In this document: piece by piece, positions 1 through 64,000 of the stretch | Position numbering within the stretch: position 1 is the first letter of the stretch | Layout of the letters: every line of letters starts with the position of its first letter | Assembly: GCA_016278485.1 (NCBI GenBank) | Contig: JADQBT010000010.1 | Location: forward strand, 248,001-312,000 | Direction of reading: 5' to 3' | DNA length: 64,000 bases | Source: Halanaerobiales bacterium | Lineage (GTDB): Bacteria > Bacillota > Halanaerobiia > Halanaerobiales > Halanaerobiaceae | Made by a program: the position numbers and the translations under genes | Notes under the pieces: generated by a model | Database searches by the model: none | What the model was told of the DNA's origin: nothing | Seen by the model: the letters and a program-made list of their open reading frames with translations, nothing else

Positions 1-632
1 TTAGCTGCCTGTTTACCTTTTACAGGATCTGTCCAGGTCCCTGCATAAATAGTTTTAACTTCTATTTCAGGATCAATATATTTTGCACCTTGCTCATAGC
101 CATAGATAAAAGCATTTACAACAGGATCTTCATCTCCACCAACAGCCCCAATAACCTTTTTAGCATTTACTCCAGGAATAGAGGTATTTTTAGTAACGAT
201 ACCTGCAACGATACCTGACATAAAAGCTCCTTCTTCTTCAATAAAGTCTATACTTGTTATTGTTTCTTGACTATTTGTGACTACTGTATCAATATTAACA
301 AATATTTTATCTGGATACATATCTGCATACTGTTTTAATAGATCTTCAAATCCATAAGAAATAACAAAAATTACATCAGCATTCCATTGAATTGCAGACT
401 GTAAAGACTGCTGATATTTTGCTGGATCAAAATTACATTCGATTGTTGTTGTCTTGATGCCATACTCTTCCTCAATCTTTTCAATACCAGCCTGACCCGA
501 ATCATAAAATGACTGATCACCAAGTCCACCATTAATAATATAAGCTACTCGCTGCGGTGTAGCAGCCATAGCAACCATCGAAAAGGCTAACAAACCGACC
601 AGTAGAGTTAAAATAAAAATACTTCTTTTCAT
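1..632 (-). CDS. BMP-family (PnrA-like) nucleoside-binding protein, 3' end beyond window
   Basis: Substrate-binding component of a BMP-type ABC importer; this family mostly binds purine nucleosides or related ligands outside the membrane. Translating from the ATG at 632 gives a signal peptide (MKRSIFILTLLVGLLAFSM), then GGLGDQSFYDSG near residue 35 and AGTWTDPVKG near the window edge, both typical of the family. The stop-like triplet at the first bases is out of frame, so the gene continues past position 1. No lipobox Cys follows the signal peptide (VAMAATPQ), so it may be released rather than lipid-anchored, or be tethered otherwise. A nucleoside importer would fit the purine island 8 kb away. 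Family call is firm; the ligand is inferred. Confidence 0.85.
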   Translation of the reverse strand, partial: MKRSIFILTLLVGLLAFSMVAMAATPQRVAYIINGGLGDQSFYDSGQAGIEKIEEEYGIKTTTIECNFDPAKYQQSLQSAIQWNADVIFVISYGFEDLLKQYADMYPDKIFVNIDTVVTNSQETITSIDFIEEEGAFMSGIVAGIVTKNTSIPGVNAKKVIGAVGGDEDPVVNAFIYGYEQGAKYIDPEIEVKTIYAGTWTDPVKGKQAA

Positions 633-739
633 TTAAACAACCCCTCTTGACTATTTTGATAATTTCTCAATCTTATTTTATCAAATAATCAAACAAATTG
701 CATTTATAATTATTACTAAAATTTGTTTGTAAACTAATT

Positions 740-1201
740 TTAATTTTCTCTAATAGAAATATTTAAATCGAAATCTCCCATAGAAGTATGTAAAGGTACA
801 TACAGAACCTGATCTGTAGCTGTGGAGATAGTTTTACTAGCTCCAATAATAATTTGTGGTGGCACAATATCACAATCATAGTTATTTTCTGAAAAATTAG
901 CCATCGCATTCCCGCTAATAATATTTGCCAACTCACCAATAGCTGATGTAACAAATTTGTCTAGTTCTTTCATCTCCATACCTGCCATTTCTTCCACCAT
1001 TGCAAGCGCCATTTCTTCTGAAAAACTAAACAAAATAGTACCCTCTAATTCACCTGTAACTCCAATATTAATATTGGCCTTTTTGGTTGAAACAAAAGCT
1101 TCTCTAACTGCCAATTGACCTTTTTCCACATTAAGATTTAACATGCTTTTTAATACATTTGTGGTAGCCTGATAGATAGGGTTTAGATAATCTGCTTTCA
1201 T
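740..1201 (-). CDS. cheX: Chemotaxis protein CheX (CheY-P phosphatase)
   Basis: CheC/CheX/FliY-type phosphatase that removes phosphate from CheY-P in the cytoplasm. The 153-residue length is normal, and the catalytic ExxN motif is visible in SAIGELANIISGNA (residues ~86-99). Unlike CheC there is one active helix, which fits CheX. Its ATG shares one base with the stop of the upstream hemerythrin gene (TAATG), so the two are translationally coupled. Together they suggest a link between oxygen sensing and motility. A start at 1201 is supported by AAGGGGA about 10 nt upstream. Confidence 0.9.
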   Translation of the reverse strand: MKADYLNPIYQATTNVLKSMLNLNVEKGQLAVREAFVSTKKANINIGVTGELEGTILFSFSEEMALAMVEEMAGMEMKELDKFVTSAIGELANIISGNAMANFSENNYDCDIVPPQIIIGASKTISTATDQVLYVPLHTSMGDFDLNISIREN

Positions 1202-1617
1202 TATTTATCATCCCCTTTTGTTATGTAATCAGCTAATTTCTGGTCCTCGCCTGTGACATGGCTAATCAACCAGGTCAATAATCTGCCGCTAAATTCCTGT
1301 AAAAGATCATCATCATTAGGATTTTTAGAAAATTCTTCTGCAAATTCTCCAACTTCTGTTTTAAACTCTTCATGTATTTGATGATGTTCTTTTCTTTTGG
1401 GGTAATTATATTTCTTCTGAATAGCCTCTTCTGAATCAAAATGTGTAACTACATATTCACCCATAAAGGTCAACGTTTTTTCAATCTCTTCCTGCCTGGT
1501 AGCCTTGTCGGCATCTCCTCTGACAACCTGCAAAAATTTATGTAACCTTTTAAACAATTCTTCATGTTGTCTGTCAACTGCTTCAACACCTAACTTATAA
1601 CTGTCTTTCCACAGCAT
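1201..1617 (-). CDS. Bacteriohemerythrin
   Basis: Small di-iron oxygen-binding protein of 138 residues. All ligands of the hemerythrin fold are present: H18 (DRQHEE), H59 and E63 (THFDSEE), H78/H82 (HHQIHEE), H120 and D125 (SHVTGED). In anaerobes such proteins bind or deliver O2, or sense it for aerotaxis. It is the first gene of a two-gene operon with cheX (one-base overlap) and is driven by the consensus promoter at 1682-1710. Identification is firm; the role in oxygen taxis is inferred from the neighbour. Confidence 0.93.
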   Translation of the reverse strand: MLWKDSYKLGVEAVDRQHEELFKRLHKFLQVVRGDADKATRQEEIEKTLTFMGEYVVTHFDSEEAIQKKYNYPKRKEHHQIHEEFKTEVGEFAEEFSKNPNDDDLLQEFSGRLLTWLISHVTGEDQKLADYITKGDDK

Positions 1618-1681
1618 TTACATCATTCCCCTCTTCTTAAGATTATTAGTGCTTTTTAGTTGTTTTTTGCTAATATATTAC

Positions 1682-1710
1682 ATTATATCAGTAGTAGTAA
1701 TCTTTATCAA
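1682..1710 (-). promoter_or_regulatory. Sigma-A promoter for hemerythrin-cheX
   Basis: On the minus strand TTGATA (1710-1705), a 17-nt spacer and TATAAT (1687-1682) with an extended TGA just upstream of the -10. The predicted transcript starts about 60 nt before the hemerythrin ATG. Confidence 0.8.
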
Positions 1711-1768
1711 TAAATTTAAAAAAGAATACTCAATGATTAATAAGCAATTAGACATTTACTGTAGTAAA

Positions 1769-1797
1769 TTGACAAATAGTAGGGTAAGTAATAAAAT
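1769..1797 (+). promoter_or_regulatory. Sigma-A promoter for fliK-like/flhB-like pair
   Basis: TTGACA at 1769-1774, 17-nt spacer, TAAAAT at 1792-1797. It lies 35 nt before the chosen start at 1832 and is inside the longer open frame, which argues that the upstream part of that frame is not translated. Confidence 0.75.
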
Positions 1798-1831
1798 TAA
1801 ATTATCAAATATTTCTAAAAGGAGGTTGCAG

Positions 1832-2926
1832 ATGGATTTTGAAAAGATTAATTTAGATAATAGGATTGGACCTCTAAATTTTAAATTAAATCAACGTTCA
1901 AAAGGTAATACAAAAAAAAATAATTTTATGAATCACAAGAATAAAATTTCAGAACCTGAACTTAAAACAAGTAATCTCCTTTCTTCCGAATTAAAAAGTT
2001 TAATCAATAACTTAGATAAAAATGTAAGACAACAACTTCTAAAAATTTTATTACAGATGAAAGTACCATTAAATCAAGAGACCTTAGAAAAAGCTGTTGC
2101 TTTCTTGCACCGTCAGATTAACCAGACTAGCGAAAGTCAAATTGCAGAAAATGAATTAAAAGCCTTTGCCTTTTTAGCAAAAAACAAACTCCCCATTACC
2201 CCACAAATGATTACAAATCTAGTTATGAATATTTCTAAAGAAGAAAACTTGACTGAGCTTATTAAGAATAATTTAGCTAATAATCAAAAGCTCCAAAAAT
2301 TAATTATTAACTTAGGCTCTCCTTCAATTAAACTTGCAGAAAACTTAAAAAAACAGCCCCTTGCAATAAAAAGTGTCTTAAATGAACTTAATATGCAAAC
2401 ACAAAAAACAGTTGATGAAGAAAAAATTATCAGATTTTTATCTGGACAACAATTAATAAATCAACAAGAACGTCCCGGTGAGTTACACAGACCATTACTT
2501 GCTTTAGAAATTCCATTAATATTTCCTGAAAACAAAGAAATTAATCCGCTTTATTTGCAACTTTGGGAAGAAAAAAAAGATCATCTAGCTAATAGAGAAG
2601 ATGCTAATTTTAGGATTAGTTTTATGCTTGAATTTCCAAAATTAGGACTTATAATGGCAGATGTCCAAATGAAAGGTGAAGAGCTGCAGGCCAAATTTGG
2701 ATCTAGCAAAGAAAAAACTCTCTCACTAATTGCAAACCAGCAAGAAAAATTAACTCACTCTCTTAAAAAATTAGGTTTTAATTTAAAGGTCACTAACTAT
2801 TTTCATCTTAATAATCAAAAAAGTGAAGCTCAGCCTACAGCAAGTTTTTTATCACCAATTCTATATAATCAAGAGATTAGTGAAAGTAATTTAGAAAACA
2901 AACTACACATCGATTTTCGTGTTTAA
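1832..2926 (+). CDS. Flagellar hook-length-control (FliK-like) domain protein, YlqG-type
   Basis: 364-residue protein starting at ATG 1832, which has AAGGAGG six bases upstream; the open frame extends 61 codons further up, but that part covers a promoter. The N-terminal ~240 residues are Lys/Asn/Gln-rich and helical with no recognisable domain. The C-terminal ~120 residues (EFPKLGLIMADVQMKGEELQ onward) resemble the Flg_hook domain of FliK. The following gene is a lone FlhB C-terminal-like domain, as in Bacillus ylqG-ylqH. A secretion-specificity role is plausible, but function is unproven. No other flagellar gene is in the window. Confidence 0.65.
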   Translation: MDFEKINLDNRIGPLNFKLNQRSKGNTKKNNFMNHKNKISEPELKTSNLLSSELKSLINNLDKNVRQQLLKILLQMKVPLNQETLEKAVAFLHRQINQTSESQIAENELKAFAFLAKNKLPITPQMITNLVMNISKEENLTELIKNNLANNQKLQKLIINLGSPSIKLAENLKKQPLAIKSVLNELNMQTQKTVDEEKIIRFLSGQQLINQQERPGELHRPLLALEIPLIFPENKEINPLYLQLWEEKKDHLANREDANFRISFMLEFPKLGLIMADVQMKGEELQAKFGSSKEKTLSLIANQQEKLTHSLKKLGFNLKVTNYFHLNNQKSEAQPTASFLSPILYNQEISESNLENKLHIDFRV

Positions 2927-2937
2927 GGAGTGAAAAT

Positions 2938-3210
2938 ATGACAGATGATAATAGAGACCAAATTAAAAAAGCGGTGGCTTTAAACTATAGCAAAGAGGAT
3001 TCTGCACCCAAAATTACTGCCTCAGGTAAAGGCATAGTCGCTGAAAAAATAATTAATAAAGCCAATGAACTTGATATTCCCATCAAAAAAGACCAGGATT
3101 TAACACATATCCTGGCCGAACTTGATATTGGAGAAGAAATCCCAGCTGATCTTTATGAAGTTATTGCTGAGATACTAAGCTATTTTTATTCACTGGAAGA
3201 ACTTATTTAA
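2938..3210 (+). CDS. FlhB C-terminal-domain-like protein (YlqH/FlhX type)
   Basis: 90-residue stand-alone homologue of the cytoplasmic tail of the flagellar export switch FlhB/YscU. It shows the conserved stretch AVALNYSKEDSAPKITASGKG (residues ~12-32) and an IADLYEVIAEIL-like helix at the end. The NPTH autocleavage motif of full FlhB is absent. SD AAGGAG precedes the ATG, 11 nt after the FliK-like gene, so the pair is an operon. Its 3' end overlaps the convergent threonine aldolase gene by 8 bp. Confidence 0.8.
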   Translation: MTDDNRDQIKKAVALNYSKEDSAPKITASGKGIVAEKIINKANELDIPIKKDQDLTHILAELDIGEEIPADLYEVIAEILSYFYSLEELI

Positions 3211-4240
3211 ATATTTCTCCTGCAGTTTCAGTAATTTTTTCTAAAGCAAAATCAATGTCCTTTTGCCCAACATCGAGGTGAGTTACTGCTCGCAAATATC
3301 CGGCTAAACTACTAACTCTAACTCCCTTTTCTAATAATAGATTAGCAAATTCTTCTGTTAGATTATCTTTTACCTTAAATAAAACAATATTAGTCTCCAC
3401 GTTATCCAGTTCAATCTCCAATCCAGCCAACTCAGAGATCCCCTCTGCTAACTTACGTGCATGCAAATGATCATCAGCAAGTCTTTCTACATTATTTTCC
3501 AATGCATAAACACCGCCTGCCGCAATAATACCTGCCTGCCTCATCGCACCACCTAATCTCTGTTTCCAGAAACGAGCTTCTTCAATAAATTCTGCTGAAC
3601 CTGCTAAAACAGAACCTACCGGCGCGCCTAGCCCCTTACTTAAATCAAACCAGATTGAATCAAAATACTGACCATAAGTACGTGCAGGTACTCCCGAAGC
3701 TATCACTGCATTTAATAGGCGAGCTCCATCCATATGTGTTTTTAAGCCTTTCTCCCTTGCATATTTTGTAACTTCTTCTATTCTTTCTAGTGGCCAGACT
3801 CTGCCTCCACCTAGATTAGAAGTCTGCTCTACTGACACAACACGTGTCAAAGGATTATGATACTCTGTTTTGCGGACAGCCTGGACTAAGTCAGTCAGCG
3901 AAAAAATGCCATGTTCTCCTGGAACAGTCCTAATTGAGGCCCCAGCAATTACTGCTGTTGCGCCTCCTTCATAATGCACCGGATGTGCTGTTTTATCCAT
4001 AATTATTTCATCACCTGGCTGACAGTGAACTGCATATGAAATCTGATTGGCCATTAATCCAGACGGCAAATATACTGCTTCCTCTTTACCTAGAAGATCA
4101 GCCGCCATACTACATAGCCTGTTAACTGTTGGATCTTCACCTAACTGCTCATCTCCTACTTCTGCTTCAGCCATAAATTGTCTCATCTCTTTGCTTGGCT
4201 TTGTACCTGTATCACTAAATAAATCGACCATAATATCCAT
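3203..4240 (-). CDS. ltaE: Low-specificity L-threonine aldolase
   Basis: PLP fold-type-I enzyme cleaving threonine/allo-threonine to glycine and acetaldehyde. The 345-residue length is typical. PLP lysine K202 lies in FDLSKGLGAPVG, the ring-stacking/His region is DKTAHPVHYEGG (residues 83-93) and the Asp contact is HMDGARL. The start at 4240 has AGGAGGT six bases upstream. It is the last gene of the puuD-like/peptide-importer operon, separated by 17 nt from the permease. This suggests imported or hydrolysed peptides feed glycine/threonine catabolism (inference). Confidence 0.9.
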   Translation of the reverse strand: MDIMVDLFSDTGTKPSKEMRQFMAEAEVGDEQLGEDPTVNRLCSMAADLLGKEEAVYLPSGLMANQISYAVHCQPGDEIIMDKTAHPVHYEGGATAVIAGASIRTVPGEHGIFSLTDLVQAVRKTEYHNPLTRVVSVEQTSNLGGGRVWPLERIEEVTKYAREKGLKTHMDGARLLNAVIASGVPARTYGQYFDSIWFDLSKGLGAPVGSVLAGSAEFIEEARFWKQRLGGAMRQAGIIAAGGVYALENNVERLADDHLHARKLAEGISELAGLEIELDNVETNIVLFKVKDNLTEEFANLLLEKGVRVSSLAGYLRAVTHLDVGQKDIDFALEKITETAGEIFK

Positions 4241-4257
4241 AAATTTACCTCCTAAAG

Positions 4258-5289
4258 TTAATCTAATTGTCTTGGATCAAGTGCATCTCTTAATGCATCT
4301 CCTAGTAAATTAAAACTTAATACCGTAATTATAATAGCAAGCCCCGGAAAAATTGACATCCAAGGTGCCATGATTAAAAATTCCTGTCCTCTTTTGAGCA
4401 TTGTGCCCCAGCTAGCGGCTGGTGGTTGGACTCCTAAACCCAGAAAACTCAAACCAGCCACAATTAGAATGGATATGCCAATCCGTAGGGTTCCCAGAAC
4501 AATTAATGATGAGATTGAGTTTGGCAGCACATGTTTTGTTAAAATGCGAAAATCACTACTACCTAATGCTTTTGCAGCTTGCACATACTCTTTTTCTTTA
4601 ATTTGCAAAACAACAGATCTTGTTACCCGAGCAAAGTTTATTAACCCTGTAACACCAACAGCTATAATAATATTTAGCATACCCTTACCTAAGGCAGAAA
4701 TAATCGCTAAGGCAAGCAAAATAAAAGGAATCGAGTTCCAAATCTCAACCAATCTCATAACTATAAGATCAACTTTACCCCCATAATATCCAGAGATCAA
4801 ACCAAGTGAAACTCCAAGAATAGCGTTCACAAAAACGGCAGCAAACCCAACTCCTAAAGCCATACGTGCACCATAAAACACACGTGCCAATATATCCCGT
4901 CCAAAATCATCTGTACCAAACCAATGTGCCCAGGAAGGAGCAGCATAGGTCATATTACTATAATCAATAGCAGTTGGAGAATAAGGTGAAATGAAAGGAG
5001 CCATAAATGCAATATAGATTATTATTAATAAAATAATTGCCGCTATTTTCCCACCAGTACTTTTATTAAATTCTTTCCATGTTTTTTGAGCAAGATCATT
5101 TCCTGCAAATAAATTAAATTTATCTGCTTTAAAAATAACCATTAATAAAAAGCAGATAATTAAAACTGAAAATACTGTAGCAAACTTGACATCAAGTGTA
5201 TTCCAAAATCTATCTCTGCTAAACCAATTTTTGTGTATAATATAAAGTTGAATAATTAGCAAAAAAACTGCTATAATTTTTTTCTTCAA
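4258..5289 (-). CDS. Peptide ABC transporter permease, DppC/OppC type
   Basis: Inner-membrane permease of a dipeptide/oligopeptide importer. I place the start at TTG 5289: AGGAGGT ends seven bases upstream, whereas the open frame to 5313 begins inside the previous gene and precedes that SD. The protein (343 residues) has two N-terminal hydrophobic segments, a linker with APSWAHWFGTDDFGRDILARV typical of DppC, then the BPD_transp_1 core with the EAA loop (ALGSSDFRILTKHVLPNSIS). Partner of the permease directly upstream and the binding protein beyond it. No ATPase genes for this importer are present in the window. Confidence 0.88.
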   Translation of the reverse strand: MKKKIIAVFLLIIQLYIIHKNWFSRDRFWNTLDVKFATVFSVLIICFLLMVIFKADKFNLFAGNDLAQKTWKEFNKSTGGKIAAIILLIIIYIAFMAPFISPYSPTAIDYSNMTYAAPSWAHWFGTDDFGRDILARVFYGARMALGVGFAAVFVNAILGVSLGLISGYYGGKVDLIVMRLVEIWNSIPFILLALAIISALGKGMLNIIIAVGVTGLINFARVTRSVVLQIKEKEYVQAAKALGSSDFRILTKHVLPNSISSLIVLGTLRIGISILIVAGLSFLGLGVQPPAASWGTMLKRGQEFLIMAPWMSIFPGLAIIITVLSFNLLGDALRDALDPRQLD

Positions 5290-5309
5290 AAGAACCACCT
5301 CCTGACATT

Positions 5310-6248
5310 TCAATCATAACTGATACGAGGATTTATAAAAACATAGAGTAAATCAACCAACAAATTCACAACCACATAAATAAAGGAAAGTATTAAAATT
5401 GACCCAAATACTAGTGGCTGATCTCTATACTGAACTGCCTTAACGGCAAGCCTTCCGACACCTGGCCAGGCAAAAACTGTTTCTATCAATATCGCTCCAC
5501 CGAACATCATAGCTACTTGATTACCTATATTTGTGATGATCGGAATCAAAGCATTACGAAAAGCATGTTTTAGAATAACCAGTTTTTCAGCAACACCTTT
5601 TGAGCGAGCAGTAACCAAATAGTCTTCTTTCATTATTTCCAACATTGCAGAACGAGTCAATCTACTTGTACTTGCTATCATAACGGTACTCAAAGCAAAT
5701 GCAGGTAAAATTATATGTTCTAAACCCTGCCAAGTCCAAATTGGTCCCCCATAACCAGATGATGGAAAGACTTTAAAAAATACTGAAAATAAATAAATTA
5801 ATATAAGACCTGTAAAAAAAGACGGGACAGAGATACCAATTGTTGCAAAAAACATACTAATTAAATCAAATATTGAATTTCTCTTTACGGCTGCAATTAC
5901 TCCCGTAGGAATCGCAATCACAACTGAAATTAAAAGTGATAACACTCCTAACTCAATAGTTGCATGAAGCCTTTGCCCTATTATATCTATAACTTTTGCA
6001 TGATAGTATATTGAATCAAGTTCACCAGTAAGAAAATTTTTCACCAGCAAAAAATAACGGATATAAAACGGTTTATTAAAACCAAATTTCTTATTTAATG
6101 CCTCAACTGTTTCTGGAGTAGCTTTTGTACCTAACATGATGGTGGCTGGATCACCAGGAACCAGTTGCATAATTCCAAAAAGGATTAATGATACACCAAT
6201 CAAGACAGGTATCATCCAGAGAAGTCTCTTGATTATATAAGCAAACAT
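5310..6248 (-). CDS. Peptide ABC transporter permease, DppB/OppB type
   Basis: 312-residue membrane permease with the DppB N-terminal helix (MFAYIIKRLLWMIPVLIGVS), GDPATIMLG loop, and EAA loop (ARSKGVAEKLVILKHAFRNA). Six membrane segments are apparent. GGGGGTGG lies upstream of the ATG at 6248. It is separated from the upstream binding-protein gene by a strong terminator-like hairpin (6267-6306), so it is probably expressed below the binding protein. Substrate class is peptide by family; nickel or other ligands are less likely but possible. Confidence 0.88.
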   Translation of the reverse strand: MFAYIIKRLLWMIPVLIGVSLILFGIMQLVPGDPATIMLGTKATPETVEALNKKFGFNKPFYIRYFLLVKNFLTGELDSIYYHAKVIDIIGQRLHATIELGVLSLLISVVIAIPTGVIAAVKRNSIFDLISMFFATIGISVPSFFTGLILIYLFSVFFKVFPSSGYGGPIWTWQGLEHIILPAFALSTVMIASTSRLTRSAMLEIMKEDYLVTARSKGVAEKLVILKHAFRNALIPIITNIGNQVAMMFGGAILIETVFAWPGVGRLAVKAVQYRDQPLVFGSILILSFIYVVVNLLVDLLYVFINPRISYD

Positions 6249-6266
6249 CTATCCACCCCCAATATC

Positions 6267-6306
6267 AAAAAATAAGTATGCAAGCAGCTCTCACTGCTTG
6301 CATACT
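6267..6306 (-). terminator. Intra-operon terminator between binding protein and permeases
   Basis: Perfect 13-bp stem AGTATGCAAGCAG (6275-6287) with CTGCTTGCATACT (6294-6306), 6-nt loop, followed on the minus strand by TATTTTTTG. Partial termination here would give more binding protein than permease. Confidence 0.85.
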
Positions 6307-6334
6307 CACCTAATCAACATCATCTGAGTAACCT

Positions 6335-7876
6335 TTATTCCTTATAAACATTCGCTGTTGGTGTCACTAATGGAATCAGTAAAGAGTTGCCAGGTTCCAA
6401 ACCCATTACATTATCCTGCATTACATAAATTTGATTTTTATGTGCCATTGTGTAAAAAACCATATCTTCAATAAGTGTCTGTTTTAACACCTTTTTATAT
6501 AACTCTGCTCTTTCTTCTTGATCTGATGTAAGGCGAGCAGCTTCTAACCACTTATCAACCTCTTCATTTTCATAAAATGATTTGTTCAATGCACCATCAG
6601 ATTTAAAGAAACGATAGAGCCAGTAATCCGGATCTGGGTCAGAAACAAAACTAAGCATGTAAATGCCTACTTCACCACGACCAAGTTTATCCCACATTGT
6701 GCCAAACTCCATAACTGCGGTTTCTGCTTTAAGACCGGCCTGAGTTAAAGCAGTAACCATTGCTTCTGCTACTTTAACCTGACTTGGACTCGAATTCGCA
6801 ACATGCACTTCCGCAACGAAGTCATCTGGAATAACTCCATCATCTTTTAATTTTTCAAACATTTTTTGAGCTTCTTCAGGTGAAAATTTCGGAGTGTTTT
6901 CTTTTAAATATTCTCTATAATCGGGCCAGAGAGTTGGTGGTACAAAAGAATACGCTTTCTGTCCCAATAAACCATATATTTGCGGTATCATTTGCTCAAA
7001 AGGCACAGCTTTAATAATTGCTTCTCTAAATTTCCGGTTATCAAATGGTGCCATTTTATCGTTAAAACCAATAAAACTAATACCTGCACCAGGTGCAGAT
7101 TTTAATTTGAAATCTTCATTTTTAGCAAAAGAATTAAGTTGCCCTACATCAAGGTTAACAGCTAAATCAATTCCCCCACTGCGCAGTTCCATTGCCTGTG
7201 TCGCAGGTTCTGGAATCGGTCTTATAATAACCTTTTTCAATTTGGGTACCTTATTCCAGTGATCATTAAATGCTGATAAAACTACTCTTGTACCAGAGAC
7301 CCATTCTTCTAATTTAAATGGTCCAGCACCAATTGGTTTGCGAGAAAGTGTCTCAGAACCAACTTCTTCAACATAGTCTTTAGGAACAACACCAAAAGTC
7401 ATACCTAATATAAATGGTACATATGGTTCACTTAAAGTAAATTTGATTGTATAATCGTCAATAACTTCCATACTTTCAATCTTGGACACTTTAGCTTTAA
7501 GGCCTGAACCAGCTTCAGGATCTAAGATTCTTTCATAAGTAAATTTAACATCCTCTGCAATTAATTCTTCACCATTATGAAACTTAACTCCTTTTCTTAA
7601 TGAAAAAGTATATTCTAAACCATTCTCACTGATAGTCCATTCTTTTGCGATACCAGGAACTATTTTATTATTTTCTCCATATTCTACAAGTCCATCAAAA
7701 ATCAAACTAGCTACCCGTTCATTCACAGATATAATGGTATTACCAGGATCGAGATCACTGATATCATCATCAATTCCCATCACAAATGTATCATTATCAG
7801 CTGCCTGCACTATACCTCCGAAAAGAGAAACTGCCATTAGAGAAACAAGTAATAACGCTAATAATCTTTTTTTCAT
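6335..7876 (-). CDS. Peptide ABC transporter substrate-binding protein (SBP_bac_5)
   Basis: 513-residue extracellular solute-binding protein of the DppA/OppA family. The start is ATG 7876 (MKKRLLALLLVSLMAVSLFG), with AGAGGAGGAA upstream; the open frame reads 16 codons further but lacks an SD there. A signal peptide of about 27 residues ends near VQAADNDTF, without a lipobox Cys. Family features include DDDISDLDPGNT, YTFSLRKGVKFHNGEEL and GAGPFKLEEW. It is 13 nt downstream of the C26 hydrolase gene and upstream of both permeases. Confidence 0.9.
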   Translation of the reverse strand: MKKRLLALLLVSLMAVSLFGGIVQAADNDTFVMGIDDDISDLDPGNTIISVNERVASLIFDGLVEYGENNKIVPGIAKEWTISENGLEYTFSLRKGVKFHNGEELIAEDVKFTYERILDPEAGSGLKAKVSKIESMEVIDDYTIKFTLSEPYVPFILGMTFGVVPKDYVEEVGSETLSRKPIGAGPFKLEEWVSGTRVVLSAFNDHWNKVPKLKKVIIRPIPEPATQAMELRSGGIDLAVNLDVGQLNSFAKNEDFKLKSAPGAGISFIGFNDKMAPFDNRKFREAIIKAVPFEQMIPQIYGLLGQKAYSFVPPTLWPDYREYLKENTPKFSPEEAQKMFEKLKDDGVIPDDFVAEVHVANSSPSQVKVAEAMVTALTQAGLKAETAVMEFGTMWDKLGRGEVGIYMLSFVSDPDPDYWLYRFFKSDGALNKSFYENEEVDKWLEAARLTSDQEERAELYKKVLKQTLIEDMVFYTMAHKNQIYVMQDNVMGLEPGNSLLIPLVTPTANVYKE

Positions 7877-7889
7877 TCTTTTCCTCCTC

Positions 7890-8654
7890 TTAATTGTCAT
7901 TATTCTGAGCTGCAAAATCAACAAAATCTTTAAATATATTTAAATGTAAAGAATTAGTCGCAAACATCATTTCTGGATGCCACTGTACACCAAAAAAATA
8001 TGGATATTTTTTATCTTCAATCGACTCAATTACCCCATCTGGAGAAACACCATTAACTGTCAAACCAGCCCCTAAGCGATTAATAGCTTGGTGGTGATAA
8101 CTGTTGACAGTAATCTCAGACCGATCTGGAAATATTTTAGAAAGATTTGTACCATCTTTAATCGTAACTAAGTGAGTTGGATAATCTTTCGGCATCATCA
8201 AAGCCATATGGGGAATTTTACTCTTACTTTCACAGATATCTGCATGTAAGGAGCCTCCATAAAAAATGTTCATCAATTGAAAGCCTCGACAAATACCAAG
8301 TATTGGTTTACCCATTTCACTAGCGACTTGCATAAGTTTTAATTCCCATCTATCTCTTTTTGGCTCAACTCTACCAATTTTTTTTTCGGGATAGGCATTG
8401 TAAAGTGATGGGTCAGCATCATTCCCACCAGGGAAAATAACTCCGTCAAAATCTGCTAGTAACTCTTCCATAAATTGACAAGAGTCCTCTCTGACAGCTA
8501 CATATGGCAAGACATATGGGTAACCACCCGCCGATGCAACTGCTTCCACATAGTCCTGTGAGAGTTGAGTAAAACTCATATTTTCTAGCTGATAAAGGCC
8601 TCCCATTCTTTCTGTAGGCACTTTGAATGATGTAATCAATATTTTCGGATGCAT
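7890..8654 (-). CDS. Gamma-glutamyl-gamma-aminobutyrate hydrolase-like peptidase C26 (PuuD-like)
   Basis: Class-I glutamine-amidotransferase-fold hydrolase of 254 residues that cleaves gamma-glutamyl amide bonds. Nucleophile C122 lies in ILGICRGFQL, and the His/Glu pair is in FGVQWHPEMMF. The start is ATG 8654: GGAGG lies six bases upstream, while a TTG at 8660 directly abuts the SD. It is the first gene after the promoter at 8696-8724 and is followed by a peptide importer and threonine aldolase. Substrate could be a gamma-glutamyl peptide or amine; polyamine genes are not seen nearby. Confidence 0.85.
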   Translation of the reverse strand: MHPKILITSFKVPTERMGGLYQLENMSFTQLSQDYVEAVASAGGYPYVLPYVAVREDSCQFMEELLADFDGVIFPGGNDADPSLYNAYPEKKIGRVEPKRDRWELKLMQVASEMGKPILGICRGFQLMNIFYGGSLHADICESKSKIPHMALMMPKDYPTHLVTIKDGTNLSKIFPDRSEITVNSYHHQAINRLGAGLTVNGVSPDGVIESIEDKKYPYFFGVQWHPEMMFATNSLHLNIFKDFVDFAAQNNDN

Positions 8655-8695
8655 AGCCAACCTCCATTATTATAAATTGTTGTAAAATTTAAATA

Positions 8696-8724
8696 ATTAT
8701 ATCAAATCAAGAGAAGCTTGTCAA
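8696..8724 (-). promoter_or_regulatory. Perfect consensus promoter for the C26 hydrolase/peptide-importer operon
   Basis: Minus strand TTGACA (8724-8719), 17-nt spacer, TATAAT (8701-8696), with TGA before the -10. Predicted start about 35 nt before the first ATG. Confidence 0.9.
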
Positions 8725-8739
8725 AAATCAGCAACAACT

Positions 8740-9738
8740 TCAACAGCAACTTCCCGTCTTGTTTTTCAACAAGCCCCCATGACCTAATCCAGCAATATCT
8801 TCTCTGCTAATTTTGTCACCTGCTAATGTCCTGGGGAAAACCAGATCAAATACTGTTTGCTCATGAAAAATAACTGCCGCTGGCAAGCCAAGTATTGGTA
8901 TCTGATCTAAATAAGCCACCATTAGTTTATTCCCAGGCAACACTGGTGCACCAAAGCTAACGATCTCTGCACCAGTCCCTTTTATACCAGTTGGAGTATT
9001 ATCATCTGGGTCAACTGACATACCGCCACCAGTAATAATAATATCTACTCCTGCTTCTCTCAATTCTAAAATGGCAGCAGTTATTTGTTGATGATCATCT
9101 GGAACATAAATAGTTTTAATGAGATTACCCGCCCATTTTTTACACTTTTTTTCAATTGTTGGCTTGAATTTATCTTCAATACGGCCATGGTAAACTTCAT
9201 TACCTGTTACTACAAGTCCAACAGTTAATTCTTGATAAGGAAGAATATTAAAAAAGGGTTTCCCTTCTGCAATTGACTCTAACTTTTCAATATATTTTTC
9301 AGCAATCAAAAGTGGATTAATTCTTACTCCAGCAATAATTTCATCTAGTTCGACTGCTTGATTACTCCGGGCAGAAGTAATCAAAATATCATCAATCATA
9401 TTTGCGGCAAATAATCTTTCTTTATCTACTTTCAGAAGTCCTCTGCTAGCAGCTTTAAGATTAATTTTTCCTTCATGTGGTTCTGTTTGCGTAATATTTT
9501 CCCCTTTAATAGCCGCAACCATCCTTAATGCTGCTGCTTCTTCATGCAATTCACCTGCTTCAGGTTGATATATAAAGATAGATTCTTTACCCATATCTTT
9601 TAATATTACTATATCTTCTGCTTGAACTTTATGACCTTTTTTAAAGCGAGCACCCTTACTTTCCCCGGGGATTATCTGTGTCATATCATGTGCAATTGGC
9701 TTACCAACTGCTTCTTCCACAGGAATTTTTTTTAACAT
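8740..9738 (-). CDS. Molybdopterin-binding (MoCF/MoeA-like) domain protein
   Basis: 332-residue protein with a molybdopterin-binding fold in the C-terminal half: VGLVVTGNEVYHGRIEDK (~residues 187-204), DIIITGGGMSVDPDDNTP (~234-251) and VLPGNKLMVAYL. The N-terminal part (VEEAVGKPIAHDMTQIIPGE) matches proteins found beside XdhC-like maturation factors in molybdenum-hydroxylase clusters. Start ATG 9738 follows TGGGAGGAT. The last residues are CC. Likely role: cofactor insertion or modification for the two hydroxylases of the island. The step is inferred; last gene of the xdhC pair operon. Confidence 0.75.
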   Translation of the reverse strand: MLKKIPVEEAVGKPIAHDMTQIIPGESKGARFKKGHKVQAEDIVILKDMGKESIFIYQPEAGELHEEAAALRMVAAIKGENITQTEPHEGKINLKAASRGLLKVDKERLFAANMIDDILITSARSNQAVELDEIIAGVRINPLLIAEKYIEKLESIAEGKPFFNILPYQELTVGLVVTGNEVYHGRIEDKFKPTIEKKCKKWAGNLIKTIYVPDDHQQITAAILELREAGVDIIITGGGMSVDPDDNTPTGIKGTGAEIVSFGAPVLPGNKLMVAYLDQIPILGLPAAVIFHEQTVFDLVFPRTLAGDKISREDIAGLGHGGLLKNKTGSCC

Positions 9739-9775
9739 CAAATTATCCTCCCATTAATAATAATTATTTGTTAAG

Positions 9776-10096
9776 TTAGTCTACAGGTATTAGTTCTATA
9801 AATACATCAATAGCTCCACCACAGACCCAACCTATTTCTGCTGCTTCTTTCCTGGTTAAAGTTATACTTATCTTTTCATGCTTACCTTGCTCCATAAGTT
9901 CAAGTGCTTTTTTCATAATAATTGCTTCATCTCGTCCTCCTCCAATTGTTCCAGAAGTAGAACCATCAGGATAAATGATCATTTCAGTCCCTGTATTTCT
10001 AGGTGAAGAACTCTTTGCTTTTACAATAAAGGCCCTGGCTAAATAGTCTCCTTCTCCATTATATTCATTTATTGCACCTACAATGCCTTTACGCAT
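9776..10096 (-). CDS. Stand-alone XdhC N-terminal domain protein
   Basis: 106-residue protein matching the first domain of XdhC/CoxI maturation factors, which sulfurate or protect molybdenum cofactor before insertion. Key motifs are SSPRNTGTEMIIY, GTIGGGRDE (~residues 51-59) and the C-terminal VCGGAIDVFIE. Start ATG 10096 is chosen because AGGAGGGG lies five bases upstream; it overlaps the preceding gene by 8 bp. The normal second (Rossmann) domain is encoded by that upstream gene, so XdhC function appears divided between two proteins. Confidence 0.75.
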   Translation of the reverse strand: MRKGIVGAINEYNGEGDYLARAFIVKAKSSSPRNTGTEMIIYPDGSTSGTIGGGRDEAIIMKKALELMEQGKHEKISITLTRKEAAEIGWVCGGAIDVFIELIPVD

Positions 10097-10850
10097 TACT
10101 ACCCCTCCTGACACTGATTAATTGTCCAGCAATAGCAACTGCTATTTCTTCTGGTGTTTCTGCCCCAATTTCCAAACCGATCGGTGCATGTACAGTTTCC
10201 AATAATTCTTCAGACAATTTATCAGTTTCTCTTAATTCGGTATAAACCTGATTAATTTTTCTTGAACTACCTATCATGCCAATATAGGCTGCCTGACTTT
10301 TAATTACATCACGTAATACCTGATAATCAAATTGATGGCCTCTGGTAACAATAACTAGGTAATCATTTTTCCGTACTTCCAATTCATCCGTAAAATCAGC
10401 AAAAGATTTGCATTCTAAATAATCAGCTGCAGGAAAACGATCTGCATTGATAAACTCATCGCGATCGTCTACTATAGTAATTTCGAAATTTATCATCTTG
10501 GCAATTTTTGCTAAAGGTTTTGCAATATGGCCTGCTCCAAATATTATTAAACGTGACTTTTCAAGTAGTGGTTCAAAAAATAACTCAATTTCACCCTCAG
10601 GTAATTCAACTTTCTTTGCTTGTGATTCTTCTAAGTAAAGATAATCAACTAAATCATCTATAAGTTCCTTTTTTGAAAATATTTTCTTTAAATCTTCACT
10701 GGAAAATTGGATTTCGTTATTCTCTTTAATAATTATTTTCTCACCAAAAACATTTTCCAAATTACTACCTTCCACTTCAGTAACTGTTGCTACAATAGCT
10801 TTTTGGGGACTATCGAAAGCCACTTTGATATCTTTATAAATATTTCTCAA
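10089..10850 (-). CDS. XdhC-type maturation factor with Rossmann domain and degenerate N-terminus
   Basis: 253 residues, TTG start with GAGGTGG five bases upstream. The C-terminal ~165 residues form the XdhC Rossmann domain: LIIFGAGHIAKPLAKIA, then VTRGHQFDYQVL and MIGSSRK, and finally GLEIGAETPEEIAVAIAGQL. The N-terminal ~90 residues start like XdhC (KAIVATVTEVEGSNLENVFG) but lack the GSIGGG and Cys-containing loop, which are instead present in the next gene downstream. Probably works with it in cofactor maturation for the xanthine-dehydrogenase-type enzymes. Confidence 0.78.
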   Translation of the reverse strand: MRNIYKDIKVAFDSPQKAIVATVTEVEGSNLENVFGEKIIIKENNEIQFSSEDLKKIFSKKELIDDLVDYLYLEESQAKKVELPEGEIELFFEPLLEKSRLIIFGAGHIAKPLAKIAKMINFEITIVDDRDEFINADRFPAADYLECKSFADFTDELEVRKNDYLVIVTRGHQFDYQVLRDVIKSQAAYIGMIGSSRKINQVYTELRETDKLSEELLETVHAPIGLEIGAETPEEIAVAIAGQLISVRRGSNA

Positions 10851-10894
10851 TTAAACCACCTCAATCATTATTTTTTTAAAGTAAATTTTATGGC

Positions 10895-10916
10895 GTTATG
10901 TTTAACCTAGTATAAC
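10895..10916. promoter_or_regulatory. Candidate ModE-type operator
   Basis: Inverted half-sites GTTAT (10895-10899) and ATAAC (10912-10916) separated by 12 nt, the half-site pattern and spacing I recall for the E. coli ModE operator at modA. It sits just downstream of the promoter at 10923-10951 and next to a ModE-like gene, so binding would repress the xdhC-pair operon. Sequence pattern seen; regulation inferred. Confidence 0.45.
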
Positions 10917-10922
10917 ACTTTC

Positions 10923-10951
10923 ATTATAACAGAATCGTAGAAACTTTTCCA
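10923..10951 (-). promoter_or_regulatory. Promoter for the XdhC/molybdopterin-binding operon
   Basis: Minus strand TGGAAA (10951-10946), 17-nt spacer, TATAAT (10928-10923) with TGT directly before it (extended -10). It is the only clear promoter in the 175-nt gap between the ModE-like and XdhC genes. Confidence 0.6.
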
Positions 10952-11025
10952 GGCAAAAATATAAAATGTTTGTACAGGAGCTTAATACGAAAGAATTAAA
11001 AATAGTATTTGTGACAAAACAATCA

Positions 11026-11397
11026 TTAATACAGTTCTCTTTTTAATTTATTTTTAAACTCCTGATCAAAATATTTTTTTTCTAAATCTCCTAATTCTTG
11101 GCTAGCCTCTTTTCTAAAAGCAGAAAAAGTTTCTGTTAACAAACGGCCTTTTTTAGTTAATGTAGATCCTCCCCCAGTCTTGCCTCCCACTTGTTTTTCT
11201 AATAGTTTAAAACCCCATCTTTCTTCTAAACTTTTTATTAGTTTCCAGGCCTGACTGTAGGACATATTAATCTCAGCTGCTGCTTGTCTTAATGAACCCA
11301 GCCGATCAATTAACTTCAAAATATCACAGGGACCATCTCCAAATAGGCGATCTTCTTCTTCTAGCCACAATTTATAATTTAATTTCAATTGCTTCAC
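11026..11397 (-). CDS. ModE N-terminal-type winged-helix regulator (no molybdate-binding domain)
   Basis: 123-residue DNA-binding protein equivalent to the N-terminal domain of ModE: LFGDGPCDILKLIDRLGSLR, AAAEINMSYSQAWKLIKSLE, then GGKTGGGSTLTKKG, the wing typical of ModE. The TOBE/MOP molybdate-binding domains of full ModE are missing. GTG at 11397 overlaps the mocA stop (GTGA); TTG at 11388 has better SD spacing (GGGGAG, 8 nt) and would shorten the protein by three residues. Likely regulates molybdenum-cofactor genes; a candidate operator lies just beyond its 3' end. Confidence 0.82.
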   Translation of the reverse strand: MKQLKLNYKLWLEEEDRLFGDGPCDILKLIDRLGSLRQAAAEINMSYSQAWKLIKSLEERWGFKLLEKQVGGKTGGGSTLTKKGRLLTETFSAFRKEASQELGDLEKKYFDQEFKNKLKRELY

Positions 11398-11999
11398 TCC
11401 CCATCAATTTCTGGTTTATACCGATCATATTGTTTGGGATTATCAATATCTATGGTTATTTTCTGGTCAGATAAAGGAAAGTAATGGATCTTCTCTGGAT
11501 AAATTTCAAACAAATGTCGCAATCCTCCCTCACCTTCTAACTCCATAATTTTTTCTATCAGTTCTTTTTTAATTATTACCGGATGTCCTTTTTTCCCTTG
11601 ATAAATAGGCAAAATTATTGGCGGCTTTTTTGCAAGAAATTCTTCTATTATCTCTTCAACAATTTCAGTTGTTAATAAAGGCTTATCAGCTAGCACAAAC
11701 ATGATATATTGACAACTTTCCGGCAGAACTTTAAGACCTGTCTGGACACTTGACATCATACCTTGCTGATAATTAATGTTTTCTACTATTTTCACAGCTG
11801 CATAATTTTTTTCTATAAGATGTTTTTTCATTCGTTCTTTTTCTGCTCCAACCACTACCACTATTTGATCAACATATTTTGCTTTTCTGACTGTATCGAT
11901 TACTGTATCCATGATTGTCTTATCACCCCAGGGTAACAATTGTTTTAGCTTACCCATCCGACTACCTTCCCCTGCAGCAAGAATAATTGCTGTAATCAA
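11394..11999 (-). CDS. mocA: Molybdenum cofactor cytidylyltransferase-like NTP transferase (MocA/YgfJ type)
   Basis: 201-residue nucleotidyltransferase that would add CMP (or another nucleotide) to molybdopterin for xanthine-dehydrogenase-family enzymes. Signature loop LAAGEGSRMGKLKQLLPWG at the N-terminus, MSSVQTGL, LADKPLL (metal-binding Asp) and KKGHPVI are all present. TTG start at 11999 has a perfect AGGAGGT six bases upstream. Located just after a strong terminator that ends the purine-permease transcript, so expression may depend on read-through or an unseen promoter. Family assignment firm; CMP specificity inferred from context. Confidence 0.85.
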   Translation of the reverse strand: MITAIILAAGEGSRMGKLKQLLPWGDKTIMDTVIDTVRKAKYVDQIVVVVGAEKERMKKHLIEKNYAAVKIVENINYQQGMMSSVQTGLKVLPESCQYIMFVLADKPLLTTEIVEEIIEEFLAKKPPIILPIYQGKKGHPVIIKKELIEKIMELEGEGGLRHLFEIYPEKIHYFPLSDQKITIDIDNPKQYDRYKPEIDGE

Positions 12000-12015
12000 A
12001 ATATTACCTCCTTAG

Positions 12016-12046
12016 AAAAAAACTGCTGCCCTAAACAGGACAGCAG
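12016..12046 (-). terminator. Rho-independent terminator after the AzgA/PbuG-type permease
   Basis: Minus strand stem CTGCTGTCCT/AGGGCAGCAG (12046-12023, one mismatch) with GTTT loop followed by seven T (12022-12016). Separates the purine catabolic genes from the mocA group. Confidence 0.9.
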
Positions 12047-12076
12047 CATTATTAACATTTATCCTGTATGTTTATT

Positions 12077-13390
12077 TTATACTGTAACGAAATAAAGTAC
12101 AAATAAAACACCAAGAACATATACTAACCAGTGTACTTTTTTACCTTGACCTGTAAAAAGCTTAATTACTGGATAAACGATAAAGCCTAATGCGATACCA
12201 TTTGAAATGGAATAAGTTAATGGCATGGCAAGTAAAGCTACAAACGCAGGTAAGATTTCAGTAAAATCATCCCAGTCAAGTTTAGTTATATTAGACATCA
12301 TCATTGTACCTACAATAATTAATGCTGGAGCTGTTGCTGCTGAAGGAACAATCCCAATAAGTGGTCTAAAGAATAGTGATAAGAAAAATAAGATAGCTAC
12401 AACTACTCCTGTTAACCCAGTTCGACCACCTTCTGCTACACCAGAAGCAGATTCAACATAAGTTGTTACAGTTGAAGTACCAAAAAGTGCACCACCAGTT
12501 GTACCAATAGCATCAGCTAAAAGTGCTTTACTGGCTTTGGGAAGGTCACCATTTTCATCTAAATAATCTGCCTGCTGACTAACACCAACAAGTGTCCCGG
12601 CTGTATCAAACATATCAACAAACAAGAATGACATTAAAACACCAATCATACCAACATTTAAAACTGACCTAAGATCAAGTTTAAATAAAACCTGTGACCA
12701 GTCTGAAAATTGAGGCATAGCAACTATACCAGAGAATGCTGGAGTTACTCCATTTGTCCAACCCAAAGCAGTAGAAATTAAAATACCCCAGAGTAATGCA
12801 CCTTTGATTTTACGGGAATGTAAAATTCCAGTGATAATTAAACCAAGCAATGCAATTAAAGCAGGCCCAGAAAAAATTGAACCCATAGCAACTAGAGTAG
12901 CATCACTATTTACAACTATGCCAGCATTTTGCAGACCAATAAATGCAATAAAAAGACCAATACCCGCACTAATACCAGTTTTTAGGGCCATTGGAATTGA
13001 ATTAACAATCATTTCTCTGACTGGTGTTACACTCAAAATTATAAAAATAATACCTTCAATAAAAACTAGTCCGAGTGCTGCCTGCCAGGTTACTCCCATA
13101 CCAATGACTACAGAATAAGCAAAAAAGGCATTAAGACCCATCCCAGAAGCAAGGGCAAAAGGATAATTCGTCAGATAAGCCATAGCTAAAGTACCCAGCA
13201 CAGCACCAAGAATTGTAGCAATAAACACACCATTGAAAGGCATACCAGCATCACTTAGTATAGCAGGGTTAACAAATATTATGTAGGCCATGGTCATAAA
13301 AGTAGTAAAACCAGCCACAACCTCAGTCTTTACATCTGTGTTGTTTTCTTGTAACTTAAACGTATTATTCAAAAAACTTTTCTCTTCCAT
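12077..13390 (-). CDS. Hypoxanthine/guanine/adenine permease, AzgA/PbuG branch of NCS2
   Basis: 437-residue membrane transporter with about 12-14 hydrophobic segments. Family landmarks: TEVVAGFTTFMTMAYIIFVN near residue 22, ASGMGLNAFFAYSVV (~81-95), LFVDMFDTAGTL (~254-265) and STVTTYVESASGVAEGGRTG (~302-321), which bind the purine. Proton symport is the family norm. AGGAGGT lies 10 nt before the ATG. It follows adenine deaminase in the same direction, suggesting uptake of adenine or hypoxanthine for that enzyme. It is followed by a strong terminator. Confidence 0.9.
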   Translation of the reverse strand: MEEKSFLNNTFKLQENNTDVKTEVVAGFTTFMTMAYIIFVNPAILSDAGMPFNGVFIATILGAVLGTLAMAYLTNYPFALASGMGLNAFFAYSVVIGMGVTWQAALGLVFIEGIIFIILSVTPVREMIVNSIPMALKTGISAGIGLFIAFIGLQNAGIVVNSDATLVAMGSIFSGPALIALLGLIITGILHSRKIKGALLWGILISTALGWTNGVTPAFSGIVAMPQFSDWSQVLFKLDLRSVLNVGMIGVLMSFLFVDMFDTAGTLVGVSQQADYLDENGDLPKASKALLADAIGTTGGALFGTSTVTTYVESASGVAEGGRTGLTGVVVAILFFLSLFFRPLIGIVPSAATAPALIIVGTMMMSNITKLDWDDFTEILPAFVALLAMPLTYSISNGIALGFIVYPVIKLFTGQGKKVHWLVYVLGVLFVLYFVTV

Positions 13391-13490
13391 CAGGTAATTT
13401 ACCTCCTTGTTTTAGAGAGAACCGCCTGAACTCAACAATTACTTAGCAAAAATTATTCTCTACCTATCTCAAAAATCACCCCCTTCTAAT

Positions 13491-15251
13491 TTAGTCGTCT
13501 AGTACTAAAGGTACGTGCTGAAAACTATCCACATTAAACAAACCTTCATCAGTTAGTTTCAAACTTGGTATTACAGGTAGAGCAAGAAAAGAAAGAGTCA
13601 TAAATGGCCCTGACCTAGTCACTCCTAATGAGCTAAGTAAATTACGCATAATTTTTAATTTTTCAGCTACTTCCTTCATTGGTTTGGTTGCCATCAAACC
13701 ACCAATAGGTAGTGCCAATTCTTCCTCAACTTTCCCATCAACTACAACTACAATACCACCCTTCATCTCTTTTATCCTATCTACAGCTAAATACATATCC
13801 TTTGCTTTCAATCCTGCCACAATAATATTATGTGAATCATGACCAATTGATGTTGCTACAGCCCCTTTGCGAAGTCCAAAACCATGCAGAAGTCCAATAC
13901 CAATATTGCCGGTAGCTTGATGTCTTTCAACCACTGCCAATTTAACGAGATGATGGCCAATTAATTCAGGTAATAATGGTTCTCTAGGCACCTGTTCATC
14001 AGACCAATTCTTAGTATCATAAATACTTTCACCTGTAACAATTTGGTCTTCTTTCAATTCAATAACTCGATATTTTCTCCCAGCAGGAATTTTGAAGCTA
14101 TCTGTAGAAATTTTTCCTATATTTATTGAATCAAAAATATTATTTTTACTCTTTTCATCTAATTCATCTTCTAACTTACTACTATTTTCACCATAACTAA
14201 GCAAATTTCCTGCATCGGCAACTAATTTTCCATCTTTATAAACTGATTCTATTGTTAAGTCAGCCAGATCATTAATAACTAAGAGATCTGCCTTAAGTCC
14301 AGGTGCAATTGCTCCTAAATCATTCTTCCCTAAAGCAAGAGCAGCATTCAAAGTAGCCATTCTAATCGCTCTTAAAGGTGAAAGACCATATCTTACTGCT
14401 TTTTTAATCACAAAATCAATATGTCCTTCTTGCAAAAGGTCACCAGGGTGACGGTCATCAGTTGCAAAAAGAAAACGACTACAATTACTATCATTAACTG
14501 CTGGCAGTAAGTTTTTAAGATCTCGTGTTACAGAACCTTCTCTAATCATCACATACATACCTTTTTGCACTTTTTCAAGCGCTTCATTTACAGTTGTACA
14601 TTCATGATCAGCTGCAATTCCTGCTAAAAGATAAGCATTTAAATCTTTATCCTTTAAGCCAGGTGCATGACCATCTTTAAATCTGTCACCAATCATTTCG
14701 ATTTTATCCCAAATTACTGGATTACCATCTATCACTGATGGATAATCCATTACCTCTCCCAAACCGAAAATTCCCTCTTCAGGCAATAATTTAAGCAGAT
14801 CAGTAGCAGTCAAAGTCGCGCCAGAATTTTCGAACGAAGTAGCAGGTACACATGATGGTAACATTAAATGAAAATTCCAGGGTTGATTTAAACCACGTTT
14901 TAAAAAATATCTAATTCCAGCTAGTCCTGCCACATTAGCCAGTTCATGCGGATCAGCTACAATTGTTGTTGTTCCCCTCGGAATAATCACTCGTGCAAAT
15001 TCTGAAACTTCTGTCATCGCACTTTCTAAATGAAGATGAGCATCAATAAACCCTGGGGAAATGATCTTTCCTTGCAAATCTATTTCAACTTCACCTTCAT
15101 ATTTGCCACTACCTAGAATAATACCATCCGAGATAGCTAAATCTTCTTCAATTAATTTCTCATTAAAAACATCAATCAATAATCCATTCTTAAAAACTAA
15201 ATCAGCCTTTTCAATTCCACGTGCTTTTTTTAATAATTCTTGATTAAGCAG
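13491..15251 (-). CDS. ade: Adenine deaminase, apparent CTG start
   Basis: Amidohydrolase converting adenine to hypoxanthine and ammonia. Metal motif HLHLESAM, then DPHELANV, FATDDRHPGD and the C-terminal GHDSHNIIVAG are visible. Canonical starts only allow translation from TTG 15179 (562 residues), but the same frame continues 24 codons upstream with a typical Ade N-terminus (ELLKKARGIEKADLVFKNG). An in-frame stop occurs at 15285-15287 with no ATG, GTG or TTG between. CTG at 15251 has AAAGGGGGGG five bases upstream and gives 586 residues, the usual length. Feeds hypoxanthine to the hydroxylases of the island. Confidence 0.88.
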   Translation of the reverse strand: MLNQELLKKARGIEKADLVFKNGLLIDVFNEKLIEEDLAISDGIILGSGKYEGEVEIDLQGKIISPGFIDAHLHLESAMTEVSEFARVIIPRGTTTIVADPHELANVAGLAGIRYFLKRGLNQPWNFHLMLPSCVPATSFENSGATLTATDLLKLLPEEGIFGLGEVMDYPSVIDGNPVIWDKIEMIGDRFKDGHAPGLKDKDLNAYLLAGIAADHECTTVNEALEKVQKGMYVMIREGSVTRDLKNLLPAVNDSNCSRFLFATDDRHPGDLLQEGHIDFVIKKAVRYGLSPLRAIRMATLNAALALGKNDLGAIAPGLKADLLVINDLADLTIESVYKDGKLVADAGNLLSYGENSSKLEDELDEKSKNNIFDSINIGKISTDSFKIPAGRKYRVIELKEDQIVTGESIYDTKNWSDEQVPREPLLPELIGHHLVKLAVVERHQATGNIGIGLLHGFGLRKGAVATSIGHDSHNIIVAGLKAKDMYLAVDRIKEMKGGIVVVVDGKVEEELALPIGGLMATKPMKEVAEKLKIMRNLLSSLGVTRSGPFMTLSFLALPVIPSLKLTDEGLFNVDSFQHVPLVLDD

Positions 15252-15305
15252 AAAATCCCCCCCTTTCTTGATAAAGATTTTCTCTCAATAATAATTATAA
15301 ACAGC

Positions 15306-16388
15306 TTATAAACTCAATGCAGCAAAATTACAACGAGTTACACAGAGTCCACAACCTTCACATTTATCAGAATCAATGACAATTTTATTATCTTCGTCCA
15401 GATGATTAGCATCATAAACACAACTAATAATACATAGCCTACAACCAGTACAATTTTCTCTGGTTATTACTGGAGTTTTTGTCTCAAAGTTAGCTTCAGT
15501 TGGCATAGCTTTCTGTGCCATACCGCGAATTTCATCTAAATTATTATAGCCATTTTCTTCTAAAAAATCATCAATTTCTTGCGCAATCTTACCATATATA
15601 TGAGGGCCTTTTACAATTGCTTCAGTACAAACCTGTACCGCTTGGGCGCCGGCCATAATCATTTTTACAGCATCAATTCCGTTAGAGATACCACCTACAC
15701 CTAATACAGGAATATCAACTGTTTTTACTGCCTCATAAACAGCACGCAAAGCTAATGGGAAAATTGCTTTACCTGAAAGCCATCCATAACCATTTTCACT
15801 TCCCATTAATGGCCTACCAGTTTTTACATCAATATCTATTGTTGGTCCAAATGAATTGATTAATACCAGACCATCTGCCCCTGCATCTTCTGCAGCTTTT
15901 GCAAATTTAGGAATATCGATTTGTGGACTGAGTTTAACCATCACTGGTAGATCAGAAGCTTCTTTAGCAGCCTTAATACTTTCAATTACTGGTGTTGGGT
16001 CATCACCAAGATAATGGGTAGATAGTTCAAGGGCATGACCAAATGGTTCTACTTGGGCTGCTAGTTTACTAATTTCCTCTGAAGTATAACCTAGACCAAT
16101 AATCACGGGAAGACCTGTTTCTTTAACTTTTGGATATTCTTTTTCTAACCATCTTTCTGGTGGGTATTCAGACCATAATTCAGTATTCATAAATCCACCG
16201 CGAACTTCAGCCATATTAGGTCTTGGTACTTTTGCTGCCTTAACTGAAATTGTTTTTGTAACGATAGCTCCTGTACCACCTTCTTTTGCTCTATGAGCCA
16301 TTTCACCATCTTTAATTGGTGGACCCGCCGCTGGCATAACAGGATTCTTTAACTCCATATCAAATAACTTAACAGATAAATCTGCCAT
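15306..16388 (-). CDS. PreA/dihydroorotate-dehydrogenase-like flavoprotein with C-terminal 2x[4Fe-4S] ferredoxin
   Basis: 360-residue cytoplasmic FMN TIM-barrel enzyme fused to a ferredoxin. The barrel runs to ~residue 300 (NPVMPAAGPP, VMVKLSPQ, LGVGGISNGIDAVKMIMAGA phosphate-binding loop). Two cluster motifs follow: CTGCRLCIISC and CEGCGLCVTRC. Start ATG 16388 is better spaced from AAGGAAG than GTG 16397. It resembles the PreA subunit of dihydropyrimidine dehydrogenase, but no PreT partner is adjacent. Sitting between xanthine-dehydrogenase and adenine-deaminase genes, it may reduce or desaturate a purine-ring intermediate (inference). Confidence 0.78.
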   Translation of the reverse strand: MADLSVKLFDMELKNPVMPAAGPPIKDGEMAHRAKEGGTGAIVTKTISVKAAKVPRPNMAEVRGGFMNTELWSEYPPERWLEKEYPKVKETGLPVIIGLGYTSEEISKLAAQVEPFGHALELSTHYLGDDPTPVIESIKAAKEASDLPVMVKLSPQIDIPKFAKAAEDAGADGLVLINSFGPTIDIDVKTGRPLMGSENGYGWLSGKAIFPLALRAVYEAVKTVDIPVLGVGGISNGIDAVKMIMAGAQAVQVCTEAIVKGPHIYGKIAQEIDDFLEENGYNNLDEIRGMAQKAMPTEANFETKTPVITRENCTGCRLCIISCVYDANHLDEDNKIVIDSDKCEGCGLCVTRCNFAALSL

Positions 16389-16423
16389 CAAAACCACTTC
16401 CTTTTCTTAGTATATTTTTATAA

Positions 16424-17413
16424 TTATTTTTTTTCTTCCAGTGCTTGCTTGATTTTTGCAGGTGTAATAGGTAGTTCAAAAAATCTAATCCCAATTGCAT
16501 CATAAATTGCATTTGCTACTGCTGGTGAAGCGCCAATTAATGTTGGCTCTCCAACACCTTTAGCTCCAAATGGGCCTTCTGAATCTTCATCTTCAATTAG
16601 AACATGATTAAAGTCTGGTACATCCATCGTGGTCGGCACTAAATAATCAGTCATACCAGCGTTTCTAGTCACACCTTTATCGATCACTTGATCTTCCATA
16701 AGTGCCATACCCAAACCTTGCGTTGTGCCTCCCTCTATCTGTCCTTCTACATTAACTGGATTGATAGCCTTACCAAGATCTATTGCTGTATCAACATTTA
16801 ATACATCAACAATACCTGTATCGGTATCTACTTCCACCTCAATAATCTGGGTCATAAATGTGTATGCTACATAAACCTTATCTGCTTGACCTGTTTCTGA
16901 ATCGGGTTCATAAGTAACAGGAAAAAAGGAAGCTTCTGCTCTTAATGAATCACCCTGTTCCTTCACTCTATCTGCAAGTTCCCAGTAGGTTAAATAATCA
17001 TCAGGATTGTCAAACATAAAGACCTTACCATCTTGAATACCCATTTCTGGGTGGTTACTTCTAAATTCCAGACTACCATAATGATAAAGCTTAGCCAAAA
17101 GAGTTTCCGCTGCTTTTTTGACTGCATTTCCTGTAAAATATGTTTGTCTGGTCGCTGAAGTAGAACCTGAGTTTTTTGTAAGATGCGTATCTCCCTGTAT
17201 TACATCAATAAAATCAGGACTAATACGCAATATTTCTGCCGCTATCTGAATTACGGTAGTGATAACACCCTGGCCCACATCTGCTGCGGCAGTCCGAATT
17301 AATATTCTTTCATCTTCTACAACTTCTACTGAAGCAACTGAATGATCAGGAAATCCCTCTCCATAACCAAAGCCAAACATGATAGTCGACATTCCTTTTC
17401 CACGTTTTTTCAT
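16424..17413 (-). CDS. Xanthine-dehydrogenase-type molybdenum subunit, C-terminal half (split gene)
   Basis: 329 residues equal to the second molybdopterin-binding half of an XdhA-type subunit: AAADVGQGVITTVIQIAAE, GSTSATRQTYFTGNAV and GPFGAKGVGEPTL, which carries the catalytic Glu. The ATG shares one base with the stop of the N-terminal half (TAATG), and a GGGGG tract about 9 nt upstream can act as SD. The second copy in the island (24153-26444) encodes both halves as one 763-residue chain. May assemble as a two-chain large subunit; a recent frameshift is the alternative. Confidence 0.85.
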   Translation of the reverse strand: MKKRGKGMSTIMFGFGYGEGFPDHSVASVEVVEDERILIRTAAADVGQGVITTVIQIAAEILRISPDFIDVIQGDTHLTKNSGSTSATRQTYFTGNAVKKAAETLLAKLYHYGSLEFRSNHPEMGIQDGKVFMFDNPDDYLTYWELADRVKEQGDSLRAEASFFPVTYEPDSETGQADKVYVAYTFMTQIIEVEVDTDTGIVDVLNVDTAIDLGKAINPVNVEGQIEGGTTQGLGMALMEDQVIDKGVTRNAGMTDYLVPTTMDVPDFNHVLIEDEDSEGPFGAKGVGEPTLIGASPAVANAIYDAIGIRFFELPITPAKIKQALEEKK

Positions 17414-18756
17414 TATTTATTACCCCCTTTCCAGCCATTCAAATTAACAGCTGCATCAATCGTCTTAACCGTATTGACGCTATGTGTTAATATCTGACCG
17501 TTAGGAGTTGAAGAACCGGGTCGATAAGCATTTTTTCTGCGAAATTCTGCAGGGTCTAATTTTAATTTTTCAGCCAAAATATCCATTTGTGACTCATAGG
17601 CAAAGGCCATTTGCGCTGTACCAAATCCTCTCATTGCTCCAGCATAAGTGTTATTGGTATAAACTGCATGTGAAATACCACTTATATTTTCACAGCTATA
17701 AGGGCCAGTACAATGATACATTCCTTTGTGTACAACTGCTGGACCACTCGAAGCATAAGCTCCTGTATCGCCAACAAGTTCTACCTCCCAGGCTTTTAGA
17801 TAACCATCTTTACTAACACCAGTTTTTGCTTTAATTGTTATAGGATGTCGTTTGGATTGGGTGATCATCGACTCCTCCCGGGTGTAAGTAAATTTAACTG
17901 GTCTACCTGTTCGCATCGCTGCCAGAGCAAGATGAATCTGTACAGAAACATCTTCTTTTTTTCCAAAAGCTCCGCCAATTGTAGCATTAATAATTCTTAC
18001 CTGATCTTTAGCTAATCTTAATGATTGAGCTACATCCGCTTGAGTATCATGCAGCCATTGTGAAGCTGTCCAAATATTGATAACACCTTTATTTTCATCA
18101 AAATAGGCCATACCAGACTCATTTTGCATAGGTAGCTGATCAATAAATTGGGTCTGATATTTGTTTTCTACAATAAATTTTGACTCAGCAAAACCTTGCT
18201 TACTATTTCCTTTTTTTAATTTATGAGAAATTAATATATTTCCATCTTTGTGGATCAGAGGAGCATCATCTTCCATAGCACGAAAAGGATCAGATATTAC
18301 TTCAAGTTCCTCTACCTTTACTTCAATCATATCACGTGCTTTTAGAGCAGTTTCTTTATCTTCAGCAATCACAATTGCCAAAGCATCTCCTAAATACCTC
18401 ATTTTTTCATTTATTCCAATCAGTACTGGTTGATCTCTAATAATAAGTCCATATTCCCTAACCTGTGGAATATCTTCAGCAGTTATAATATCAACTACTC
18501 CTGGTAATTTGAGCGCCTTATTAATATTAATATCTTTTAAAATTGCATGAGGATGAGTTGCTCTCTTTACTTTAAGAAAAAGCATATCTTCAAATTGAAT
18601 GTCATCTGGATAAATTGCTTCTCCAGTTGCTTTACCCCAGGCATCTGCTTTTAAAATATTTCTACCAATATATCGTTTACTATTTTTGGTACCAACTACA
18701 GTACATCTGGTTGAATGTTTACAATGATAATCTTTTGCTCTATATTTACCACTCAT
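17413..18756 (-). CDS. Xanthine-dehydrogenase-type molybdenum subunit, N-terminal half (split gene)
   Basis: 447 residues from ATG 18756 (GGGGAGGA six bases upstream). Contains the a/b hammerhead domain (GRNILKADAWGKATGEAIYP) and first molybdopterin-binding domain with IGGAFGKKEDVSVQ, TYTREESM and MRGFGTAQM. It stops after WKGGNK, at the natural junction before the second cofactor domain. Upstream genes supply its [2Fe-2S] and FAD partners, so this forms an xdhB-xdhC-xdhA(N)-xdhA(C) operon. Substrate (xanthine, hypoxanthine or related purine) is inferred from context. Confidence 0.85.
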   Translation of the reverse strand: MSGKYRAKDYHCKHSTRCTVVGTKNSKRYIGRNILKADAWGKATGEAIYPDDIQFEDMLFLKVKRATHPHAILKDININKALKLPGVVDIITAEDIPQVREYGLIIRDQPVLIGINEKMRYLGDALAIVIAEDKETALKARDMIEVKVEELEVISDPFRAMEDDAPLIHKDGNILISHKLKKGNSKQGFAESKFIVENKYQTQFIDQLPMQNESGMAYFDENKGVINIWTASQWLHDTQADVAQSLRLAKDQVRIINATIGGAFGKKEDVSVQIHLALAAMRTGRPVKFTYTREESMITQSKRHPITIKAKTGVSKDGYLKAWEVELVGDTGAYASSGPAVVHKGMYHCTGPYSCENISGISHAVYTNNTYAGAMRGFGTAQMAFAYESQMDILAEKLKLDPAEFRRKNAYRPGSSTPNGQILTHSVNTVKTIDAAVNLNGWKGGNK

Positions 18757-18758
18757 CA

Positions 18759-19235
18759 CTATTCCTCCCCTTTACCAGCAATTTTTTCGGACGCACTCTG
18801 TACAGCAGTAAAGATTTTACTATATCCTGTACATCGACAAATATTACCTGAAAGACCTTTTTTGATTGCATCTATATCTGGATGAGGGTTATCATCAAGT
18901 AACTTCTTGCTAGCAATAATCATGCCCGGAATACAGTAACCACATTGTACGGCCCCAGCTTCAACAAAAGCTTCTTGAATAGGATGAATTTCAGCTGAAC
19001 TACCAAGTCCTTCAATTGTTAGCACTTCAGCACCTGCAGCCTGTGGAGCAGGCACTAAACAGGATGCCACTAATTCACCATTCAGCAAGACTGTACAAGC
19101 ACCACATTCACCCTTGCCACAGCCTTCTTTTGTACCAGTAAGGCCAAGGTCTTCCCTAATCAAATCAAGTAATCTTGCAGAAGGCTTAGTCTCTACTTCA
19201 CGTTTCACACCATTAACAATAAGACTTATCTTCAT
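18759..19235 (-). CDS. xdhC: Xanthine-dehydrogenase-type [2Fe-2S] subunit, copy 1
   Basis: 158-residue iron-sulfur subunit (xdhC in E. coli naming, unrelated to the XdhC maturation factor). Plant-type cluster ligands C39, C44, C47, C59 and second-cluster ligands C98, C101, C133, C135 are all present (EGCGKGECGAC, QCGYCIPGM, GNICRCTGY). It passes electrons from the molybdenum site towards FAD. Start ATG 19235 with GGAGGTGA six bases upstream; a TTG at 19238 is less likely. Tightly packed between FAD and molybdenum subunits. Confidence 0.93.
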   Translation of the reverse strand: MKISLIVNGVKREVETKPSARLLDLIREDLGLTGTKEGCGKGECGACTVLLNGELVASCLVPAPQAAGAEVLTIEGLGSSAEIHPIQEAFVEAGAVQCGYCIPGMIIASKKLLDDNPHPDIDAIKKGLSGNICRCTGYSKIFTAVQSASEKIAGKGEE

Positions 19236-19241
19236 CAAAGG

Positions 19242-20159
19242 TCACCTCCGGTCCTCTTCGATTTTTTCCAGAGCATTAATCATAATATCGCGAGCCACAT
19301 CTTTCCGATAGGCTTTTGTTCCGCGCAAATCATCAATTGGAGAAATAGTATTTCTAACTTGTTCAGCTATTTTAGTATAATTAAGCTCAGCCATTTTCTT
19401 GCTTACTAATTCCTTTTCTACAGATTCCAATTTAAAAGGCACTGGGGCAACCGATCCCATGGCCAAACCTGCCTTTTTAATCCTATTTTCTAGATCAAAC
19501 TCCACGACAAAAGCTAGAGAAATTGAAGAAATAACTAAAGCTTTCCTCCGACCAAGTTTTTTCCAAAAACTATAAGTTTCTGCAGAAGGACGTGGAATCT
19601 CAATTGCTATTAACAACTCATTATTTTTTAAAACACTTTTTTTAGGACCAGTAAAAAATTCAGTTGCCAGAACCTCTCTTTTACCCTCTTTTGAAGCCAA
19701 TATAAACTTGGCACCATAAGCAACCAACGGTGGCAAGATATCACCTGCTGGTGATGCTGTGCAGATATTCCCACCGATTGTTCCTCGACTTCTAATTTGT
19801 GGTGAGCCAACCTCTTCCGCAGCTTCTGAAAGTGCTGGCAAAATATCTCTCAACTCCGTAGAATTGGCTAATCTTTGATGTGTCACCATTGCACCAATCA
19901 CAATATTTTTATCATTAATATCAATATTTTTTAAAATAGGAATCTTAGTTAAATCAAGCCAACTCTCTATTTCAAATAACTTTTCATAATATGCAACAAG
20001 CAGATCCGTTCCACCTGCTAAAACAGTTAACTCAGACCCATAATCATCTTTTAATTCCAGAGCCTTTTCCAAACTTTCCGGCCTAAAAAACTGTTTAGAA
20101 TCTTCTCCAGAAATCTGTGGCTTGTTCTCTAACTTCTTGGTAGATTCTTTCATCATCAA
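19242..20159 (-). CDS. xdhB: Xanthine-dehydrogenase-type FAD subunit, copy 1
   Basis: 305 residues, CO-dehydrogenase-FAD-binding fold: FFRPESLEKALEL (~residues 25-37), the FAD loop VLAGGTDLLVAY, and RSRGTIGGNICTASPAGDILP (~residues 123-143). TTG 20159 has AGGAGGTG seven bases upstream; ATG 20156 is an equally possible start. The N-terminal ~20 residues are an extension relative to copy 2 (23275-24150) and overlap the ssnA 3' end by 65 bp. Third partner of the copy-1 hydroxylase. Confidence 0.92.
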   Translation of the reverse strand: MMMKESTKKLENKPQISGEDSKQFFRPESLEKALELKDDYGSELTVLAGGTDLLVAYYEKLFEIESWLDLTKIPILKNIDINDKNIVIGAMVTHQRLANSTELRDILPALSEAAEEVGSPQIRSRGTIGGNICTASPAGDILPPLVAYGAKFILASKEGKREVLATEFFTGPKKSVLKNNELLIAIEIPRPSAETYSFWKKLGRRKALVISSISLAFVVEFDLENRIKKAGLAMGSVAPVPFKLESVEKELVSKKMAELNYTKIAEQVRNTISPIDDLRGTKAYRKDVARDIMINALEKIEEDRR

Positions 20160-21426
20160 GGATCTTCACCTCCTGATTCTCCATCAAAACATTTCCTCCA
20201 ACAATTGTGGTTTCAACCATCCCACCATTTATACCAAACAATAAATGAGCATAAACGTTTTCTGGTAGTATCTCGGTCGGTGCATCATAATCAACTACAA
20301 TAATATCTGCTGCAGCCCCTTCTTTGAGAACACCCAGATCAACACCAAAACTCTGACTAGCAATCTTTCTATTATTTGCAAACGCCATGGCTGGAATCTC
20401 TTCCCAACCTGGTCTTGGATCTTGATTACCATGTTTTATTAAAAGATGTGCAACCTTTATACTCTCAAACATATCTGTAGTATAACCATCAGTACCAAGT
20501 CCAACATTTAAGCCCTTCGCAAACGCCTCTTTAACAGGAGATAAACCAACCGCATTACTCATATTTGATTCTGGATTATGAATTAAAGAACAACTATTTT
20601 CTTTGAGAATCTCCAGTTCACCTTCTTGAAGATGTACACCATGAATAGCAATTGTACCTGGCCGCCAGATATTATAATTAGCAAGCCTTTCTACAACCCC
20701 ATGATAGCCTTGCAAATGACTATGCTCAACATCAGCTCTTCCTTCAGCGACATGGATATGAAAACCTACATCTAATTGATCAGCCAAAGCTGATACTTTC
20801 TGTAGAGTTTCATCTCCCAAAGTAAAAGAAGCATGCAGGCCAATTTTACCCGCAAAATATTTTTGGTCATAATGGCTAAGGTTTTTTATATATCTTTCAT
20901 TTTCTTCAATAGCAAGGTCAGCTTCTTTTCTTCCATGCCGGTCAGATATTTCATAAGAAAGATCTGCTCTAATGCCTGCTTCTTTGACAGCTTCAGCTAT
21001 TACAGACAGACTTCCTTCGGTCATTCCATAACTTGCATGATGATCGATAATACTTGTTGTCCCCTGGCGGATCCCAATTAGCAGTGGATAAATTGCGCTA
21101 TAGTAGATATCATCTTCATTCATTTTTCCATCCAGGCGCCACCATAATTTTTCTAAAATTTCAACAAAATTTCTAGCTGGTTGCTCTGTTTTCAAATCCA
21201 TCCCTCGAGCAAAAGTACTATAAAGATGCATATGTGTGTTTATCATACCTGGCATAATTACCTTGCCATTTACATCTTTAAATTCTGCTTCTGGATAATT
21301 ATTCTTTAACTCATTGGTATCACCAATTGCTTTAATAGTTTCATCTTCTATTAGTACTGCACCATCATTGATTACACGTGATTTTTGATCAAAGGTCAGC
21401 ACTTTTCCGTGTCCCAGTAGTAGCAT
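20095..21426 (-). CDS. ssnA: SsnA-family aminohydrolase
   Basis: 443-residue amidohydrolase closely matching E. coli SsnA along its length: VMPGMINTHMHLYSTFARGM (metal His pair), WWRLDGKMNEDDIYYSA, SIIDHHAS, LGTDGYTTDMFE and a C-terminal ATDFWRRF. SsnA is linked to selenium/molybdenum hydroxylase loci and to anaerobic purine (urate) breakdown in enterobacteria and gut anaerobes, where it probably acts on a ring or ring-opened intermediate. Here it lies between the two hydroxylase operons. Family firm, exact reaction not established from sequence. Confidence 0.9.
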   Translation of the reverse strand: MLLLGHGKVLTFDQKSRVINDGAVLIEDETIKAIGDTNELKNNYPEAEFKDVNGKVIMPGMINTHMHLYSTFARGMDLKTEQPARNFVEILEKLWWRLDGKMNEDDIYYSAIYPLLIGIRQGTTSIIDHHASYGMTEGSLSVIAEAVKEAGIRADLSYEISDRHGRKEADLAIEENERYIKNLSHYDQKYFAGKIGLHASFTLGDETLQKVSALADQLDVGFHIHVAEGRADVEHSHLQGYHGVVERLANYNIWRPGTIAIHGVHLQEGELEILKENSCSLIHNPESNMSNAVGLSPVKEAFAKGLNVGLGTDGYTTDMFESIKVAHLLIKHGNQDPRPGWEEIPAMAFANNRKIASQSFGVDLGVLKEGAAADIIVVDYDAPTEILPENVYAHLLFGINGGMVETTIVGGNVLMENQEVKILDDERIYQEVREQATDFWRRF

Positions 21427-21441
21427 TTTAAATCCTCCTAC

Positions 21442-22806
21442 CTATCTATTCTCAAACATTTTTTTAGCTATTTTATTTGCTTTTCGGATAGTTTCTTGTT
21501 CATCAACCTTCACAAGTTCTCCATCTTTTACGACAACTTCACCATTTACAATAGTAAAATCAACAATCTGTGTAATACCTGTATTAACTATTGCAGAAAC
21601 AGGGTCATACTGTCCACCAGCAAAACCGAGCCTCTCTGAACTAACCATAAACATATCAGCTGCTTTGCCTTCAGCAAGACTCCCTATTTCCGGTTGATTC
21701 AAAATATCTCTACTACCATTTGTAGCTAGATATAGAACATCTTCAGCTGTAATAGAATCAATACCATGCACAAGTCGATGCATTAAAAAAGCTAGTTTCA
21801 TTTCCAGGATCATATTTGAAGCATCATTACTCGCACTTCCGTCAACTGCCAGCCCAACTGGCACACCTTTTTCCAACATTTTTGGCACAGGTGCTGCACC
21901 TGAAGCTAATTTCTGATTTGAAGCTGGGCAATGAGCAACTCCGGTACCAGTTTCAGCCATTCTATCAAGTTCACTATCACTTAAATGTACCCCATGTGCA
22001 TACCAGACATCATCACCTATCCAACCTAATTTTTCCATATAGGCAAGTGGTCTCATGCCAAAATTATCAATCACATATTGTTCTTCATCTTTTGTTTCTG
22101 CCAAATGAGTATGGCTCTGCACCCCATATTCCCGGGCCAGTTTTATGGACTCAACCATTAACTCTTCAGATACAGAAAATGGTGAACAAGGTGATAAGAC
22201 AACCCGCTGCATAGCAAAAGGCTTGTGATCATGATACTTCTCAATAACTCTGCGTGAATCTTGCAAAATTTCTGCATCTGTTTGGACAACACTATCAGGT
22301 GGAAGTCCACCATCCTTTTCACTTAATGACATACTACCTCGACTAGCATGAAATCTAATACCTATTTCACTAGCTGCATCAAACTGATAATCCAATAAAT
22401 TCGCAGGTTGATTCTTGGGAAAAACATAAAAATGATCACTAGCGGTTGTACAACCCGTTTTTAAAAGTTCACCTGCAGCAATCTGAGTACTATAATAGAC
22501 TGCATCTGGGGTTAAATTGGCCCAGATAGGATAAAGATATTTTAACCAATTAAATAATTCTACATTTTGAGCAGCAGGTAAGTTTCTGGTCAGTGTCTGA
22601 TAAAAATGATGATGTGTATTTATTAGTCCAGGAAAAAGGAAATATTTACTACCATCTATTACCTGATCTACCCCTTCTTCTTTAATTTCTTTTGCCAGCT
22701 TAGCAATCTTATTATCTTTGATGAGAAGGCTGAAATTCTTCAGCCTTCTCTTTTCTTCATCCATAGTAATTATCTCTTTAACATTTTTAAGCAAAATGCT
22801 AGACAT
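21442..22806 (-). CDS. 8-oxoguanine deaminase-like / guanine-deaminase-family amidohydrolase
   Basis: 454-residue metal-dependent deaminase. Motifs are FPGLINTHHHFYQTLTRNLP (metal His), VLSPCSPFSVS, THLAETKDEE, HGVHLSD, GVAHCPASNQKLASG and VGLAVDGSASNDASN (metal Asp), the pattern of the 8-oxoguanine deaminase/hydroxyatrazine hydrolase group rather than classical guanine deaminase. Likely product is urate or xanthine for the downstream pathway. Its ATG shares a base with the stop of the [2Fe-2S] gene, so it is co-translated with hydroxylase copy 2. Confidence 0.82.
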   Translation of the reverse strand: MSSILLKNVKEIITMDEEKRRLKNFSLLIKDNKIAKLAKEIKEEGVDQVIDGSKYFLFPGLINTHHHFYQTLTRNLPAAQNVELFNWLKYLYPIWANLTPDAVYYSTQIAAGELLKTGCTTASDHFYVFPKNQPANLLDYQFDAASEIGIRFHASRGSMSLSEKDGGLPPDSVVQTDAEILQDSRRVIEKYHDHKPFAMQRVVLSPCSPFSVSEELMVESIKLAREYGVQSHTHLAETKDEEQYVIDNFGMRPLAYMEKLGWIGDDVWYAHGVHLSDSELDRMAETGTGVAHCPASNQKLASGAAPVPKMLEKGVPVGLAVDGSASNDASNMILEMKLAFLMHRLVHGIDSITAEDVLYLATNGSRDILNQPEIGSLAEGKAADMFMVSSERLGFAGGQYDPVSAIVNTGITQIVDFTIVNGEVVVKDGELVKVDEQETIRKANKIAKKMFENR

Positions 22807-23282
22807 TAACTGTCACGTCCCTGTTGAATTACATCTTCTACTGCTTCAATGATTTGCTCATAGCCAGTACAGCGACACAGATTACCTTCCAAAGTAGTTT
22901 TAATCTGATCGCGATCGGGATAAGCATCTTTATTTAGCAAAGCTACTGCTGACATCAACATACCTGGTGTGCAAAATCCACACTGTACTGCTTGGTGATC
23001 AATAAATGCCTGCTGTAAAGGATGTAAGTTACCATTTTTTTCTAAGCCTTCTACGGTTAATATTTCAGATCCTGCTACTTGAGCGGTCAATACCATACAT
23101 GAATTAACTGCATCCCCGTCCAATATAACTGTACAGGCACCGCACTCTCCTACACCACAACCTTCTTTAGTTCCAATCAACTTTAATTGATTTCTCAATG
23201 TATCAAGTAGTCTCTCTTCCGGACCAACCTTGAGTTGATGATCTATACCATTTATATTAATCTTTACATCTACTTTATTCAT
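22806..23282 (-). CDS. xdhC: Xanthine-dehydrogenase-type [2Fe-2S] subunit, copy 2
   Basis: 158-residue iron-sulfur subunit with both cluster motifs intact (EGCGVGECGACTV, then QCGFCTPGM and GNLCRCTGYEQI). ATG start at 23282 overlaps the FAD-subunit stop by 8 bp. Differs clearly from copy 1, so the two hydroxylases are old paralogues rather than a fresh duplication. Electron transfer from molybdenum centre to FAD. Confidence 0.93.
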   Translation of the reverse strand: MNKVDVKININGIDHQLKVGPEERLLDTLRNQLKLIGTKEGCGVGECGACTVILDGDAVNSCMVLTAQVAGSEILTVEGLEKNGNLHPLQQAFIDHQAVQCGFCTPGMLMSAVALLNKDAYPDRDQIKTTLEGNLCRCTGYEQIIEAVEDVIQQGRDS

Positions 23283-24150
23283 CTAAGCCTGCCTCCTTTT
23301 TCATTAATTCAATAGCTCTTCTGGCAAGCGTTGTCAGAGCAGGTCTCTTATAAGGAGTTGACCATCTTTCTCCTGTAATTGAAACCATTTCCTCAGCAGC
23401 CATTTCACCTATTTGCTGAGGTTCAAGTTCTGCTATCTTTTTACCAGTTAAAAAAGCATTTACATTATTAAATGGTGTTGGAGTTGGAGTCGCTGCACCA
23501 GGCACCAAATTAGCTTCTCTCAATTCGCCATTTTCAACTACTGCCAGAAAACCCATACATAATCTTGATATATTCAACGCTTTACGGCGTCCAATTTTCT
23601 GGAAGTTACAGTAATACTCTCCTTCTGGTAAAGCAAATCGAATTGATTTTAAAAGTTCATTTTCTTTAAGATCAGTTCGGTATGGACCTGTAATAAACTC
23701 TGTCATGGGAAGTTCTCTTTCCCCATCTTTTGAAAGCAGAATCACATTGGCTGAAAGTGCCAACAAAGGAGGAAATAAATCTGCTGCAGGTGAAGCATTA
23801 CAAACATTCCCACCAATTGTAGCTCTATTCCTAATCTGAGTCGAACCAATTGTACGTGCTGCCTCTGCCAAAAAAGGAATTTTATCATTAAATAACTCAT
23901 CATTACATAGTTGGTTATGAGTAACAAGACTACCAATTTCAACTTGCTTTCCTATAACATTAATCTTTTTTAACTCTTTCAGACTTGAAATATCAAGCAA
24001 GTAATCAATCTCAGCAAATTCAGGATCACCCTCATGTAATCCAACTAATACATCTGTTCCACCAGCAATTAATTTAACATTTTCTTTTTCATTTAATAAT
24101 TGAATAGCTTCATCTACTGAATTAGCTTTTAGAAAATCATATGCATACAT
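23275..24150 (-). CDS. xdhB: Xanthine-dehydrogenase-type FAD subunit, copy 2
   Basis: 291 residues: YDFLKANSVDEAIQLLNE at the N-terminus, IAGGTDVLVGLHEG FAD loop and RNRATIGGNVCNASPAADLFP (residues ~107-127). C-terminal CODH_FAD_C domain ends with AAEEMVSITGERWSTPYKR. SD-like AAGGGGGG lies upstream of the ATG. Two bases separate it from the large-subunit gene. Confidence 0.93.
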   Translation of the reverse strand: MYAYDFLKANSVDEAIQLLNEKENVKLIAGGTDVLVGLHEGDPEFAEIDYLLDISSLKELKKINVIGKQVEIGSLVTHNQLCNDELFNDKIPFLAEAARTIGSTQIRNRATIGGNVCNASPAADLFPPLLALSANVILLSKDGERELPMTEFITGPYRTDLKENELLKSIRFALPEGEYYCNFQKIGRRKALNISRLCMGFLAVVENGELREANLVPGAATPTPTPFNNVNAFLTGKKIAELEPQQIGEMAAEEMVSITGERWSTPYKRPALTTLARRAIELMKKEAGLDE

Positions 24151-24152
24151 TA

Positions 24153-26444
24153 TTATTTACCCCCCTTACTTAGAGATCTACCGATTAGTACTCGTTCTAG
24201 ATTAAGAGGAAGTGATCTAATTCTTTTACCAGTTGCCTGGGCAACCGCATTAGCTATGGCGGCACTTCCGAGTTCCAAGGTAGGCTCACCAATTGATTTT
24301 GCCCCATATGGTCCATTAGAATCAGGATTTTCTACAATAATTGGTTCAATTTCTGGCATATCTTTAATCGTTGGAATTAAATAATCATTAAAATTAGTGT
24401 TTTTAATGCGTCCTTGGTCTACCTCTAATTCTTCCATAATACCGTAACCTAAACCCATCAATACACCACCATAAATCTGGCCTTTTACATTATCCGGATT
24501 AATTGCTCGACCAACATCATGAGCTGCGGTCATATTCATTACTGTTAGTTCACCTGTACCAGTATCAACTTCGACTTCCGCTACCTGGCAACCATAAACA
24601 TATGTGAAATAAGGATTTCCGTGACCATTCTCTTCATCCCAGGAAATTGCAGGCCCTTTATACCAACCATAAGCTGACATGATAACACCATTGTTGCCCA
24701 TCTCTCCAACAAGATCATCAAAGGTAGCAAGTCTATTACCCTGATCATCATAAATGAAATTATCTTTAATATCAATTTTAGCTAATTCCAAATTAAATTT
24801 ATCTGCCGCATAACTTTCTATAGAAGACCTTAATTTACTGGCTGCATCTTTAACCGCATTCCCACCAATTAAAGTACTTCTTGAGGCAACAGTTGAACCA
24901 CTATCTGGAGTAAAAGTTGTATCAATCTCCATATAATGGATATGATTCATATCCACACCCAGACCTTCTGCTGCTATCTGAGCAAAAACCGTTTTTAAAC
25001 CCTGACCATTTTCAGCCAAACCACTATATACGGCTACACTGCCATCTTTATTTATCTGAACAATTGCTGCAGCTGCATCAACTGCTTCTGCGCCTAAACT
25101 ACATCCACGAAAACTTATAGCAAGACCAATACCTCTTTTTTTATCACCAGGTTGTTCTTGACTATATTGAGCATATTTTTCTTTAAAGTTACTCTTTTCC
25201 ATTGCTTTTGTTAAAACTTCATTTAAGCTAACCTCATGGTTATCAAGGACCTGACCACTTGCCGTTACTGAACCATTTTCATACATATTTTTTAGTCGTA
25301 ATTCTATGGGATCCATCCCAAGTTCCTCTGCAAGCTCATCCATTAATGATTCTTGCGAAAAGATTATCTGAGGAGATCCATAACCACGCATGGCTCCAGT
25401 ATAAGGATTATTTGTGTAATAACCATAAGTATCTGTCTTGACATTTGCTACTTCATATGGTCCTGTCGCTTGCACAACTGATCTCCATGTTACAAAAGGA
25501 GTCTGGCAAGCATAACCACCACTTTCTGCTACTGCTTCTATTTCCATTGCAGTTAATTTTCCCTCTTTTGTGGCACCTACTTTATACTTTAAATGATAAG
25601 GATGTCTTTTATAACTTTCAATTATTGACTCTTCCCGTGTATTAACCATTTTAATAGGGCGATCTGTTTTTAAAGCCAGTACAGAGGCTCTGGCAGCCAT
25701 CGCTGAAACAACTTCATCCTTTCCACCAAAAGAACCACCAATATGATTTTGAATAACTCTAACTTTACTTAAATCTGCTTTTAATACTGTTGCTACTGCT
25801 GTTCTAGTCGCATAAGGATTTTGTATTGCCCCGTAGACAGTTACCAGATGATTATTATCATGAGGAACTACCACAACTGCTTCCGGTTCAATGTAACTGT
25901 GTTCTATATATTGGGTTGTATATTCTCTTTCTAAAACAATGTCTGCTTCAGCAAAACCTTGCTTAACATCACCTTTGCGTAGAGGATGATGAACAACCTG
26001 ATTATCTTCCTTTTCTGGATATAGTTTTTGGGAATTTTCTTTTCTTGCTTCCAATACATCATAAATCCCAGGTAATTCTTCATATTCAACTTCAATTAGT
26101 TTAACTGCTTTAGCTGCTGTTTCTTCATCATCAGCCGCAACCATAGCAATTCCATCTCCATTTAATACTGCTTTTTTATCAGCCAATACTTGTTGGTCCT
26201 GAATAATAACTCCAAATAAATTATTGGGAATATCTTGAGCAGTTAGGACTGCCTTTACACCTGCCAATTCTTCAGCTTTTTGCGTATCAATATTGAGTAT
26301 ACGAGCATGTGGATAGTCAGTTCTCAATACTTTGGCATAAAGCATATTGGCAAATTCAATATCAGCACCATATTTAGCTTTACCTGTTACTTTTTCATAT
26401 GCATCAACACGTTCAACAGGTTTATTGACATGTTTAAATACCAT
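24153..26444 (-). CDS. xdhA: Xanthine-dehydrogenase-type molybdenum subunit, copy 2 (full length)
   Basis: 763-residue molybdopterin subunit with all domains in one chain: hammerhead domain (VDAYEKVTGKAKYGADI), IGGSFGGKDEVVSAM, MRGYGSPQ, GLAENGQGLKTVFAQ, and GPYGAKSIGEPTLELG with the catalytic Glu. Preceded by GGAGGTG. First gene after the xanthine-type permease and an intergenic hairpin. Xanthine, hypoxanthine or nicotinate-type substrates are possible by family; the neighbouring permeases and deaminases favour a purine. Confidence 0.92.
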   Translation of the reverse strand: MVFKHVNKPVERVDAYEKVTGKAKYGADIEFANMLYAKVLRTDYPHARILNIDTQKAEELAGVKAVLTAQDIPNNLFGVIIQDQQVLADKKAVLNGDGIAMVAADDEETAAKAVKLIEVEYEELPGIYDVLEARKENSQKLYPEKEDNQVVHHPLRKGDVKQGFAEADIVLEREYTTQYIEHSYIEPEAVVVVPHDNNHLVTVYGAIQNPYATRTAVATVLKADLSKVRVIQNHIGGSFGGKDEVVSAMAARASVLALKTDRPIKMVNTREESIIESYKRHPYHLKYKVGATKEGKLTAMEIEAVAESGGYACQTPFVTWRSVVQATGPYEVANVKTDTYGYYTNNPYTGAMRGYGSPQIIFSQESLMDELAEELGMDPIELRLKNMYENGSVTASGQVLDNHEVSLNEVLTKAMEKSNFKEKYAQYSQEQPGDKKRGIGLAISFRGCSLGAEAVDAAAAIVQINKDGSVAVYSGLAENGQGLKTVFAQIAAEGLGVDMNHIHYMEIDTTFTPDSGSTVASRSTLIGGNAVKDAASKLRSSIESYAADKFNLELAKIDIKDNFIYDDQGNRLATFDDLVGEMGNNGVIMSAYGWYKGPAISWDEENGHGNPYFTYVYGCQVAEVEVDTGTGELTVMNMTAAHDVGRAINPDNVKGQIYGGVLMGLGYGIMEELEVDQGRIKNTNFNDYLIPTIKDMPEIEPIIVENPDSNGPYGAKSIGEPTLELGSAAIANAVAQATGKRIRSLPLNLERVLIGRSLSKGGK

Positions 26445-26466
26445 ATCTACACCTCCATAGTCTATT

Positions 26467-26498
26467 ACCGGAGCCGTCAGACGACTATCAGCTCCGGT
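26467..26498 (-). other. Intergenic stem-loop between permease and xdhA
   Basis: Perfect 8-bp stem ACCGGAGC/GCTCCGGT with a 16-nt interior that has its own GTC/GAC pairing. No T-run follows on either strand, so an RNA-processing or stabilising hairpin is more likely than a terminator. Confidence 0.5.
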
Positions 26499-26528
26499 TA
26501 ATTTAATTATATAACAAATATTTTACAA

Positions 26529-27875
26529 TTAACAGATTTTCTTTTCATTATGTGGCAAAAATAAGTTGAGCGCAATCGCTATAATCGCACCAACAGTAAT
26601 TCCAGAAGATAAAACTGTTGATAACCAGTTAGGTAGTTGAGCAACTACTTCTGGTCTAAAAGTAACACCAAGTCCAAAACTAAGTGCAATAGAAAGAATA
26701 AATATTTTTCTGTCAGAAAGTCCGCCACGTGCGACAATCTTCATACCTGAAGTTGCAACCATACCAAATAGAGCAATTGTTGCTCCACCTAATACAGGGG
26801 CCGGCATCACACTAACGAGTGCTCCAATCTTAGGTACAAGACCTAACAAGAATAATATAGAAGCAGTCGCTACCCCAACAACTCTACTACCAACTTTTGT
26901 TAATTGAATAACACCAATATTCTGACTAAAAGTTGAATTAGCTAGTGAGTTAAATACAGCTGCAAAAGCACTACCAATTCCATCTGCTAGAATACCACCA
27001 CTTAATCTTTTAGTATGAAGCTCTCCTTCAATTGGCTCACCAGAAACTTCTGCTACAGCAGTCAGATCACCAATTGACTCAACAGTAGTAATAATGTAAG
27101 CCATAATCCAGGGTAATAAATGACTGAATCTAAATGACATACCATATTTAAAAGGAACTGGAACAGTTAACCAACCTGCATCTACTATTGGTTGCATATT
27201 GATTAAACCTAGTGGTATTGCTACCAGATAACCAGCAATTAAGCCCATAGCAATTGCTCCTACTTTGACTAAACCTTTGCCAAACCTATTAGCAAATATA
27301 ATAATCATCAGAACAAAGGAACCTAATAAAAGATTCTGTACACTACCATAGTCCTGGGCTCCTGCTCCCCCACCAAAATCAGTAATACCAACTTCCATCA
27401 GTCCAAGACCAATTAACATTACAACTGTTCCAGTAACAACAGGTGGAAACAACTTTTTAGTCTGACGGATAAATCTACTTAAAATCAGTTCCACTGGAGA
27501 TGTTGCAAGAGTCATACCTAAAACCAGAGGTAAGCCACCTTCACTAGCTGCGGCTATCGCCATTGGCACAAATGTAAAGCTTGTACCTTGTACCCCTAAT
27601 AACCCAGAACCGACTGGACCAAGTTTAGTACATTGAATATAAGTTGTAACACCCGAAACCATTAAAGCCATACTAACAAAAAAACCAGTCTCTGCCGCAC
27701 TCAAACCGGCTACACCAGCTATAATTAACGGTGGTGTAATAATTCCTACAAACATAGATAACATATGTTGTAATCCTAATAAAAGCGTCTCCGGAATTGG
27801 TGGACGATCCTCTAATTTATAATCTGCCTCTTCTGTAATAACAAACTCACTTTTAGCCTCTTGCACTTCTGCCAC
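26529..27875 (-). CDS. Xanthine/uric-acid permease-like transporter, NCS2 UraA/PbuX branch
   Basis: 448-residue, ~14-segment nucleobase:cation symporter-2 protein. The family region GVQGTSFTFVPMAIA lies near residue 108, with ESIGDLTAVAEVSG (~266-279) and QNIGVIQLTKVGSR (~319-332) as substrate-binding helices. GTG start with AAGGAG about 9 nt upstream. It is unrelated in subfamily to the AzgA-type permease at 12077, so the island carries importers of both NCS2 branches. Xanthine or urate is the likely cargo next to xdhA. Confidence 0.87.
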   Translation of the reverse strand: MAEVQEAKSEFVITEEADYKLEDRPPIPETLLLGLQHMLSMFVGIITPPLIIAGVAGLSAAETGFFVSMALMVSGVTTYIQCTKLGPVGSGLLGVQGTSFTFVPMAIAAASEGGLPLVLGMTLATSPVELILSRFIRQTKKLFPPVVTGTVVMLIGLGLMEVGITDFGGGAGAQDYGSVQNLLLGSFVLMIIIFANRFGKGLVKVGAIAMGLIAGYLVAIPLGLINMQPIVDAGWLTVPVPFKYGMSFRFSHLLPWIMAYIITTVESIGDLTAVAEVSGEPIEGELHTKRLSGGILADGIGSAFAAVFNSLANSTFSQNIGVIQLTKVGSRVVGVATASILFLLGLVPKIGALVSVMPAPVLGGATIALFGMVATSGMKIVARGGLSDRKIFILSIALSFGLGVTFRPEVVAQLPNWLSTVLSSGITVGAIIAIALNLFLPHNEKKIC

Positions 27876-28002
27876 AATATTCAGCTCCTTTTAGTTTTTA
27901 AATTTAATAATTAAATTTAGTTTTTTTCCTTATCAATAGCTAAATATCCTGATTTAATGAAATTGCAAATTTTTTGATTTTTATTGCTATATTAAAATTA
28001 TG

Positions 28003-28026
28003 GCTAGGGTAGAATACTACCCCAGC
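28003..28026 (-). terminator. Candidate terminator after ygeW
   Basis: 10-bp stem GCTGGGGTAG/CTACCCTAGC (one G-U) with a 4-nt loop, 14 nt past the ygeW stop. Only a weak T-run (CATAATTTTAAT) follows on the minus strand, so termination may be partial. Confidence 0.5.
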
Positions 28027-28039
28027 TGATAAAAAATAC

Positions 28040-29023
28040 TTATTTGCTTCCCATAGTTACTGACATAACAGCTTTAGCAGTATGCAGTCTATTTTCAGCT
28101 TCATCAAAAACAATAGAATGTGGTCCATCAATCACTGAATCTTCAACTTCGTTTCCACGGTCAGCAGGTAATGCATGCATATACATTACATCGTCTTTTG
28201 CAAGTGACATCAATTCTTCTGTACATTTCCAATATTTATTGGCTTCTAAAAGATCATCAATTACATCATCACTTTTATTAGATACCCAGCTACCCCAATT
28301 TTTCGGAATAACTATATCTGCATCACGATAGGCTTCTTCCTGGTCATGAGTAATTGTTAATTTCCCATTATTCTTTTTAGCATTTTCTCTTGCTTGTTCG
28401 ATGACCCAATCAGGTAGTTCATAACCTTTAGGATAAGCAAGTGTTACATCCATACCATAACGAGGGAACAGTAATACCTGAGTAAGTGGTACAGAAATAG
28501 GCTTTTTATGACTAGTTGCATAAGCCCAGATAACTGAAACTTTAAGATTTCTTGTATCTTTTTTCTTTTCTTGAATAGTCATTAAATCTGCTAATCCCTG
28601 CATTGGATGATAAAGATCACACTGTAAGTTCATTACTGGTACTTTAGCATGCTTAGCTAAATTACGAATATAATCATTACCTATTTCCCAGAAACAATTT
28701 CTACAGGCAATACCATGGCCATAGCTACCTAAAATAACACCAGTATCTTTAGCCACCTCACCATGAGAAACCTGCATTGTTGATGTATCTAAGAAGTTTG
28801 CATGTCCACCCAGTTGAGCTAAACCAGCTTCCATTGAATTTCTAGTTCTAGTTGACTGTTCAAAAAACATCAAAAATGCTGTTTTTCTTAATAAATATGG
28901 AGTATCTACTCCCATTGCAAACTTACGCTTTAAATCAAAGGAAACATCTAAAAGTGTATCAATTTCGTCATTATTCCATTCCTGTAAAGTAATAAAATCT
29001 TTGCCCTTCATTTGTGTTTGCAT
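28040..29023 (-). CDS. ygeW: Carbamoyltransferase of the YgeW family
   Basis: 327-residue ATCase/OTCase-superfamily enzyme. Carbamoyl-phosphate loop FFEQSTRTRNS (residues ~54-64) is intact; the second-domain HALPADRGNEVEDSVIDGP replaces the HCLPA of ornithine carbamoyltransferase, which fits YgeW, whose true substrate is unsettled. Shorter than E. coli YgeW (about 396). AAGGAGG precedes the ATG. In purine-degrading clusters this enzyme is thought to phosphorolyse a ureido intermediate, giving carbamoyl phosphate and hence ATP; that role is inferred here from its ygeY neighbour. Confidence 0.85.
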   Translation of the reverse strand: MQTQMKGKDFITLQEWNNDEIDTLLDVSFDLKRKFAMGVDTPYLLRKTAFLMFFEQSTRTRNSMEAGLAQLGGHANFLDTSTMQVSHGEVAKDTGVILGSYGHGIACRNCFWEIGNDYIRNLAKHAKVPVMNLQCDLYHPMQGLADLMTIQEKKKDTRNLKVSVIWAYATSHKKPISVPLTQVLLFPRYGMDVTLAYPKGYELPDWVIEQARENAKKNNGKLTITHDQEEAYRDADIVIPKNWGSWVSNKSDDVIDDLLEANKYWKCTEELMSLAKDDVMYMHALPADRGNEVEDSVIDGPHSIVFDEAENRLHTAKAVMSVTMGSK

Positions 29024-29041
29024 TAATTTTCCTCCTTGAGT

Positions 29042-30286
29042 TTATTTAACTAAATTATCTGTTTTTTCTGGCATTTGATCTGCGTGATTATTAACAAAAA
29101 CTTTAGGTATTACAGCATAAATCGCTGCCGCTTTTACCAACTCTGATTTCCAAGTCTTTTCATTTGGCGCATGTGCTTGATCTTCATGACCAGGGCCAAA
29201 ACCAATACATGGAATACCATGACGGCCCATAATTGTCACACCATTTGTGGAAAATGTCCACTTATCAACAAGTGGGTCTTCTCCAAAAACACCTTGATAA
29301 CTTTCAACAGTGGCCTGACAGACTGGGTGGTCTTCTTCAATCAACCAGGTAGGGAAATATGATTCTATAGGATAGATAAGCCCTGTATAAGAAGGCCTCT
29401 CATACTCATACATCTCTACTGTAGCCCCTGCCGCCTGCACAGCAGGTAGATTTTTAATCTGCTCTAATGCAAACTCCCAGGTTTCACCTGCTGTTAATCT
29501 TCTGTCAATTGAAATACTACATCCATCTGCTACTGCACAACGAGAAGGAGAGCTAAAAAATATTTCTGAGACAGCAAGACTACCTTTTCCTAAAAAATCA
29601 TGCTCTGTTAAATTAGGATGCAGTGCCTTTAACTCATTAATAATTGGAGCCATTTTATAAATTGCATTTTCTCCTCTTTCAGGAGCAGAGCCGTGACAAC
29701 TTACACCATGAGTAGTTACTTTAATCTCCATTCTTCCCCTATGACCACGATATATATTACAGGATGTTGGTTCTGTAATTACGACAAACTCTGGTTTAAT
29801 ATCGTCTTCATTAATAATATACTGCCAACAGAGTCCATCACAATCTTCTTCCTGTACTGTCCCTGTAATTACGAGTGTATAGTCATCTTCTAGGCCAAGA
29901 TCTTTAATGATCTTACCTGCATAAACCATGGAAGCCATACCACCTTCTTGATCACTCGCACCTCTTCCCAGGATTATTTCATCATCTTCATAGCCTTCAT
30001 ATGGATCATAATCCCAAAGATCAGGATCACCCACACCGACTGTGTCAATATGCGCATCCATTGCTATGACATGGCTGCCATGACCAATAAATCCTAAAAC
30101 ATTTCCCATTGGGTCGATTTCTACTTTATCAAAACCTACCCGTTCCATCTCTTCTTTGATTCTTAATACAACTTTTTTTTCATCACAGCTTTCACTGGGA
30201 AGACGTATCATATCCCGTAAAAACTTACTCATTTCTGGCTTATATTGTTCTGCTTTTTCTAAAACTTTTGAAAAATCAAGCTGCAA
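29042..30286 (-). CDS. ygeY: YgeY-family M20 hydrolase
   Basis: 414-residue zinc-dependent M20 peptidase/deacylase. Metal ligands are in [31 protein letters not shown] and [31 protein letters not shown] follows. Start taken as TTG 30286 because AGGAGGT lies seven bases upstream; the GTG at 30295 is inside that SD. YgeY accompanies selenium/molybdenum hydroxylase loci and probably hydrolyses an acyl-amino or ureido acid made from the purine ring. Adjacent to ygeW, as in E. coli. Confidence 0.88.
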
Positions 30287-30309
30287 TATAGTCACCTCCT
30301 AAGATATTT

Positions 30310-30861
30310 TTAGAAATTAGGTGGAGTAATCGCTGATATAAATATCAGGTCAGTATCTCCAATACTAATTAATTTGTGAGGAATACTAGCTTTATAATAA
30401 ACACTGTCTCCAGGGTCTAAAACATACACTTCTTCCCCAATTTCCATCCTCATCTTACCCTCTAAAACCAAAGTACATTCTTCGCCGTTATGGGATAAAG
30501 GTGTATCAAGTGTTGCTGCACCAGGTTCTAATCTTGCCTGAATTATTTCCATTTCGTGTTTAAGATCAGGAGATATCAGTTCAAAAGTCAAATGAGAACC
30601 TGGAAACTTTAATACTTTTCTTTCTTCTTTGCGGACAACCGCATTATGACTCTCGTTTTCTACTAAAAAGAAAAATATTGGTACCTCAAGAGCTTTAGCA
30701 ATTTCCCGTAGCGCAGTAATTGAAGGTTCAGCCAGACCTCTCTCGACTTGACTTAAATAACTTGAGGTTTTACCTATTTTATCGGCAAGTTTCGCCAGAC
30801 TCAAGCTTTGAGACAATCTCATTTTTCTAATTTTTGCTCCTAATCTTTCATTCTCAGTCAC
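30310..30861 (-). CDS. XRE-family regulator with C-terminal cupin sensor domain
   Basis: 183 residues: HTH_3 domain at ~9-63 (LSLAKLADKIGKTSSYLSQV) and a cupin barrel at ~105-175 (THE-like metal site replaced by SHNGEECTLVLEG, then DPGDSVYYKASIPHKL). PuuR-like architecture, in which the cupin binds a small metabolite. GTG start. It lies inside the catabolic operon between ygeY and the threonine-synthase-like gene, so it probably controls the island in response to a pathway intermediate (inference). Confidence 0.87.
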   Translation of the reverse strand: MTENERLGAKIRKMRLSQSLSLAKLADKIGKTSSYLSQVERGLAEPSITALREIAKALEVPIFFFLVENESHNAVVRKEERKVLKFPGSHLTFELISPDLKHEMEIIQARLEPGAATLDTPLSHNGEECTLVLEGKMRMEIGEEVYVLDPGDSVYYKASIPHKLISIGDTDLIFISAITPPNF

Positions 30862-30862
30862 T

Positions 30863-32116
30863 TTATTTTGTCACTCCTAGCTCCTTAAATAATTCTACCA
30901 ATTGATCCATATCTGGTTTTACTTTTAAAGGATCACCTGCTGCTTTTCGTGCATTAGCTACATCTTTTAACCCATTCCCAGTAATAACCGTTACTACCTT
31001 AGCATCAGTACTAATAATTCCTTCTGCTATTGCTTTTTTAAGACCAGCCAGACCTGTAACACCTGCCGGTTCACCAAAAACACCAGTAGTACGCCCTGTA
31101 ATTTTCATCATCTCTAAAATTTCCTCGTCACTAACATTAATCATATCACCATTAGAAGCTTTAACTGCTCTAACCGCTTTTATCCAATTACGAGGCTTAC
31201 CCACTGCAATACTATCTGCAAGTGTATTCTCAGATTCTACTTCAAGCGGGTTGCCTGTTTTAAATGATTTAGTAATTGGAGCACAACCTTCTGCTTGAAC
31301 ACCTAAAAATTTTGGCATTTTGTCTATAAAACCAATCTGTTGCAGATCATATAAACCTTTCCAGGCACCAGCAATTGTACAACCATCACCCACTGAATAA
31401 ACAACCCAGTCGGGCATCAACCAATTTAACTGCTCGGCGATCTCTAAAGAGATCGTCTTTTTGCCCTCAACTAAATAAGGATTGATTGCAGCATTCCGGT
31501 TATACCAACCCCATTTTTTAATTGCTTCATCAGATAAATAAAATGCTTCTTCATAAGACCCTTGCACAGATACTACCTGAGCGCCATAGATTAATAATTG
31601 TGCCAGCTTTCCAGCTGGTGCACGTTCAGGTACAAAAATTACTGCATCCATTTCGCCGCCCATTGAGGCGATATTTCCCGCCAATGAAGACGCTGCATTT
31701 CCTGTTGATGAACAGGCTACAGTCTTTGCTCCTGCCTCTTGCGCCTTTACAACAGCCATGGCTGAAGCCCTATCCTTTAAAGAGCCTGTTGGATTTAATC
31801 CATCATCTTTTAATATTAAATTTTCAAGTCCTAATTCTTTAGCTAATGCAGGTGTCTCATAAATTGGCGTCCATCCCACTGCCAGAGCTGGCTTTTTAGT
31901 AAGTGGATCAATAGGCAATAAAGGTGTATAGCGCCAGATACTCTTATCTTGATTAGCAGCTAATTCATCTTTAGACCAATCCTTTGCAATTGCCTGATAA
32001 TCATATTCAACATCTAGTAGACCTTTCTCATCACATTGATCACATAAATATCTATCTGCCTTTGGTTCATATTTTGCTCCACAATTGATACAAACTAAAC
32101 TTTTAACATATTTCAT
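30863..32116 (-). CDS. Threonine-synthase-like PLP enzyme with N-terminal zinc ribbon
   Basis: 417-residue fold-type-II PLP enzyme. N-terminal zinc ribbon (CINCG ... CDQC), PLP lysine in DGLNPTGSLKDRASA, and the phosphate loop CSSTGNAASSLAGN. Start ATG 32116 is preferred over GTG 32122 from the SD GAAGG. True threonine synthase normally lies with homoserine genes; here it is between the regulator and another PLP enzyme in a purine island. It may therefore carry out ammonia-lyase or beta-replacement chemistry on a pathway amino acid, perhaps in the place occupied by the diaminopropionate lyase ygeX elsewhere. That is inference. Confidence 0.75.
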   Translation of the reverse strand: MKYVKSLVCINCGAKYEPKADRYLCDQCDEKGLLDVEYDYQAIAKDWSKDELAANQDKSIWRYTPLLPIDPLTKKPALAVGWTPIYETPALAKELGLENLILKDDGLNPTGSLKDRASAMAVVKAQEAGAKTVACSSTGNAASSLAGNIASMGGEMDAVIFVPERAPAGKLAQLLIYGAQVVSVQGSYEEAFYLSDEAIKKWGWYNRNAAINPYLVEGKKTISLEIAEQLNWLMPDWVVYSVGDGCTIAGAWKGLYDLQQIGFIDKMPKFLGVQAEGCAPITKSFKTGNPLEVESENTLADSIAVGKPRNWIKAVRAVKASNGDMINVSDEEILEMMKITGRTTGVFGEPAGVTGLAGLKKAIAEGIISTDAKVVTVITGNGLKDVANARKAAGDPLKVKPDMDQLVELFKELGVTK

Positions 32117-32138
32117 TTTCACACCTTCTCAAGACTTA

Positions 32139-33611
32139 TTAAAGTTCTTTAAGCAGGCCTGTTCTTTCATTAAAATCTTCAATTAATTTGTCAATTTCAT
32201 CAGCCTGTTTATGCAGTTCGCCCCAATAATTATCATAATCATACCACTGGCTTGCCAGTTCCTCTGAAGACTTACCTTGTTGTTCTATCCAGGTATAATA
32301 CTTCAAATTATGGACTCTTTTACGTTCTTGATAACCCATTTCAAGAGTATTTTCAATACCAATATCTTCTAACCATTTATGATAGTCACGAATAGCGTCT
32401 TCTCGCGTATATTCTCCAAACTCTTCACGCATTTCTTCTAATCTAGAGCCATATAATTCAAGTGAATCAGTTAATAATGTCATTACCATATCATGATTGT
32501 CTAATTCATAATACTTAGCAAATTTAATGGCACCTACTAAATTAGCTATACCAGAAATACCCATCAATTCAAGTTTTCCAATAAACTCTTCGGGAACACC
32601 TTTTTCTATTAAATAATCTCTACCTACTGGCTCATTAAAAAGTCTTAATAATGCCATTGTACGATTATCGTCAATTGCTATGGCCATGTCAGTATTTTTC
32701 ACATTATGAATCCAAGGAATATGTTTATCACCAATTCCCTCAATACGATGGGCTCCAAACCCATTACTTAAAATTGTTGGACATTGTAGTGCCTCACCTA
32801 CTGCAATTTTACTTTTCGGAAAGACATCTTTTAAATAATCGCCAGCACCCAAAGTTCCAGCTGAACCACTTGTAGCAAAAAATCCTGCAAAACGATCATC
32901 TGCACGCATTTCTTTTTTAATTGCATCTTCCATAGCAGAACCAGTAACTTCATAATGCCAGAGATGGTTTCCTAATTCTTCAAATTGATTAAAAATCGTA
33001 ATATTATCTCTGGTTTCACGCAATTCCCAACATTTATCAAAAATCTCTTTTACATTACTTTCAGTTCCTGGTGTTGGAATTACTTCACCCGCTACATTAG
33101 CTAACCAATCAAAACGCTCTTTACTCATACCTTCTGGTAAAATAGCTATTGACTCACAACCAAGTAACTGGGAGTTATAGGCTCCACCTCGACAATAATT
33201 ACCTGTAGAAGGCCAAACTGCCTTTGTTGAAGTTGGATCAAACTGACCTGTAACAAGTTGTGGGGCCAGACAACCAAAAGTTGCTCCAACTTTGTGAGCA
33301 CCTGTTGGGAACCACTTACCAACAATGGCAAATATCCTTGCATCAACACCTGTCAGTTCAGAAGGGAATTCAATATAATTTACACCATCATAAAGGCCAC
33401 CTTCTTTAACTGGTTCATTTTGCCAGGTTAGACGGAATAAGTTATAACTATTTACATCCCAAAGACCTACATCTTTTAATCTGTCTTTAATTTTTTCTGG
33501 AATCAGGTCAGGATTTTTCATCTGTTTATACGTTGGGATAATGACATTCTGTTCTTTGGCTTTTTTAACTGCTCCCGCTAACTTTTTTTCATTAATTTTA
33601 AGATTTATCAT
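32139..33611 (-). CDS. Fold-type-II PLP-dependent enzyme, cysteine-synthase-like, unusual 490-residue form
   Basis: 490 residues from ATG 33611, which has AGGAGG seven bases upstream. PLP lysine is in WFPTGAHKVGATFG and a glycine-rich loop in VWPSTGNYCRGGAYNSQL; the C-terminal ~90 residues are acidic helices (YHKWLEDIGIENTLEMGYQ). About 100-150 residues longer than ordinary cysteine synthases, and not diaminopropionate ammonia-lyase by its motifs. First gene of the island, so probably well expressed. I cannot name its substrate; an amino acid derived from the opened purine ring is a reasonable guess. Confidence 0.7.
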   Translation of the reverse strand: MINLKINEKKLAGAVKKAKEQNVIIPTYKQMKNPDLIPEKIKDRLKDVGLWDVNSYNLFRLTWQNEPVKEGGLYDGVNYIEFPSELTGVDARIFAIVGKWFPTGAHKVGATFGCLAPQLVTGQFDPTSTKAVWPSTGNYCRGGAYNSQLLGCESIAILPEGMSKERFDWLANVAGEVIPTPGTESNVKEIFDKCWELRETRDNITIFNQFEELGNHLWHYEVTGSAMEDAIKKEMRADDRFAGFFATSGSAGTLGAGDYLKDVFPKSKIAVGEALQCPTILSNGFGAHRIEGIGDKHIPWIHNVKNTDMAIAIDDNRTMALLRLFNEPVGRDYLIEKGVPEEFIGKLELMGISGIANLVGAIKFAKYYELDNHDMVMTLLTDSLELYGSRLEEMREEFGEYTREDAIRDYHKWLEDIGIENTLEMGYQERKRVHNLKYYTWIEQQGKSSEELASQWYDYDNYWGELHKQADEIDKLIEDFNERTGLLKEL

Positions 33612-33756
33612 TATTCTTCCTCCTCTCAAAAAATATACTTAAATTTTTTGAAGCTAAGCATCTATTAAGTATTATTTAATTCTTACTATACATATTCAAT
33701 AAGATTTAATTAAATCCTGCTTTTTCATAATATTTTATTTATTTTTTTGAAAAAGC

Positions 33757-33784
33757 TTGCAAAGGAATTAGATTGTGATATAAT
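33757..33784 (+). promoter_or_regulatory. Promoter of the ABC-exporter leader
   Basis: TTGCAA at 33757-33762, 16-nt spacer, TATAAT at 33779-33784 with TGA extended element. Transcription would start near 33791, giving a leader of about 345 nt before the exporter start codon. Confidence 0.8.
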
Positions 33785-33843
33785 TACTTTGGTTTAAATA
33801 TAATTAACTATAAATTGCTAAAAAGAAAGGGAGGTCGTGTAGG

Positions 33844-33951
33844 ATGATTATTCTAAGAAGATCCGCTAAATTTACAGTCACAGGAGCAATCCGTCTTGTT
33901 AATTGTAAAAAAATAACATTAAATACAAAAAATACACGATCTGTAATCTAA
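33844..33951 (+). CDS. Putative 35-residue leader peptide upstream of the ABC exporter
   Basis: Short ORF with AGGGAGGT nine bases before its ATG, beginning MIILRRSAKF and ending NTRSVI. It lies between a strong promoter and two terminator hairpins, followed by a BmrCD-like exporter. This is the layout of Bacillus bmrB, a leader peptide whose translation controls downstream transcription by attenuation. It is very basic (9 Arg/Lys in 35 residues), with no signal peptide or helix of membrane type. The peptide itself may have no function apart from its translation. The rest of the 506-nt gap is described under the promoter and terminators. Confidence 0.6.
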   Translation: MIILRRSAKFTVTGAIRLVNCKKITLNTKNTRSVI

Positions 33952-33991
33952 ATTTTATTTAAGTCTTAGTATAAAATACTGGTACTTAACT

Positions 33992-34028
33992 CCACAGGTA
34001 GTGTATTAGCCTGTGGGTTTTTTATTTT
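33992..34028 (+). terminator. Attenuator terminator 1 in exporter leader
   Basis: Stem CCACAGG (33992-33998)/CCTGTGG (34010-34016) and T-rich tail GTTTTTTATTTT, 40 nt after the leader-peptide stop. A small hairpin AGTAT/ATACT at 33968-33980 precedes it. Codons 13-14 of the leader contain CACAGG (33879-33884), the same sequence as the 5' arm, so it could compete for the 3' arm. Confidence 0.75.
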
Positions 34029-34080
34029 ATATGGTATTTTCATATATTATAAATTTACATAACAATAATCTATCATTCCT

Positions 34081-34110
34081 ACCACAGGTGTTTTTGCGCC
34101 TGTGGTTTTT
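34081..34110 (+). terminator. Attenuator terminator 2 in exporter leader
   Basis: ACCACAGG (34081-34088)/CCTGTGGT (34099-34106) then a T-run, 26 nt before the exporter start. The stem repeats that of terminator 1, so the two form a tandem block that must both be passed. Confidence 0.75.
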
Positions 34111-34135
34111 CATTTAAAGAAAGTGGTGAATAACT

Positions 34136-35956
34136 TTGAAAAATATAAAATTACTTTTAAAACATATGCAAGGAAACATTTTACTATATAGTGGAGCAGT
34201 TGTAGCTATTTGTCTGGCCACCTTTTTTTCTATAATCAGTCCTTTGGTCCTCAAGTTTACTATTGACTCTATCATAGGTAGTCACCCGATGGAGATTCCC
34301 GTCTGGATTGAAAATATTATTAAGTATTTGGGAGGACGGGAAAGTCTACTAGCTAATCTCTGGTTAGTTGGGCTAGTTTTGGTCGGTCTTACATTACTGC
34401 GTGGTGTTTTCTTGTTTCTAAAGGGAAAATGGTCTGCTGATGCCGCCGAATCTACAGCTCAAAATATTAGGGAAAAGTTATATGATCATCTTCAGCACCT
34501 TCCCTATGATTATCATGTTAAATCTAAAACCGGTGATCTTATTCAACGTTGTAGTTCTGATGTAGATATGATAAGAAAATTTTTAGCCATTCAATTTGTT
34601 GAAATTGGTCGCTCTGTCTTTATGCTTATTTTTACTGCTTATATCATGTTTACTCTCAGTGTAAAAATGACATTGATTGCAATGGCCATTATTCCACTAA
34701 TATTTATTTTCGCTGTTGTATTTTTTCTTAAAATTAAGCAAGTTTTTAAACTATCTGATGAAGCAGAAGCGGAGATGTCAACTGTATTGCAGGAAAACTT
34801 AACAGGTGTCCGTGTAGTAAGGGCTTTTGCTCGGCAGAAATTTGAAATTGAAAAGTTTGAGAAAAAAAATAGTAACTATCGAGATATTACTTATAAATTA
34901 ATTCGTTTACTGGCAGCTTATTGGGCCATCTCTGACCTCTTCTGTATGGCTCAGATTGGTGCAGTCTTAATTGTAGGTTCTTATTTTGCTGCTAATAATC
35001 TACTTACTCTAGGAACATTGGTTGTATTTATTACATATGAAGGTATGTTGCTCTGGCCGGTTAGGCAAATGGGAAGAATTTTGGCTGATATGGGAAAAGC
35101 ATTTGTCTCCTTAGAAAGAATCCAGGAGATATTAGATGAAACTCCAGAGAAAACTAGCACTGATAAAATAAAAGCAAAAATCACAGGAGATATTATTTTC
35201 AAAAATGTAAGTTTCTCTTATGACAATGAAAATCCTGTGTTAAATGATATCTCTTTTACTGTTCAGGCAGGCCAAACAGTTGCTATTTTAGGGGCAACCG
35301 GATCTGGCAAGAGTTCTCTGGTTCATTTACTGGCTGGTCTTTATGATTATCGTAAAGGTTCAATTACCATTGGCGGACATGAAGTAAAAGAAATTGATAA
35401 AAAATGGTTAAGGAGAAATGTTGGTCTAATTTTACAGGAACCCTTTCTATTTGCTAAAACAATCAAAGAAAACATTAGCTTAGCCAAAAAAGAAGCTGAT
35501 GAAGCTGAAGTCTTTGAATCGGCCAGAACAGCTGCTATTCATGATGTAATCTTAGAATTTGATAATGGCTATCAGACTTTTGTTGGTGAAAAAGGTGTCT
35601 CACTTTCCGGTGGCCAGAAACAAAGAATTGCAATTGCCAGAACATTAATTAATGATTGTCCAATATTAATTTTTGATGATTCGCTTAGTGCAGTAGATAC
35701 TGAAACTGATGCTACAATTCGCCAGCAGCTGAAAACAATTAAAAGTGAAACAACAACTTTCATCATTTCACATAGAATTAATACACTTGCTGAAGCTGAT
35801 TTTATTCTTGTCATGGAAAACGGTAAAATTGTACAGAAAGGTAAGCATCAACAATTAATAGAAGAACCAGGTATGTACAAACGAGTCTGGGAAGCACAGA
35901 GTATGCTCTATGCTGAAATGAACGATAAGCGAGGTATAAACAATGCAAAAATTTAA
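34136..35956 (+). CDS. Heterodimeric ABC exporter subunit 1 (degenerate catalytic Glu, BmrC-like)
   Basis: 606-residue half-transporter: six-helix ABC membrane domain (1-~310), then ATPase domain with Walker A GATGSGKSSL, signature LSGGQKQR and H-loop ISHRIN. Walker B reads LIFDDSLSAVD, so the catalytic Glu is Asp, as in the BmrC/LmrC class with one inactive ATP site. TTG start at 34136. Overlaps subunit 2 by 14 bp. Likely exports drugs or other hydrophobic compounds; regulated by the attenuator leader upstream. Confidence 0.9.
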   Translation: MKNIKLLLKHMQGNILLYSGAVVAICLATFFSIISPLVLKFTIDSIIGSHPMEIPVWIENIIKYLGGRESLLANLWLVGLVLVGLTLLRGVFLFLKGKWSADAAESTAQNIREKLYDHLQHLPYDYHVKSKTGDLIQRCSSDVDMIRKFLAIQFVEIGRSVFMLIFTAYIMFTLSVKMTLIAMAIIPLIFIFAVVFFLKIKQVFKLSDEAEAEMSTVLQENLTGVRVVRAFARQKFEIEKFEKKNSNYRDITYKLIRLLAAYWAISDLFCMAQIGAVLIVGSYFAANNLLTLGTLVVFITYEGMLLWPVRQMGRILADMGKAFVSLERIQEILDETPEKTSTDKIKAKITGDIIFKNVSFSYDNENPVLNDISFTVQAGQTVAILGATGSGKSSLVHLLAGLYDYRKGSITIGGHEVKEIDKKWLRRNVGLILQEPFLFAKTIKENISLAKKEADEAEVFESARTAAIHDVILEFDNGYQTFVGEKGVSLSGGQKQRIAIARTLINDCPILIFDDSLSAVDTETDATIRQQLKTIKSETTTFIISHRINTLAEADFILVMENGKIVQKGKHQQLIEEPGMYKRVWEAQSMLYAEMNDKRGINNAKI

Positions 35957-37742
35957 AGAACAAGAATATAATAAAAGATTTGATCTGAACCTCTGGAAAA
36001 AATTATTTACTTACTTAAAACCATATAATAAGTACTTATTAATTCTTGCCATTGTCATGATAGGAGTGGCAGGCATTGATGCTGTTTTTCCTTTAATGAA
36101 TAAACACGCTGTTGATAATTTTGTAGTGCCGGGTAATTTAGCTGGCCTAACTCGATTTGCCGTCTATTATGGTATCTTAATCTGTATTCAGGTCATAAAC
36201 ATTTGGCTATTTATTGCTATTGCCGGCAAAATTGAAATGGGTATTAGCTACGACATCCGAAAAGTTGCTTTTAAACGCCTTCAGGAATTATCATTCTCTT
36301 ATTATGATAAAACAGCTATCGGTTGGATAATGGCAAGATTGACTTCAGATGTAAGAAAACTGGGTGAGACAATTGCCTGGGGCTTGGTTGATATGGTCTG
36401 GGGTTTTACTATGATGAGTTTAATTATGATAATAATGCTAACTCTCAATTGGAAATTAGCTCTAATTACCCTATCAGTAATTCCGTTACTACTGCTTTTT
36501 AGCCTCTATTTTCAAAAAAAGATATTAGATGCTTACCGTCAGGTAAGAAAAATAAATTCTAAAATAACAGGCGCTTTTAACGAAGGTATTATGGGTGCTA
36601 AAACAACGAAAACACTCGTTAGAGAAGCAGAAAATCTTAATGAATTTCAAGTAATAACATCTAAGATGAGAAGTTCTTCCATTAAAGCTGCCATTTTTTC
36701 TGCTCTTTATCTACCCATAGTATTATCTCTAGGCAGCATTGGTACCGCACTTACTCTCTGGTATGGTGGCAGTTGGATTCATCAAGAATTTATTACATAT
36801 GGTCTTTTAGTTGCATTTTTATCATATACAGTTCAGTTTTTTGAACCAATTAGAGAGATGGCACGGGTCTTTGCAGAACTTCAATCAGCTCAAGCCTCTG
36901 CGGAAAGGATCCTTTCTTTGATTGATACAGAACCAGAAATCAAAGATAGTCAAGAGATCATTGAAAAATATGGTGATACATTTAATCCAAAAAGAGAAAA
37001 TTGGCCAAAAATAAAGGGAAAGATAACGTTCCAGAATGTAAGCTTTTCTTATGAAGCAGACGAAAAGATAATATCTAATTTAAATTTAAATATTAAACCT
37101 GGCGAAAGTATCGCCCTTGTTGGTGAAACTGGCTCTGGCAAAAGCACAATTGTAAATCTTGCCTGCCGTTTTTATGAACCTACTAAAGGCAAAATACTAA
37201 TTGATGACGTAGATTACAGAGAAAGATCACAGCTCTGGTTACAGGATAATATTGGTTATGTGCTCCAAGACCCGCATCTCTTTAATGGTACCATCAAAGA
37301 AAATATTAAATATGGAAATCCTAATGCTGATGAATCAGCCATTATAAGGGCAGCCAGGATGGTAAATGCTCATCGGTTTATTATAGAATTTCCAGATGGA
37401 TACAATACTGAGGTAGGTGAAGGTGGCAGCAAACTTTCAACAGGAGAAAAACAATTGATTTCTTTTGCTCGAGCTATCCTGGCTGATCCGAAAATATTCG
37501 TTTTAGATGAAGCCACCTCTTCTGTGGATACTGAAATGGAACAAGTTATTCAACTAGCAATAAATAAAATGTTAAAAGGACGAACAAATTTTATTATTGC
37601 ACACCGTCTGTCAACCATTAGAGCAGCTGACAGAATCCTAGTCCTAAGAAATGGTAAAATTATTGAATCTGGTAATCATCAACAATTATTAGAAAAACAG
37701 GGATATTATTATAGGCTCTATACAAATCAATTTAAAACATAA
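35943..37742 (+). CDS. Heterodimeric ABC exporter subunit 2 (catalytic Glu intact, BmrD-like)
   Basis: 599-residue half-transporter with membrane domain and ATPase: Walker A GETGSGKSTI, Walker B FVLDEATSSVD with catalytic Glu, H-loop IAHRLS, but a divergent signature LSTGEKQ in place of LSGGQ. The defects of the two subunits are complementary, leaving one functional ATP site, which identifies an obligate heterodimer. Ends convergently with the GH31 gene (11-bp overlap of 3' ends). Confidence 0.9.
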   Translation: MQKFKEQEYNKRFDLNLWKKLFTYLKPYNKYLLILAIVMIGVAGIDAVFPLMNKHAVDNFVVPGNLAGLTRFAVYYGILICIQVINIWLFIAIAGKIEMGISYDIRKVAFKRLQELSFSYYDKTAIGWIMARLTSDVRKLGETIAWGLVDMVWGFTMMSLIMIIMLTLNWKLALITLSVIPLLLLFSLYFQKKILDAYRQVRKINSKITGAFNEGIMGAKTTKTLVREAENLNEFQVITSKMRSSSIKAAIFSALYLPIVLSLGSIGTALTLWYGGSWIHQEFITYGLLVAFLSYTVQFFEPIREMARVFAELQSAQASAERILSLIDTEPEIKDSQEIIEKYGDTFNPKRENWPKIKGKITFQNVSFSYEADEKIISNLNLNIKPGESIALVGETGSGKSTIVNLACRFYEPTKGKILIDDVDYRERSQLWLQDNIGYVLQDPHLFNGTIKENIKYGNPNADESAIIRAARMVNAHRFIIEFPDGYNTEVGEGGSKLSTGEKQLISFARAILADPKIFVLDEATSSVDTEMEQVIQLAINKMLKGRTNFIIAHRLSTIRAADRILVLRNGKIIESGNHQQLLEKQGYYYRLYTNQFKT

Positions 37743-40107
37743 TTTCTAATATATTGATATCGCTGGCTACTTTAAATTTTAATTTGTCTAACTGATAATC
37801 CCAATCAGCTAACTCAACATCATCGACCATTAGTTTTTCCGGTTGATGTGAAATGTTTTTTAGGATGAATTCATATTTTTGGTAGCCAGTATATTCTAAA
37901 TGAAAGTCTTCTAATTTTATTTTTATTCTATCATTTAAAACAGAATATTTGATCTCTGTTAAATTGTATTTACCTGCTTTATAGTTAAAACTATGACCAT
38001 CATCTTCATAAAGTAGAAATGAATTTGTATCAACTTCATGGTCAAGATAAATATTTATTTCAATATTTTCAATTTTTTTCTCATCTACATAATTTAAAGG
38101 TGGCAATAATGGAATAATACTACCTGCTTTTATAAAAATTGGCATTTTTTCTAGTGGTGTACTAACTATAATTCTTTGACCGCCTTCATACTGTTTGTTT
38201 GACCAAAAATCATACCAGTTACCTTCAGGTAAATAAACTAATCTTTCTTTAGCATCAGGTTTATAGACAGGTGCAATCAGCAAACTCTCTCCTACCATAA
38301 ACTGATCTGACATATTTTCTACTTGTTTGTCTTCCGGAAATTCTAAAATTAAAGGCCGAATAATAGCTAAACCTGTCTCTGTGGCTTGATAAAATAAATT
38401 ATAGAGATAATCTAAAAAACGATACCGTAATTTAATATAATCTTTAATAATTTTTTCATATTTTTCACCAAAAGCCCACGGTTCTTGTTCTTTAGTTCCG
38501 ACTGCAGTATGATTTCTGCAAAAAGGCATAAAAGTCCCTAACTGCATCCAGCGGGTTAGTAACTCAGGATTAGTATTATCCCCAAATCCACCAATATCAA
38601 CTCCACAAAAAGCTACGCCTGACATGCCTAAATTCATTAACATCGGCATAGCAAGCTCTAAGTGTTCCCATATACTGCGATTATCTCCAGTCCATACTGC
38701 AGCATATCTTTGTATTCCCGCAAATCCAGCCCTTGTTAAAATAAAAGGTCTCTCTTCCGGATTATTTCTAATCATCCCTTGGTAAGTAGCCATATTTTCT
38801 AATAAAGCATATAAATTGTGAAAACGTCGGTGAGTTCCTGCATCACCATCATTTTTATGTAAAACATCAATGTCCATAGTTAATGATTCATTAAAAACTG
38901 CTGGTTCATTCATATCATTCCAGATGCCTTTGACTCCCTGATCAAGAATTATTCTTTGCTTATCAGCCCACCAATTTCTTACCTTCTCTTGTGTGAAATC
39001 AGGAAATACACACTCCCCAGGCCAGACATCACCAGTAAAAAGATCTCCTTCAATATATTTGCAGAAATAATCATTAGTGATACCCTCTTGGTACAATTTA
39101 TTTCTGACGTCCTTCTTTATTCCTGGATCGATAATGGTTATTGTCTTAAAACCAGACGCTTCTAGCTGATTAATCATTCCCTTAAATTCAGGAAATCTAG
39201 CTTCATCCCAAGTAAAAATCTGATATTCGTCCATATAATGAATATCAAGGTGAATTACATCACAGGGAATATCTTTTCTTCTAAAGTTATCAGCCAATTC
39301 TAGTACTTTATCTTCTGGATAATAACTATATCTGGACTGATGAAATCCTAGTGACCATTTAGGAGGAAAAAATGGTTTGCCAGTTAAATTGCTATATTTT
39401 TTAAGTACATCTTTTAGATCTGGTCCATTAATAAAATAATAATCAATTGTTCCGCCTTCAGCTAAAATTGAAAACTCCTGCTGTTCAGTATAGCCCAGAT
39501 CAAATTTACTTAAATAACTGTTATCTAAATAAATTCCATATGCTTTCTTGGCATGATATCCTAACAGAAATGGTATTGACTGATAAAGTGGATCTACACT
39601 AGCATTATGCGAATTGTAATTATCAGTATTCCACATTGTATATTCTCGATGTTTTTTATCCAACCAGCCAGTCTTTTCACCTAAACCATAAAATCTTTCT
39701 CCTTTTCTCAGCTCTTTATGGACCACTACGCTAGTTTTACTCCAGCCAATTGCTTTTTTTACCTTATCCTGATGAATCAACTGACCTAGTTGATCATAAA
39801 AAGATAATCTGAAATTTTCTTTATTAATTTTTATCTGTAAAGACTCTGTATTAATCTCTAAATAATTTTCTTCTTCTTTTATAACAAAGTCTATATATTT
39901 TAACTCATCAATGACCATTGCAACTGTTCTTTTTAATGATAATTCATCCTTTTTGCCCATTACTATTCTTACAATATCAGCCGTTATAAACTCTAATGCA
40001 ATTGTCCCTTCCACTAGTTGCAAATATAATATATTGTCATCTTGATGATAGTTAAGTAAACTAGTAAAATATTTATATTCTTCCTCTTTTTTATGCTTTT
40101 TATCCAT
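37732..40107 (-). CDS. GH31 alpha-glucosidase
   Basis: 791-residue cytoplasmic glycosidase (no signal peptide) acting on alpha-glucosides or alpha-xylosides. Motifs are GERFYGLGEKTGWLDKK, DVIHLDIHYMDEYQIFTWD, and nucleophile GIWNDMNEPAVF followed by RAGFAGIQRYAAVWTGDNRS. C-terminal beta domains follow. ATG 40107 has no SD in range, but AAAGGGGGGG (40131-40140) lies five bases before an in-frame ATT at 40125, giving a six-codon extension; the start is uncertain. No sugar transporter is adjacent. Confidence 0.9.
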   Translation of the reverse strand: MDKKHKKEEEYKYFTSLLNYHQDDNILYLQLVEGTIALEFITADIVRIVMGKKDELSLKRTVAMVIDELKYIDFVIKEEENYLEINTESLQIKINKENFRLSFYDQLGQLIHQDKVKKAIGWSKTSVVVHKELRKGERFYGLGEKTGWLDKKHREYTMWNTDNYNSHNASVDPLYQSIPFLLGYHAKKAYGIYLDNSYLSKFDLGYTEQQEFSILAEGGTIDYYFINGPDLKDVLKKYSNLTGKPFFPPKWSLGFHQSRYSYYPEDKVLELADNFRRKDIPCDVIHLDIHYMDEYQIFTWDEARFPEFKGMINQLEASGFKTITIIDPGIKKDVRNKLYQEGITNDYFCKYIEGDLFTGDVWPGECVFPDFTQEKVRNWWADKQRIILDQGVKGIWNDMNEPAVFNESLTMDIDVLHKNDGDAGTHRRFHNLYALLENMATYQGMIRNNPEERPFILTRAGFAGIQRYAAVWTGDNRSIWEHLELAMPMLMNLGMSGVAFCGVDIGGFGDNTNPELLTRWMQLGTFMPFCRNHTAVGTKEQEPWAFGEKYEKIIKDYIKLRYRFLDYLYNLFYQATETGLAIIRPLILEFPEDKQVENMSDQFMVGESLLIAPVYKPDAKERLVYLPEGNWYDFWSNKQYEGGQRIIVSTPLEKMPIFIKAGSIIPLLPPLNYVDEKKIENIEINIYLDHEVDTNSFLLYEDDGHSFNYKAGKYNLTEIKYSVLNDRIKIKLEDFHLEYTGYQKYEFILKNISHQPEKLMVDDVELADWDYQLDKLKFKVASDINILEIMF

Positions 40108-40170
40108 TATTTCTTCACTATTAATATTAACCCCCCCTTTTATTAATCCAAAATCAAATTCTATTTTTAT

Positions 40171-41505
40171 TTAAGATTCAACTGGAAAATATGCGCTTTT
40201 ATCATGTACTTCACACTCAATTGCCAAACTATATATTTTATGATTTAAATATTTCTTATCTTCTTTTTCCAAAACGTTTTTATTGAAACTATCAAGCACA
40301 TAATCACTAAATTCCCAGACTTTATTCACAATATGTTTTGGACTACCTTCTGCTATAATTAAAAGTGCATCTAGTATTGCTCCGGCAATTGATACGTCCT
40401 GGCTTCCATAGTATTTTAATTGATAAAAGGTCTTATATAATAATTCATAAAATGATTTATCTTCAAATATTAAAAGCAAACGATTACTATCATTATAATA
40501 AAAGGTATTTTCAATATTTGCTATGGCAATTCTTGATAAGGCCCAACCTAATTGGTTGATAGCAAACACTGCCGTATTCGGATCATTGATACCAGGAGAA
40601 ATAGCTCGCAAAGCAACTTCTGTTAACTTAAGCAACCCAAACTCTATATCTATTTCCTTACTTCTTTCATTTTCAATGACAACATATTCATATAATCTTT
40701 CTAAGTTTAATTTCTCATAATCTGTATCAAAATACCAGACAGAAAACAACTTACTGTTTTCTGTAACATAGTCCCCTATTTTCTTCTCTGCTCTAAGTAA
40801 AATATTCATTTTATCGGCAACCTGGGCCAGCTCTATATCATAAACAAACTGCAAATAACCACTTTTATCAGCATAAAGTGGTATACTTTGTTTCTCAATA
40901 AGCTTATCTAAATTTTCGGGCGGAATGTTTTTAATGTTTTCATCCTTACTATTTCGCAATTCAACCTTATCAATAATTCCAATAATATCTTTTTTTAAAT
41001 TATCTATTAATATATTAACTTGCATTGAATTAGCAACATGATGAATAAAATAGACAAAATAACCAAGACAAATAATTGCAACAACAACCCCGACTACAGC
41101 TGATATAGCAATTTTTCCACTATTGCTCTGCAAAAATAATAATGTTAAAATTGTATAAACAAAGCCACCTACAAATATCCCTAAAACATTTAAAGTAGCT
41201 TTATTACGTAAAAAATCTTGCAAGGTGCGGGGAGAAAATTGTGAAGAATACATCGTTAAAACAACCATAATTGTAGAAAAAGTAACCGTAATCATACCAA
41301 ATAATGATCCAGCAAGTGTTGATAAAATTGTCTTGGCTAAAGCAGTAGTAGTAAATAAATAACTTGGTAAATAAGTATGTAAAAAATAAGAATATCGATG
41401 GTCAATAATAATTATAATTATTGATAAAACAAATGAGACCAAAGCATAATAACTAGGTATATAATAAAATTTACTCTTTAGATTATGAAGAAATTTAAGG
41501 TTCAT
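40171..41505 (-). CDS. DUF2254 membrane protein
   Basis: 444 residues with four hydrophobic segments in the first ~165 residues (two before residue 80, two at ~105-165), then a soluble domain. The family signature SPRTLQDFLRNKATLNVLG and EVALRAISPGINDPNTAVFAI is clear. AGGAGAG precedes the ATG. Function unknown; no neighbour in the same operon helps. Confidence 0.85.
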   Translation of the reverse strand: MNLKFLHNLKSKFYYIPSYYALVSFVLSIIIIIIDHRYSYFLHTYLPSYLFTTTALAKTILSTLAGSLFGMITVTFSTIMVVLTMYSSQFSPRTLQDFLRNKATLNVLGIFVGGFVYTILTLLFLQSNSGKIAISAVVGVVVAIICLGYFVYFIHHVANSMQVNILIDNLKKDIIGIIDKVELRNSKDENIKNIPPENLDKLIEKQSIPLYADKSGYLQFVYDIELAQVADKMNILLRAEKKIGDYVTENSKLFSVWYFDTDYEKLNLERLYEYVVIENERSKEIDIEFGLLKLTEVALRAISPGINDPNTAVFAINQLGWALSRIAIANIENTFYYNDSNRLLLIFEDKSFYELLYKTFYQLKYYGSQDVSIAGAILDALLIIAEGSPKHIVNKVWEFSDYVLDSFNKNVLEKEDKKYLNHKIYSLAIECEVHDKSAYFPVES

Positions 41506-41552
41506 ATTTTAATCTCTCCTGCATTAGTCAAAGATTAAACTATATTTTCCTA

Positions 41553-41969
41553 TTACTCAGCTTCATTCTCAACTAGATAACTTGATGTTATTTCTGCATT
41601 AAAAGAACTACTCGCTGAACAATATTTTTCCTCGGAAAGCTGTATAGCTCTAGCCACTTTCTTCTCATCCAGATTCTTTCCTTTTAGTTTATAAGTAAGA
41701 TGGATTTTAGTAAATCTTTTTGGATGTTCTTCAGCTCTTTCACCTTCTACTTCCATACTAAATTCACTTACCTCCTGCTGCATCTTTTTTAAAATCATTA
41801 CAATATCAATACCTGTACAGCCAGCTAAACCATTTAAAAGTAATTCTAAAGGGCGAGCACCTTTATTCTCTCCTCCTATTTTCTCAGAACCATCCATGAT
41901 AACTGTATGACCTGAAGGTAAATCTCCAACAAACTGAAGCTTATCCTGCCAATCCACATTAATTTTCAT
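41553..41969 (-). CDS. OsmC-family peroxiredoxin-like protein
   Basis: 138-residue OsmC/Ohr-fold protein. Redox cysteines in LNGLAGCTGIDIVMI (~residue 50) and SEEKYCSASSSF (~residue 115). Thiol-dependent peroxide reduction is the family activity. AAGGGG upstream of the ATG. A second, distinct OsmC protein is at 43564-44001. Confidence 0.85.
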   Translation of the reverse strand: MKINVDWQDKLQFVGDLPSGHTVIMDGSEKIGGENKGARPLELLLNGLAGCTGIDIVMILKKMQQEVSEFSMEVEGERAEEHPKRFTKIHLTYKLKGKNLDEKKVARAIQLSEEKYCSASSSFNAEITSSYLVENEAE

Positions 41970-42066
41970 TATAAAACCCCTTTCTTAACCTTTTATATTA
42001 TTGTACCTTACTAGACCATAAATATAAAGTCATCTTTAATAGATGTGATAATAAATAAAAAATTTT

Positions 42067-43323
42067 TTAATATTTCTGCAACTGGGCCAATGCTTTACCT
42101 GAAGCTGATCTGAAAAATATAATGTTAAAAGATATCATTAATATTCCACCACTAACAAACAAATATAATGGTGAAATTATATTAACCAATAATCCTGATA
42201 AAAGTAGAGTTACTGGAACAACAATCTTAACGATACTAATTAAAACACTTAGTACCCTTCCCAATATTTTACCGGGAATAGTTTGTTGTAAAATTACCAT
42301 CAAAGGAACATCAACCCAGGCAATAACCACCCCTATAATAATCATTAATAATGTATAATAGATAAGCAGAAAAAGATCAGTAGGCTGTTTATTACTTAAA
42401 AGCAACGGCATCCCTAATAAGATAAAAGCTGTGCCACTTACCAAATTAATTTTAAATAATAACTTATCATAATCTATTATACCCATGATTTTTTTAATTA
42501 AAACTGCTCCAATTAACATGCCTACCGGAAAACCACTTTGAATAATCCCATAAAGTTTGGGGTCAACTAGCCAATAAGTATTTAATAGATAAGGGACAGG
42601 AACAGTCACAGAAAAACTAATTAAAAAGTTAAGTCCGACAAAAATATAGATTAATGAGCGCATCGATATTCGAGAAAAAATATAGCTATAACCTTCTTTC
42701 ATGTCTAAATAAATACTCTGTACAGGTTGTACTTCTCTGTCCTCTTCCCTTTTGTTAAAATCATAATCGATAAAGTACTCAACAATTGCTGCTATTAAGA
42801 ATGAAATCCCATTAATTAAAATAAATGTTTTAATGTTTGAAAATGCAAATATCATACCACCTAAAACAGGTCCAACAATATTGGAAGCTGATTCAATTAC
42901 TTTTGCTACTGAGTTAATGTTAATTAATTTATCTTCTTTTACAAGTTGCGGTTTAGCAGATTCAATACCAATATTAAAAAATGTAGCAAATGTTGTTATG
43001 ATAAAAGTACTGAAATATATTAGGGGTAACGATAAATCTTGTTTTACTACTAATAAATATATACTAATTAAAAATATTCCATTAAAAACATCCGTGCTCA
43101 CTATTAATAATTTTTTGTTAACTCTATCAGCAATTACACCTGCTAATGGTGTTATAAAAACTATTGGAAGTGTATATAACATAATATTTGTTGCAAAGGA
43201 CAAACCAGAGCCGGTAGTCTTCAAGACATAAAGACTTACCGCAAAAGAATAAATTGCAGAACCAAATAAAGAAATTGCCTTCCCAGTTGAAAATAAATAT
43301 ATATTCAAGTATTCTCTATTCAC
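42067..43323 (-). CDS. MFS transporter
   Basis: 418-residue, 12-segment major facilitator (MFS_3-like, macrolide-efflux style). Loop motif GVIADRVNKKLLIVSTD after helix 2 and GMLIGAVLIKKIMG in the second half. GTG start with GGGAGG eight bases upstream. Upstream, TATAAT (43361-43356) is 19 nt from TTGAGC (43386-43381), a spacing seen at MerR-activated promoters, but no dyad is evident. Substrate unknown. Confidence 0.85.
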   Translation of the reverse strand: MNREYLNIYLFSTGKAISLFGSAIYSFAVSLYVLKTTGSGLSFATNIMLYTLPIVFITPLAGVIADRVNKKLLIVSTDVFNGIFLISIYLLVVKQDLSLPLIYFSTFIITTFATFFNIGIESAKPQLVKEDKLININSVAKVIESASNIVGPVLGGMIFAFSNIKTFILINGISFLIAAIVEYFIDYDFNKREEDREVQPVQSIYLDMKEGYSYIFSRISMRSLIYIFVGLNFLISFSVTVPVPYLLNTYWLVDPKLYGIIQSGFPVGMLIGAVLIKKIMGIIDYDKLLFKINLVSGTAFILLGMPLLLSNKQPTDLFLLIYYTLLMIIIGVVIAWVDVPLMVILQQTIPGKILGRVLSVLISIVKIVVPVTLLLSGLLVNIISPLYLFVSGGILMISFNIIFFRSASGKALAQLQKY

Positions 43324-43563
43324 TATTAATTCCTCCCTTTAATTATTATAACTTCATTATAAAGGATGGAGGAAAGGCAAGCTCAACCCCTATATTTATA
43401 TTTATTTTTGCTTTTTTTGACTAAGGCTAGAGTTAGCTCCATTTTTATTTAAATTGACTTATTATCACATTTTCTACTCTATAAACAGGATTTTTTTACT
43501 TAATATTGAATAAAAAAAGAGAAACTCTCAAACTATTATACATAAAAGGAGGTACCTTAGACT

Positions 43564-44001
43564 ATGCCAAAAGTAAAATATTCTGTCTCTGCTAAAAGTG
43601 AAAATGATACAAAAACTATTGTAAATACACCTAGTGGTTTTGAAATTATAGTTGATGAACCGGAAAATCAAGGTGGAACTAATGCTGGCCCCAATCCAGT
43701 TGAGTATGTGTTAGCTTCACTTGCAGGGTGCATTAATGTTGTAGGTCATATGATTGCAAAAGAAAAGGGTATTAATATGGAAGGAATTAATATAAAATTG
43801 GAAGGTGATATAGACCCTGCCAAATTCACAGGTAAAATAAAAGAAGGCAGGGCAGGTTACCAAGAGATAAGGGTAAAAGTTATGCCTGACTGTGAAGCTA
43901 ATGAAGAAATTTTACAAGAATGGTTAACAGAAGTTGAAGAACGTTGTCCAGTAAGTGATACTTATACTAATCAAGTACCTGTTAAACTATCAATTGAATA
44001 A
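43564..44001 (+). CDS. OsmC-family protein
   Basis: 145 residues: NPVEYVLASLAGCINVVGHM carries the first Cys and WLTEVEERCPVSDTYTN the second. More like the YhfA/SACOL1771 branch than Ohr. AAAGGAGGT lies upstream. Stands alone, followed by the bidirectional hairpin at 44023-44055. Peroxide or thiol stress role inferred from family. Confidence 0.88.
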   Translation: MPKVKYSVSAKSENDTKTIVNTPSGFEIIVDEPENQGGTNAGPNPVEYVLASLAGCINVVGHMIAKEKGINMEGINIKLEGDIDPAKFTGKIKEGRAGYQEIRVKVMPDCEANEEILQEWLTEVEERCPVSDTYTNQVPVKLSIE

Positions 44002-44022
44002 TAATATAGATTGCTTTTGTTT

Positions 44023-44055
44023 AAATAGCCCCTGTCAATTTGACAGGGGCTATTT
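44023..44055. terminator. Terminator after OsmC gene
   Basis: Perfect 14-bp stem AAATAGCCCCTGTC/GACAGGGGCTATTT with a 5-nt loop; T-rich on the plus side. Confidence 0.88.
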
Positions 44056-44185
44056 ACTTATGTAATAAATTTATTTACTCATACAGAACTCCTAATTGTT
44101 AAATTAATAACTATTAAATAGTCAAAAACAATGACAATTTAGTGCCTTCTTACATATTATGCTTATAAAAGAAAGGAGTTCTGTC

Positions 44186-45418
<1,233 letters not shown>

Positions 45419-45423
45419 ACACA

Positions 45424-45463
45424 AAATCAACCATACACATTATTTAATGTGTATGGTTGATTT
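45424..45463 (+). terminator. Terminator after collagen-like gene
   Basis: 17-bp perfect stem AAATCAACCATACACAT (45424-45440) with its complement (45447-45463), 6-nt loop, ending in TTT. Separates the collagen gene from the glycosylation operon. Confidence 0.85.
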
Positions 45464-45492
45464 GCATATAAAACTAGAAAAGGAGGTTTATG

Positions 45493-46500
45493 ATGATTAG
45501 TATTAGTCTGTGTATGGTTGTTAAAAACAATGAAGATACATTAAATGAAAGCCTTAAATCCTGCAAAGGTATAATTGATGAGATAATAATTGTTGATCTC
45601 GGTTCTACTGATAAAACTATAGATATTGCCAAAACATTTACTGATAATTTTTACGAATTTGATCCAAATGAAACTGAATTAAATGCTAAAAATTTTGCCT
45701 GTAGAATTGCTACTTGTGATTATATCTTCTGGTTAAATCCTCAAGATATAATTTATGAAGAAGCTAGAAAAGAAATTAATAAATTAAAATCAACATTAAG
45801 TCCAAATTTTGATTACTTAACAATGAATTACAACACTAGACCATCCAACCATAGAGAAATAAGATTATTTAAAAAGACTCCTAATTTTGACTGGAATAAC
45901 TTGTATAATAACAAAGAGAAAATCAATAAAGAAATAATTGATACTGATATTACTATTCATAAGAAAAATCAAAATTTAGATCCAGTAAAAACCTTTCAAG
46001 AGGCCAATGATTTATATGAAAATAATCAATTTTTTCAAGCTCTTACTAAGTATAAAAGCTTATTAGAAAATAATGATATTGATATTGAATATAAAATTTA
46101 CATCTGTGGTATTCTTTCAGATTACTATCTCTCCCATAACAAAATGGAAAAAGCTCTTAAATTTATTCTGAAATCCTTTGAATATAGTACACCTCGTGCA
46201 GAATTTTGCTGTCGACTAGGATTTTATTTTTTTATTGAAAATAAAATAAAACAAGCTAAATATTGGTACAAATTAGCGACAAACTTAGAAAAACCTGAAG
46301 ATAAATATGGTTTTCTAGATGACGCATATTGGACCTGGTCTCCATATATGCAACTAAGCATGTGCTACATTAGACAAGAAGACTATGAACGCGCCTATAA
46401 ATACAACGAGAAAGCATTACAATTAAATCCAGATAGTGAGCAACTACTCAATAATAAAATATTTCTTGAAACAAGAATGGATAGTTTGATATCACCATAA
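45493..46500 (+). CDS. GT2-type glycosyltransferase/TPR protein with degenerate DXD
   Basis: 335 residues, start at the second ATG (45493) to suit AGGAGG six bases upstream. N-terminal GT2 fold (ISLCMVVKNNEDTLNESL, IVDLGSTDKTIDIAK) and C-terminal TPR-like helices (MEKALKFILKSFEYSTPRAE, YKYNEKALQLNPDSEQ). The catalytic DXD place reads FWLNPQDII, whereas the paralogue at 53554 has WLDADDII, so this one may be inactive or a scaffold. First gene of the glycosylation operon. Confidence 0.78.
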   Translation: MISISLCMVVKNNEDTLNESLKSCKGIIDEIIIVDLGSTDKTIDIAKTFTDNFYEFDPNETELNAKNFACRIATCDYIFWLNPQDIIYEEARKEINKLKSTLSPNFDYLTMNYNTRPSNHREIRLFKKTPNFDWNNLYNNKEKINKEIIDTDITIHKKNQNLDPVKTFQEANDLYENNQFFQALTKYKSLLENNDIDIEYKIYICGILSDYYLSHNKMEKALKFILKSFEYSTPRAEFCCRLGFYFFIENKIKQAKYWYKLATNLEKPEDKYGFLDDAYWTWSPYMQLSMCYIRQEDYERAYKYNEKALQLNPDSEQLLNNKIFLETRMDSLISP

Positions 46501-46565
46501 TTTATTTTTAACATATAATAATTTTAAGTAATTAAATTATTGTATTTTTAGGAGTGTCATTATTA

Positions 46566-47324
46566 ATGAAAGGTATAATACTAGCAGGTGGCACAGGTTC
46601 AAGACTCTTCCCCTTAACAAAAGTAACGAATAAACATCTATTACCAATAGGTAAATATCCAATGATCTATTATCTAATTGCAAAATTAAAGCAAGCAAAT
46701 ATCAAAGATATAATGATAGTTTCAGGCAAAGATCATATGGGCTCAGTGGTAAATTTATTGGGAAGTGGACATGAATTTGGAGTTAATTTTACATTTAGGA
46801 TACAAGACCGTCCCGGAGGAATTGCAGAAGCTTTGAGTCTCTGTCAGGAATTTGCAAGAAAAGAAGATTGTATAGTTTTACTTGGTGATAACATTTTTGA
46901 AGATAATATTTATGAATATGTAAAAAATTTTAAGTCCCAAAGCTCAGGTGCAAAAGTATTATTGAAAAAAGTTAAAGATCCTAAACGGTATGGAGTACCC
47001 GAGATTAGTAAAAACAAAGTAATAAATATTGAAGAAAAACCTAAAAATCCCAAAAGCAATTACTGTGTAACTGGAATATATATGTATGATTATAGGGTAT
47101 TTGATATCATTAAAACATTAAATCCTTCAGCTAGAGGTGAACTTGAAATTACAGACGTAAATAATTGGTATATTAAAAATGACTTGCTTTCCTACGACAT
47201 ACTAGATGGTTGGTGGACTGATGCAGGCACTTTTAATTCTTTGTTAAATGCAAATATATTATCTAAAAATATTGATTTAGATGTAATTTTAAGTAGAGAT
47301 TATCAGGTTGGAATGAGTAAATGA
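46566..47324 (+). CDS. rfbA: Glucose-1-phosphate thymidylyltransferase
   Basis: 252 residues from ATG 46566 (MKGIILAGGTGSRLFPLT). Makes dTDP-glucose, first step of dTDP-rhamnose synthesis. Nucleotide loop GGTGSRLFPLTKVTNKHLLP, sugar-binding LGDNIFEDNI and EEKPKNPKSNY, GWWTDAGT at the C-terminal third. Short form of the enzyme (about 250 residues), as in Bacillus exosporium clusters. Upstream GGAG is 11 nt away, a loose spacing. Followed by rfbD with ATGA overlap. Confidence 0.92.
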   Translation: MKGIILAGGTGSRLFPLTKVTNKHLLPIGKYPMIYYLIAKLKQANIKDIMIVSGKDHMGSVVNLLGSGHEFGVNFTFRIQDRPGGIAEALSLCQEFARKEDCIVLLGDNIFEDNIYEYVKNFKSQSSGAKVLLKKVKDPKRYGVPEISKNKVINIEEKPKNPKSNYCVTGIYMYDYRVFDIIKTLNPSARGELEITDVNNWYIKNDLLSYDILDGWWTDAGTFNSLLNANILSKNIDLDVILSRDYQVGMSK

Positions 47325-48202
47325 AAATACTAATTACAGGAGCAAATGGTCAACTAGGCAGTCACATTACTTCCATAATTAATAAAGGAAGTTCTAAACT
47401 TGGGAAAATTGACAAATCCTATGCCTCTGCGCAAGTTTTTAATTTAGATAAGACTATATTAGATATTTCTTTATTTAAAAATTTAAAAAATATTTTATTT
47501 GATATTAAGCCTAATCTGGTAATAAATTGTGCCGCATTTACAAAAGTTGATGCATGTGAAAAAAATATAGAACTGGCTTTTAAAGTTAATTCTTTAGGCT
47601 GTAGGAATATAGCCCTTTTATCTAATGAGATTGATGCAAAATTAATACACATATCAACAGATTATGTTTTTGCTGGAAATAAATCAACACCCTATCGAGA
47701 ATTTGATCCCCCTTCTCCTATTAATATTTACGGAAAGACTAAACTTTTAGGTGAAAAATATATCAAACAATATTGCAGAAATCATTTTATTTTTAGAACT
47801 TCCTGGCTTTATGGGTATACTGGTGAAAATTTTGTTAAAAAAATAATTAAACTGGGATTAGAAAAAAACCATCTCAATATAGTAGCTGACCAGATCGGGA
47901 CACCTACTAATGTTGAAGATTTAACATACCATATATTAAAAATTGCTTTAACTAATGAATATGGACTTTACCATTGTTCTAATAATGGCAGCTGTAGCTG
48001 GTTTGAGTTTGCAAAAAAAATCATAGAACAACGCCAGATAAATTGTAGTTTAAATCCAATAAAAACAGAAAATTTAGATCAAGTTGCTAAAAGACCTTCT
48101 TATTCCGTATTAGATAATTTAATGCTCAGATGTACTTTTAGAGACAAAATGAGGCGATGGGAAGATGCTTTGGAAGAATTTAATAAAAATTTGAAAGTCT
48201 AG
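47321..48202 (+). CDS. rfbD: dTDP-4-dehydrorhamnose reductase
   Basis: 293-residue short-chain dehydrogenase. NADPH loop ITGANGQLGSH, ISTDYVFAGNKSTPYREFD, catalytic YGKTKLLGEKY, RTSWLYG and DQIGTPTNVEDL. Final step of dTDP-L-rhamnose synthesis. Overlaps rfbA by 4 bp. Confidence 0.93.
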   Translation: MKILITGANGQLGSHITSIINKGSSKLGKIDKSYASAQVFNLDKTILDISLFKNLKNILFDIKPNLVINCAAFTKVDACEKNIELAFKVNSLGCRNIALLSNEIDAKLIHISTDYVFAGNKSTPYREFDPPSPINIYGKTKLLGEKYIKQYCRNHFIFRTSWLYGYTGENFVKKIIKLGLEKNHLNIVADQIGTPTNVEDLTYHILKIALTNEYGLYHCSNNGSCSWFEFAKKIIEQRQINCSLNPIKTENLDQVAKRPSYSVLDNLMLRCTFRDKMRRWEDALEEFNKNLKV

Positions 48203-48211
48203 GAGGTAACT

Positions 48212-49228
48212 ATGCAATCATTTCTAATTACTGGCGGAGCAGGTTTTATCGGCTCTAACTTTATTATATATATGCTCAAAAACAACCAAAACATTATGAT
48301 TATAAATGTTGATAAATTAACCTATGCTGGAAATTTGGATAATCTTAAAGAAATAAATAATAATTCAAACTATAAATTTATTAATGCAGATATATGTAAT
48401 GAAAAAGCTATTACCAAAGTTTTCAATGAATATGAAATAGATTATGTTATAAATTTTGCTGCAGAATCTCATGTTGACAAAAGCATAGCAAACCCTAAAT
48501 TATTTGTAAAAACTAATGTTCTTGGAACTATAAACCTATTAAATATTGCCAAAAAATTTTGGCAAATAGAAGCTGGTTTCAAAAAAAACAAAAAATTTAT
48601 ACAAATATCTACAGACGAGGTATATGGTTCATTAGGCGATACTGGATATTTTACAGAAAAAACTCCACTTGATCCACATAGCCCATATTCAGCAAGTAAA
48701 GCAAGTGCTGATTTAATAGTGAAATCATATTTTGAAACTTATAAAATGCCGATTAATATTACAAGATGTTCTAATAATTATGGCCCCTATCAATATCCAG
48801 AAAAATTAATTCCTCTAATTATCAATAACTGCCTAAAACAGAAACCCTTGCCTATCTATGGAGATGGCCTTAATGTAAGAGATTGGTTATATGTTCTTGA
48901 TCACTGCAAAGCAATTGGAATGGTTATTAAAGACGGAAATATAGGCGAAATTTATAATGTCGGAGGACATAACGAAAAAACTAATCTCCAGCTTGTAAAA
49001 ACCATAATCAAATATTTAAATAAAAATTTTGATCCTACAATAACAGAAGAATTGATTGAATATGTTGAAGATAGAAAAGGTCATGATAGACGCTATGCCA
49101 TTGATTCTACAAAGATAAAAACCGAATTAGGTTGGAAACCGCAGACAAGTTTCGAGAAAGGAATAATTAAAACTATTAATTGGTATTTACAAAACATTAA
49201 CTGGCTCGAAAAAATTTCAACCTCTTAA
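48212..49228 (+). CDS. rfbB: dTDP-glucose 4,6-dehydratase
   Basis: 338-residue extended SDR enzyme: ITGGAGFIGSNF, FAAESHVDKSI, STDEVYGSLGDTGYF, catalytic YSASKASADLIV and RCSNNYGPYQYPEKLIPL. Second pathway step, giving the 4-keto-6-deoxy sugar. AGGAGGT before the ATG, nine bases after rfbD. Confidence 0.95.
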   Translation: MQSFLITGGAGFIGSNFIIYMLKNNQNIMIINVDKLTYAGNLDNLKEINNNSNYKFINADICNEKAITKVFNEYEIDYVINFAAESHVDKSIANPKLFVKTNVLGTINLLNIAKKFWQIEAGFKKNKKFIQISTDEVYGSLGDTGYFTEKTPLDPHSPYSASKASADLIVKSYFETYKMPINITRCSNNYGPYQYPEKLIPLIINNCLKQKPLPIYGDGLNVRDWLYVLDHCKAIGMVIKDGNIGEIYNVGGHNEKTNLQLVKTIIKYLNKNFDPTITEELIEYVEDRKGHDRRYAIDSTKIKTELGWKPQTSFEKGIIKTINWYLQNINWLEKISTS

Positions 49229-49266
49229 ATTTAGACATATCACCTTTCTGCCAACAGGAGGCAAAT

Positions 49267-49821
49267 ATGAAAAATTTTAGTTTTTCGAGGACACCGCTTG
49301 CTGGTTTGTTAATAATTGAACCAAAGGTATTTAGAGATGATCGTGGTTACTTTATGGAAACTTATAATTATAAAGATTGTAAAAGAGCTGGTCTTAATGT
49401 AAGATTCGTACAAGATAATCAATCGCGTTCAAAAAAAGGCGTTCTTCGTGGGCTCCATTTTCAAAGAAATCACCCCCAAGGAAAATTAGTAAGGGTTATT
49501 AAAGGTAAGGTATTTGACGTTGCAGTCGATCTCAGAAAAAAGTCGGAGACACTAGGTAGATGGTTTGGAATCATTTTAAGTGCTACAAATAAAAAACAAC
49601 TATATATTCCTAAAGGTTTTGCACACGGATTTTTAGTCTTAGCTGAAAATACTGAGTTTGTCTATAAGTGTACAGATTTTTATCAACCTGAAGACCAGTA
49701 CGGTATTATCTGGAATGATCCAGACCTAGCTATCCCATGGCCTCTGGAAAAAATAGATACAACTATACTATCAAACAAAGATAGAAATTGGCCTAAATTT
49801 AGAGATTATAATTTCAAATAA
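49267..49821 (+). CDS. rfbC: dTDP-4-dehydrorhamnose 3,5-epimerase
   Basis: 184-residue cupin epimerase. Active-site segments VLRGLHFQRNHPQGKLVRV and PKGFAHGFLVLAENTEF with the catalytic His; YKCTDFYQPEDQYGI near the C-terminus. Completes a full four-enzyme dTDP-rhamnose set in order A-D-B-C. AGGAGG upstream. Confidence 0.94.
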   Translation: MKNFSFSRTPLAGLLIIEPKVFRDDRGYFMETYNYKDCKRAGLNVRFVQDNQSRSKKGVLRGLHFQRNHPQGKLVRVIKGKVFDVAVDLRKKSETLGRWFGIILSATNKKQLYIPKGFAHGFLVLAENTEFVYKCTDFYQPEDQYGIIWNDPDLAIPWPLEKIDTTILSNKDRNWPKFRDYNFK

Positions 49822-49844
49822 TTAATAATAAAAGGATGAGTTAA

Positions 49845-52800
49845 ATGTTTACCAGTATCATAATTTTAACATATAACAAACTTGACTATACAAAAAAATG
49901 TCTCAATAGTATTAGAAAATATACTACTAACGATACTTATGAAATAATTGTAGTCGATAATAATTCTACTGATGGTACTGTAGATTGGCTTAAACAACAA
50001 AATGACATTAGAACTATATTTAATGAAAAAAACTTAGGATTTCCAAAAGGATGTAATCAAGGTATTAGTATTTCTAAAGGAGATAATATTTTACTCTTAA
50101 ATAACGACACTGTTGTAACTCATAATTGGCTCAACAATTTAATTAAAGCTTTATATAGTAGTCAGGATATTGGAGCTGTTGGACCTGTCTCGAATTATTG
50201 TTCAAATTTACAGGCTATAAATGTACCTTATACTAACCTTGCTCAAATGCATGAGTTTGCTAAATCTTATAACATTAGTAATCCCTCATTATGGGAGGAA
50301 CGATTAAGATTAATTGGTTTTTGTTTTTTATTTAAAAGAAAAGTATTGAAAGAGGTTGGTCTATTGGATGAAGTTTTTACACCAGGCAATTTAGAAGATG
50401 ATGATTATAGTTTAAGAATAAGAAAAGCTGGCTATAAATTACTTCTCTGCAAAGATACTTTTATTCATCATTATGGAAGCATCTCTTTTAACAGTGAACC
50501 AGCAAAATTTAAAAATGTGATGTCTAAAAATATCAAAAAATTTATTGACAAATGGGGTATAAACCCCGAATACTTTATGAGGTTAAGAAAAGATTTTACT
50601 GAAAAAATAAAAAGCTTGCAGCTAACCTCTCCTAATATCTTGCATCTAGAGTGTGGAGCAGGTGGTACATTACTTGATATAAAAAATGAAATACCAAAAG
50701 CAAATCTTTATGGTTTAGAAAGTAATGATAAGGCTATTGTGAACACTGATAGTTTCGCAGAAATAGATATTAAATCTAACAATAATATTGATAAATATCC
50801 CAAAAATTTTTTTGATATTATAATAATAACTACACCAAATCATGATCTAGATTATTATTTAAAAGTGTTCAAGAACACAAAAAAACACTTAAAAGAATCC
50901 GGCAGCTACTTACTTGCACTTCCAAAAGATTCGGAAATAAAAGAGTCTTTATTAAATAATGAACTCCCAAAAATATTTGCTGATTTTATGGCAAATGAAA
51001 ATAAAACTTATATTGATATAGTCCTACATTTAGAAATAAATAAAGTTAAAAAAAAACAAAAAAATGAAAAGAAAATTTGTTTTATCAGTTGTGTCAATGA
51101 TGAAAAAACTTATCAAAAGTCTAAACAATTTATTAATAATCTGACAATACCAGAAAGTTATAAAATAGAATTTATCTGTAAAAAAAATTCAAACTGTATA
51201 ACAAAAAGTTATAATGAAGCAATGAAAGAGACAAATGCAAAATACAAAGTCTATCTACATCAAGACGTATATATCATTAACAATAATTTCATAAAAAATA
51301 TTATTGATCTTTTCAAAAGCAATAACAAAATCGGCATGATTGGGGTTGTTGGTTCAAAATATGTTCCCAAAAACGGTGTGTGGTGGGATGAACAATGTAA
51401 ATATGGAAAAGTTTATGAAAACCATTCTGGTAAACTGTCTCTTTTGAATTTTTCAGAAGTGAAAGATGATTATACAAACGTTTCTTTAATAGATGGGTTA
51501 ATTATGATAACACAATATGATATTCCTTGGCGAGATGATCTCTTTGATGACTGGCATTTTTATGATGCATCACAAAGTAAAGAATTTAAAAATGCAGGTT
51601 TAAAAGTAGTAATACCTAAACAAGTATCTCCCTGGTGTATTCATGACTGCGAAATAGTTAGTACAACTAACTATGAAAAATATAGAAAAATATTCATAAA
51701 TGAATATCTCAATAACATCTATAAAACATGCGCCAATTCAACTAATTCTAAAAATAAGCCCACATTTGTAACCTTACTACCTGGAATTCAAAATATCCAT
51801 TTGATTAAAGATGTCGGGATGATCCCATATATTTTAAATAAGTATTACGACTATCAAGCAAAGTTAGTTGCTTATGCTGGGCGTGAATTTCCTTATCTTG
51901 AAAATGAAGTTAAAGGACTTCAAATACAGTATATTAAAAATACTGGCAATTCTACTTTAGATGGCTATTATTACTTGCTTCATAATGCAAGAAATATAGA
52001 CATATTGCAAGTTTATCATTTTCTTCCTAGAACTTTTTATTGGATAAAAACATATAAATCATTTAACCCAAAAGGAAAAATATATTTAAAGCTTGACGCA
52101 AATTCTACGATTAAAAACTTCGATTATTATAAAGATTGTGATGCAACTACAAAAAATTTGCTTTCACAATGTGACTTAATAAGTGTAGAAACAAAAGAAT
52201 TATACGATTATTTAAATCAAAATTGGCCAATTGAAGTTGCTTATGTCCCTAATGGCTTTCATAGTTTTAATTATAAAGATAATTCATATGTCAAATATGA
52301 GCAAAAAGAAAATATTATTTGTTCTGTTGGCAATTTAGGAAGTTATGCAAAGGCGACTGAAGTTCTAATGGAGGCCTTTAAATTAGCTTATAACCAGATT
52401 GGAGATTGGAAATTAAAACTTATCGGTCCAATTGATCAATCTTTTAAGCAATATCTAAAAAATTTTTACAAAGAAAACCCCCAGCTTAGAAATAAAATTA
52501 TTTTCACTGGAGAATTATCAGATAGAACCGCACTTTATGCTGAATATAAAAAAGCAAAAATATTTTGTCTGCCTTCACGTTGGGAATCTTTTGGCATATC
52601 CTTAGTTGAAGCAATAAGTCATGGTTGCTATATTATATGTTCTGATATTATTTCAGCAAATGATATCACTAACAATGAAAAGTATGGTGATATCTTTCAA
52701 AAAAATGATATCAATAAATTATCAAAATTAATAATAACTAATTGTAACAATGAAAGCAAATTAAAAAAACTATGCAATCACATCCAGGACTATGCTTATC

Positions 52801-52856
52801 AAAGATTCAATTGGATCAAAATCTGTAAAGAAATTGATTGTTTGTTAAAAAAATAA
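49845..52856 (+). CDS. Multi-module glycosyltransferase: GT2 / methyltransferase-like / StrF-like GT / GT4
   Basis: 1003 residues. Module 1 (1-~250): GT2 with IIILTYNKLDYTKKCLNSIR, VVDNNSTDGT and LLNNDT. Module 2 (~262-400): Rossmann segment ILHLECGAGGTLLDIKNEIP and FDIIIITTPNHDL, methyltransferase-like. Module 3 (~405-620): KICFISCVNDEKTYQ, KVYLHQDVYI and WWDEQCKYGKVYE, resembling the StrF-type glycosyltransferase. Module 4 (~635-1003): GT4 with ICSVGNLGSYAKATEVL, KIIFTGELSDR and LPSRWESFGISLVEA. Probably assembles several sugars of one glycan. Soluble; SD AAGGATGAG. Sits immediately after the rhamnose genes. Confidence 0.82.
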   Translation: MFTSIIILTYNKLDYTKKCLNSIRKYTTNDTYEIIVVDNNSTDGTVDWLKQQNDIRTIFNEKNLGFPKGCNQGISISKGDNILLLNNDTVVTHNWLNNLIKALYSSQDIGAVGPVSNYCSNLQAINVPYTNLAQMHEFAKSYNISNPSLWEERLRLIGFCFLFKRKVLKEVGLLDEVFTPGNLEDDDYSLRIRKAGYKLLLCKDTFIHHYGSISFNSEPAKFKNVMSKNIKKFIDKWGINPEYFMRLRKDFTEKIKSLQLTSPNILHLECGAGGTLLDIKNEIPKANLYGLESNDKAIVNTDSFAEIDIKSNNNIDKYPKNFFDIIIITTPNHDLDYYLKVFKNTKKHLKESGSYLLALPKDSEIKESLLNNELPKIFADFMANENKTYIDIVLHLEINKVKKKQKNEKKICFISCVNDEKTYQKSKQFINNLTIPESYKIEFICKKNSNCITKSYNEAMKETNAKYKVYLHQDVYIINNNFIKNIIDLFKSNNKIGMIGVVGSKYVPKNGVWWDEQCKYGKVYENHSGKLSLLNFSEVKDDYTNVSLIDGLIMITQYDIPWRDDLFDDWHFYDASQSKEFKNAGLKVVIPKQVSPWCIHDCEIVSTTNYEKYRKIFINEYLNNIYKTCANSTNSKNKPTFVTLLPGIQNIHLIKDVGMIPYILNKYYDYQAKLVAYAGREFPYLENEVKGLQIQYIKNTGNSTLDGYYYLLHNARNIDILQVYHFLPRTFYWIKTYKSFNPKGKIYLKLDANSTIKNFDYYKDCDATTKNLLSQCDLISVETKELYDYLNQNWPIEVAYVPNGFHSFNYKDNSYVKYEQKENIICSVGNLGSYAKATEVLMEAFKLAYNQIGDWKLKLIGPIDQSFKQYLKNFYKENPQLRNKIIFTGELSDRTALYAEYKKAKIFCLPSRWESFGISLVEAISHGCYIICSDIISANDITNNEKYGDIFQKNDINKLSKLIITNCNNESKLKKLCNHIQDYAYQRFNWIKICKEIDCLLKK

Positions 52857-52874
52857 ACTTAGGAGGAATCTGTT

Positions 52875-53549
52875 TTGAATAGATTTTGGAAAAAAACTAT
52901 CTTACCAATTATCGAAAAAACCACCAGAAAACATATTGTTGAAATTGGGTGTTATACGGGAGTAAATACAGAAAACATCATAAAGTACTGTATAAAAAAT
53001 GATGCCAAACTTTCTGCTATAGACCCGTACCCTCTCTTTCCTGTTGAAGAATGGAAAGAGCTTTATAAAGATCATTTTTATTTTTATGAAGATCTTAGTT
53101 TAAATGCCCTACCTAATATCAAAGACTATGACATTGTCCTAATTGATGGTGATCATAATTGGTATACCGTCTATAATGAACTGAATTTAATAGAAGAAAA
53201 TAATAATAGTTTTCCCATAATTTTATTACATGATGTGAGTTGGCCTTATGCCAGGAGAGATCTATATTATAATCCTGAAAATATACCCGAAGAATATCGC
53301 CACCCTTATGGAACTGATGGTATGATACCTGGACAAAGCGAATTAGTTGCTGGAGGATTTAATTGTACTCTCAACAACGCTCTTACTGAAGGAGGAGAAA
53401 AAAATGGTGTTTTAACAGCTGTCGAAGATTTTCTAGATAAATCAGAGTTGAATTTAAATTTTAATTTAATTGAAAAATTTAATGGATTAGGTATTATTTA
53501 TCCAAATCGTAAAGAGTTAAATAAAAAGATTGAAAGTTGTTTGGAGTGA
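52875..53549 (+). CDS. Class I SAM-dependent methyltransferase (sugar O-methyltransferase-like)
   Basis: 224 residues, TTG start with AGGAGG eight bases upstream. SAM-binding segment HIVEIGCYTGVNTENII (~20-36), DPYPLFPVEEW and metal/acid motif YDIVLIDGDHNWYTVYNEL followed by LLHDVSWPYARRD. Resembles the Methyltransf_24/cephalosporin-hydroxylase group. In this operon it may O-methylate rhamnose, as occurs on exosporium glycans. The target is inferred. Confidence 0.75.
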   Translation: MNRFWKKTILPIIEKTTRKHIVEIGCYTGVNTENIIKYCIKNDAKLSAIDPYPLFPVEEWKELYKDHFYFYEDLSLNALPNIKDYDIVLIDGDHNWYTVYNELNLIEENNNSFPIILLHDVSWPYARRDLYYNPENIPEEYRHPYGTDGMIPGQSELVAGGFNCTLNNALTEGGEKNGVLTAVEDFLDKSELNLNFNLIEKFNGLGIIYPNRKELNKKIESCLE

Positions 53550-53553
53550 TTTA

Positions 53554-54624
53554 ATGATAACAATTAGTTTATGCATGATCGTTAAAAATGAAGAAGATAC
53601 TTTAGGATGGTGTCTTAAATCTGTTTGTGAAATTGTAGATGAGATAGTAATTGTAGATACAGGATCAAATGATAAGACTAAAGAAATAGCAAAAAAATAT
53701 ACAAATAATATATATGATTTTAAATGGATTGATGATTTTGCCGCCGCAAGAAATTATTCTTTTTCCAAAGCAACTAAAGATTATATTCTCTGGTTAGATG
53801 CGGACGACATTATTCTTAAAGAAGATAAAAATAAATTTAAACAGTTAAAAAATAATTTAGATTCTTCAGTAGATGTAGTAATGATGAAATATATTGTTGG
53901 TTTTGACAATCAAGGCAATGTAACCCTCTCATATTATAGAGAACGGTTATTAAAGAGATCTAAAAACTTTAAGTGGATTGATCCAATTCATGAATATTTA
54001 GAAGTTAATGGAAATATTATAAATTCAGATATTTGTATTACTCATAAGAAAGTAAACCCTACTTCATCAGATAGAAATTTGAATATATTTAAAAAAATGC
54101 TTTCTGAAGGAAGGAAATTAAGTCCAAGAAATCTTTTTTATTATGCTAGAGAGTTGTACTATAAAAATAAATATAAAAAGGCAATAAAAATATTTAATAA
54201 GTTCTTAGATACCGATCAAGGCTGGGTTGAGGATAATATAAATACGTGCTATCTTCTTTCTATATGCTATGACGAAATAAATGAACAAAAAAATATGTTA
54301 AAAATTTTATTGAAAAGTTTTGAATATGATCTGCCGCGAGCCGAAATATGTTGCCAATTAGGATACTACTATTTTAATTTATCTGATTTTGAAAAGGCAA
54401 TTTTCTGGTATGAACTAGCTACTAAACTCGATAAACCAGAAGGTTGGGGATTTATATTACACGATTTCTGGGACTATATTCCGTATATTCAGCTATGTGT
54501 ATGTCATGATAAAATTGGCAACACCGAAAAAGCAATAAAATATAATAATCTTGCTTTAGAAAATAGACCAAATGATACAGCTGCTTTGTATAATAAAAAA
54601 TATTATGAAGATCTTAAAGATTAA
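53554..54624 (+). CDS. GT2 glycosyltransferase with C-terminal TPR-like repeats
   Basis: 356 residues from ATG 53554 (GGAGTGA upstream, overlapping the previous stop). GT2 domain intact: ISLCMIVKNEEDTLGWCLKS, IVDTGSNDKTKEIAK, and DXD in WLDADDII. C-terminal half has TPR-like helices (YKKAIKIFNKFLDTDQGW, TEKAIKYNNLALENRPND). Paralogue of 45493-46500, including the segment LLKSFEYDLPRAEICCQLGYY. Such GT2-TPR proteins include SunS-like peptide glycosyltransferases, so it could glycosylate the collagen-like protein. Confidence 0.85.
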   Translation: MITISLCMIVKNEEDTLGWCLKSVCEIVDEIVIVDTGSNDKTKEIAKKYTNNIYDFKWIDDFAAARNYSFSKATKDYILWLDADDIILKEDKNKFKQLKNNLDSSVDVVMMKYIVGFDNQGNVTLSYYRERLLKRSKNFKWIDPIHEYLEVNGNIINSDICITHKKVNPTSSDRNLNIFKKMLSEGRKLSPRNLFYYARELYYKNKYKKAIKIFNKFLDTDQGWVEDNINTCYLLSICYDEINEQKNMLKILLKSFEYDLPRAEICCQLGYYYFNLSDFEKAIFWYELATKLDKPEGWGFILHDFWDYIPYIQLCVCHDKIGNTEKAIKYNNLALENRPNDTAALYNKKYYEDLKD

Positions 54625-54647
54625 GCATATTTTTCTTGCAACTTTCT

Positions 54648-56039
54648 CTACCATCTACTTAGCAATCTTTTAATATCATCTCTCATATAAATATCTTTAA
54701 ATTCATTTAAACCAATTTTACTCAATATTTTTCTAATATTTAAGTTATCCATCGGTGTCATAATGATTGATTCTTCCCCAAATTCATTTACATGATCTTT
54801 AGCCTCATCAACCTGCAAGTTTGTTTTGGGTCCACCTATACAACCCCCTTCACAGCCCATTCCTTCAATGAAATTCGCTTCTATTGGTTGATTATTTTTT
54901 AAATCACTAAGTAATTTATTACATTCTTTAATTCCAGCAACTTTAGCTGACTTTAAATTTATTAATCTCTGTGGAGCGATTCTATTAACTACAGTTTTAA
55001 CTGACAAACTAACTCCACCAGACCTGGCATAAACCCTACCTGCAAATGAGGCTTGATCTTTCTCTTCTCCTTGTAGCTCAGAGAGCTCAATCTTCAGAGC
55101 AGAAAAAATCTCTTTTAATTCCTGGAAAGTCAATACAAAATCAATAGCATCTTTTATATTATCCTCTTTTACTTCTGCTTTTTTTGCTGTACAAGGACTC
55201 ATAAATACTACTCTGGCTTTCGGGTAAAGTTTTTTGAGAAAGCGACCTGAAGCAATCATTGGGGAGACTGAAGGAGACATTTTTTCAAATATAGCTGGAT
55301 AATTTCTTTTTACTAGGTTAATCCATATAGGACAACAGCAACTAGTTAGGAAAAAATCTTCTTCACTTTTAACAAGATTATCAAACTCATATGCTTCCTT
55401 AATTGTTAATATATCAGCAAAAAGTGCTACTTCTACCATATCAGTAAATCCCATTATTTTAAACGCAGTACGGAGTTGCCCCATCGAAACATTATCACCA
55501 AATTGCCCCACAATTGAAGGTGCTACAGCTGCATATATTTCATTATCATCTTCTTTTAGCAGCTCTAATAGAGGCATAAATTCAATTTTATCAGCTAATG
55601 CACCATATGTGCATTCTACAGTACATTTTCCACAACTAGGACATTTATCATTAATAATAAACGGTCCTGTTGATTTTTGATAATATCTAGATTCATATTT
55701 GCAATTATCCTTAATATCACATGCATTCAGTTCTTCCCCACAATGTTGACACACTCCATCTATTTTTGTAATTACTGGTTTTTTTATACTTCTTTTTTGT
55801 TTGATTTTTTCTATTTCATTACTAAATGTATCACTATTTATTGGGTCAAGCCCCATTGCAACTCTAATGTGGTCTTTGACAAATGATACTTCTTCCGGTT
55901 GATAACCATATTTATCAACTATTTCTGAAGCCACTTTTTCTAAATCTTTAATTTCTAATGATTTTTTCCAACCAACTTGAATTAATTTATTAAATATTTC
56001 CATTCTTTTATTTTGAAAATCTTTAAATCTCTTTTCCAA
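54648..56039 (-). CDS. [FeFe]-hydrogenase-like H-cluster protein
   Basis: 463 residues from TTG 56039 (AAAGGGGG eight bases upstream; the frame extends 13 codons further). N-terminal helices, a Cys cluster CQHCGEELNACDIKDNC, one [4Fe-4S] motif CPSCGKCTVEC, then the hydrogenase large-subunit domain. L1 reads TSCCCPIW, L2 FMSPCTAKKAEV, L3 FIEGMGCEGGCIGGP. The L1 loop differs from the usual TSCCPxW: position for position T-S is replaced by S-C. Could be a sensory or electron-bifurcating-type hydrogenase. No maturase genes nearby. Confidence 0.82.
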   Translation of the reverse strand: MEKRFKDFQNKRMEIFNKLIQVGWKKSLEIKDLEKVASEIVDKYGYQPEEVSFVKDHIRVAMGLDPINSDTFSNEIEKIKQKRSIKKPVITKIDGVCQHCGEELNACDIKDNCKYESRYYQKSTGPFIINDKCPSCGKCTVECTYGALADKIEFMPLLELLKEDDNEIYAAVAPSIVGQFGDNVSMGQLRTAFKIMGFTDMVEVALFADILTIKEAYEFDNLVKSEEDFFLTSCCCPIWINLVKRNYPAIFEKMSPSVSPMIASGRFLKKLYPKARVVFMSPCTAKKAEVKEDNIKDAIDFVLTFQELKEIFSALKIELSELQGEEKDQASFAGRVYARSGGVSLSVKTVVNRIAPQRLINLKSAKVAGIKECNKLLSDLKNNQPIEANFIEGMGCEGGCIGGPKTNLQVDEAKDHVNEFGEESIIMTPMDNLNIRKILSKIGLNEFKDIYMRDDIKRLLSRW

Positions 56040-56163
56040 ATCTATAACCCCCTTTATCCACCTTATATATATTAGCATTTCACAATTTCTTGTTCATTAT
56101 TAACACAATCGTAACTAATAAAGAATAATATAAAGTGGAGTAATAACAAGGAGTTGTGATTAA

Positions 56164-57447
56164 ATGTTAAATAACTGGCGGCAACTTGTTCAGGGAGTAG
56201 AAAGAAGAGTTCCATTACCTGATGGAAAATTAGTTCCTTATATTAACTTTGACAATGCGGCTACTACTCCTCCGCTGAAAAGTGTCATGCAAAAAATCAA
56301 TGAATTTGGCTTATGGTACTCATCTATACATAGAGGCAAAGGTTATAAATCTCGTCTTTCTTCAAATCTTTATGAAGAAGCAAGAGAAAAAATTTTAAAC
56401 TTTGTTAATGGAAATTCAGAAACACATACTGTCATATTTGTAAAAAATACTACTGAAGCAATTAACAAGTTGGCCAATCGTCTTTCCACTAATAACAATG
56501 ATTCTACTAAAAATATCATTATTTCATCTGAAATGGAGCACCACTCTAATGATCTTCCCTGGCGAGATAAATTTAAAGTAGAATATATAAAGGTTAACAA
56601 AAATGGTGAACTTAAATTAGATGATTTAGAAGCAAAACTAATCAAATTTCAAGACAGAGTAAAGCTTGTCACAATTACAGGTGCCTCAAATGTTACAGGT
56701 TATCTTAATCCTATATCTCAAATTGCTGGTCTTGTCCATAATTATAATGCTGAGCTATTAGTAGATGGTGCACAATTAATACCACATCATTCATTTAACA
56801 TGCAGGGTAATGCTGAAATAGAAAAAGTTGACTACTTAGCTTTTTCAGCCCATAAAATGTATGCTCCTTTTGGTACTGGCGTCCTGATTGGCCCCAAAGA
56901 AAAGTTTTTAAAATCTGGTCCTGATTACAGCGGTGGCGGTACAATCGAGATGGTTACACCAAATTTTATTCGCTGGGCCGATCCTCCCCATAGGGATGAA
57001 GCCGGTACACCAAATTTAATGGGAGTTATTGCGCTCTGTGAAGCTATAGAACAATTAAACAAAATTGGCATGCATAACTTAGCCAAAACTGAAAAAGAAC
57101 TTACTGAATATACATTACGCAAATTACACAAAATACCTAAGGTTAAGTTATATGGTAATAAACAGAATGCCAACAACAGGGTAGGTATCATTCCGTTTGC
57201 AATAAGTAACTTAACACATGAGGAAGTAGCATCAATTCTTGCCAATAAGTTTGGTATAGCTGTCAGAAATGGTTGCTTTTGTGCACAACCATATATTCAA
57301 AAACTATTAAATATTTCACCAGCTATGTTAAAAGAGCGTATTAATAATTCAGAACTTAGCCATCCAGGTTTGATAAGGGCAAGTTTTGGTATATATAATC
57401 AATATCAAGAAGTTGATAAGTTTATAGCCGCTTTAAAACAAATTTGA
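56164..57447 (+). CDS. Class V aminotransferase, cysteine desulfurase/selenocysteine lyase-like
   Basis: 427-residue PLP enzyme of the SufS/CsdA group. NFDNAATTPPLKSVM near residue 28, FVKNTTEAINKLANRL, PLP lysine in FSAHKMYAPFGTG and a Cys loop AVRNGCFCAQPY. AAGGAG precedes the ATG. The preceding gene is divergent. Supplies sulfur or selenium for clusters or thiolation by family; next gene is a DsrE-like sulfur-relay-type protein, which fits. Confidence 0.82.
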   Translation: MLNNWRQLVQGVERRVPLPDGKLVPYINFDNAATTPPLKSVMQKINEFGLWYSSIHRGKGYKSRLSSNLYEEAREKILNFVNGNSETHTVIFVKNTTEAINKLANRLSTNNNDSTKNIIISSEMEHHSNDLPWRDKFKVEYIKVNKNGELKLDDLEAKLIKFQDRVKLVTITGASNVTGYLNPISQIAGLVHNYNAELLVDGAQLIPHHSFNMQGNAEIEKVDYLAFSAHKMYAPFGTGVLIGPKEKFLKSGPDYSGGGTIEMVTPNFIRWADPPHRDEAGTPNLMGVIALCEAIEQLNKIGMHNLAKTEKELTEYTLRKLHKIPKVKLYGNKQNANNRVGIIPFAISNLTHEEVASILANKFGIAVRNGCFCAQPYIQKLLNISPAMLKERINNSELSHPGLIRASFGIYNQYQEVDKFIAALKQI

Positions 57448-57455
57448 ATAAATAG

Positions 57456-57502
57456 ACCCTCCTTTCATGATAATAATATCCATAAAGGAGGGTGTTTTTT
57501 TT
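57456..57502 (+). terminator. Terminator overlapping the SD of the DsrE-like gene
   Basis: Stem ACCCTCCTTT (57456-57465)/AAAGGAGGGT (57484-57493), 18-nt loop, then eight T (57495-57502). The 3' arm contains the SD of the gene starting at 57503, so folding both ends transcription and hides that ribosome site. Confidence 0.8.
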
Positions 57503-57979
57503 ATGAAAGATAAATTAAATATTTTAATGTTTAGCGGAGAATTTGATAAGGCTTTAGCTGCATTGATTCTTGCTGATTCAGCCCGATCAATGGATTTAGA
57601 TGTATCTATGTTTTTTTCCTTTTGGGGTTTATTTCTTTTAAGAGAGCCTGATAGTATATCTAATGCTGACAAGACACAACTAGAAAAAGCTTTTGGATCT
57701 GTAACTCCTAAAGGACCAAAAGAATTACCACTTTCAAAAATGAATTTTAGTGGACTTGGCAAAAAGATGTTAGAAAAAATGATGGAAGATGATGATGCTC
57801 CCACACTACAAAAATTATTTAATGCAGCCAGAAAAAAAGGTGTGCAATTTAGTGTTTGTAAACTATCAGCTGAAGTCATGGGTTTTAAAAAAGAAGAACT
57901 AATAGCAGAAGCGAAAATTATGACTGCTCAAGAATATCTAGCCGATGCTTTATCTTCAAATATAAAACTATTTATTTGA
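57503..57979 (+). CDS. DsrE/DsrF/DrsH-like protein
   Basis: 158 residues from ATG 57503; a longer open frame begins inside the terminator stem. Fold signature NILMFSGEFDKALAALILADSA, FFSFWGLFLLR and a C-terminal KGVQFSVCKLSAEVMGFKKEE with a single Cys in the usual active position. Sulfur-trafficking or peroxiredoxin-like role by family. Upstream is a cysteine-desulfurase-like gene. Confidence 0.82.
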   Translation: MKDKLNILMFSGEFDKALAALILADSARSMDLDVSMFFSFWGLFLLREPDSISNADKTQLEKAFGSVTPKGPKELPLSKMNFSGLGKKMLEKMMEDDDAPTLQKLFNAARKKGVQFSVCKLSAEVMGFKKEELIAEAKIMTAQEYLADALSSNIKLFI

Positions 57980-58173
57980 AAAGAATTATTATTTACGCAT
58001 TGTTTATTTATCCTCCTGTTTATAAGTTGTACTCATTAAATTAAACCGTTTAAAAGATGGCTATAATTAAACTATTTTTTATATTTTGTCAACATTAGCT
58101 AACATCAGGAAATTTACTTTTTTCTAATAAAAAAAATAAATAAAACTAATACTAAAAAAAAGGAGGTAAAATA

Positions 58174-58881
58174 ATGTTTAGACATGATAAAAAATTGTTG
58201 CACAATGTCCAAGTTGAACGCCCTAATCCAGCGTATGCATCTATGATGCAAGAACAACTGGGTGGAGCAAATGGAGAGTTAAAAGCAGGTCTGCAATATT
58301 TTGCGCAAAGCTTCAGAATTCAGGATAAAGAAATTAAAGACTTATTCCTTGATATTGCTGCAGAAGAATTTAGCCATGCAGAAATGGTAGCTACTACAAT
58401 TAATCTTTTAAATGGCCATAATGTTGCAAATACAAATGATACTGTAGGCCAGATTGAAGCACAAGTTTTGGGTGGCCTTTCGCCAATGCTTGCAAATGCT
58501 TCTGGTTCTCCTTTTACTGGTAATTTTGTTAATGTAACTGGAGATATTGCTGCAGATATCCTTTCAAACATTGCTGCTGAACAAAGAGCTAAAGTGGTTT
58601 ATGAATATCTCCATCGTCAAATCGACGATCAAGGAGTTAAACAAACTATTGATTTCTTATTAAATCGGGAAGAAGCACATAATGCATTGTTCCGCGAAGC
58701 TTTAAATAAAGTACAAAATAATCAGAGATCATCCAATGCTGATTTTGGTGTCACCGAAGATTCACGATTATATTTTGATCTATCTACACCAGGTAGATAC
58801 TATGAAAATCCATTTCCAACACCACCATCATTCGATAGTCCAAGCAGATCTCAAAATAGACCACATCATCGACCTCATTAA
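58174..58881 (+). CDS. Manganese catalase family protein (CotJC-like)
   Basis: 235-residue di-manganese ferritin-like protein. Metal ligands are in LGGANGELKAGLQYF, DIAAEEFSHAEMV, IAAEQRAKVVYEYL and LLNREEAHNALF. Shorter than full Mn catalases (about 270-300), nearer to spore-coat CotJC with an added tail RSQNRPHHRPH. AAAGGAGG upstream. Hydrogen peroxide removal or spore-coat component; both are consistent with the BclA-like gene nearby. Flanked by a terminator. Confidence 0.87.
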   Translation: MFRHDKKLLHNVQVERPNPAYASMMQEQLGGANGELKAGLQYFAQSFRIQDKEIKDLFLDIAAEEFSHAEMVATTINLLNGHNVANTNDTVGQIEAQVLGGLSPMLANASGSPFTGNFVNVTGDIAADILSNIAAEQRAKVVYEYLHRQIDDQGVKQTIDFLLNREEAHNALFREALNKVQNNQRSSNADFGVTEDSRLYFDLSTPGRYYENPFPTPPSFDSPSRSQNRPHHRPH

Positions 58882-58912
58882 AAATAAGGAGCTGCAAGTC
58901 AGCTCCTTATTT
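58882..58912. terminator. Terminator after manganese catalase
   Basis: 12-bp stem AAATAAGGAGCT/AGCTCCTTATTT, 7-nt loop, T-rich on both sides; may also serve the minus-strand gene. Confidence 0.85.
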
Positions 58913-58949
58913 AAATTTTATTCTTTATTTAATTTTAATTTAGATTCAA

Positions 58950-59261
58950 CTATGGCTTCAAAATTACTTTAATACAATCATCTTTCTTTTCATCAAAAAC
59001 TTCATAAGCAAATTCTCCTCGATCTATTGATAATTCATGAGTAATTATATCTGTAGGATCAAACTTCTCTTCTTTAATTAATTTTAAAATCGGCTCAACA
59101 TACTTTTCAGCACCTTTAAAATAAGCCCATTTTTGTGTCAGAAGGCCAACAGGTCCACAACCAAGAACAACTACCGTATCTCCTTCCTTGACTCCACCGT
59201 TCATGATTACAATACCAACAATGTCCACAGGAGATTGGAAACGGTACAATAACCCGATCAC
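58950..59261 (-). pseudogene. Remnant of zinc-type alcohol dehydrogenase
   Basis: 103 codons remain of a normally ~380-residue enzyme. A piece of the nucleotide-binding start (GGVKEGDTVVVLGCGPVGLL, then WAYFKGAEK) is joined directly to the C-terminal tail (EPILKLIKEEKFDPTDIITH to CIKVILKP). The zinc-binding N-terminus and ~130 internal residues are gone. Lies 5 nt after the DUF421 gene. Not expected to be functional. Confidence 0.8.
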
Positions 59262-59266
59262 CTTTT

Positions 59267-59971
59267 TTATTCTTTTTTACTAATATATAATTCTCCTAAT
59301 GTATCAAGAATCGCCACTTGAATTTGATTAATATTATCTATTCCTTGACTATTCATTTGTTCTTTTAACCATTTTTCATCTAAATTATTTTCTATCAGAT
59401 TATCTTGCAAAATGTTCCCGTCTTCTACTAAAACTGTAGGTAACCCTTCATATTTTGTCCCAACATTTAAATCTCCAGGAGTAACTGGTCGTGACTGAGA
59501 TTTAGGAATTACACTGACCTTTCCATTTGGTTCCAGAATAGCAAATTCTACATCTGCTAAGTTTGGTACGTTTTTTTGGCGTATACTCATCAACAGATCA
59601 TCTAAATTAATGCGTGTTTTACGCATCGTATCTTCTAAGACATCCCCATTTTTTACAAGTACTAATGGTTCATCCTGTACGACTCTCCTTAACTTTGAAA
59701 ATTTGAGTGCTAAATAAGCAAACAATACATCTAATAATGCAAACACTAACAGTATAATTATAATTGAAATCAAATTAGCATTTGAATTACTCAATGTTGA
59801 TGCAGCGACACTACCAATAGTTATAGCTACTATAAAATCAAAAAGAGTTAACCTCCCGATAAGCCTTTGACCCATTAATTTTGTCATTAAAAATAACCAC
59901 AGAAATACTACTGTACTACGAAAAATCCATTGAAGAATAGTTAAAGTTTCTTGAGCTTCCCAAAAATACAT
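59267..59971 (-). CDS. DUF421 (YetF/YcaP-like) membrane protein
   Basis: 234 residues, two or three N-terminal membrane segments followed by a cytoplasmic domain. Family core GQRLIGRLTLFDFIVAITIGSVAA at residues ~34-57; FAILEPNGKVSVIPKSQSRP later. GGAGG upstream of ATG. Function not established; Bacillus homologues are linked to spore membranes or YetF-type stress proteins. Confidence 0.88.
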   Translation of the reverse strand: MYFWEAQETLTILQWIFRSTVVFLWLFLMTKLMGQRLIGRLTLFDFIVAITIGSVAASTLSNSNANLISIIIILLVFALLDVLFAYLALKFSKLRRVVQDEPLVLVKNGDVLEDTMRKTRINLDDLLMSIRQKNVPNLADVEFAILEPNGKVSVIPKSQSRPVTPGDLNVGTKYEGLPTVLVEDGNILQDNLIENNLDEKWLKEQMNSQGIDNINQIQVAILDTLGELYISKKE

Positions 59972-60101
59972 ATCCTAATATAACCTCCATTTTATAATTC
60001 CAATTGAATATCATATTATAATATATATCGTATCCAAACTACCTTAACTATTATTCAACTAACAATATTAATTAAAAGTATTATACTTATTCACTAAATA
60101 C

Positions 60102-60142
60102 AAAAACAGCATGAATCCAATTAAACACCGGATCATACTGCT
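60102..60142 (-). terminator. Terminator after pirin gene
   Basis: Imperfect stem (CAGCAT...ATCC pairs with GGAT...CTG, bulged) followed by five T on the minus strand. Confidence 0.6.
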
Positions 60143-60159
60143 CTAACAATTATTATTAA

Positions 60160-60888
60160 TTATTCAACAAAAGAACCTCTAATTTTTATATCCTGATTAT
60201 GTGGTTTACCGACTAGAAATATAAAATTACTGTTTTTCTGTACTTCCAGAGAAATATTATCTCCCTTATCTATTATTATTCCTTCTCCAGAACTGAAATT
60301 GTAGTCTCCATTTATTACGCCATCAATGAGATAAATAAGTCCTACTTCTTGATCAGCCAGTTTATTTGTGAATGTAGCATCTTCTTCAGCCAGAACAACC
60401 TGATATCTCATTTCTGTATGAGTCTTTAAAGGAGCATCTTTTCCTGCTATCTGTCTGATTCTAAAACCATCTTTTTTAATTATCGGAATATCCTTGGCTT
60501 CAATAATTTGATATTCCGGATCAGATTTTTTCAACTCTTTCGGAAGATTAACCCAGAGCTGAATACCGTGACTCAACTTATTAGGGCCAGGTTTTTCAGA
60601 ATGGACTAGACTTTTACCTGCATTAAAAGCCTGAACACCTCCCGGGCCAACTTTTTCCTTATTGCCCTGATTATCTTCATGAATAAACTGACCTTCCAAC
60701 ATGTAAGTTATTGCCTCAAACCCTCTATGTTCATGGGGGGCAAACTCATTTGGTGGCTCTACAAAAAACTCATCCATTAGAACAAAGGGGTCATGATGAC
60801 CATTATAATTTGAAGTAGGAAATAATCTTTTAACTCTTGCACCCTCACCTTCCGGCTTTTCAACAGAAGTAATAATTTGTTTATCCAT
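60160..60888 (-). CDS. Pirin-family bicupin
   Basis: 242-residue double cupin. Metal-binding PHEHRGFEAITYMLEGQFIHED and GPGGVQAFNAGKSLVHSEKP in the first cupin; LWVNLPKELKKSDPEYQ links to the second. SD AAAAGGAGG. Pirins bind Fe and may act as quercetinase or regulator; role here unknown. Confidence 0.9.
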   Translation of the reverse strand: MDKQIITSVEKPEGEGARVKRLFPTSNYNGHHDPFVLMDEFFVEPPNEFAPHEHRGFEAITYMLEGQFIHEDNQGNKEKVGPGGVQAFNAGKSLVHSEKPGPNKLSHGIQLWVNLPKELKKSDPEYQIIEAKDIPIIKKDGFRIRQIAGKDAPLKTHTEMRYQVVLAEEDATFTNKLADQEVGLIYLIDGVINGDYNFSSGEGIIIDKGDNISLEVQKNSNFIFLVGKPHNQDIKIRGSFVE

Positions 60889-61002
60889 AAATTGTTCCTC
60901 CTTTTAATTTACTTGTTATTATAATTTTATACTATATTAACTCAAAACAAAGTTAATTCGATTACAGGATAATAATCAGGCCAAAAATAAAAAGAGATAG
61001 AA

Positions 61003-62244
61003 TTAGCTCCATCTCCGTGCTTTCACCTGATAAGAAAATATTTGGTCACCAGGTTGAGCAAAATCCTCATATTTACCCATACTTTTCTCAATTTTTTGTA
61101 TATCAGATTTATTTTCTTCTTCCAACTTAAAACCAAGATTTAAAATTTCATCTCTAATATGGCTATAGATAAAATTCTTCCTATAAGATTCTGCCACAAC
61201 ATTATTAGGACCAAATCTATGATATATGATAAACGTTGCCAAAAAAGAGCATTTTTCTTTAAGATAACGATCAAGAGCTGCCGGTAAAAATGTTTTATTT
61301 TCAAAACAAAAACAGGAAGTACCAGTATAATCAACTAACAAATCCACTATATTCTCCTTAAGAGGAAGTTGAGGTAAGTCAGTAGTTATAAATATCATCT
61401 TAACTCTTTTCCCTGTCATCTCCAGCAATTTTTTTAAATAAATATTAAATTGAAAATTATTGTCTATGCAGATATAGGTAACATCATCAGGTAATCTATC
61501 ATAAATTTGTCTTAACAGATAACCATAACCAGAACCTGGCTCCATGATTACTTTTCCTGCTAATGATTTAAATTCTATTCGCCTTTGTAACCAATCTAAA
61601 CTTTGGTAAGACTCATCCATAAATTCAGGGTTTGTACTCTTAATGTATTTTTCAATATGATTATTATCAATTTCTTTTTTGTTTTCATCAACATTTTTAT
61701 CAACATTGTTGGTATAAAGAATCCCATCACGGATACGCAAAGATACTCCACAGGTACAATTTAAACTTCCCTCTATAACTTGATTATCCTCTACTCGTTC
61801 TGCTGATAACTTTAATTCATTATTACAGTTTGGACAAGAAAATAAAGATAAAACTGAAAGATCAATTCCAATTGTTATTATATTCTCATTAGTTTTTGCT
61901 GCCAAAGCATTTATTTCTTCTTCCAATTCACTTTTTGCTTCACCAAGATTATTAATTTTTTTCTTTATTTCATTGACTTTCTCTTTATATAAACCTTGGT
62001 AATAACTGTTCCGCTGATATGGCGTTAATTTCCCGATCCTTTTAAAATAAAAAATCTCTTTAATTTTCTCTAAGGAAAAATCCATCTCTTTTAATTTTAA
62101 AATTTCTTTCATTTCTCTTTCACATTCTTCATTAAAATAATAATGCCCACCCTTTTTTCTGGGTACAATCAAGTTGAGTTTCATATAATATCTGACAGTA
62201 TCATTACTGACATTAAATTGATCAGCAAATTTACTTATTTTCAT
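61003..62244 (-). CDS. MerR-type regulator fused to zinc ribbon and methyltransferase-like domain
   Basis: 413 residues. Residues 1-70: MerR HTH (MKISKFADQFNVSNDTVRYY). ~75-120: coiled coil. ~136-172: zinc ribbon CPNCNNEL and LNCTCG. ~225-410: Rossmann SAM-binding domain, KVIMEPGSGYGYLLRQIYD, CIDNN, LPLKENIVDLLVDYTG. GGGGGT upstream of ATG. A one-component regulator with a methyltransferase-fold sensor is likely; enzymatic activity is unproven. No obvious target gene adjacent, so autoregulation is possible. Confidence 0.8.
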   Translation of the reverse strand: MKISKFADQFNVSNDTVRYYMKLNLIVPRKKGGHYYFNEECEREMKEILKLKEMDFSLEKIKEIFYFKRIGKLTPYQRNSYYQGLYKEKVNEIKKKINNLGEAKSELEEEINALAAKTNENIITIGIDLSVLSLFSCPNCNNELKLSAERVEDNQVIEGSLNCTCGVSLRIRDGILYTNNVDKNVDENKKEIDNNHIEKYIKSTNPEFMDESYQSLDWLQRRIEFKSLAGKVIMEPGSGYGYLLRQIYDRLPDDVTYICIDNNFQFNIYLKKLLEMTGKRVKMIFITTDLPQLPLKENIVDLLVDYTGTSCFCFENKTFLPAALDRYLKEKCSFLATFIIYHRFGPNNVVAESYRKNFIYSHIRDEILNLGFKLEEENKSDIQKIEKSMGKYEDFAQPGDQIFSYQVKARRWS

Positions 62245-62450
62245 GCTAATAATACCCCCATCATATTACTAATTCCTATCCGAACAGCCTATAACCTTTT
62301 CTAGACGCCAAAGGTCAATTAGTTTATCATAGTATACCATATATTAACTAAAAATTCACTCTCTTTTAATGCTATCTAAGTTGCAACAGACCTACGCAAC
62401 TCACTTAATTAACTTATTAATAATAGGGCTCTCTGTAAAATTATAACTAC

Positions 62451-62484
62451 AAAAAAAGGGCTTGCCCCATATTGAGACAACCCC
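62451..62484 (-). terminator. Terminator after tandem-repeat secreted protein
   Basis: Minus strand GGGGTTGTCTC (62484-62474) pairs with GGGGCAAGCCC (one mismatch, some G-U), 5-nt loop, then seven T (62457-62451). The rest of the 290-nt gap (62245-62534) shows no gene or further signal I can name. Confidence 0.75.
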
Positions 62485-62534
62485 TCGATTTTATTTAATA
62501 AATCTGATATTTAAATTACTAATATCAGTATATG

Positions 62535-63491
62535 TTATTTTACAACTTTAGTTTCACCGAGTACTTTACCGCCTTCAATAGTCTTGAAACTATTTTTGTA
62601 CTCTTCGCTTGCAAAATATAGATCTCCTACAACTGTAGCATCTTCAACGGTAAATCCATTAGATTTAACATAAACATCACCAACAAAATAACCGCCTGCA
62701 AAAATAGTATTTGGACTTTCAACTGTAAATTGTGGAGCAGTAATAGTATATCTTTCAACAAGATTGTGATTTTCATCTGATTTGTAAAGAGCTAACTCTC
62801 GTGCAACTTCACCTTCATTATCAAATTTACCAGCAACAACGATTTCAGAATTAAATACTAAATCATTTGTTGCAGCTACAAGCCAGATTCCATCAGGACC
62901 AAGTGCTTTTTTGAATGATGCTGGATTACCTGTAACTGAAGCACCTGTTACTAAATCAACATCTGCCTGTACTTTAGTTTCACCAATTACCTGACCGCCT
63001 TCTTCAGTAACAAAGCTGTCTTTGTACTCAGCTTTTGTAAAGTAAACATTACCAACTACTGTGGCATCATCAATAGTGAAACCATTTGCTTCAACAAGAA
63101 CGTCACCAACAAAGATACCGCCCTGGAATTTAAGGTTAGGACTCTTAACTGTAAATTGTGGAGCATTAATAGTATATCTTTCAGTTACATTATGATCGTC
63201 ATCCTGATCATAAGGACCTACTTTACGATATATATCTCTACTGGAATCATCTTTGTTATGGAATGTGCCTTCAATTACTAACTCTGAACTAAATGTCATA
63301 TCAGTTGTTGGACATATAATCCAGGTACCATCTTCACCCATCGCTTTTTCAATTGCTGCTGGATTATCTGAAATTGAAGCTGCTGTAACTAGATCTACTT
63401 CCTGTGCACCTACACTTACTGCAGCACCTACTAATACTACAAGTGCTAATAAAAACATAAGACTTATTCTTGAAAATCTTTTCATATTCAT
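62535..63491 (-). CDS. Secreted protein of two tandem ~143-residue repeats
   Basis: 318 residues with signal peptide (MKRFSRISLMFLLALVVLVG) cleaved near AQEVD. Residues 32-177 and 178-318 are repeats, each starting VDLVT.AS and containing ERYTI.APQFTV.SPN, G..FVGDV.V..NGFT and DATVVG..YF...EYK.SF. Strong beta pattern suggests a beta-helix or barrel-like surface domain. ATG 63485 is an alternative start with better SD spacing from GGGGG. No known family recognised. Likely cell-surface protein. Confidence 0.7.
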   Translation of the reverse strand: MNMKRFSRISLMFLLALVVLVGAAVSVGAQEVDLVTAASISDNPAAIEKAMGEDGTWIICPTTDMTFSSELVIEGTFHNKDDSSRDIYRKVGPYDQDDDHNVTERYTINAPQFTVKSPNLKFQGGIFVGDVLVEANGFTIDDATVVGNVYFTKAEYKDSFVTEEGGQVIGETKVQADVDLVTGASVTGNPASFKKALGPDGIWLVAATNDLVFNSEIVVAGKFDNEGEVARELALYKSDENHNLVERYTITAPQFTVESPNTIFAGGYFVGDVYVKSNGFTVEDATVVGDLYFASEEYKNSFKTIEGGKVLGETKVVK

Positions 63492-63583
63492 CTTCCCCCT
63501 TTAAATTATTAGTTTGATATGATAATTAAATCACATATATAAGTTTAGCATTTTATTATCTTTGAGTCAACACTTATTTTTCT

Positions 63584-64000
63584 TTACTTTAAATAAATAT
63601 TGGGACTTATTTCGTCTAAGTTTAAATAATCACTGAACTTAACCATACACTTTACTAAAACTTCTTTCTTTTCTTTTGTAATATCAATGCCTTCTTCCCA
63701 CCATAAATTATTAATTATCAATTGATTTTTTTCGTAATCACAGATTGGTTCACAGCGAGCAATAAATTTATCCTGATAAAGAATTGGTAGAACATAGTAA
63801 CCATATTTTCTTTAATCCCTTAATTCCTAACCAAGCATTACTACCAGAAAGAGGCCAGACCATTCCTATACTGGCAACTCTTCTTTTTACATGCCATGCA
63901 TAATATTGCTCCTCATTTTCATTAGGATCTGCAAATGCAATTAAATCCTCTGGAATGTATTTTTTAGCAAAATCATATATTTTTCTGGTCCCAACCATCC
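63584..64000 (-). pseudogene. YcaQ-like winged-helix DNA glycosylase, decayed
   Basis: Two pieces in different frames. The upstream piece (from the window edge, RKIYDFAKKYIPEDL to SGSNAWLGIKGLKK) and the C-terminal piece (KYGYYVLPILYQDKFIAR to the stop at 63584-63586) belong to the same YcaQ/COG3214 family. About 100 residues between them, including the DNFLWDR-like region, are missing and the frame changes near 63805-63815. The 5' end is outside the window. Confidence 0.72.

What the first reader, a model, noticed from the sequence alone, without database searches (positions are those of the whole stretch)
30863..33611. Two fold-type-II PLP enzymes opening the purine operon
A zinc-ribbon threonine-synthase-like protein and a long cysteine-synthase-like protein (extra acidic helical C-terminus, motif WFPTGAHKVGATFG) are the first genes of the island, 22 nt apart. 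Neither family member is expected in purine breakdown. They may act in sequence or as a complex on a diamino or ureido acid.
Basis: inference. Interest (0 to 1): 0.5.

Follow-up and report, generated by a model that had tools for sequence, protein, structure and literature searches.

The report
Paired enzymes ending uric-acid breakdown
Next to genes for oxygen-free breakdown of uric acid lies a widely conserved pair of uncharacterised vitamin-B6 enzymes that probably turn the last diamino acid into serine, an alternative to the ending described so far.

Summary
In detail: two fold-type-II PLP genes, 22 nt apart, open a minus-strand purine operon. They sit with YgeY, a carbamoyltransferase, SsnA and xanthine dehydrogenases: the reductive urate pathway, whose described end is 2,3-diaminopropionate (DAP) to pyruvate by YgeX. 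No YgeX was found in this genome. 'ThrCL' resembles threonine synthase, but four substrate-site residues (S155, R160, N188, R242; 31 of 31 sampled ThrC) are replaced in 43 of 43 relatives, with two invariant new aspartates: cations lost, acids gained. 'PLP2' is a divergent cysteine-synthase relative; an aspartate invariant in 48 aligned sequences and 80 of 80 named loci aligns with Asp232 of Fn1055, which makes L-serine from cysteine and water. All 43 ThrCL genomes (of 199) have PLP2; 39 have close YgeY orthologues. Some relatives carry L-serine dehydratase, SHMT, FTHFS or FolD beside the pair. Best model: the pair turns DAP into L-serine. Who does what is unproven; perhaps ThrCL handles D-DAP (racemase?) and PLP2 swaps the beta-amine for hydroxyl. 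Against a pure YgeX replacement: eight genomes with close YgeY orthologues have both systems. No activity was tested. New variant of a known pathway.

The parts
32139..33611 (-). PLP2: divergent fold-type-II PLP enzyme of the cysteine-synthase/CBS branch with extra N- and C-terminal helices
   Evidence: D295 invariant in 48 aligned sequences and 80/80 named loci
30863..32122 (-). ThrCL: zinc-ribbon, threonine-synthase-like PLP enzyme with an altered substrate pocket (GTG start; ATG at 32116)
30310..30861 (-). HTH-cupin regulator (PuuR-like, 68.6 bits, cut-off 211); relatives lie within two genes of ThrCL in 9 of 42 and of PLP2 in 9 of 48 genomes
29042..30295 (-). YgeY hydrolase (TIGR03526, 719.7 bits, cut-off 321.5)
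28040..29023 (-). OTC-like carbamoyltransferase in the YgeW position; below the cut-offs of both OTC (256.7 < 280.85) and YgeW (166.3 < 500)
26529..27875 (-). Xanthine permease (TIGR03173, 444.4 bits, cut-off 414.15)
22806..26444 (-). First molybdenum hydroxylase set: Mo 24153-26444, FAD 23275-24150, FeS 22806-23282
   Evidence: Mo subunit only was scanned; below equivalog cut-offs; FAD and FeS by eye
21442..22806 (-). 8-oxoguanine-deaminase-family aminohydrolase (611.7 bits, cut-off 532)
20095..21426 (-). SsnA aminohydrolase (585.6 bits, cut-off 444; TIGR03314 549.8, cut-off 455.5)
16424..20159 (-). Second molybdenum hydroxylase set; the Mo subunit is split in two ORFs (17413-18759 and 16424-17413)
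   Evidence: first half of the Mo subunit scanned; the rest by eye
15306..16397 (-). PreA/dihydroorotate-dehydrogenase-like reductase with 4Fe-4S domain, in the position of UacX
   Evidence: below named cut-offs
13491..15179 (-). Adenine-deaminase-like protein (Adenine_deam_C domain)

Best explanation
PLP2 and ThrCL are a YgeX-independent ending of the reductive urate/purine pathway. Upstream enzymes give 2,3-diaminopropionate (DAP). The pair then converts DAP to L-serine: the beta-amino group leaves through a PLP-aminoacrylate and water adds in its place. L-serine goes to pyruvate (serine dehydratase) or to glycine plus methylene-THF (SHMT). My assignment, weaker than the outcome: ThrCL takes DAP first, perhaps as a D-to-L racemase, because the upstream intermediates are proposed to be D; PLP2 does the hydroxyl beta-replacement, with D295 activating water as Asp232 is thought to do in Fn1055. 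Shown: conserved genes, linkage, co-occurrence, residue changes, predicted folds. Inferred: substrate, product, order and stereochemistry.
For: Occurrence among 199 phylum genomes: PLP2 in 51 (E<=1e-30), ThrCL in 43 (E<=1e-90), all 43 inside the 51; 39 of the 43 have YgeY at E<=1e-150 (44 genomes have it, read); Fisher p 7e-36 for ThrCL with PLP2 and 3e-31 for ThrCL with YgeY, over 21 family groups. Of the 44, 5 lack ThrCL: G071, G177 and G197, which have YgeX, plus G118 (81% complete) and G153 (85% complete). The window's genome has no YgeX match at E<=1e-60. Linkage: of 42 ThrCL genomes with a read locus, 41 have a purine/ureido-pathway gene within 10 kb and 22 have HyuA within two genes on the same strand. 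Serine side: SHMT in fetched PLP2/ThrCL loci of 12 of 49 genomes and SdaAA/SdaAB in 5 of 49 (70 loci of up to 20 kb), against 0.5-0.65 expected for SHMT at the rate used; family models confirm representatives of SdaAA, SdaAB, SHMT, FTHFS and GcvT over cut-off and FolD over two of its models' cut-offs. L245 reads YgeY-like, YgeY-like, ThrCL, SHMT, PLP2, FTHFS, FolD. Residues: ThrC S155, R160, N188, R242 and T239 (31/31 each) become A/G, L/M/C, D, A/D and D in 43/43 ThrCL; D246 and D303 are also invariant in 48 ThrCL of the named loci. PLP2 D295 aligns with the Asp of Fn1055 that is Asn in the D232N entry 5b55; Fn1055 makes L-serine and H2S from L-cysteine (PMC9600241, PMC9865163, passages), is the best PDB sequence match of PLP2 and is listed second by structure (5z5c, Z 33.8, rmsd 2.6, 313 aligned; 3vc3 first at Z 35.0).
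Against: No enzyme activity was tested, and residue logic is not proof. YgeX and the pair coexist: 8 of the 44 strong-YgeY genomes have YgeX together with PLP2 and ThrCL, in two of them (G003, G155) in one cluster, and so do the named loci L233 and L253, so the pair is not simply a substitute. PLP2 is less tied to purines than ThrCL: 14 of 48 genomes have no pathway gene within 10 kb of it, 8 of 51 PLP2 genomes lack ThrCL, and 17 of 80 named loci have neither ThrCL nor a pathway gene (some contigs are short). SHMT and SdaAB are absent from most loci and from this window; SdaAB and ArcC lie elsewhere in this genome and FTHFS was not found. Serine genes would also fit a glycine-to-serine-to-pyruvate route. 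YgeX-only loci are too few (7) to show that they lack serine genes. The residue pattern is not perfect in the named loci: of 48 ThrCL one has Arg at the R242 position and two have Ser at the column of S155. The ThrC sample is the 30 best-scoring matches plus the own one, so it leans to the typical form and leaves out the 500-aa type.
Confidence: 0.5

Rival explanations
1. ThrCL (or PLP2) is simply another DAP ammonia-lyase, an analogue of YgeX that gives pyruvate directly; the partner handles the other DAP enantiomer or regulates, and the serine genes are unrelated passengers of anaerobic amino-acid fermentation.
For: Same pathway position as YgeX; ThrCL has structural rows for threonine deaminases and serine dehydratases at Z 35-37; genomes with close YgeY orthologues but without the pair have YgeX or are incomplete.
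Against: Would not explain why all 43 ThrCL genomes also have PLP2, the Fn1055-like Asp in PLP2, or SdaAB/SdaAA within two genes of PLP2 in five genomes of three family groups.
Confidence: 0.25
2. The cluster is a glycine/serine fermentation module: the purine route here ends in glycine, SHMT and SdaA run glycine to serine to pyruvate, and PLP2/ThrCL act on sulfur, selenium or another side reaction, for example selenium for the molybdenum hydroxylases.
For: SHMT, SdaAA/AB and one GcvT near some clusters; MocA, XdhC and YqeB-like genes beside PLP2 in several loci; cysteine-synthase ancestry of PLP2.
Against: ThrCL sits with HyuA, OTC, ArcC and YgeY in stretches where the printed part has no labelled MocA, XdhC or YqeB gene (L154, L155); the published product of YgeY is DAP, not glycine.
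Confidence: 0.15
3. Both are ordinary biosynthetic enzymes, a threonine synthase and a cysteine synthase, placed here by chance.
For: ThrCL passes NCBIfam threonine-synthase cut-offs (TIGR00260 236.3 > 167.1; PRK08197 317.9 > 303).
Against: Substrate-site residues replaced in 43/43; 39 of 43 ThrCL genomes have two TIGR00260 matches and the window's genome has its own ThrC and two CysK-like genes (by eye); linkage and co-occurrence far above chance; PLP2 scores 81.6 against a CysK cut-off of 350.95.
Confidence: 0.04
4. The two proteins form one hetero-oligomer that channels aminoacrylate, like tryptophan synthase, rather than two enzymes in sequence (compatible with the DAP-to-serine outcome).
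For: All 43 ThrCL genomes have PLP2; in the 50 named loci with both, always on the same strand, 46 within 1.5 kb.
Against: In many genomes the two genes are apart (PLP2 within 10 kb of ThrCL in 23 of 42) and 8 of 51 PLP2 genomes lack ThrCL; no complex prediction could be run.
Confidence: 0.1

Closest known systems
YgeX, diaminopropionate ammonia-lyase of the reductive urate pathway (E. coli, C. difficile)
   Same: Fold-type-II PLP enzyme beside YgeY and a carbamoyltransferase; likely the same substrate, DAP
   Different: Other subfamilies: PRK08206 scores 47.8 bits for ThrCL and 15.3 for PLP2 against a cut-off of 276; two enzymes, not one; neither has Asp in the S-T-G-N loop (D120 of YgeX, recalled)
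Fn1055 cysteine (hydroxyl) lyase of Fusobacterium nucleatum (PDB 5b53, 5b55, 5z5c)
   Same: Best PDB sequence match of PLP2; aligned Asp232; makes L-serine by water beta-replacement
   Different: 340-aa chain against 490 aa, 57 bits only; its substrate is cysteine; PLP2 has extra N- and C-terminal helices
Threonine synthase (ThrC; 1v7c, 6nmx, 2c2b)
   Same: Fold and much of the PLP site of ThrCL (Z 41-51); K61, S84, T85, N87, T317 kept
   Different: S155, R160, N188, R242 replaced, D246 and D303 gained, in 43/43 ThrCL
Cysteine synthase/CBS
   Same: Fold of PLP2 (Z 31-35), Q-F, S-T-G-N and G-I-G motifs
   Different: Asp where the three cysteine synthases printed beside it (7n2t, 8t2c, 8srt) have Ala; TGAHK lysine motif; far below family cut-offs
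Reductive urate cluster variants of Li et al. 2025 (YgfK or UacX, YgeW or UacY)
   Same: XDH, SsnA, a UacX-like reductase, a YgeW-position carbamoyltransferase and YgeY are here
   Different: No YgeX found; the published neighbourhood survey used PF00291 as the mark of YgeX, which both proteins here carry, so it could not separate them

Membership tests
Threonine synthase | Substrate-phosphate residues S155, R160, N188 (roles recalled; conservation measured) | tested here: not met
   31/31 sampled ThrC keep them, 0/43 ThrCL; the five solved ThrC aligned also keep them
Threonine synthase | NCBIfam TIGR00260 score over cut-off | tested here: met
   236.3 bits, cut-off 167.1; the model is broad and does not test the substrate site
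Cysteine synthase (CysK) | TIGR01139 score over cut-off | tested here: not met
   81.6 bits, cut-off 350.95
Cysteine synthase (CysK) | S-x-G-N substrate loop, Q-F motif | tested here: met
   S135-T136-G137-N138 and Q209-F210 in 48/48
YgeX, diaminopropionate ammonia-lyase | PRK08206 score over cut-off | tested here: not met
   ThrCL 47.8, PLP2 15.3, cut-off 276
Hydroxyl lyase of the Fn1055 kind | Asp at the Asp232 position | tested here: met
   Aligned; D295 in 48/48 and 80/80
Hydroxyl lyase of the Fn1055 kind | L-serine made by water beta-replacement | not testable with these tools
   Needs enzyme assay
Reductive urate pathway | SsnA, YgeY, XDH and a UacX- or YgfK-type reductase clustered | tested here: met
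   SsnA and YgeY over cut-offs; two Mo-hydroxylase sets and a PreA-like reductase below equivalog cut-offs
Reductive urate pathway | HyuA and carbamate kinase | tested here: met
   Not in the window; in the genome at C9:180801-182147 (431.3 bits, cut-off 393.25) and C8:11151-12059 (392.8, cut-off 358.25)
Reductive urate pathway | YgeX as last enzyme | tested here: not met
   No match in this genome at E<=1e-60
OrtB, 2-amino-4-oxopentanoate thiolase beta subunit | NF040741 score over cut-off | tested here: not met
   50 bits for ThrCL, cut-off 550; PLP2 not listed at E<=0.01

The most novel reading that the evidence does not exclude
A two-enzyme D-DAP to L-serine route: ThrCL is a racemase or first-acting enzyme for D-2,3-diaminopropionate built on the threonine-synthase fold, with the phosphate pocket turned into an ammonium pocket, and PLP2 is a DAP (hydroxyl) lyase, an activity I know of no example of. 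In several anaerobic phyla urate would then end in serine, glycine and formate with ATP gain, not in pyruvate alone, and many genomes now called YgeX-positive by PF00291 would use it.
Probability: 0.3. Interest if true: 0.75.

Novelty: new variant of a known kind. Interest (0 to 1): 0.6.

Why it matters
The anaerobic urate pathway was laid out only in 2025 and is discussed as a therapy route for gout. Its last step is described for YgeX alone. A second ending, commoner than YgeX among the YgeY-bearing genomes sampled in this phylum (39 of 44 with ThrCL against 11 of 44 with YgeX), would change how the pathway is recognised in genomes and what it yields. It would also give a function to two families, one now named 'threonine synthase' and one over no NCBIfam cut-off, and it makes the open stereochemistry question of the pathway (D or L DAP) testable.

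Tried and rejected
Ordinary threonine and cysteine synthase: rejected on residues, second copies and linkage. YgeX members: rejected on score. OrtB: rejected on score. Strict replacement of YgeX: rejected as a general rule, because 8 of 44 strong-YgeY genomes have both, and YgeX against ThrCL shows no exclusion (Fisher p 0.12). Serine genes in YgeX-only loci: 0 of 7 loci have SHMT or SdaAB against 12 and 5 of 49 genomes, too few to conclude; one locus without PLP2, ThrCL or YgeX (L110) has SdaAB. Tree (84 rows: a subset of the ThrCL and PLP2 rows): PLP2 is one starred clade beside CysK and 29 ThrC one starred clade, but ThrCL came out as 3 label changes; a single origin is not ruled out and not shown. 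Two ThrC rows (G110, G146) were wrong ORFs; they were replaced, from which the 31/31 counts come. The 31 ThrC are the 30 loci that one search returned (its best scores, out of 179 genomes with a match) plus the own one. The 48 named ThrCL are those over 330 aa out of 50 loci; overlap with the 43 was not checked. The 80 named loci are the best 80 kept of 581. The chance estimate for SHMT and SdaAB assumes 1.3 copies per 2.8 Mb and independent genomes; the 12 SHMT genomes fall in 8 family groups and the 5 SdaAB genomes in 3. SHMT lies within 10 kb of ThrCL in 8 of 42 and of PLP2 in 8 of 48; the count of 12 is for the whole fetched stretches. Neighbour labels are BLAST-based with minimum 30-35% identity or 150 bits; ORFs under 100 aa were left out. 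Structure comparison: the part of PLP2 beyond about residue 420 is hardly covered by the listed matches, so nothing is claimed about its fold. Paper searches, listings only; no title or abstract start shown there dealt with these two families in purine breakdown. 'Threonine synthase' does not occur in the main text of PMC12507026, PMC4016543 (abstract and this find) or PMC2276186 (this find). Subscription papers and preprints are not held, so this is not proof of absence. Recalled, not from a call: roles of S155/R160/N188 in ThrC and of Asp232 in Fn1055 as water activator, D120 of YgeX, the sodium:amino-acid symporter name for proteins of L120 and L215 and the D-aminoacylase/UacY name for their neighbours (one search gave only 'amidohydrolase family', below cut-off).
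Full report
What is there. Two adjacent minus-strand genes, PLP2 (32139-33611) and ThrCL (30863-32122), open an operon that runs on through an HTH-cupin regulator, YgeY, an OTC-like carbamoyltransferase, a xanthine permease, two molybdenum hydroxylase sets, an 8-oxoguanine-deaminase-family protein, SsnA and a PreA-like reductase. The genome looks like a Halanaerobium relative: the best named PLP2 match is Halanaerobium kushneri at 82% identity. The window is G000:C9:248001-312000.

The pathway around it. Li et al. 2025 (PMC12507026; abstract and passages) and Percudani 2025 (PMC12990295; part 1 of 2) describe the reductive route: urate to 2,8-dioxopurine, reduction by YgfK or UacX, ring opening by SsnA and HyuA, removal of two ureido groups by YgeW or UacY and by YgeY, and cleavage of 2,3-diaminopropionate by YgeX to pyruvate. 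SsnA and YgeY here pass their cut-offs. HyuA (C9:180801-182147) and carbamate kinase (C8:11151-12059) are elsewhere in the genome and over cut-off. YgeX was not found in the genome at E<=1e-60. The published neighbourhood survey used PF00291 as the YgeX mark, which both PLP2 and ThrCL carry.

Distribution. In 199 genomes of the phylum, PLP2 is in 51, ThrCL in 43, YgeY in 51 over cut-off and in 44 at E<=1e-150, and YgeX in 26 at E<=1e-60, 25 of them over cut-off. All 43 ThrCL genomes have PLP2; 39 have strong YgeY and 42 have YgeY over cut-off. Of the 44 strong-YgeY genomes, 40 have PLP2, 39 ThrCL and 11 YgeX. The five without ThrCL are three with YgeX and two incomplete genomes. Eight genomes have strong YgeY, YgeX, PLP2 and ThrCL together. 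ThrCL occurs in 21 family groups and strong YgeY in 23, with 20 shared.

Linkage. Of 42 ThrCL genomes with a read locus, 41 have a pathway gene within 10 kb; for PLP2 it is 34 of 48. Within two genes on the same strand ThrCL has HyuA in 22 of 42 genomes, PLP2 in 21, ArcC in 11, OTC in 10, a Mo hydroxylase in 10 and YgeY in 9. In 80 named loci (the best 80 of 581), ThrCL lies in 50, always on the same strand as PLP2, 46 of 50 within 1.5 kb; by phylum 31 of 46 Chloroflexota, 10 of 15 Bacillota, 3 of 3 Synergistota, 2 of 2 Myxococcota, 2 of 2 Pseudomonadota, 1 of 2 Spirochaetota, 1 of 2 Thermodesulfobacteriota, 0 of 5 Bipolaricaulota, 0 of 1 Fidelibacterota and 0 of 2 unranked. 17 of the 80 show neither ThrCL nor a pathway gene; some of these contigs are short.

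The serine clue. In four clusters L-serine dehydratase SdaAB then SdaAA directly follow PLP2 (L042, L049, L073, L086), and add L170. SHMT is in fetched PLP2/ThrCL loci of 12 of 49 genomes, for example ThrCL-SHMT-PLP2-SdaAB-SdaAA in L086 and SHMT-ThrCL-PLP2-YgeY-OTC-ArcC in L118. In the Synergistaceae locus L245 the order is YgeY-like, YgeY-like, ThrCL, SHMT, PLP2, FTHFS, FolD, and in Pyramidobacter L215 genes labelled FTHFS and FolD follow the pair after one gene. L110 carries ArcC-SdaAB-SdaAA-GcvT a few genes after YgeY, without PLP2 or ThrCL in the stretch. Family models confirm the representatives tested. Serine made from DAP and then split or deaminated is the simplest reading; glycine run backwards into serine is the alternative.

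ThrCL. It passes threonine-synthase models and its predicted model (pLDDT 92.6) is closest to threonine synthases (2c2b Z 50.9, 405 aligned, rmsd 2.4), then CapA2 (Z 40.1), threonine deaminases and serine dehydratases. Yet S155, R160, N188 and R242, kept in 31 of 31 sampled ThrC, are A/G, L/M/C, D and A/D in 43 of 43 ThrCL, and T239 becomes D. The five solved ThrC aligned keep the S, R and N. D246 and D303 are also invariant in 48 ThrCL from the named loci, where one row has Arg at the R242 position and two have Ser at the S155 column. Two cations lost and two acids gained fits a substrate with a beta-ammonium group rather than a phosphate; this is inference. 39 of 43 ThrCL genomes show two TIGR00260 matches, which points to a threonine synthase besides.

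PLP2. It scores far below the cysteine-synthase cut-offs, forms one starred clade next to CysK, and its model (pLDDT 93.4) matches beta-cyanoalanine synthase, Fn1055, cysteine synthases and CBS at Z 31-35 (rows within 1 are tied). Its best PDB sequence match is Fn1055 (57 bits, E 1.1e-14). In that alignment PLP2 HRIEGIGDKHIP stands over HRIEGISDEFIP, and the D232N entry 5b55 shows N at the same column, while the three cysteine synthases printed beside it have Ala. The title of 5b55 says that the mutant holds the alpha-aminoacrylate intermediate. Fn1055 makes L-serine and H2S from L-cysteine and water (PMC9600241 and PMC9865163, passages). D295 is invariant in 48 aligned sequences and in 80 of 80 named PLP2.

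Why two enzymes. The upstream chemistry is proposed to be of R (D) configuration and the HyuA match is to a D-hydantoinase model, while SdaAB and SHMT use L-serine (general knowledge). A route from D-DAP to L-serine needs inversion as well as replacement. YgeX acts on both isomers. This would explain a pair in place of one enzyme, but it is a hypothesis; a heteromer or two parallel lyases are not excluded.

Verdict. The functional guess of a diamino acid is well supported by context, while the idea that PLP enzymes are foreign to purine breakdown is not. I file the pair as a new variant of the reductive urate pathway, with DAP to L-serine as the leading but untested reaction (0.5).

Noticed in passing
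window 16424-18759 (-): The Mo subunit of the second hydroxylase is split into two ORFs overlapping at TAATG; a split Mo subunit is also seen in L110 (G187).
   Followed up: partly
window 44159-45418 (+): 419-aa protein with a long GPTGPTG collagen-like repeat and a different C-terminal part (BclA-like, recalled).
   Followed up: no
L008 (G000:C20): 583-aa ORF joining a GNAT-like N-terminus to a D-serine-dehydratase-like PALP domain (both names by eye).
   Followed up: no
L041 3500-10500: A close PLP2 (69%) without other purine genes in the stretch lies next to a glycyl-radical enzyme and its activase (by eye).
   Followed up: no
L120 and L215: ThrCL/PLP2 with an amidohydrolase (UacY-like), a sodium:amino-acid symporter-like protein and a YgeY-like hydrolase but no labelled XDH or SsnA in the stretch: perhaps a salvage module for an imported ureido amino acid.
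   Followed up: partly
window 28040-29023 and relatives: The OTC-like protein is 69-88% identical to those of seven loci (L039, L043, L046, L064, L065, L067, L071), less in others, yet below the cut-offs of OTC and YgeW: perhaps a third carbamoyltransferase subfamily in the YgeW position.
   Followed up: partly
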